Of a DNA stretch of 21,970 bases, positions 1-21,970 are shown in pieces. The notes beneath the pieces were generated by a model. The model was not told the origin of the DNA, did no database searches, and saw nothing but the letters and a program-made list of their open reading frames with translations. The DNA is from a virus. The position numbers and the translations under genes are program-made. The stretch is from the IMG/VR virus record IMGVR_UViG_3300010354_000776, positions 1 to 21,970 of that record; one strand, given 5' to 3'. How positions within the stretch are numbered: the stretch's first letter is position 1; every line of letters begins with the position of its first letter.

Positions 1-1
1 C

Positions 2-29
2 ATTATACCAAAAACTCACTGGCAGTCAA
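2..29 (-). promoter_or_regulatory. sigma-70 type promoter, minus strand, at window edge
   Basis: Read on the minus strand, TTGACT (24-29) and TATAAT (2-7) are separated by 16 bases. It would drive a gene lying to the left of the window. It matches the other minus-strand promoters of this region in box quality and spacing and follows the stop of the 22-aa peptide gene. Confidence 0.7.
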
Positions 30-64
30 TGGGCCATTCTCATCTTTTAGGATAAGGTGAAACA

Positions 65-133
65 CTAGTCTTCTATCGAGTCAAGCCACGAGGCAACTTT
101 GATAGCGATAAAAATAGCGATTACTGCACCCAT
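65..133 (-). CDS. 22-aa hydrophobic peptide
   Basis: A 22-residue ORF starts MGAVIAIFIAIK and ends SIED. AGGAGG lies 11 bases upstream of its ATG, an unusually strong site for so short an ORF. The ATG overlaps the stop of the upstream 66-aa membrane protein gene (TAATG), so the two are probably translationally coupled. About 14 hydrophobic residues followed by a charged tail suggest a single membrane-inserted segment. I recognise no family. The strong ribosome site and coupling are the case for a real gene; the short length is the case against. Confidence 0.5.
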   Translation of the reverse strand: MGAVIAIFIAIKVASWLDSIED

Positions 134-333
134 TATTCTTTCGAGCCTCCTAAAAGTATACCAATAAAAAACAATCCAATAGTACCTATACAAAAGATAG
201 CAATAATAGCCTCACTAACTACCTTGCCGACTGTTTCAATATCTATTCCGGTTGATGCAGAGATGAACGCAATAATAGGATAGCAAACCAAGAACAAAAC
301 AAAGAAAAACCATATAACATTTGAGATTTTCAT
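133..333 (-). CDS. 66-aa protein with two membrane segments
   Basis: The start at 333 is chosen because AAGGAG lies just upstream and a consensus promoter (365-392) ends about 30 bases before it. The frame stays open further upstream, but only through the hairpin repeat. The product has two hydrophobic segments (about residues 5-27 and 41-62) separated by a short loop with Asp, Glu and Lys, and it ends GGSKE. Two short helices and small size are compatible with a holin-like or other phage membrane protein, but position among presumed early genes does not support lysis in particular. I do not recognise the family. It is followed with overlap by the 22-aa peptide gene. Confidence 0.75.
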   Translation of the reverse strand: MKISNVIWFFFVLFLVCYPIIAFISASTGIDIETVGKVVSEAIIAIFCIGTIGLFFIGILLGGSKE

Positions 334-364
334 CACTTCTCCTTCTCTTGCCTGTTGTTCTCTG

Positions 365-392
365 ATTATACCTAGTATCGGCACGGTGTCAA
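365..392 (-). promoter_or_regulatory. sigma-70 type promoter, minus strand
   Basis: Minus strand TTGACA (387-392), 16-base spacer containing GCCGATAC, then TATAAT (365-370). Both boxes are exact consensus. It drives the membrane peptide pair at 333-65 and sits directly after hairpin element A. Confidence 0.85.
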
Positions 393-420
393 GAGAAAAT
401 CCAGAAAAAATAAAAATTTT

Positions 421-503
421 ATTTGGCACGGCATTTGCTAGGCACACCCCCCGAATGGGGGATGGCGGCGGGCCCGCACCCCCCAAAGGAGGGGGTACGG
501 GTG
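421..503 (-). repeat. tandem C/G-run hairpin element, copy A (probable terminator)
   Basis: Two adjacent hairpins: CCCCCC(447-452)/GGGGG(457-461) with a GAAT loop on the plus strand, and ACCCCC(478-483)/GGGGGT(491-496). A GC-rich GGCGGGCCCGC linker joins them. The flank carries GGCACGGCATTTGCTAGGCA, related to the flanks of copies C and D. It lies between the stop of the 75-aa gene (510) and the next promoter (392), where a minus-strand terminator is expected; an A/T tract follows on the minus strand. Confidence 0.7.
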
Positions 504-509
504 TTACTA

Positions 510-737
510 TCACTGAGATAGAAACTTAACTACTTGCTTACGACTAACGGGCGTCCAATCCTTATGTAATCTCTTATTAAGTTTACTAGGACGCAGTGAG
601 CCATTGCTCGCAAGAGTGAGTTTATAACCTACAAGGTGGTGGTCTGTTACATGAGTATACTTAACAGCCTCAGCCTTGCAAGTCTTACGATTGAAACCGA
701 TACCATATGTTGGTTCATCAAACTTTACCATTTTCAT
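510..737 (-). CDS. 75-aa basic protein, unknown function
   Basis: Second gene of a two-gene unit, 9 bases after the acidic protein gene. AAAGGG lies only one base before the first ATG (737) but eight before a second in-frame ATG (731), so translation may begin at either; the difference is two residues. The product starts MKMVKFDEPTYGIGFNRK and has a basic C-terminal half rich in Lys and Arg (SLRPSKLNKRLHKDW). There are no membrane segments and no motif I recognise. A basic product encoded right behind a strongly acidic one is suggestive of a pair that could bind each other, but that is speculation. Hairpin element A follows the stop. Confidence 0.7.
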   Translation of the reverse strand: MKMVKFDEPTYGIGFNRKTCKAEAVKYTHVTDHHLVGYKLTLASNGSLRPSKLNKRLHKDWTPVSRKQVVKFLSQ

Positions 738-746
738 ACCCTTTAT

Positions 747-893
747 TTAGAAGTCACCATCGAACTGACCATGATCCCAATCGTCGCCACCGTGCAAGTC
801 TTGCCACTCGGTGTACTCGTCGGGTTGACCATCATCATCCCACTCATCGTATTCGTCGTGGTCGTAGTCGTCACAGTAGTCTTCGTCAAACAT
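747..893 (-). CDS. 48-aa extremely acidic protein (possible DNA mimic)
   Basis: ATG at 893 is preceded by AAGGAG and by a consensus promoter (919-946). Of the 48 residues, 22 are Asp or Glu and none is Lys or Arg; Trp and Tyr are frequent (DEWDDD, DEYTEWQD). This composition resembles small phage proteins that mimic the DNA phosphate backbone (the Ocr/Ugi/Gam style), but there is no sequence match I can claim to any of them. It is the first gene of a promoter-linked early unit, where anti-restriction or anti-nucleoid proteins usually sit. A metal- or calcium-binding role is an alternative. Coding potential is supported by promoter, ribosome site and tight spacing to the next gene. Confidence 0.7.
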   Translation of the reverse strand: MFDEDYCDDYDHDEYDEWDDDGQPDEYTEWQDLHGGDDWDHGQFDGDF

Positions 894-918
894 TTCGTTT
901 TCTCCTTGTGATGCTCTC

Positions 919-946
919 ATTATACAGGGTATCGGCAGCGTGTCAA
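919..946 (-). promoter_or_regulatory. sigma-70 type promoter, minus strand
   Basis: Minus strand TTGACA (941-946), 16-base spacer with TGCCGATAC, TATAAT (919-924). Exact consensus boxes. It drives the acidic protein gene (893-747) and the 75-aa gene. The spacer core is the same as in the promoter at 365-392. Confidence 0.85.
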
Positions 947-953
947 CCCCTTC

Positions 954-1124
954 TCAAATATTTTTTTCATTTTTTTCCATGACCACATCAAGCCAGATTT
1001 CCCCATCTTCCACAACATACCCATATTCATGAGTCGGAGTATAGACCCCAAGATAGACCCTATCCCCTTCGATCCCCTCAAACCCAAACCCAAACCCAAA
1101 CACCATGAAAAAAGCAGTGAACAT
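954..1124 (-). CDS. 56-aa protein with hydrophobic N-terminus
   Basis: Two in-frame starts are possible. ATG at 1124 has AAGGGG six bases upstream and lies about 30 bases from a -10-like box (1154-1159), the same distance seen in the neighbouring units, so it is preferred. ATG at 1148 would add eight residues, also has a GGAAAG, but would fall at about the transcription start. The product begins MFTAFFMVFGFGFGFEG, a hydrophobic stretch resembling a signal or anchor, then DRVYLGVYTP and a Tyr- and acid-rich tail. The FGFGFG run reflects four GGGTTT repeats in the DNA. No family is recognised. Confidence 0.55.
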   Translation of the reverse strand: MFTAFFMVFGFGFGFEGIEGDRVYLGVYTPTHEYGYVVEDGEIWLDVVMEKNEKNI

Positions 1125-1153
1125 TTGTATCCCCTTGACAAGTACCATTCTTT

Positions 1154-1182
1154 CCTATAGAGAGTATCGGCTGTTCTCTGCA
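1154..1182 (-). promoter_or_regulatory. degenerate promoter, minus strand
   Basis: By alignment to its neighbours through the GCCGATACTC core (1161-1171 on the plus strand as its complement), the -10 position reads TATAGG (1154-1159) and the -35 position TGCAGA (1177-1182). The boxes are poor. The shared core and the 30-base distance to the ATG at 1124 are the only reasons to list it. Confidence 0.35.
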
Positions 1183-1214
1183 CCACTCTTGAGAAAAATA
1201 AAAAGATTTTTGTC

Positions 1215-1270
1215 AACCCCCCTAATGGGGGATGCCGCGGGGCCGCCACCCCCACAATGGGGGGTGGACA
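1215..1270 (-). repeat. tandem C/G-run hairpin element, copy B (probable terminator)
   Basis: Plus-strand CCCCCC(1217-1222)TAAT GGGGG(1227-1231), then ATGCCGCGGGGCCGCC, then CACCCCC(1247-1253)ACAAT GGGGGGTG(1259-1266). Loops and linker match copies C and D. It follows the stop of the 90-aa gene (1291) in minus-strand order and is followed on that strand by a T-rich stretch (1195-1210). Confidence 0.7.
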
Positions 1271-1290
1271 GGTGTTCAGTGTACAGACGT

Positions 1291-1563
1291 TCACTCCTCG
1301 TCAAATGGTGAACGCTCGTTCAGTATGTTGTCTTCGTTGTTGTAGAACTCAACCAGTTTCGCATACGCTTCGCTTTTCATCTCCGCGATGTCTCGCGGTT
1401 TGGGTTGCTTCTTGGCTTGTCGCTTTGCGAGGTATCTTTCGTAGGCCGCATCCTGTTCAGGCGTATAGGTGAACGTAATGTCAGGGCCGCGAAAATCTTC
1501 AAGAGCATCGAAGAACTCTTCGTCGGTCAGAAAGTCATCGTCGGTGTAGTTGATCGTATCCAT
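1291..1563 (-). CDS. 90-aa acidic hypothetical protein
   Basis: Starts MDTINYTDDDFLTDEEFF. ATG at 1563 has AAGGAA ten bases upstream and a promoter (1593-1621) about 30 bases before it. The first 25 residues are strongly acidic, the middle (YERYLAKRQAKKQPKPRD) is basic and probably helical, and the end is acidic again (ERSPFDEE). No catalytic motif, cysteine cluster or membrane segment is present. I do not recognise the family. It is a monocistronic unit between its own promoter and hairpin element B, as expected for a small early phage protein. Confidence 0.75.
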   Translation of the reverse strand: MDTINYTDDDFLTDEEFFDALEDFRGPDITFTYTPEQDAAYERYLAKRQAKKQPKPRDIAEMKSEAYAKLVEFYNNEDNILNERSPFDEE

Positions 1564-1592
1564 GTCTCTGTTCCTTGGGTTGATGATGCTTG

Positions 1593-1621
1593 ATTTTACA
1601 AAACTGGTTTCGGGCTGTCAA
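1593..1621 (-). promoter_or_regulatory. sigma-70 type promoter, minus strand
   Basis: Minus strand TTGACA (1616-1621), 17-base spacer, TAAAAT (1593-1598). The TGA stop codon of the upstream 89-aa gene (1618-1620) lies inside the TTGACA box. It drives the 90-aa gene starting at 1563. Confidence 0.8.
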
Positions 1622-1887
1622 CTCCACTTAATCCGATTTGAGAGCAAGACTTCGATGAACTCCAACTCTCTCTTACGATGCAAGTTTGTGGTCTTTCTCT
1701 GTTCTTCCAAGCATCGGCTGTATTGAACGTGAACCGCTTCGATATCCATCTCCCAGACCATCTTTCGGAGAGGTTCTTTCCAATCGTACTTGGGCTTTGG
1801 GTATTGAGCGGCAATCCGCAGTTCAGCGGTCACATAACCATCACGGTCATCACGGGCGAAGTCACAGCAAGCAGTTGAGTTTCTCAT
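1618..1887 (-). CDS. 89-aa hypothetical protein
   Basis: ATG at 1887 is chosen because AAGGAAAG lies just upstream and a promoter (1922-1950) ends 35 bases before; an upstream in-frame ATG falls in the -10 box. The product starts MRNSTACCDFARDDRDGY, has the segment PKPKYDWKEPLRKMVWEM, and ends in a charged, probably helical region (RCLEEQRKTTNLHRKRELEF). Two adjacent cysteines near the N-terminus and one later do not form a clear zinc site. No family is recognised. It forms a monocistronic unit. Confidence 0.7.
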   Translation of the reverse strand: MRNSTACCDFARDDRDGYVTAELRIAAQYPKPKYDWKEPLRKMVWEMDIEAVHVQYSRCLEEQRKTTNLHRKRELEFIEVLLSNRIKWS

Positions 1888-1921
1888 TTTTTCTTTCCTT
1901 AGGTCTTTCTTACTTATCGAC

Positions 1922-1950
1922 ATTTTACAAACCAGACTTGAGCGTGTCAA
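1922..1950 (-). promoter_or_regulatory. sigma-70 type promoter, minus strand
   Basis: Minus strand TTGACA (1945-1950), 17-base spacer with GCTCAAGTCT, TAAAAT (1922-1927), immediately followed by GTCGATA. The promoter at 2557-2584 shares both GCTCAAGTCT and the post -10 GTCGATA, so these two form a second related subtype. Confidence 0.8.
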
Positions 1951-1985
1951 CAGGTGTACAAATGTTTTTTTGGATTTTTTCTGAG

Positions 1986-2090
1986 TAGCAAATCTCATGC
2001 CAAAACTTTTTCGGCACGCCGTTTGCTCTGGCAGCATACCCCCCTAATGGGGGATGCCGCGCCCGCCGCACCCCCACAATGGGGGGTGTT
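1986..2090 (-). repeat. tandem C/G-run hairpin element, copy C (probable terminator)
   Basis: It comprises an AGCAAA...TTTGCT stem (1987-2026) enclosing TGCC/GGCA, then CCCCCC TAAT GGGGG and CACCCCC ACAAT GGGGGGTG hairpins. Bases 2021-2090 are identical to 2644-2713 in copy D. On the minus strand it follows the stop of the 64-aa gene (2144) and precedes the promoter at 1950. Confidence 0.8.
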
Positions 2091-2143
2091 TCCCCTTGCG
2101 TGTGGCCTACATAGGCGGGTGGTTTAGGATGTACAGATGTACA

Positions 2144-2338
2144 CTAGTTGAACCACCGCTTTCGCAACTCGGTTGCACCTTCGGTGATAATGCACCGCAG
2201 TAGTGTACGGTGTGCAGTACTGATCGTTTGATCAGATAGCCTACGGCTTGCACCGTGCATGCGAGCGGTTATCTCCTCATCGCTCATGGTTTCGAGTACA
2301 GCCTGAAAGTATGGGCCATTGTTTTCGATGCTGAACAT
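2144..2338 (-). CDS. 64-aa hypothetical protein
   Basis: Second gene of a two-gene unit. AAGGAG, part of which is the TAA stop of the upstream gene, lies 8 bases before the ATG at 2338, so coupling is likely. The product begins MFSIENNGPYFQAVLETM and continues as a charged, mostly helical protein (SDEEITARMHGASRRLSD, TEGATELRKRWFN). There are no cysteines of note, no membrane segment and no motif I recognise. Hairpin element C follows. Confidence 0.7.
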   Translation of the reverse strand: MFSIENNGPYFQAVLETMSDEEITARMHGASRRLSDQTISTAHRTLLRCIITEGATELRKRWFN

Positions 2339-2349
2339 TTGTCTACTCC

Positions 2350-2520
2350 TTACAGTCGAACTGGCATGTAGTCGAGGATGACCTCACAATGGTCACCACA
2401 GCACGGGCACACTTCGTACTCGACATGAGTATCGTCGAGGAACTGATTGCAGCACCCACTAGTGGCGACCTGTACTTCACCGAAGAACTCTTCCACTTGG
2501 ATCTCATCGAAACTGTTCAT
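2350..2520 (-). CDS. 56-aa cysteine-pair (zinc-ribbon-like) small protein
   Basis: ATG at 2520 follows a clear AAGGAG; an in-frame ATG at 2550 would coincide with the expected transcription start, so the shorter form is preferred. The product has an acidic N-terminus (MNSFDEIQVEEFFGE), then GCC about residue 21-23 and CPCCGDHC about residues 38-45, spaced like a small zinc-binding fold. Many phages encode short proteins with a CCG...CPxCxxHC pattern of unknown role, and this looks like one of them. It heads the unit promoted from 2557-2584 and is coupled to the 64-aa gene. Confidence 0.75.
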   Translation of the reverse strand: MNSFDEIQVEEFFGEVQVATSGCCNQFLDDTHVEYEVCPCCGDHCEVILDYMPVRL

Positions 2521-2556
2521 TTCCTTACTCCTTGTTTCCTTACCATTCATATCGAC

Positions 2557-2584
2557 ATTATACAGCCTAGACTTGAGCCGTCAA
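2557..2584 (-). promoter_or_regulatory. sigma-70 type promoter, minus strand
   Basis: Minus strand TTGACG (2579-2584), 16-base spacer with GCTCAAGTCT, TATAAT (2557-2562), followed by GTCGATA. It drives the two-gene unit 2520-2144. Confidence 0.8.
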
Positions 2585-2608
2585 GAGAAAAAAGAAAAAA
2601 ATTTTTTG

Positions 2609-2740
2609 TAGCAAATCTCATGCCAAAAATAGTTTGGCACACCGTTTGCTCTGGCAGCATACCCCCCTAATGGGGGATGCCGCGCCCGCCGCACCCCCAC
2701 AATGGGGGGTGTTCCCCTCCCTCCCCCCCGCATAGGGGGT
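2609..2740 (-). repeat. tandem C/G-run hairpin element, copy D (probable terminator)
   Basis: Same organisation as copy C: AGCAAA...TTTGCT stem (2610-2650), then the two C-run/G-run hairpins; bases 2644-2713 equal 2021-2090. A third related hairpin, CCCCCCC GCATA GGGGG (about 2722-2739), is added. On the minus strand the AGCAAA/TTTGCT stem is followed by AAAAAATTTTTTTC, a terminator-like tract. Confidence 0.8.
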
Positions 2741-2758
2741 TGGGTTAGGTGTGACAGT

Positions 2759-2800
2759 GTACATGTGTGAGTGTGTGTGTGTGTGTGTGTGTACATGTGT
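2759..2800. repeat. (GT)11 microsatellite flanked by GTACATGTGT repeats
   Basis: Eleven uninterrupted GT units (2771-2792) lie between direct copies of GTACATGTGT (2759-2768 and 2791-2800). It sits just past the stop of the 36-aa membrane peptide in minus-strand order. Long dinucleotide runs are rare in phage DNA. Length variation by slippage is possible. Confidence 0.8.
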
Positions 2801-2803
2801 ACA

Positions 2804-2914
2804 CTACATGGTAGGTATGGGTGTGTAGCAGTAGAAGATACTGAACACAGTTACAGTGAGGAACAGTAGTATAGTAGTGAACTCAAGATCAGATTGGTCG
2901 AACCTTTTCATCAT
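2804..2914 (-). CDS. 36-aa membrane peptide
   Basis: The ATG at 2914 overlaps the stop of the 72-aa gene (ATGA), with GAGAGGG upstream inside that gene; a second ATG follows at once. The product has a charged start (MMKRFDQSDLEF) and one hydrophobic segment of about 21 residues (TTILLFLTVTVFSIFYC), ending in a short Pro-containing tail. It is a plausible single-pass membrane peptide. Coupling and ribosome site support it; no family is recognised. Confidence 0.55.
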   Translation of the reverse strand: MMKRFDQSDLEFTTILLFLTVTVFSIFYCYTPIPTM

Positions 2915-3129
2915 GCTACCCTCTCAAGCGTTTCGATATCGTTCTCATTATCGTAGGCGTTACGATAACCCTTGCCATTGAACAAGCGTACACCAAGCAA
3001 GTCTCCGCGAGAATCAATCCCTTCCTTGATACTCTCGACTTCTCCAATGTAAGGGTTGCCACTAGCGGATACCCATTGAACAACGTCACCACAAGAGAAC
3101 CGATCACCATGCTGAATCTTTTTCATCAT
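2911..3129 (-). CDS. 72-aa hypothetical protein, beta-rich
   Basis: ATG at 3129 (or 3126, one residue later) follows AAGGAA and the promoter at 3150-3177. The sequence HGDRFSCGDVVQWVSASG, with NPYIGEVESI and LLGVRLFNG, alternates hydrophobic residues and glycines, as in small SH3- or KOW-like beta barrels; that is only an impression of fold. It ends NDIETLERVA. The stop overlaps the start of the 36-aa membrane peptide. Confidence 0.75.
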   Translation of the reverse strand: MMKKIQHGDRFSCGDVVQWVSASGNPYIGEVESIKEGIDSRGDLLGVRLFNGKGYRNAYDNENDIETLERVA

Positions 3130-3149
3130 TTCCTTTTTTCCTTTTCCCT

Positions 3150-3177
3150 AGTATATCAGATTTTCTTGGCCGGTCAA
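3150..3177 (-). promoter_or_regulatory. sigma-70 type promoter, minus strand
   Basis: Minus strand TTGACC (3172-3177), 16-base spacer, TATACT (3150-3155). It drives the 72-aa and 36-aa genes. Confidence 0.75.
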
Positions 3178-3193
3178 TACTGAACAAATGTTT

Positions 3194-3343
3194 TTACAGG
3201 ATGTTTCCATCTCCGCGAATGCGGTACATGATTCCGCCGATGCTGTAAAGGCAGATACCCTCGCCCATATGCTGAACAAATGAAGCGGAATATCCGTGAT
3301 GGGCAACTAGGCGGCGAAGCGTATTTTGAACTTGAATCGTCAT
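3194..3343 (-). CDS. 49-aa hypothetical protein
   Basis: ATG at 3343 lies 22 bases from the -10 box of the promoter at 3365-3393; the ribosome site GGGAAAG is modest. The product begins MTIQVQNTLRRLVAHHGYS and continues through GEGICLYSIGGIMYRIRG to DGNIL. A helix followed by beta strands is likely. No family is recognised. Regular spacing between promoter, start, stop and the next promoter supports it as a real gene. Confidence 0.6.
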   Translation of the reverse strand: MTIQVQNTLRRLVAHHGYSASFVQHMGEGICLYSIGGIMYRIRGDGNIL

Positions 3344-3364
3344 TTTCTTTCCCTCGTTTTCTCT

Positions 3365-3393
3365 ATTCTAGAGTATCGGCTTTTTCTTGTCAA
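3365..3393 (-). promoter_or_regulatory. sigma-70 type promoter, minus strand
   Basis: Minus strand TTGACA (3388-3393), 17-base spacer with GCCGATACTC, TAGAAT (3365-3370). It drives the 49-aa gene and carries the shared spacer core. Confidence 0.8.
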
Positions 3394-3402
3394 CCCCTTG
3401 AA

Positions 3403-3597
3403 TCAGATTTCGTCAGAAACGATTTCCTCATTCTTGTCGTTGAAGATTGTGAAACTGACAGCCCAATCGCTGCCTTCCCAATCTCCACGAACAATGTTTT
3501 CTAGCATCGCTGCATCGGAGTGAGTAGTGTAGTCAATCACTTCTCCGAATACGTCATAGATGCGAGCGGTGAACAGGGTTGCAGTTGTGAAGTTCAT
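3403..3597 (-). CDS. 64-aa hypothetical protein
   Basis: ATG at 3597 follows AAAAGGAAAAAG and the promoter at 3637-3665. The product begins MNFTTATLFTARIYDVFGEV and ends FNDKNEEIVSDEI. It is acidic overall and looks mixed alpha/beta (THSDAAMLENIVRGDWEG between two strand-like parts). There are no cysteines and no membrane segment. No family is recognised. It is the first gene of the minus-strand train; its stop lies ten bases before the next -35 box. Confidence 0.7.
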   Translation of the reverse strand: MNFTTATLFTARIYDVFGEVIDYTTHSDAAMLENIVRGDWEGSDWAVSFTIFNDKNEEIVSDEI

Positions 3598-3636
3598 TTT
3601 CTTTTTCCTTTTCTTTCTCGTTTTCCTTATGCCATC

Positions 3637-3665
3637 ATTCTACAGAGTAGATCGGCTCATGTCTA
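3637..3665 (-). promoter_or_regulatory. sigma-70 type promoter, minus strand
   Basis: Minus strand TAGACA (3660-3665), 17-base spacer containing GAGCCGAT, TAGAAT (3637-3642). It drives the 64-aa gene and is the rightmost promoter of the minus-strand array. Confidence 0.7.
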
Positions 3666-3788
3666 GCAAAATCTTTAGAGATTTTCACGATTTGGTCATA
3701 AGTCGTTGGTATCATTAGACTTACGTCATTTTGGATTTTCAGATTTTCTTAGTGGACACTTTGGCGAATGAGAATCGACAGATTTTCC

Positions 3789-3873
3789 CTAGGGTGGGGG
3801 CTAAGGTATACCCCCGTACACTACCTTAAGGTTTTATCTAGGGTGGGGGGGTAAGGTATACCCCCATATACTA
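3789..3873. repeat. duplicated G-run/C-run repeat
   Basis: CTAGGGTGGGGG followed by TAAGGTATACCCCC and an ACTA end occurs at 3789-3823 and again at 3838-3873, with small differences (one CTAA versus GTAA, CCCCCGTACACTA versus CCCCCATATACTA). In each copy the G run can pair with the C run around the GGTATACC palindrome. The 14-base gap contains part of ACCTTAAGGT. Confidence 0.8.
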
Positions 3874-3959
3874 AACATTTAAAAAAAGAGATATACCCCC
3901 CATTTGCGGGAGGCTCATTTATATGCCGTATATTATATATTTTTTTATGATTTTTCTGA

Positions 3960-4004
3960 GGGATGCCGAAAAACCGGAGGACATCTAAGAATAGTAGGCA
4001 CCCC
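3960..4004. terminator. hairpin downstream of the nuclease gene
   Basis: GGGATGCC (3960-3967) pairs with GGCACCCC (3997-4004) with one G-T, leaving a 29-base loop. It lies 20 bases past the stop of the minus-strand nuclease gene, with A/T tracts on both sides. It may be a terminator for that gene or a structured RNA remnant; the loop is longer than usual for a terminator. Confidence 0.35.
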
Positions 4005-4023
4005 TTTTAAAAAAATGTACTAC

Positions 4024-5475
4024 CTAAACCATCGCCATTGGCTGTATAGATTCGTGAAATCGGCTGAATCTTTCTTGTTCACTAGGGTTGCGGTACAGAC
4101 TAAGATACAATCTTGTATTAAAGATTTGCACAGGATCATAGAGTTTCTTAAAACGCTCTTTTAAAATATCAAAAATCTCCTGATCCGAAAATCTAAGATA
4201 AGTTGCTTTTACAAATGTGGCAACTCCACTACTCACAGCCAAAGGACACTCAACACGCTCGGCATTTCTCATAATTTCATCATAAAGAGTCTTTTGTTTT
4301 TTAACTTTAACTCTTGACACAGATTTTGGTTTGTTTCTAGATTTTGGTTTGTTTCTATGAGCAATAGAAAAACGACGATTCTTATTTTTATCTAAAACTT
4401 CAGGATACTTTTCTCTCAATCCTAATTTCTTCTCCCATTCAAAAACAGAATAACTTACTTTAGTTCCTCGATATTCTTGATTTTGCTTCCACTTATCCTT
4501 AAAGAAATCACTTAGCTCTCCTATATCTGCACCAAATTCTAACCACTTCTTCTCAAACAGTTCAGGAAAATCTCCTCTCTTATCTAATCCGTTTTGACTA
4601 TGACTTCCTTCCATCAGATGAAGAGGATTATAGCATTTGCTATTATTACACAAATGCCTAACCAGCTTTGGGTAAGTTCCATAATGTTCCCAAAAAGCTA
4701 CTCTATGTTTCATAAGAGTTTTTTCCTCTCCATTTACTACTATATTTAAAGATCCATATCCTCTTTGACCATTAACATAATTTGCTTCTTTGCAAGGTGT
4801 TTCATCATAAAAATTTTCTGTGCTCAATGTATAATTATCATTATAACTTTTAGCGCCTACTGCTTTCTGCAAAAATGGTAAAATTGTTTCTAGTTCTGGG
4901 TGTTTATTTTTATTATAATAAGAACTAGTGTTCCATTTTAATAAATATTTATTTTCAACATCAAGAAGATCTTTTTCATTAATTTCTCCCTCTATAAGAT
5001 AGCATTTAAAAGTATACTTTCTTGAGTTATAGTCTTTTTGCAACTCCCTATTAAAGTGCTTTTTTCTTTTTAAATCGTGCATATGAGATCTTAATCTGCT
5101 TATAACATTAATGCTAGACCCTACATAAATTTTTGGGTTTTGAAATATTGCAGAATCTTTTGAGTTGGTAGTATCAATAAGACTAATTTTTCTTCTAACT
5201 TCTATAAGATAAATTCCACTAATTTTATTTTTGCTTTTAAGACTAAGAAGTTGCATTTGCTCAATTTCGCTTGATGTGATTCTCAAAGAAACATTTCTTT
5301 GTTGAAGCAGTTTTCTTAGTGCGCTCTTGCTAATATTATATTTTACCATAATTTCTGGTTTTGTCATCCCATTAGCATAATCCTGAACTACTCCCCGTTC
5401 CTCTACACCATTAAAAATTCTTCTTGTTTTTCTCTTTTTCTTATCAAGACAATTTTTTGGTCTTCCGTTTTTCAT
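4024..5475 (-). CDS. homing endonuclease with GIY-YIG and HNH (His-Me finger) domains
   Basis: The start at 5475 has AAGGAGG at ideal spacing. The 483-aa product has a basic N-terminus with a helix-turn-helix-like segment (about 38-65). A GIY-YIG domain follows (about 85-190): GIY 87-89, YVG 117-119, the catalytic Arg in SRLRSHMHDL, Glu 174 in LLDVENKYL and an Asn after YY near 188, all matching the I-TevI pattern. A second nuclease-like region (about 250-297) has KHRVAFWEHYG, HLCNN, NPLHL and SHSQN, as in zinc-loop His-Me homing enzymes. The C-terminus (about 310-483) is unassigned. Such enzymes cut related genomes at a specific site to spread their gene. The gene is markedly AT-rich and opposite in strand to the late operon, consistent with insertion. 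No interrupted host gene or intron is visible around it, so it looks free-standing. Confidence 0.88.
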   Translation of the reverse strand: MKNGRPKNCLDKKKRKTRRIFNGVEERGVVQDYANGMTKPEIMVKYNISKSALRKLLQQRNVSLRITSSEIEQMQLLSLKSKNKISGIYLIEVRRKISLIDTTNSKDSAIFQNPKIYVGSSINVISRLRSHMHDLKRKKHFNRELQKDYNSRKYTFKCYLIEGEINEKDLLDVENKYLLKWNTSSYYNKNKHPELETILPFLQKAVGAKSYNDNYTLSTENFYDETPCKEANYVNGQRGYGSLNIVVNGEEKTLMKHRVAFWEHYGTYPKLVRHLCNNSKCYNPLHLMEGSHSQNGLDKRGDFPELFEKKWLEFGADIGELSDFFKDKWKQNQEYRGTKVSYSVFEWEKKLGLREKYPEVLDKNKNRRFSIAHRNKPKSRNKPKSVSRVKVKKQKTLYDEIMRNAERVECPLAVSSGVATFVKATYLRFSDQEIFDILKERFKKLYDPVQIFNTRLYLSLYRNPSEQERFSRFHESIQPMAMV

Positions 5476-5492
5476 AAGGTCCTCCTTGGGTT

Positions 5493-5507
5493 AGCTATAT
5501 AATAGCT
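5493..5507. promoter_or_regulatory. inverted repeat over the nuclease promoter
   Basis: AGCTAT TAT ATAGCT is a perfect 6-bp inverted repeat with a 3-base centre. It covers the -10 box (TATTAT, 5499-5504) of the nuclease promoter, so it could be an operator. Confidence 0.35.
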
Positions 5508-5526
5508 CCAGATCAAACTCATACAA
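5499..5526 (-). promoter_or_regulatory. promoter of the homing endonuclease gene
   Basis: Minus strand TTGTAT (5521-5526), 16-base spacer, TATTAT (5499-5504), 24 bases before the ATG at 5475. It diverges from the plus-strand promoter at 5547-5577. Confidence 0.5.
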
Positions 5527-5546
5527 AGAGTGTACTTATATTTCGC

Positions 5547-5577
5547 TTGACAACAACTTAGTCTAATCTACTATAAT
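5547..5577 (+). promoter_or_regulatory. plus-strand promoter of the sigma/packaging operon
   Basis: TTGACA (5547-5552) and TATAAT (5572-5577) are separated by 19 bases, slightly longer than usual; an alternative -10 (ACTATA, 5570-5575) gives 17. The start codon of the leader ORF is 20 bases downstream. Host-polymerase boxes here would let the phage sigma-like gene be made before late transcription. Confidence 0.6.
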
Positions 5578-5596
5578 ATAATAAAAAGGAGTAATC

Positions 5597-5755
5597 ATGG
5601 ATATTAGAATAATAAAGAGCGAACTTCATTCTGTTGCGTCTAAGGATCTAGATATAGAACAAGATTTATCGCAACCAGATCAAAATCTACAAGAAACTCT
5701 ACAAGCACATGAAAAGAAAAGCCAAGAAGAAAACACAGACAAACAAAAAAATTAG
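5597..5755 (+). CDS. 52-aa leader ORF overlapping the sigma-like gene
   Basis: AAAGGAG lies at good spacing before the ATG at 5597. The product begins MDIRIIKSELHSVASKDLDI and ends in a Gln-, Glu- and Lys-rich tail; no family is recognised. Its last 47 bases overlap the start of the sigma-like gene in another frame, and that gene's own ATG (5709) lacks a clear ribosome site, so reading of this ORF may deliver ribosomes to it. Alternatively the two are one gene split by a frameshift at the seven-A run 5744-5751, either programmed or a sequencing error. Confidence 0.55.
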   Translation: MDIRIIKSELHSVASKDLDIEQDLSQPDQNLQETLQAHEKKSQEENTDKQKN

Positions 5756-6332
5756 CGAACAAGAACTTCTGGATACTATCAATATTATTTCTAAAAAATT
5801 GGCTTATAAATTCAAATTTGGATATCATGAAATAGAAGATATGAAACAGCAAATTAGTGTTTTTGCTATAGAAGGATTACAAAATTATGACTATGACAGA
5901 CCATTAGAAAACTTTCTTTGGACTCATGTTAGAAACCGGCTATTTAATTATAAAAGAGACAACTATCAAAGACCAGATAAACCCTGCAACAGTTGTCCTA
6001 TGTATGATAAATTTTGCGGAGATACTGAAAATGATTGTTTAAAGTATAAAAAGAAATCAGATTGCAGCATGTATCAATTATGGCATATTAGAAACAACGC
6101 TAAAAAGAATTTAATGTATCTAAACAGCATAGATGAGATTAAAGAATATCTTCCAAATATTATTAGTGCTCAATCGAATGCAGAAGACAGAGAGCTTATT
6201 TTATTTTTAGAAGAAGAACTTATTGAAGATTATCGTAAAATTTTCCTTAAGCTCAAATCTGGCTCTAAGGTTTACAAACATGAAATTGATAAGCTAGCAC
6301 ATAAAATAAAAGAGATGTTAAACGATGATTAA
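5709..6332 (+). CDS. sigma-70 family-like transcription factor with cysteine cluster
   Basis: Residues about 20-85 resemble sigma region 2: a helical start, then YHEIEDMKQQISVFAIEGL, NYDYDRPLENFLWTHVRNRL and YKRDN, the order seen in sigma factors (DL.QE...GL, aromatic core, F..W...R). Residues 93-119 hold five cysteines (93, 96, 103, 110, 119) in a probable zinc-binding insertion. The C-terminus (about 155-205) is helical and could be a reduced region 4. Phage sigma-like factors of about this size direct late transcription (T4 gp55 is the model), and its place at the head of the packaging and head operon fits that role. The exact family is inferred from pattern only; an alternative is a recombination- or replication-linked DNA-binding protein. 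The next gene overlaps it by 8 bases. Confidence 0.65.
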   Translation: MKRKAKKKTQTNKKISEQELLDTINIISKKLAYKFKFGYHEIEDMKQQISVFAIEGLQNYDYDRPLENFLWTHVRNRLFNYKRDNYQRPDKPCNSCPMYDKFCGDTENDCLKYKKKSDCSMYQLWHIRNNAKKNLMYLNSIDEIKEYLPNIISAQSNAEDRELILFLEEELIEDYRKIFLKLKSGSKVYKHEIDKLAHKIKEMLNDD

Positions 6333-7143
6333 AAAAAGAGGAAAACTTGGCAATGACGAAATGGGTTTTATCCGTAATAGCATAGGAAAGCTAAGTATAG
6401 AACAAATTGCAGATCAGCTTAACAGAACAGTAAAACCTATAGAAAAATTTATAGTAAATAACAATTTAAGCTTTGATGCCGAAGATAACGATAACGACAA
6501 AATACTAAGAGTAAAATTACACGCTAAAACTTTCTGGCCCGAAATAGTAAGACAGTTTGATGAAGATACTGGAGAGTTGGATTATTTTGAAAATACATGG
6601 ATAAGCCTTATCAAACAATTTAGAGAGGACGTGCTACCTGCAGAAGAATTACAAATCAAACAATTTATTACTATAGACATACTTATTAACCGAAGTATGA
6701 AAGAACGAAAAAGACACATTAGTGAAACAGAAAGGCTCCAGAAACAAGTTGATGCAGAATATAGTGTTCCTGAAGATCAAAGAGATATTCCTCGTTTAGC
6801 TAACTTAGAAACTCAACTAAATTTTGCCAGGAATAGCATTGCGAGCTATACTAATGAATATACTAAGTTATTGAGCGAACAACAAAAGATTGGGAAAGAT
6901 CTTAAGGCCACAAGAGAACAACGTATTAAAAGAATTGAAGATGGAAAAAGCAGCTGGGTTGGATTAATTCGTATGTTGGAAGATGAACTAATTCGTGAGA
7001 AAGAAGGTAAAGAAATGAGTATTTTAGCTATGGCCACAGAAAAAGCCAGAGAAACTCTTTTTCAAAACCATCAGTATGAAGATCAAACTATAGATCAACC
7101 AATCTTAACACCAGAAAGTATTCAATATTTAGATGACTTATAG
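6325..7143 (+). CDS. helix-turn-helix and coiled-coil protein (small terminase candidate)
   Basis: The 272-aa product has an N-terminal segment, about 13-45, with the look of a helix-turn-helix (GKLSIEQIADQLNRTVKPIE), a middle part with FWPEIVRQFDEDTGELDYFE, and a long charged helical stretch about 115-235 likely to form coiled coil. Small terminase subunits often combine an N-terminal DNA-binding domain with a coiled-coil oligomerisation region and lie a few genes before the large subunit, as here. No direct sequence match can be claimed, and it is longer than most small subunits. The gene overlaps both neighbours by 8 and 11 bases, so translation is probably coupled. Confidence 0.55.
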   Translation: MIKKRGKLGNDEMGFIRNSIGKLSIEQIADQLNRTVKPIEKFIVNNNLSFDAEDNDNDKILRVKLHAKTFWPEIVRQFDEDTGELDYFENTWISLIKQFREDVLPAEELQIKQFITIDILINRSMKERKRHISETERLQKQVDAEYSVPEDQRDIPRLANLETQLNFARNSIASYTNEYTKLLSEQQKIGKDLKATREQRIKRIEDGKSSWVGLIRMLEDELIREKEGKEMSILAMATEKARETLFQNHQYEDQTIDQPILTPESIQYLDDL

Positions 7144-7405
7144 AAATTACCAAGATCCTCAGTATAAAGAATGGAGAAAAAAGGTTTATGCCCGAGATAA
7201 ATTTTGTTGTCAATGGCCAGGATGTAATAAAAGAAACAAATTACAAGCTCACCATATTCACAAATGGAGCGATTTCCCAGGGTTAAGATATCATTTAGAT
7301 AACGGTATTAGTTTATGTTATGATCATCATAAACTTATTACAGGAAACGAAGAAGCTTACATTAATTTTTTTAATCAACTCATAGTAAAAGGAAAACTAA
7401 AATGA
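7133..7405 (+). CDS. HNH endonuclease
   Basis: A 90-aa protein with a complete small HNH motif: a first zinc pair near C25/C26 and C31 (FCCQWPGC), then LQAHHIHKW with the catalytic His pair at 40-41, N57 in HLDNGISLC, C62, and DHH at 64-66. Phage HNH proteins encoded beside terminase genes commonly assist packaging-linked DNA cleavage by the terminase; that role is inferred from context. Such genes can also be small homing elements, but this one is embedded in the operon with overlaps on both sides (11 bases and an ATGA junction), which favours a resident function. Confidence 0.88.
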   Translation: MTYRNYQDPQYKEWRKKVYARDKFCCQWPGCNKRNKLQAHHIHKWSDFPGLRYHLDNGISLCYDHHKLITGNEEAYINFFNQLIVKGKLK

Positions 7406-7968
7406 AACTAGCAAAACCAATAACTTTACAACCCCCAAAATATACAGATCCAGCAAGCAATACATTAATGTCCCCGCCTCCTATAACTACTGATTATTTA
7501 GAAATAGCTTATATTGATAATGATGCTACTAAAGAATATCTTATGACAATCAAATATATACCAAAATCAATACTTATCTTCAATTCAGAAGAATATCATG
7601 ATAACATAACCAAAGATATAGCAAGAGCTAAATTTCTACAGATAGCAGGAGACGATATACAACTCTTTCTGCAAAAGCAATATCCTAAAACCCTAGAAGA
7701 AGAACCATATGGACCAGGTAGCATTTTACATAGTATGTTTAGTTCTTTAGGAATAAAGGCGGGTCCTAATTGTAGTTGTAAAAGACATGCCTTAAAAATG
7801 AATGAAGAAGGTATTGAATGGTGTGAAGAAAATCTAGAAACTATTCTAGGATGGTTACAAGAAGAAACTAAAAAACGAAATATTCCTTTTGTTAAAAGTG
7901 CAGCTAGCTTAATAGTTAAAAGAGCTATTAATAAAGCTAGAAAATTTAGAGATATGCAAAATGCCTAA
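7402..7968 (+). CDS. conserved cysteine-motif protein of unknown function
   Basis: A 188-aa protein. Residues 105-180 carry a recognisable pattern: GSILHSMFSSLGIKA, then NCSCKRHALKMNEEGIEWC (C124, C126, C141), followed by ETILGWLQEETKKR and a helical tail (LIVKRAINKAR). Similar cysteine-plus-helix segments occur in proteins encoded near terminases or in tail regions of phages and in environmental bacteria, without known function. The N-terminal part (about 1-95) is unassigned. AAAAGGA precedes the start at 7402, which overlaps the HNH gene stop. The cysteines may bind a metal. Confidence 0.65.
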   Translation: MKLAKPITLQPPKYTDPASNTLMSPPPITTDYLEIAYIDNDATKEYLMTIKYIPKSILIFNSEEYHDNITKDIARAKFLQIAGDDIQLFLQKQYPKTLEEEPYGPGSILHSMFSSLGIKAGPNCSCKRHALKMNEEGIEWCEENLETILGWLQEETKKRNIPFVKSAASLIVKRAINKARKFRDMQNA

Positions 7969-8437
7969 TACTGACCCTTTTACAATAATAGTTGATACTA
8001 GAGAACAACTTCCCTGGGAGTTTGGGGCTCATTCTACAAGCAGAGAAAAATTAGATACGGGTGATTATACTATTCAGGGTTTAGAACATTTATTATCTAT
8101 AGAAAGAAAACAAAGCGTTAGCGAAATAGCTAATAATATAACTGAAAGTAGATTTCCAGATTTTCTAGAACGATTAAGTCTTATTCCTCATAAGTTTATG
8201 TTATTTGAATTTGATTTAGATGATGTTTATAACTTTCCAGTAGGTAGTGATATTCCTAAAAGAATGTGGGAAAAATTACGAGTAAGCAACAATTATATAT
8301 TAAAAATGATCATGAGTTTTCATGTTAAGTATGGAATACACACTATCTTTTGTGGAGATAGTGATAATGCAGAAAAGATGGCAGTTAGAATAATGAGAAG
8401 CGTTTATGAAAAGTACAAACAACAACTCGATATTTGA
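7961..8437 (+). CDS. ERCC4-type (XPF-like) nuclease
   Basis: A 158-aa single-domain nuclease. It shows IIVDTREQLPWEF (Asp 12, Arg 14, Glu 15), then LDTGDYTI (Asp 35) and LLSIERKQSVSEI (Glu 48, Arg 49, Lys 50), the signature GD...ERK of the XPF/ERCC4 and Mus81 nuclease fold. The usual acidic residue three positions after ERK is Ser 54 here, with Glu 55 next to it. No helix-hairpin-helix region follows. Phages often carry such stand-alone nucleases; branched DNA cleavage before or during packaging is the likely role given the position directly before the large terminase, whose start it overlaps by 32 bases. Confidence 0.88.
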   Translation: MPNTDPFTIIVDTREQLPWEFGAHSTSREKLDTGDYTIQGLEHLLSIERKQSVSEIANNITESRFPDFLERLSLIPHKFMLFEFDLDDVYNFPVGSDIPKRMWEKLRVSNNYILKMIMSFHVKYGIHTIFCGDSDNAEKMAVRIMRSVYEKYKQQLDI

Positions 8438-10436
8438 AAACGCTTGGTTAAATCTTGGCGATCTCAATGAAATCATTTTGCCGAATAATCCTTTGTTCGG
8501 ACGAACCAAACAAGATCTAGAAAATCCTGATTTGCATTTGTTAAGATTGCTCGCCAACCCGCGTTATTTTGGTACGACAGTAAAATTACTTTTTGGTATC
8601 GAACTTCATCCAATACAAGTAGCGCTTATGCAAGAATTTTGGAACAGACCATTTCCTATGTTTATTGCTAGTCGTGGTTTTGGTAAATCATTTAGTTTAG
8701 CTCTTTATAGCATGTTAAAGTGCATTCTTGTGCCTGGAACCAAGATTGTTATTGTTGGTAGCGCATTCAGACAGAGTAAAGTTATTTTCGAATATATGGA
8801 AACTATGTGGAGGAATGCTCCTATAATAAGAAGCATTTTTAGTAGCAATGATGATGGACCGCGAAGAGATGTTGATAGGTGTACTATGCGTCTTGGCGAT
8901 AGTTGGACTATTGCTGTTCCTATGGGCGACGGAAGCAAGATTAGAGGACTCAGAGCGCATATTATCATTGCTGACGAGTTTGCTAGTATTAGTCCGGATA
9001 TTTATGAAACGGTGGTGGCGGGATTTGCTGCCGTAAGTGCTAGTCCAATTCAAAATGTTAAAGAAGAAGCTCGTAAAAAAGCAATGAGAGCAGCAGGTCT
9101 TTGGAGCGATGAACTAGAAGCTGTTCAAATCAAAAAAGGAAACCAAGCTATAATTAGTGGTACGGCTGATTATAGTTTCAAGCACTTTGCTGATTACTGG
9201 AGACGCTATAAATCTATTATCAATAGTAAGGGCGACAAACACAAACTAAGAGAAATATTCGGCAATGATCCTCCTGAAAGTTTTAACTGGAAGGATTATT
9301 CCATAATAAGAATACCTTATGAACTTATTCCAAAAGGTTTCATGGATGATAGACAGGTAGCTAGAGCCAAAGCCACGATTCATACCGGCATTTATAACAT
9401 GGAGTATGCCGCTTGTTTCACTGCTGATAGTGATGGATTTTTTAAACGGAGTCTTATTGAGAGTTGTGTGACTAGAGACAAGGATCCTATAATTATTAAC
9501 GGGCGAGAAATAATTTTTGATCCAGTAACTCAAGGTAATTCAAAACACAAATATGTTTATGGTATTGACCCAGCGTCCGAACAAGATAATTTTAGTATTG
9601 TTGTTTTAGAAATGCACGCGGATCATACACGAATAGTTTATTGTTGGACTACTAATAGAAGCAACTTTAAAGATAGACAAAAAACAGGCCTTGTTGGAGA
9701 GCATGACTTTTATGGTTTCTGTGCTAGAAAAATACGAAACCTAATGAAAGTTTTTCCATGTGAAAGAATAGGAATGGACGCTCAGGGAGGAGGTGTTGCA
9801 GTAGAAGAAGCTCTACATGATGAAAACAGACTAATGCATGGAGAAGTTCCTATTTGGCCGATAATAGATCCTGATAAAGAAAAAGATACTGACGATCAAC
9901 AAGGTTTACACATACTAGAGTTAGTTCAATTTGCTAAAGCCGATTGGACAGCAGGAGCAAATCATGGATTAAGAAAAGACTTCGAAGATAAAGTTTTATT
10001 ATTTCCAAGGTTCGATGATCTTAGTTTAGGACTAGCTCTAAGTAAAGACGGCGAAGATATACTTGACAGCGATATCAAAAAAGTCTATGATAATGAAAGC
10101 GAATGTATATTAGAAATAGAAGATTTAAAAGATGAATTAACAACTATCGTAATGACTCAAACTAGTCATGGAGTCGGAGGAAGAGATAAATGGGATACAC
10201 CAGATGTTAAATTGCCTAATGGCAAAAAAGGAAAACTCCGCAAGGACCGCTATAGTGCTTTAGTTATTGCTAACATGATAGCAAGACAAATGAATAGAGA
10301 ATTAGCACATGCAAGTTTTGATCTAATAGGTGGTAATCTTAGAAATATGGATAAAAAAGAAGGACAGTTATACAAAGGACCAAACTGGTTTACCGAATCT
10401 GCTAACGAAGACATTTTCAAGGGAGTTTACAGATAG
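8406..10436 (+). CDS. terL: terminase large subunit
   Basis: A 676-aa packaging motor. The ATPase domain has a Walker A-like ASRGFGKS (88-95), Walker B IIIADE with catalytic Glu 191, and the coupling motif SGTA (251-254). The RNase H-like nuclease domain follows, with YGIDPA (Asp 388), IGMDAQGGG (Asp 458) and a late Asp in RKDRYSAL (614). It docks on the portal, pumps DNA into the prohead and cuts concatemers. The upstream ERCC4 gene overlaps by 32 bases and the ribosome site is weak (GAGAAG), so coupling is likely. Packaging strategy (cos, pac or headful) cannot be judged from this protein by eye. The class is certain; the exact terminase subfamily is not. Confidence 0.96.
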   Translation: MKSTNNNSIFENAWLNLGDLNEIILPNNPLFGRTKQDLENPDLHLLRLLANPRYFGTTVKLLFGIELHPIQVALMQEFWNRPFPMFIASRGFGKSFSLALYSMLKCILVPGTKIVIVGSAFRQSKVIFEYMETMWRNAPIIRSIFSSNDDGPRRDVDRCTMRLGDSWTIAVPMGDGSKIRGLRAHIIIADEFASISPDIYETVVAGFAAVSASPIQNVKEEARKKAMRAAGLWSDELEAVQIKKGNQAIISGTADYSFKHFADYWRRYKSIINSKGDKHKLREIFGNDPPESFNWKDYSIIRIPYELIPKGFMDDRQVARAKATIHTGIYNMEYAACFTADSDGFFKRSLIESCVTRDKDPIIINGREIIFDPVTQGNSKHKYVYGIDPASEQDNFSIVVLEMHADHTRIVYCWTTNRSNFKDRQKTGLVGEHDFYGFCARKIRNLMKVFPCERIGMDAQGGGVAVEEALHDENRLMHGEVPIWPIIDPDKEKDTDDQQGLHILELVQFAKADWTAGANHGLRKDFEDKVLLFPRFDDLSLGLALSKDGEDILDSDIKKVYDNESECILEIEDLKDELTTIVMTQTSHGVGGRDKWDTPDVKLPNGKKGKLRKDRYSALVIANMIARQMNRELAHASFDLIGGNLRNMDKKEGQLYKGPNWFTESANEDIFKGVYR

Positions 10437-10493
10437 AGGTGTATCAACTATTTAATCCCAATACAATTACAATACAATACAATTAATACTATT

Positions 10494-12668
10494 ATGAAAA
10501 ACTCAAAAATACCAGATGCTGAACCTGTTAATGAGAATGCTTATATTACATGGAATGATACTGATTTAGCAGATAAAAGAATAGCCTTAGAGCAAGCTTC
10601 AAAAAGCTTAGATGAATTTGGAGGAGTAGAAAGAACATCTGCTTCTAGATGGGGTAGACCAGCAGATTGGTCCAATCTTACTCCAGAAGGAACTAGTGGT
10701 AGGCCAGGATTAACAAGAGCAGACTACGAAGCTTTTAGACCAGATGAAGCTGTTCCTAAGAAATTAAAAGGTATTCTTAGAAATTCAGATCTTATCTATA
10801 GCAGAGTAGGACTCGTTAAAAATGTTATAGATCTTATGGGTGATTTTGCTAGCCAAGGAGTTAGAATTTCTCATCCTAATAAAAGAATAGAAAGATTCTA
10901 TAAAAACTGGTTTGCTAAAATCAATGGACCAGACCGTAGCGAAAGATTTCTAAATACTCTTTATCGTCTTGGTAATGTAGTTATAAATAGACAAACAGGA
11001 AAGATCAGCGTTAAAGCAGAAAAAGAACTATACAAAACTCATGCTTCTCCAGACATGATAATCAATTACCAGGAATTAGTACCAGCTAATGAAAAAAGAG
11101 AAATACCTTGGAAGTATACTTTTATTGATCCTGTTTATGTAGATATTGTAGGAGGTCCATTATCTGGATTTGTAAATGCTAAAACATATTGTATTATGCT
11201 TCCTACCGGTTTGAGAAAAATGATTACAAACCCAAAAAATTCTGCTGAGATTGCTATAGTAGAAAAACTTCCTAAAAGTATCATAGAAGCATCCAAAACA
11301 AAAAAGCCATATTTACTAGATCCTGACAAAACATTAGTATTCCATTACAAAAAAGACGATTGGCAAACATGGGCTTATCCCATTATTTATAGTGTGATGG
11401 ACGATATTAATACTATCGAAAAACTAAAGCTTGCTGACCTTGCTGCTCTTGATGGAGCTATTAGCAACATTCGTATATTTAAGCTTGGTAGCTTGGACCA
11501 TAAGATTGCTCCTACTGCTGCGGCTGCGAGTAAACTCAGTAGTATCTTACAAAATAATGTTGGTGGAGGAACAATGGATCTTGTTTGGGGTCCAGATATT
11601 GAGCTTATAGAAAGCAAATCAACAGTTTATCAATTTCTTGGTCAAGAAAAGTATGTTCCTCATTTGAACATGGTTTATGCAGGCCTTGGAATTCCACCAA
11701 CTCTAACTGGAACCTTCGGAGCTGCTGGAACAACCAATAATTTCATTAGCCTTAAAACATTAACTCAAAGATTACAATACGGAAGAAGAGTATTACTTGA
11801 GTTTTGGAACAACGAAATTAGAATGGTTCAAAAAGCTATGGGATTTAGTCAACCAGCTATTATTGAATTTGAAAGAATGGATTTGAGTAATGAAGAAGCA
11901 GAGAAAGCTCTTCTTATTCAGTTAGCCGATAGAAACGTTATTAGTGACGAATTATTACAAACTAATTTCGGCTTCAATCCTGATCTTGAGAAGTCAAGAC
12001 TCAACAAAGAAAACAAAGAAAGAGAAACCAATAGAATGGTTAATAAGAGTGGACCTTATTATGATCCAACATTTGAAAGTGGTCTTAAGAAGTTAGCTCT
12101 ACAACTTGGTCTTGCTAGCCCAAGCGAAGTCGGCTTAGAACTTTTCGAAAAGAAAGAAGGAGAAAAAACAGTTCTTGAACTTAAGACAGAATCTGAAATT
12201 GAAAAAATAAAAAGTCAACCACAAAAACCAGTTAATGAAAGTGGAAGACCTCTAGGAAAAGGTGATACAGAAAAAAGAAAGCAAAGAGAATTCAAACCAC
12301 AACCAGGAATTCCTCAAAATGCTTCGTTACAGTTATGGGCTATACAGGCTCAAGAGAAAATCTCTGAAATAGTAAATCCTTTCTTACTTGAGTTTTACTC
12401 CAAAAAGAATATGAGAAGTTTATCGTCGGAAGAATATAATGAAGCAGAAGAGACTAAAACTAAAATATTCTTTTCTCTAGAGCCCAACACCATAGTAAAA
12501 GAAGATATTGTTTTAGATAAACTCAATACTATTAATAGTATTGAACTAAAAAAAGTACATAGTTCTTATATGAATTTTCAAAGAATGCTATCAATTGAAA
12601 TCCATAGACAGATGACTACTGAAGAGCTAAAATACTGTAAAGCATTCTTCTATGGACAAGTGGTGTAA
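10494..12668 (+). CDS. portal protein
   Basis: A 724-aa protein in the expected place between terminase and protease. The core (about 95-520) has typical portal elements: KNVIDLMGDFASQGVRI, a WAYPIIYSVMDDINTIEKLK segment like the portal stem helix, and the strongly conserved-looking HLNMVYAGLGIPPTLTG near 385-400. This is followed by NNFISLKTLTQRLQYGRR and the wing/crown-side helices. The C-terminal 150 residues are long, charged and unassigned; part may face the capsid interior. It forms the dodecameric ring through which DNA enters. The 57-base leader contains ACAAT-type repeats and no clear ribosome site. Confidence 0.9.
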   Translation: MKNSKIPDAEPVNENAYITWNDTDLADKRIALEQASKSLDEFGGVERTSASRWGRPADWSNLTPEGTSGRPGLTRADYEAFRPDEAVPKKLKGILRNSDLIYSRVGLVKNVIDLMGDFASQGVRISHPNKRIERFYKNWFAKINGPDRSERFLNTLYRLGNVVINRQTGKISVKAEKELYKTHASPDMIINYQELVPANEKREIPWKYTFIDPVYVDIVGGPLSGFVNAKTYCIMLPTGLRKMITNPKNSAEIAIVEKLPKSIIEASKTKKPYLLDPDKTLVFHYKKDDWQTWAYPIIYSVMDDINTIEKLKLADLAALDGAISNIRIFKLGSLDHKIAPTAAAASKLSSILQNNVGGGTMDLVWGPDIELIESKSTVYQFLGQEKYVPHLNMVYAGLGIPPTLTGTFGAAGTTNNFISLKTLTQRLQYGRRVLLEFWNNEIRMVQKAMGFSQPAIIEFERMDLSNEEAEKALLIQLADRNVISDELLQTNFGFNPDLEKSRLNKENKERETNRMVNKSGPYYDPTFESGLKKLALQLGLASPSEVGLELFEKKEGEKTVLELKTESEIEKIKSQPQKPVNESGRPLGKGDTEKRKQREFKPQPGIPQNASLQLWAIQAQEKISEIVNPFLLEFYSKKNMRSLSSEEYNEAEETKTKIFFSLEPNTIVKEDIVLDKLNTINSIELKKVHSSYMNFQRMLSIEIHRQMTTEELKYCKAFFYGQVV

Positions 12669-12702
12669 CATAAATGAACACTACTCTAAGAAAGGTTAAA
12701 AA

Positions 12703-14184
12703 ATGAAAGTTTTTGAACAAGAAAAAAATGATGGTCTAGAAGAAAAAATTAAAGCCAGTGCAAGTTTCACATACGCTTGTTCTGTAGAATCTTCTGATGT
12801 TAGTGTAAAACGCGGAGAGATCAAAGCTCTCGCAGGAGTAGACGATAAGGATTTGTATTATACTCAATCTATTTTAGTAAGTACAGACTGGAACAAGAAT
12901 GACGACATTTTTGATCCTAAAGAAGTATGGGCAGCAAAAGATACTCCAACACATAAGCCTACAAATATCGAACACCAAGAATCAAAAATCGTTGGTCACA
13001 TTATTAATAACTGGCCAATAACAGAAGAAGGAGTTATAATAAGTAATGATACTCCTGTTGAAAATTTACCATCGAAATACCACGTTCTTACTGCATCAGT
13101 AATTTACACTGGTTTTACAGAGCCTGAACTTAGAGAAAGAACATCTGAACTAATTCAGGAAATTGAAGCAGGAACAAAGTATGTTAGTATGGAATGTTTC
13201 TTTAATGGATTTGATTATGGTCTTCAGGATAAATCTTCTGGAGAGATAAAACTACTTCCAAGAGAAGAAGCAACAGCATACCTAACAAAACATTTAAGAG
13301 CCTACGGAGGCTCAGGCGAATTTGAGAATCATAAAATTGGTAGAGTTCTGAGGAACATTACTTTTAGTGGAAAAGGTTTTGTAGATAGGCCCGCAAATCC
13401 AGAAAGTATAATTTTTCAGAAAGAAAACTTTAAATTTTTAGAAAATCAAAAAACACTTGAAAATGAAAAAGAAGGTGTATCACCTATACAAGCCACACAG
13501 GAGGCATCAATGAGTTCAGAAATTTTAAACCCTAACGATAAGGTAGAAGCCATGAATGATTGTACAGAACTAGTAAAGGAAGCTTATGCTGCTCGTGATG
13601 AGTTTAAAGCTCAAGCCTCCGAGCTCAAAGCAGCTCTAGATCTTTTAACACAAGAAAAAGAAGAAGCTGCTAAGAAGAGCGACGAAAATTTAAAGAAGAA
13701 GCAAGACGAAGAAACACAAAAGGACGAGAAGATGATGAAGCTGAAGTCAGAACTTGACGCAGCTCTTGAAGCTATCGCTGCTTACAAGGACAAAGAAGAA
13801 GAAATGAAGAAAAAGGAAATGATGATGAAGCGCAAGGCTTCCCTTCTTGAGGCTGGTCTTGATGAAGAATCAGCATCTTCTAATGTAGAAAAATTTGAAG
13901 CTCTTGATGATGAATCTTTTGATAACATGATTTCTCTTATTGCTGCTATGAAGCCAAAGATGCCACCATCTGAGGATGATGCCAAAAAGGATAAGAAAGA
14001 AATGATGATGAAGAAAAAGGCTTCAGAAGAACTAACAGAAGCTCTTGAAAATGTAGAGGTTACAGAAGAAGCTAATTTGACAGTTGGTTCAGATGAGTCA
14101 GAAGACGAAATGACCAGCACAAGAGCAGCTTTAATTGATTTTGTTTACAACCGACTCGGTAAAACTTTAGATAAGGGAGAATAA
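12703..14184 (+). CDS. prohead protease fused to scaffold
   Basis: A 493-aa product. Residues about 40-240 look like a phage prohead protease: TNIEHQESKIVGHI with likely catalytic His 91, KYVSMECFF with likely Ser 162, and a GFVDRPANPESI end typical of the HK97/T4-type serine protease clan. The His-Ser assignments are by pattern. From about 270 the protein becomes long charged helix with Lys/Glu and Met-rich stretches (about 300-370 and 415-450), the character of a scaffold. An in-frame ATG at 13510 with perfect AGGAGG would make the scaffold separately. AAAGG precedes the start at 12703. The protease would mature the prohead after assembly around the scaffold. Confidence 0.88.
   Translation: MKVFEQEKNDGLEEKIKASASFTYACSVESSDVSVKRGEIKALAGVDDKDLYYTQSILVSTDWNKNDDIFDPKEVWAAKDTPTHKPTNIEHQESKIVGHIINNWPITEEGVIISNDTPVENLPSKYHVLTASVIYTGFTEPELRERTSELIQEIEAGTKYVSMECFFNGFDYGLQDKSSGEIKLLPREEATAYLTKHLRAYGGSGEFENHKIGRVLRNITFSGKGFVDRPANPESIIFQKENFKFLENQKTLENEKEGVSPIQATQEASMSSEILNPNDKVEAMNDCTELVKEAYAARDEFKAQASELKAALDLLTQEKEEAAKKSDENLKKKQDEETQKDEKMMKLKSELDAALEAIAAYKDKEEEMKKKEMMMKRKASLLEAGLDEESASSNVEKFEALDDESFDNMISLIAAMKPKMPPSEDDAKKDKKEMMMKKKASEELTEALENVEVTEEANLTVGSDESEDEMTSTRAALIDFVYNRLGKTLDKGE
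13499..13512 (+). promoter_or_regulatory. internal ribosome binding site and start of nested scaffold
   Basis: AGGAGG (13499-13504), a 5-base gap, then ATG (13510-13512), in frame with the protease gene. It is the strongest ribosome site in the head module, stronger than that of the protease itself. Confidence 0.7.
13510..14184 (+). CDS. nested scaffold protein (internal start)
   Basis: Translation from Met 270 of the protease frame gives a 224-aa protein starting MSSEILNPNDKVEAMNDC. It is almost entirely charged helix with coiled-coil character: two dense Lys/Glu/Met segments and a short ending (RAALIDFVYNRLGKTLD) that could bind the capsid protein. Scaffold made from an in-frame start inside the protease gene is the arrangement of lambda C/Nu3 and several other phages. 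Independent translation would give scaffold in excess over protease, as needed for prohead assembly. The evidence is the ribosome site, the domain boundary at the same point and the precedent. Confidence 0.65.
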   Translation: MSSEILNPNDKVEAMNDCTELVKEAYAARDEFKAQASELKAALDLLTQEKEEAAKKSDENLKKKQDEETQKDEKMMKLKSELDAALEAIAAYKDKEEEMKKKEMMMKRKASLLEAGLDEESASSNVEKFEALDDESFDNMISLIAAMKPKMPPSEDDAKKDKKEMMMKKKASEELTEALENVEVTEEANLTVGSDESEDEMTSTRAALIDFVYNRLGKTLDKGE

Positions 14185-14186
14185 TA

Positions 14187-14642
14187 ATGGCTCTAAAACC
14201 AGATAGAAATGAAGTCTACACAGATATTTCATTTTTCATGAATACTGTAGGCGAACGTGGCGGTATTGTTTCACATGTAACAGGTGGTGTTGGTTCTTCA
14301 ATGGACGATGCTAATGCTGTTGTTGGGTATGCAGCAGCAGCTGCTACCAACCCAGCTGGACTCCTGTTAAACGACGTTGTTGATCTTGACCTAACCAGAC
14401 AGCATATGAATTGGTTTAAAGACGAAGTACAAAAGGGTAGCAAGGTTACCGTTCTTCGTCAAGGTTTTGTTGTTACCAACATGATTGATGGTGCTGCAAA
14501 TCCAGTAGCTGGTCAACCAGCTCACTATGTTGCTAACGGTCTGTTAACCAATAATACTGGTAGCGGCAGTCCACAAGTTGGTCGTTGGCTCAGCGCCAAG
14601 GATGCAGACGGTTACGCTAAAGTCGACATCAACATTACATAA
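14187..14642 (+). CDS. probable head decoration (cement) protein
   Basis: A 151-aa protein between protease/scaffold and capsid genes, two bases after the protease stop, with AGGGAG upstream. The C-terminal half has the look of small capsid-stabilising proteins: KGSKVTVLRQGFVVTN, then PAHYVANGLLTNN, PQVGRWLSAKDADGYAKVDI, i.e. short beta strands with a return to V/I-rich end. The N-terminal half is Gly/Ala-rich (about 25-60). Decoration proteins of this size bind the outside of the expanded head. No specific family can be named; the call rests on position, length and strand pattern. Confidence 0.6.
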   Translation: MALKPDRNEVYTDISFFMNTVGERGGIVSHVTGGVGSSMDDANAVVGYAAAAATNPAGLLLNDVVDLDLTRQHMNWFKDEVQKGSKVTVLRQGFVVTNMIDGAANPVAGQPAHYVANGLLTNNTGSGSPQVGRWLSAKDADGYAKVDINIT

Positions 14643-14669
14643 CTTTTGAAAAAAACAGGAGACTATAAA

Positions 14670-15677
14670 ATGGCAAAGAAATTTGAACCTACCCCAGAGC
14701 TCACAGATCTACTTATTAGATCTGGTTCAGCTCGTAGAGAAGAAGCCTTAGCAGCTACCAATGAGTTTGCTAAAGCTCTTGAACTTCCACTTCGTCAAGG
14801 TCTTCTTAGTGGAGACATTCTTGGCAACATCTTCGAAGCTATTCAATTAGCTCCGGGTGCTGCTCCAGAATTCCCACTAGACTTCCTTTCCCCAGGCACT
14901 GAAAAGGACTTTGTTGCTTATACAATTCCTAATCATGGCTATATTCCACAGCGTCATGTTGAGAGCGATTATGTCATGGTTCCAACCTATGACATTGCTA
15001 ACGCTATCGACTACTTACTAAAGTATGCTCGTGATGCTCGTTGGGATATTGTTGGTCGTGCTATGGAAGTTCTTGAGAACGGTTTCGTCAAGAAGATGAA
15101 TGACGACGGATGGCATACTCTTCTAGCTGCTGGTGTTGATCGTAACATCGTAGTTTATGATGCTGATGCTGGCGCTGGTCAGTTCACAAAGAGATTAGTT
15201 TCTCTCATGAAAACTGTTATGCGTCGTAACGGAGGCGGTAATAGCACAAGCACAAATCGTGCCCAGCTTACCGACCTTTATGTTTCACCAGAAGCGATTG
15301 AAGATATTCGCAACTGGGGTCTTGATCAAGTTGACGAAATTACTCGTCGTGAAATTTACGTTGCTAATGACGGCAGCGGATCACTCACAAGAGTATTTGG
15401 CGTTAATCTTCATGACCTTGATGAACTTGGCGAAGGCCAAGAGTATCAACTCTACTACCAGAACGTTCTTGGTGGTGGACTTCCAGCAGGCGACGTTGAG
15501 ATTGTAGTTGGCCTTGACCAGAGCAAGCGTGATGCTTTCATCATGCCAGTTCGCGAGCAAGTTCAAATCTTCGAAGATGAATCACTACATCGTCAGAAGA
15601 GAGCTGGCTACTATGGTTGGGCAGAGCAAGGCTTTGCTGTTCTTGATAACCGCAGAGTTATTCTTGGCTCACTATAA
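14670..15677 (+). CDS. major capsid protein
   Basis: The start at 14670 is chosen over a TTG eight codons upstream because ACAGGAG lies at the right spacing. The 335-aa product (starting MAKKFEPTPELTDLL) has an N-terminal helix, an E-loop-like segment near 75-100 (KDFVAYTIPNHGYIPQRHVE), a long helix (YLLKYARDARWDIVGRAMEV) and beta-rich parts with Gly (GSGSLTRVFGVNLHDLDE). It ends with a beta strand, consistent with an HK97-type fold. The position after portal, protease and decoration genes, and a strong terminator behind it, fit a highly expressed capsid gene. Codon use is richer in G and C at third positions than neighbouring genes, as often seen in highly expressed phage genes. Confidence 0.9.
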   Translation: MAKKFEPTPELTDLLIRSGSARREEALAATNEFAKALELPLRQGLLSGDILGNIFEAIQLAPGAAPEFPLDFLSPGTEKDFVAYTIPNHGYIPQRHVESDYVMVPTYDIANAIDYLLKYARDARWDIVGRAMEVLENGFVKKMNDDGWHTLLAAGVDRNIVVYDADAGAGQFTKRLVSLMKTVMRRNGGGNSTSTNRAQLTDLYVSPEAIEDIRNWGLDQVDEITRREIYVANDGSGSLTRVFGVNLHDLDELGEGQEYQLYYQNVLGGGLPAGDVEIVVGLDQSKRDAFIMPVREQVQIFEDESLHRQKRAGYYGWAEQGFAVLDNRRVILGSL

Positions 15678-15704
15678 GTCTAGCACTTATAACTAAAAGA
15701 TTAG

Positions 15705-15733
15705 AGGCTGCTGAGAAATCGGCAGCCTTTTTT
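15705..15733 (+). terminator. Rho-independent terminator after the capsid gene
   Basis: AGGCTGC (15705-15711) pairs perfectly with GCAGCCT (15722-15728), with a 10-base loop and six T residues (15728-15733). It ends the head operon. A TATAAT at 15747-15752 just after it could be the -10 box of a promoter for the next unit, but no -35 box is seen. Confidence 0.88.
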
Positions 15734-15794
15734 CTTTATAGTGTATTATAATGTTGAAGTCCTTATTTTAGAGAGAAAAATAGGAGAGAGAGAA

Positions 15795-16517
15795 ATGCCA
15801 GCAATTAATGTATTTACAGTTAGAAAAGATACCCAAGCTAATTGGGCAGCAGCTCCTGCTGAATTAGGCAGAGCTATATTATATGAAGGCGAATTCGGAT
15901 ATGAAACAGACACTTTCGCTTTAAAGATAGGCGATGGTGTTAGGTCTTATTCTAGTTTACCTTATTTTATTGCACCTGGAGGTGCCGGTGGTGGAACTGT
16001 CACAGCTTCTGGACTTATTGATGGATCTGGAATAGCTAATTATTTAAGTCTATTTGCTGATACAGATACGGTTGTTAATAGCGTTGTATACCAAAACGGA
16101 GCCAATATCGGAGTAGGAACAACTAATCCTGCTTATAGACTAACAGTAGACGGCTCTTTTTCTGCTTCAACCAAAAGCTTTGATATTCCTCATCCTTCTG
16201 ATCCAAATAAGAGACTAGTTTATGGAAGCTTAGAATCTCCTTATCATGGAATTAGAATGACTGGCAGAGACGTAATCAGAAATGGATTATGTGTTATTAA
16301 ACTTCCTAGCTATGTAAAAGACTTAGTGAGACAAGAAGGCTGCTCTGTAAATTTGACGAATATTAAACATTCTAAAATTCTTTTTGTTGACACGATTGAC
16401 ATTCCTAATAATACTATTACTATAAGAATAGCAGAACCCGTAGCAAGAGACTTAGAGTTCTTTTGGGATTTCACTGCTATCAGAAAGGATATTGCGGACT
16501 TAGTAGTAGAACCTTAG
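15795..16517 (+). CDS. tail fibre-like virion protein
   Basis: The start at 15795 follows AGGAGAGAG; an upstream GTG in frame is not favoured. The 240-aa product has an N-terminal module common in phage fibre and appendage proteins (RKDTQANWAAAPAELGRAIL, EFGYETDTFALKIGDG, SYSSLPY). Next come NIGVGTTNPAYRLTVDGSF and KSFDIPHPSDPNKRLVYGSL, a segment usually found near the tips or chaperone-linked ends of fibres, and a C-terminal part (about 165-240) of beta strands. It probably assembles as a trimer on the particle. The exact appendage is unknown. It lies directly after the capsid terminator and before the sugar-related genes. Confidence 0.7.
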   Translation: MPAINVFTVRKDTQANWAAAPAELGRAILYEGEFGYETDTFALKIGDGVRSYSSLPYFIAPGGAGGGTVTASGLIDGSGIANYLSLFADTDTVVNSVVYQNGANIGVGTTNPAYRLTVDGSFSASTKSFDIPHPSDPNKRLVYGSLESPYHGIRMTGRDVIRNGLCVIKLPSYVKDLVRQEGCSVNLTNIKHSKILFVDTIDIPNNTITIRIAEPVARDLEFFWDFTAIRKDIADLVVEP

Positions 16518-16525
16518 GAAAATTT

Positions 16526-17503
16526 ATGAGAATTTTATGTCAGGATATAATTGATCAGGGTGGAGATGTTATACCTTTGCTTTTGCCTGCAGGAGAATTA
16601 AAAGCTCCTGCAAGCGCTAATGTGAGTGTATTATCAATAAATAATAAACTATTGGTCAATATTAGAAATCTTAACTATGTTTTATATCATGCTGAGAACT
16701 TAAAAAATTCTCATGCTTTTGGTCCTTTAGCTTATCTTCACCCAGAAATAGATCAGACTCTTACTACATATAATTATATCTGTGAGCTTGACGACAATCT
16801 TAATATAGTAGCTTATTCTTTAGTAGATACAACAGCAAGCGATGTTCCTCCTTTATGGGAATTTGTTGGACTAGAAGATGTTAGGTTAGTACATTGGAAT
16901 AATGAGCTCTGGCAGTGCGGAGTTAGAAGAGACACAACACCAAACGGTGTTGGAAGAATGGAACTGGTTAAGTTAGGAGTAGAAGGAAATAAGATTAAAG
17001 AGCTATCTAGAGACAGAATGCCTGCTCCTCCTCCTAATGATAGTTATTGTGAAAAGAACTGGATGCCTATTATAGACATGCCTTATCATTTTGTAAAGTG
17101 GACAAATCCAACAGAAATAGTTAAGTACGATATAAATAATAAGACTACAACAACAGTTAAGATTAGTCCACAAGCTAATATCCAAACAAGTGATCTAAGA
17201 GGAGGCTCACAAGTAATCTCCTATAAGAACCACTTTATCTGCATTACTCATGAAGTAGATCTTTATTGGAGCGAAGCAGGAAGAAAAGATGCTGATTATT
17301 GGCATAGAGTTATAGTATGGGATAAAGATTTCAATATTGTACACGCTTCTGAGCCTTTTACTTTTATGAATGGCAAGATTGAATTTTGTGTTGGATTAAC
17401 TATACATAACAACCAATTTATTGCTACTTTCGGATATCAGGATAATGCTGCTTATTTAGCTAAAATACCAACTCAAATAATGGATGGACTTACTGGACTA
17501 TGA
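16526..17503 (+). CDS. GH130-like beta-propeller protein (glycoside-related)
   Basis: ATG at 16526 follows TTAGGAAA; the frame extends upstream into the fibre gene but without support. The 325-aa product shows the ordered motifs of five-bladed propellers related to mannoside phosphorylases and their relatives: FVGLEDVRLV (113-122), CEKNWMP (175-181), LRGGSQV (224-230), ICITHEV (238-244), YWHRVIV (258-264), IEFCVGLT (285-292) and FGYQDNAA (302-309). In this group Glu and Asp in the central cavity act on glycans. Proteins of this type are often encoded beside glycosyltransferases and methyltransferases, as here. Whether it is enzymatic or a lectin-like structural part is not known. The stop overlaps the next gene (ATGA). 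Confidence 0.72.
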   Translation: MRILCQDIIDQGGDVIPLLLPAGELKAPASANVSVLSINNKLLVNIRNLNYVLYHAENLKNSHAFGPLAYLHPEIDQTLTTYNYICELDDNLNIVAYSLVDTTASDVPPLWEFVGLEDVRLVHWNNELWQCGVRRDTTPNGVGRMELVKLGVEGNKIKELSRDRMPAPPPNDSYCEKNWMPIIDMPYHFVKWTNPTEIVKYDINNKTTTTVKISPQANIQTSDLRGGSQVISYKNHFICITHEVDLYWSEAGRKDADYWHRVIVWDKDFNIVHASEPFTFMNGKIEFCVGLTIHNNQFIATFGYQDNAAYLAKIPTQIMDGLTGL

Positions 17504-19392
17504 TAAATAAACAACTTTTACACGACTATATTTTAGATCCCAAAAACCCAGTTAAATGTTATCGTTTAGGATATGCATATTATTCTGTAGAACATTATGG
17601 AGAAGCTGTTAGTTTCTTTTTAAGAGCAGCAGAAAATTCTGAAGGAGATCTAAGATACAACTCTATGCTTCATGTTGCTTTTTGCTATAGAGCTTTAGGA
17701 GGCAGAAACTATACTCTTAATAGCATTTATAAGAGCATGATCGCAAGGTTTCCAGCAAAGCCAGAGGCTTATTTTCATTTAGCAAAATTATGCGAAAGAG
17801 AAAATGCTAATGTTGATGGGTACATGTGGGTTCATTTGGCCCTAGAGAATTCTAATAATGCAGGAACAGAATATCATGATCTTGAGTTTGATTTTGTAGA
17901 AGTATTATTCTTAAAGGCTTATTTTGCGTGGCTATTAGACAAACCGGCAGAATCCAGAAGAACATATGAATACATTCTTAAAAACTATCTTCATGAGTTA
18001 GATGAGGGAAGAACTCAATTTCTTAGAGGTCAACTTCTAAAGTTTGGCATGGCTAAAGAATCTGAGACTATACAAGCTTATAATAATAACAATAAGCATC
18101 AGTGGATTTATGAGTTTGATAACATTAATGAAATACAGAATAATCATTCGCAAGCTCTGCAAGATATGTTTGTGCTTTACTGTCATAACGGTAAAAAGAA
18201 CGGAACTTATCTTGAGGTCGGGGCAGCGTTTCCTTATTACACGAGCAACACTGCATTACTAGAGCAGTTTGGCTGGAAGGGTGTTGGTCTTGAGCTTGAT
18301 CCAGAAATGGTAAAAATTTACAATCAGCACAGAAGAAACAAAAGCTTACAACAAGATGCTCTTACAGCAGATTATGATAAGCTATTAACAGAATATTGTG
18401 GTGTTACAGATGTAGATTATCTTCAAGTAGATATTAAAACATCTGAAGAAACTTATAAAGCTTTACAAAGAATTCCTTTTGATAAGTATAGGTTTGCTGT
18501 TATAACCTATGAACATGACGATTATGTAGATGATACTCAAAGCTATAAACAAAAATCAAGAGACTTTCTTTTTTCTAAAGGATATCTTTTAGCTGTTCCA
18601 GATGTTGCTCCTATTGATGGGTATAGTTTTGAGGACTGGTGGATTCATCCAGATCTTATTGATATTACTAGAGTTTGGTCTATGAATAGATTAGCTAAAA
18701 TAAATTGGGGAAATACCACATTAGAACAAAGAGACAGAATTTATAATAATGTTCAATTAGAAAATTTATACGAATACTGGAGACCTGTTAAGGATGGAGA
18801 TGTTGTGGTAGACATTGGAGCTAATGTTGGGGCTTTTGGAGTTAGAGCACTAAGAAAACAACTCAAAGCTCTTTATGAAGTAGAAGCATCATCAGACCTC
18901 ATGGATACCTGCGTAAAGAACACTTTAAAATATAATAGTAGAAATAGCCCTATAAGTTATTTAAACCATTCTATCTGCAAACCAGGAAGTAATGTAAACT
19001 CTTTTACAGGACCAGAAGAATTTACAATCGTAACATTTAAGCAATTTCTACAAAATAATAAAATTTCTTACATAGATTTCCTAAAGATTAATGCAGAAGG
19101 TGCTGAGTACGATATCTTTACAAGTGAAAACATGTACTTTCTAAAAAACAACACTATGTTCATCGCTGCAGAATTTCATCTAGGATATGAAGATGGAAAG
19201 CAAAAATGGAAAAACTTTAGAGATAAGTACCTTCCACACTTTCCAAATAGAAAAATTAGATCGTTTAAGAATCAAAACATTGTTCCAGGATATATTATTG
19301 ATCTAGAACCATACTTAAATGATAATCAATTTGTAGATACTTACGAACATCCTTTTATGGTCTATATAAATAATGATAGAGCCTACCTCTAA
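17500..19392 (+). CDS. TPR protein with two FkbM-like methyltransferase domains
   Basis: A 630-aa fusion. Residues 10-185 are tetratricopeptide-like helical repeats (YRLGYAYYSVEHYGEAVSFF, AYFHLAKLCER). Residues about 215-375 form a SAM-binding domain (GTYLEVGAAFPYYTSN, GWKGVGLELDP, VDYLQVDIKT, VITYEHDDY) of the FkbM type. Residues about 420-630 form a second one (VVVDIGANVGAFGVRA, YIDFLKINAEGAEYDIF, IAAEFHLGYE). FkbM enzymes O-methylate sugars and other small substrates; tandem copies with a TPR scaffold are unusual. Positioned between propeller and glycosyltransferase genes, it probably modifies a glycan bound to virion or host surface. The second domain has the fuller set of motifs; the first may be less active. 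It overlaps both neighbours. Confidence 0.85.
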   Translation: MINKQLLHDYILDPKNPVKCYRLGYAYYSVEHYGEAVSFFLRAAENSEGDLRYNSMLHVAFCYRALGGRNYTLNSIYKSMIARFPAKPEAYFHLAKLCERENANVDGYMWVHLALENSNNAGTEYHDLEFDFVEVLFLKAYFAWLLDKPAESRRTYEYILKNYLHELDEGRTQFLRGQLLKFGMAKESETIQAYNNNNKHQWIYEFDNINEIQNNHSQALQDMFVLYCHNGKKNGTYLEVGAAFPYYTSNTALLEQFGWKGVGLELDPEMVKIYNQHRRNKSLQQDALTADYDKLLTEYCGVTDVDYLQVDIKTSEETYKALQRIPFDKYRFAVITYEHDDYVDDTQSYKQKSRDFLFSKGYLLAVPDVAPIDGYSFEDWWIHPDLIDITRVWSMNRLAKINWGNTTLEQRDRIYNNVQLENLYEYWRPVKDGDVVVDIGANVGAFGVRALRKQLKALYEVEASSDLMDTCVKNTLKYNSRNSPISYLNHSICKPGSNVNSFTGPEEFTIVTFKQFLQNNKISYIDFLKINAEGAEYDIFTSENMYFLKNNTMFIAAEFHLGYEDGKQKWKNFRDKYLPHFPNRKIRSFKNQNIVPGYIIDLEPYLNDNQFVDTYEHPFMVYINNDRAYL

Positions 19393-20128
19393 AATAAAAA
19401 ACTTACCACCTATCTTTATAGTAACTTTAGAAGAGTCTATAAAAAGAAGAATAAACTTATACAAACAGCTTAAAAAGTACCATATAGAGAATTTTAAATT
19501 TTGTATGTATAAAAGGTATGCTGAGTATGGTTGGAAATTTACTGGAAAACATCTTGATAATATAAGTCATAATAGCTATGGTCCAACAACATCTCATATA
19601 CTAACAAATAAATATTGGACAGAAAATACAGACCATGATTATGTTTTAGTTATAGAGGACGATATAGATTTATCTACTATTGATTTATGGAACTTTAAAT
19701 GGGACGATTTGTTTAAGTCTCTGCCTTTAGATTGGGACTGTGTTCAGCTATCAATAATGAGAGAAAATCCCAATGACTTAGAGTTTAGAATAAAAAGAAG
19801 ATATATGCCAGACTTTGGATGTCAAATTTATTTGATAAAAAGACATTACGCAGAAAGAATGGCTAAACTTTATTATAGACCAGATGGGTTTCATTTAGAA
19901 ATTCCAACTTGCAGGGTGCTTCAAGCAGAAGATAAAGTTGAATGGCTAGATTTATTCCCTATAGTAGAAAATTTAGTATTCGAAGGAATAGGTAAGGTCT
20001 ATAACTTACCTCTATTTTGTGAGGATTTGGACAATACTAACACAACAGGAATAGGAATAAGTATAGAAGAATATCGCTTTCCTTGTCGAGAATTATTACT
20101 AAAAAAAATATCCGAGTATAAATTTTAG
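19373..20128 (+). CDS. GT25-like glycosyltransferase
   Basis: A 251-aa protein. IFIVTLEESIKRR (14-26) is the start seen in family 25 glycosyltransferases of lipooligosaccharide and collagen-glucosyl type; GPTTSHILTNKYW (70-82) and VLVIEDDIDLS (91-101) give the acceptor-side and metal-binding EDD motifs; DWDCVQLSIM and GCQIYLIKRHYAERM follow in the correct order. It transfers a sugar onto a glycan or protein; substrate unknown. It starts 20 bases inside the preceding gene with no clear ribosome site, so coupling is expected. It closes the three-gene carbohydrate cluster. Confidence 0.82.
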   Translation: MIEPTSKIKNLPPIFIVTLEESIKRRINLYKQLKKYHIENFKFCMYKRYAEYGWKFTGKHLDNISHNSYGPTTSHILTNKYWTENTDHDYVLVIEDDIDLSTIDLWNFKWDDLFKSLPLDWDCVQLSIMRENPNDLEFRIKRRYMPDFGCQIYLIKRHYAERMAKLYYRPDGFHLEIPTCRVLQAEDKVEWLDLFPIVENLVFEGIGKVYNLPLFCEDLDNTNTTGIGISIEEYRFPCRELLLKKISEYKF

Positions 20129-20196
20129 TTCTTTTGGTGTAATGAATTCCTGAAGATGAAGCTTTACTATAGCTATAAACTTAGGAGTTTAAAAAT

Positions 20197-21435
20197 ATGG
20201 CAGATATTCTAATAACCCCAGGTGATGGCACGCTGGTATTCTATAGCGGTGCTGGGGGCGTAGGCGAATTAGGTAGATTTACAGCAACACCAAGCGGAGT
20301 ATCTTATACTTCCACTGTTGGTTCATTTACCGTTGATTCTCTAGTTGTAAATGGGTCAATGAGTGTAGCTCAACTAGACACACTTGTTAATATTCTTCCT
20401 ACAGATTATGTAATTGTTGAACAAAGCGGAGTAACAAAAAGAACTCTGGTTTCAGACTTTTTAGCAGACGCTGGAACCATTCAAGAAGTAGTAGCAAATG
20501 AAGGAGTTTACATAAGTGGCAGCTATTTAGGAACTGTTTATAACACTACTATCGGAGATAATGTTACTAATGTTGCTGTTGGAGGTTTGAGTGCCGGTAC
20601 AGCAGCTTCAGTTCTAAAAACAAAAAGCATTGTAGAAATTCTTGACGATATTTTATTTCCAACTCTTGAAGCCACCATTGCCAGCAATCGTAGCGTATCA
20701 TTAGATGTTTCTGGTGGTGGCGGAACATTAGAAGTTGGCAGTTCAGTAAGCAGAACTCTAACTGCAACTTTCAGCCAAGGTTCTATTACCAATGGAGACG
20801 GATCAGCTGGTCCATCTCTTGTTGGAGCTGCTACACAGTATACATTTACTGGTACTGGTATCTCTTCTACAGCTCAAGCTGGTAATACCTTAAGTCTAGG
20901 TAGTGCTACTGTTGTTAATGGTTCTAATAACTGGGCTGTAACTGCAGATTACGGAGCAGGTTCCGGAGCATACTATGACAACAAGAGCGTTGCCGGTTCA
21001 AACTTAGACGCATCTAGAGCTTCTGGAAGTGCTTCAGACTCATCAAGCAATCCAACAATCACAGGATTACATCCTTATTTCTATGGCTTATCAAATAGTG
21101 AGCCTACTGCTGGAGACATTCAAAGTGCTATTGCGGCTGGTGCAGGAACAAAGGTTGTATCATCTTCAACTGGTACTGTTAGTGTTCAGTTCAATGCTAC
21201 AACAGCAAATTATCTATGGTTCGCTGTTCCTGCAACAAGCACAGACAAGACTGTATGGTATGTTAATGCTTTAAATAATGGTAGTATTGGAGGAGGATCC
21301 AATCTGTTTGGTAGCCCAACTACTTTAGCTGTCGATAGCCCAGAATCTTACTGGTCAAGTGTTAACTATGATATTTATATCACTAACTATGCTACAACTA
21401 CCGGTTCTGACACAATGCAATTAAGGAATTCATAA
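20197..21435 (+). CDS. beta-rich virion structural protein
   Basis: AGGAG lies nine bases before the ATG at 20197. The 412-aa product is Gly-, Ser-, Thr- and Val-rich with few charges. It begins [18 protein letters not shown], has a [12 protein letters not shown] part like fibre adaptor segments, a [20 protein letters not shown] element (about 145-165) and long repeats of beta strand from there to the end. This pattern recurs in large structural or fibre proteins of environmental phages. No catalytic motif is seen. It follows a 68-base gap after the glycosyltransferase gene and precedes the collagen-like fibre gene; it may form part of the same appendage. Confidence 0.65.
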
Positions 21436-21437
21436 AT

Positions 21438-21970
21438 ATGGCTATAAATCTTAATGACAATCTAAATATACTAGCTCCAAAGAGCGTAGATTCAAGATTT
21501 GGTCCTTACGCGAGTACAGCAGCTGCTATTGCGGCATTGGGTGCTTCTGTTAGATACCAAGGCTTGACAGTAGCTATTACTGGAGTTAATGGTGTTCAAG
21601 AGTATTGGTTTGCTTCTGGTATTGCTGATGGAGATCTTGTTACTAAACTCGTTGAGGGAGGCCAAGGTAATCAAGGTGTTCAGGGGCTACAAGGCATTCA
21701 GGGACTTCAAGGAACCCAAGGAGTTCAAGGAACTCAAGGTACGCAAGGCACTCAAGGCGTTCAAGGTACGCAAGGTGTTCAAGGTACTCAAGGCGTTCAA
21801 GGAGTTCAAGGTGCTCAAGGGTTAGGAGCCCAAGGTACTCAAGGCGCTCAAGGCGTTCAAGGAACTCAGGGTACTCAAGGAGTTCAAGGTACTCAAGGTA
21901 CACAAGGAGTCCAAGGTGTTCAAGGAGCTCAAGGAGCTCAGGGCAGTCAAGGTCTTCAAGGAACTCAAGG
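21438..21970 (+). CDS. collagen-like tail fibre protein (partial, runs off window)
   Basis: ATG at 21438 follows AAGGA and stands two bases after the previous stop. The frame stays open to the window end (177 codons seen). Residues 1-73 form a fibre-type head domain ([45 protein letters not shown]). From residue 74 it is Gly-X-Gln repeat with X mostly Val, Thr, Ala or Leu. There is one break in register at residues 128-130 (G-L-G). Collagen-like phage proteins form trimeric rods; the distal receptor-binding part lies outside the window. Confidence 0.85.
21657..21970 (+). repeat. 9-bp collagen-type coding repeat
   Basis: Repeats of GGN NNN CAA/CAG encode Gly-X-Gln triplets, continuing past the window edge. 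Third-base variation is limited (GGT/GGA/GGC, CAA preferred), so copies are close to one another in DNA and prone to slippage. The array is interrupted once, at 21819-21827. Confidence 0.9.

What the first reader, a model, noticed from the sequence alone, without database searches (positions are those of the whole stretch)
16526..20128. Three-gene carbohydrate cluster inside the virion gene block
A GH130-like propeller, a TPR plus double FkbM-like methyltransferase and a GT25-like glycosyltransferase overlap one another and lie between fibre-type genes on the late strand. Late expression beside structural genes suggests glycosylation and O-methylation of a virion protein, perhaps the fibre or the collagen-like rod, or late remodelling of host surface glycan to stop re-adsorption. 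GT25 enzymes also glycosylate collagen hydroxylysine in animals, which makes the nearby collagen-like gene a tempting, unproven substrate.
Basis: partly seen in the sequence, partly recalled or inferred. Interest (0 to 1): 0.68.

Follow-up and report, generated by a model that had tools for sequence, protein, structure and literature searches.

The report
Phage glycan-building cassette beside collagen-like fibres
An uncultured aquatic phage carries three overlapping sugar- and methyl-transferring enzyme genes among its tail-fibre genes, and their two-gene core is a widespread phage cassette that repeatedly travels with collagen-like fibre genes, so it probably decorates the phage's own fibres with a methylated glycan.

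Summary
P1 (16526-17503) is a five-bladed propeller of the GH130/GT108 fold. P2 (17500-19392) is TPR plus two FkbM-type domains. P3 (19373-20128) is a GT25-like GT-A fold. They overlap and lie between fibre genes.

Relatives change the picture. P1 followed by a TPR protein is a conserved pair in 70 of 74 evaluable phage loci, sometimes fused. The TPR gene is absent from 74 of 74 same-lineage loci lacking P1. The TPR proteins carry interchangeable modules (FkbM, GT2, GT17, GT7C, GT25, radical SAM). P1 was found on only five small MAG contigs among about 85,000 prokaryote genomes; giant viruses have close structural relatives.

The cassette co-occurs with long collagen-like fibre genes: 10/10 large P1 contigs against 0/8 P1-negative relatives, within 4.3 kb in 9 of 10. 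In one relative, collagen gene, P1 and P2 form one block, absent or replaced in sister genomes.

The animal-collagen analogy fails on substrate: the nearby GXQ repeats contain no lysine. Thr/Ser O-glycosylation remains possible.

Best reading: a virion-fibre glycosylation cassette. The substrate is inferred, and host-surface remodelling remains the main rival. Interest 0.62; new variant of a known kind.

The parts
15741..16517 (+). Upstream tail-fibre-type gene with N-terminal Mtd_N domain (the likely start is an internal ATG near 15795)
   Evidence: Pfam PF18454 E 7e-7; several PHROG tail-fibre profiles; homologues (FIB1) recur after the capsid gene in the lineage
16526..17503 (+). P1: GH130/GT108-fold five-bladed beta-propeller, predicted mannoside phosphorylase/mannosyltransferase
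   Evidence: AF2 pLDDT 92; Foldseek PDB top hits beta-1,2-mannobiose phosphorylase 7fir, Teth514_1788, Leishmania MPT-2, E about 1e-8, TM about 0.6; ED(118)xR invariant in 65/65 homologues; 29/65 homologues hit Pfam GH130 at E<=1
17500..19392 (+). P2: TPR domain, FkbM-like domain 1 (about 207-395), FkbM methyltransferase domain 2 (438-563)
   Evidence: Pfam/NCBIfam FkbM 3e-15 and 2e-9; TPR; TPR + FkbM-1 core (about 415 aa) follows P1 in relatives
19373..20128 (+). P3: GT25-like glycosyltransferase, GT-A-like fold with invariant E95-D96-D97 motif
   Evidence: phrog_2835 3e-35; AF2 pLDDT 93; Foldseek top mimivirus R655, COLGALT1 GT25 domain, beta-1,4-galactosyltransferase; EDD invariant in 25/25
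20197..21435 (+). 412-aa ORF, probable virion/fibre protein, no family hit; seen only in the closest relatives
   Evidence: L005, L006, L092 carry it at the same place
21438..21968 (+). Collagen-like fibre gene (GTQ/GVQ triplets), open at the window end; candidate substrate
   Evidence: 34 triplets in two runs, 97% Gln in Y position, no Lys, no Pro; in a relative (L092) the corresponding open frame is 951 codons
14646..15677 (+). Conserved capsid-region gene used here as the lineage anchor (called MCP by position; identity inferred)
   Evidence: 80 IMG/VR relatives at 79-97% identity; no match in 50,697 phage records

Best explanation
The three genes are the local version of a phage glycan-assembly cassette that modifies a fibre protein of the virion. 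Core: P1, a GH130/GT108-fold propeller that most likely forms beta-mannosidic bonds (a phosphorylase run in reverse, or a transferase), and P2, whose TPR solenoid docks the acceptor protein or partner enzymes and positions the FkbM-type O-methyltransferase domains. Accessory: P3, a GT25-type transferase that adds a further hexose, and a second FkbM domain. The product would be a short O-methylated glycan on the collagen-like or neighbouring fibre made from the same late gene block, possibly on Thr/Ser of the GXQ triplets. Shown: folds and families, conserved active-site motifs, the P1-TPR pairing, module swapping, and co-inheritance with collagen-like fibre genes. Inferred: catalytic activity, linkage, acceptor and late timing.
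For: P1 fold and conserved ED118xR. The equivalent Asp is essential in GH130: D142N of BT3780 is inactive, and it corresponds to Asp131/Asp104 of the phosphorylases (PMC4599007). The invariant K177 lies 59 residues after it, close to K199 of BT3780 at +57, the beta-1,2-mannoside specificity Lys. A TPR gene follows P1 within 6 kb, or is fused to it, in 70 of 74 evaluable distinct loci, and is absent from 74/74 same-lineage loci lacking P1. The TPR ORFs carry FkbM, GT2, GT17, GT7C, GT25 and radical SAM modules in relatives, a glycan-building set. Collagen-like ORF in the 2 kb upstream of P1 in 33% of loci, against 2% per 2 kb in P1-less lineage loci. Large collagen gene in 10/10 big P1 contigs against 0/8 P1-negative ones, Fisher p 2e-5; P1 within 0.5-4.3 kb of it in 9/10, combined p 3e-4. 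In L098 collagen gene, P1 and P2 are back to back, at a site that is empty in L117/L147 and holds other ORFs in L122. P1 found on only 5 small MAG contigs in the genome-contig scan. Giant-virus relatives at TM 0.65-0.80, some annotated as fucosyltransferase, pyruvyltransferase or LicD.
Against: No substrate, donor or product is shown. More than half of P1 loci show no collagen run in the few kilobases fetched, and 4 of 21 large P1 contigs have none, though many are fragments. Only 3 of 80 collagen-bearing viral loci met without regard to P1 carry it, so most phage collagen does not need it. In S-SCSM2R no collagen gene is annotated next to P1. Fibre genes and their neighbours cluster in any phage, which inflates proximity. 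The negative controls come from one lineage. GXQ composition is shared by P1-less members of the lineage, so it is not a signature of the cassette.
Confidence: 0.5

Rival explanations
1. The cassette remodels a host surface glycan (LPS or capsule) late in infection, so that newly released phage is not lost on debris or the cell is closed to other phages.
For: GT25 and FkbM families are common in LPS and capsule loci (general knowledge); this role has been argued for glycosyltransferases near fibre genes of pelagimyophages (PMC7029224); in S-SCSM2R the pair is not beside an annotated collagen gene.
Against: No nucleotide-sugar or lipid-carrier genes were identified beside P1 in the window; the cassette tracks the presence of collagen-like fibre genes; a TPR-enzyme fusion suggests a protein-directed enzyme (inference).
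Confidence: 0.25
2. P1 is a non-catalytic carbohydrate-binding or folding factor for the fibre, and P2/P3 act elsewhere; the cassette is a fibre-assembly or chaperone set.
For: Close gene coupling to fibre genes; P1 is only about 14% identical to known enzymes; EDVR/EDAR replaces EDPR.
Against: Dozens of residues are invariant, including the catalytic Asp and several Arg/Lys/His and Trp, which fits an active site better than a scaffold; the partner is repeatedly fused to sugar transferases.
Confidence: 0.12
3. GT25 glycosylates hydroxylysine of the collagen-like rod as in animals and mimivirus.
For: The closest solved folds to P3 include mimivirus R655 and human COLGALT1; mimivirus has collagen lysyl glycosylation (PMC9546862).
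Against: No Lys in the GXX repeats of the window or closest relatives, and almost none in other P1 loci; no lysyl hydroxylase identified in the window; TM-score only about 0.5; GT25 is optional in the cassette.
Confidence: 0.04
4. Chance neighbourhood of unrelated moron genes in a hypervariable fibre region.
For: Fibre regions of aquatic phages collect glycosyltransferases (PMC7029224).
Against: 70/74 pairing, three fusions, 0/74 TPR without P1, block insertion.
Confidence: 0.04

Closest known systems
GH130 / GT108 mannoside phosphorylases and mannosyltransferases (Teth514_1788, 7fir, Leishmania MPT-2)
   Same: Five-bladed propeller fold, EDxR motif with the catalytic Asp, downstream Lys at similar spacing
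   Different: About 14% identity, no Pfam gathering-level hit, GVRRD and EKNWMP motifs of its own, mostly viral distribution, almost always with a TPR partner
Mycobacteriophage virion glycosylation (Freeman et al. 2023, as cited in PMC12619734)
   Same: Glycans sit on phage virion proteins
   Different: There on capsid and tail-tube proteins, and to my knowledge without this propeller/TPR-FkbM cassette; here the fibre is the inferred target
Mimivirus collagen-modifying enzymes (L230, R699, R655)
   Same: Virus encodes collagen-like proteins plus glycosyltransferases; R655 is the best fold match of P3
   Different: They act, or are thought to act, on (hydroxy)lysine; the phage repeats here have no Lys
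BclA exosporium glycoprotein of Bacillus (PMC6222408)
   Same: Collagen-like fibre carrying an O-methylated oligosaccharide; a precedent for glycan on GXX repeats (Thr linkage from general knowledge)
   Different: Bacterial spore system with different enzymes; GPT rather than GTQ triplets
Giant-virus propeller proteins (Pithovirus LCPAC, Solivirus, Satyrvirus, Indivirus)
   Same: TM 0.65-0.80 to P1, some in large proteins annotated as sugar transferases
   Different: Uncharacterised; eukaryotic hosts; a TPR-FkbM partner was not looked for there

Membership tests
GH130/GT108 clan (P1) | Five-bladed beta-propeller fold | tested here: met
   AF2 + Foldseek, best hits nearly all GH130/GT108
GH130/GT108 clan (P1) | Catalytic Asp in ED-x-R motif | tested here: met
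   Invariant E117, D118 and R120 in 65/65 homologues; aligned to the GH130 EDPR motif
GH130 Pfam PF04041 (P1) | Sequence score above curated cut-off | tested here: not met
   Window protein has no hit; best homologue E 8.5e-6; members scanned singly 13-18 bits vs cut-off 26. Filed as same fold/clan, not as a GH130 family member
GH130/GT108 clan (P1) | Activity: phosphorolysis or mannosyl transfer; phosphate-binding residues | tested here: inconclusive
   Invariant basic residues (R134, R135, R144, R225, H242, K254) but no structure superposition was possible; activity not testable here
GT25 (P3) | GT-A-like fold related to GT25 structures | tested here: met
   Foldseek R655, COLGALT1, TM about 0.5
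GT25 (P3) | EDD metal/donor motif | tested here: met
   Invariant in 25/25
GT25 (P3) | Pfam PF01755 gathering score | tested here: not met
   18.2 bits vs 24
FkbM methyltransferase (P2 C-terminal) | PF05050 / TIGR01444 above cut-off with SAM motif VDIGANVG | tested here: met
   57.1 bits vs 22.7; 38.1 vs 37.7
FkbM methyltransferase (P2 first domain) | Same profile above cut-off on its own | tested here: inconclusive
   Second stretch reported only at E<=1; conserved core LEIGxxxP...DYLQLD in relatives
Collagen lysyl glycosylation system | Lys in GXX repeats as acceptor | tested here: not met
   0/34 and 0/313 triplets
Virion protein glycosylation system | Glycan on a virion protein | not testable with these tools
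   needs mass spectrometry of particles

The most novel reading that the evidence does not exclude
A dedicated glycosylation system for collagen-like fibres, largely restricted to viruses: a mannosyl-transferring propeller and a TPR-methyltransferase scaffold with interchangeable transferase modules that O-glycosylate Thr/Ser of lysine-free GXQ repeats, spread among uncultured aquatic phages, with related propellers in giant viruses.
Probability: 0.27. Interest if true: 0.82.

Novelty: new variant of a known kind. Interest (0 to 1): 0.62.

Why it matters
Phage fibres decide host range, and collagen-like fibre genes are common in aquatic phages, yet modification of such fibres appears to be unstudied. 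A constant two-gene core with swappable transferases would let a phage change the glycan coat of its adhesin by module exchange. It would also link phage fibre biology to glycan-coated giant viruses, whose genomes encode structurally similar propellers.

Tried and rejected
(1) GT25 acting on hydroxylysine: rejected for the repeats, because they hold no Lys. (2) High Thr as a specific mark of P1-linked collagen: Thr per triplet is higher than in other collagen-bearing viral loci (median 0.42 vs 0.25, p 0.006), but pooled counts do not show it consistently and lineage effects were not removed, so it is weak. (3) GXQ, Lys-poor composition as a cassette signature: rejected, since same-lineage phages without P1 share it. 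(4) Sequence-only proof of GH130 for the window protein: phmmer, hmmsearch and hhalign give nothing significant over full length; only fold and homologues show it. (5) P3 search of IMG/VR with peptide patterns found nothing; P3 relatives came through P1 loci instead. (6) Looking for isolates of the same phage lineage: no match of the capsid-region gene in phage records. (7) psbA as host clue: above cut-off in three P1 records only, so cyanobacterial hosts for some; unknown for the window.

Full report
What is there. The window is a complete 21,970-bp IMG/VR fragment. On the + strand it runs terminase, portal-position gene, two further head-region genes, the conserved capsid-region gene, a Mtd_N fibre gene, P1, P2, P3, a 412-aa ORF and a collagen-like ORF. 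P1 begins 9 bp after the fibre stop; P1/P2 and P2/P3 overlap by 4 and 20 bp. This arrangement suggests a co-translated run. Late timing is inferred from the neighbours only.

P1. The window protein has no family hit alone. Sixty-five aligned sequences gave a model of pLDDT 92 whose best solved matches are GH130/GT108: beta-1,2-mannobiose phosphorylase 7fir, Teth514_1788, Leishmania MPT-2 and others, E about 1e-8, TM about 0.6, 14% identity. Twenty-nine of 65 homologues touch Pfam GH130 at E<=1. The ED118xR motif is invariant. In GH130 the equivalent Asp is required for activity (PMC4599007). K177, 59 residues on, is near the position (+57) of the beta-1,2-mannoside-specific Lys of BT3780; this last correspondence is by spacing only.

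P2 and P3. P2 is TPR, an FkbM-like domain and a canonical FkbM domain. P3 is modelled at pLDDT 93 with a GT-A-like fold nearest to mimivirus R655 and human COLGALT1, with an invariant EDD.

The real unit. In 78 distinct P1 loci (redundancy removed), a TPR gene of the P2 type follows P1 adjacent, within 6 kb or fused (three fusions) in 70 of the 74 loci with enough sequence. The TPR profile hits none of 74 same-lineage loci lacking P1. The core P2 is about 415 aa (TPR + first FkbM); the window version has an added C-terminal FkbM. In relatives the TPR ORF is fused to GT2, GT17, GT7C, GT25, other methyltransferase and radical SAM/SPASM domains, and P3-type GT25 is often inside that ORF. So GT25 is a module and the propeller-TPR pair is the constant. 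A scan of 84,980 prokaryote genomes found P1 only on five small MAG contigs, which may be phage. Among named phages it occurs in two Synechococcus phages and one Actinomycetia phage. In BFVD the closest models belong to an uncultured phage and to pithoviruses and other giant viruses, several annotated as sugar transferases.

Collagen association. Collagen runs occur in the 2 kb upstream of P1 in 33% of loci and at 2% per 2 kb in lineage loci without P1. Whole large contigs: 10/10 P1-positive have a collagen cluster over 600 bp, and P1 is within 0.5-4.3 kb of it in 9 of 10; 0/8 P1-negative same-lineage contigs have one (two have a single 12-triplet run). Placement against random positions gives combined p 3e-4; related contigs and fibre clustering make this optimistic. 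In L098 collagen gene, P1 and P2 stand back to back. The same site is empty in L117 and L147 and holds two other ORFs in L122, with the flanking genes conserved. In the window the collagen gene lies about 4 kb downstream.

Substrate. The repeats near P1 are GXQ type, nearly uncharged and nearly Lys-free, which rules out hydroxylysine in the window's repeats. Thr and Ser are plentiful, so O-linkage as in BclA is possible but untested.

Mechanism. Committed view: P1 makes a beta-mannosidic (or similar) bond, P3 adds a hexose, FkbM domains methylate hydroxyls, and TPR recruits the fibre substrate. Activity and acceptor are inferred. The main rival is host-surface remodelling.

Known or new. No paper found describes the cassette, but the library is open-access only. 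Virus-encoded virion glycosylation is a known kind; this is a new variant with a distinct enzyme set and an inferred fibre target.

Noticed in passing
window 4024-5475 (-): A 483-aa ORF combines helix-turn-helix, GIY-YIG and HNH_3 signatures: a composite homing-endonuclease-like protein.
   Followed up: no
window 1-4000: Higher G+C (0.42-0.50) than the rest and only short ORFs, many of them in series on the - strand.
   Followed up: no
window 14646-15677: The capsid-region gene has hundreds of IMG/VR relatives at about 80% identity but no match in 50,697 phage records: a common, uncultured aquatic phage lineage.
   Followed up: partly
L080:8917-11787: A P2-type protein carries a radical SAM + SPASM pair in addition to FkbM, hinting at a peptide-modifying variant of the cassette.
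   Followed up: no
L008-L107 and the window collagen ORF: Collagen-like repeats of these phages are G-X-Gln with almost no Pro, Lys or charge, unlike other viral collagen runs; whether they form a triple helix is open.
   Followed up: partly
BFVD A0A481Z9G3, A0A3G5AFP7, A0A3G5AG18 (hits of the P1 model, window 16526-17503): Propellers close to P1 in pithoviruses, and within proteins annotated as fucosyltransferase (Solivirus) or pyruvyl transferase (Satyrvirus).
   Followed up: no
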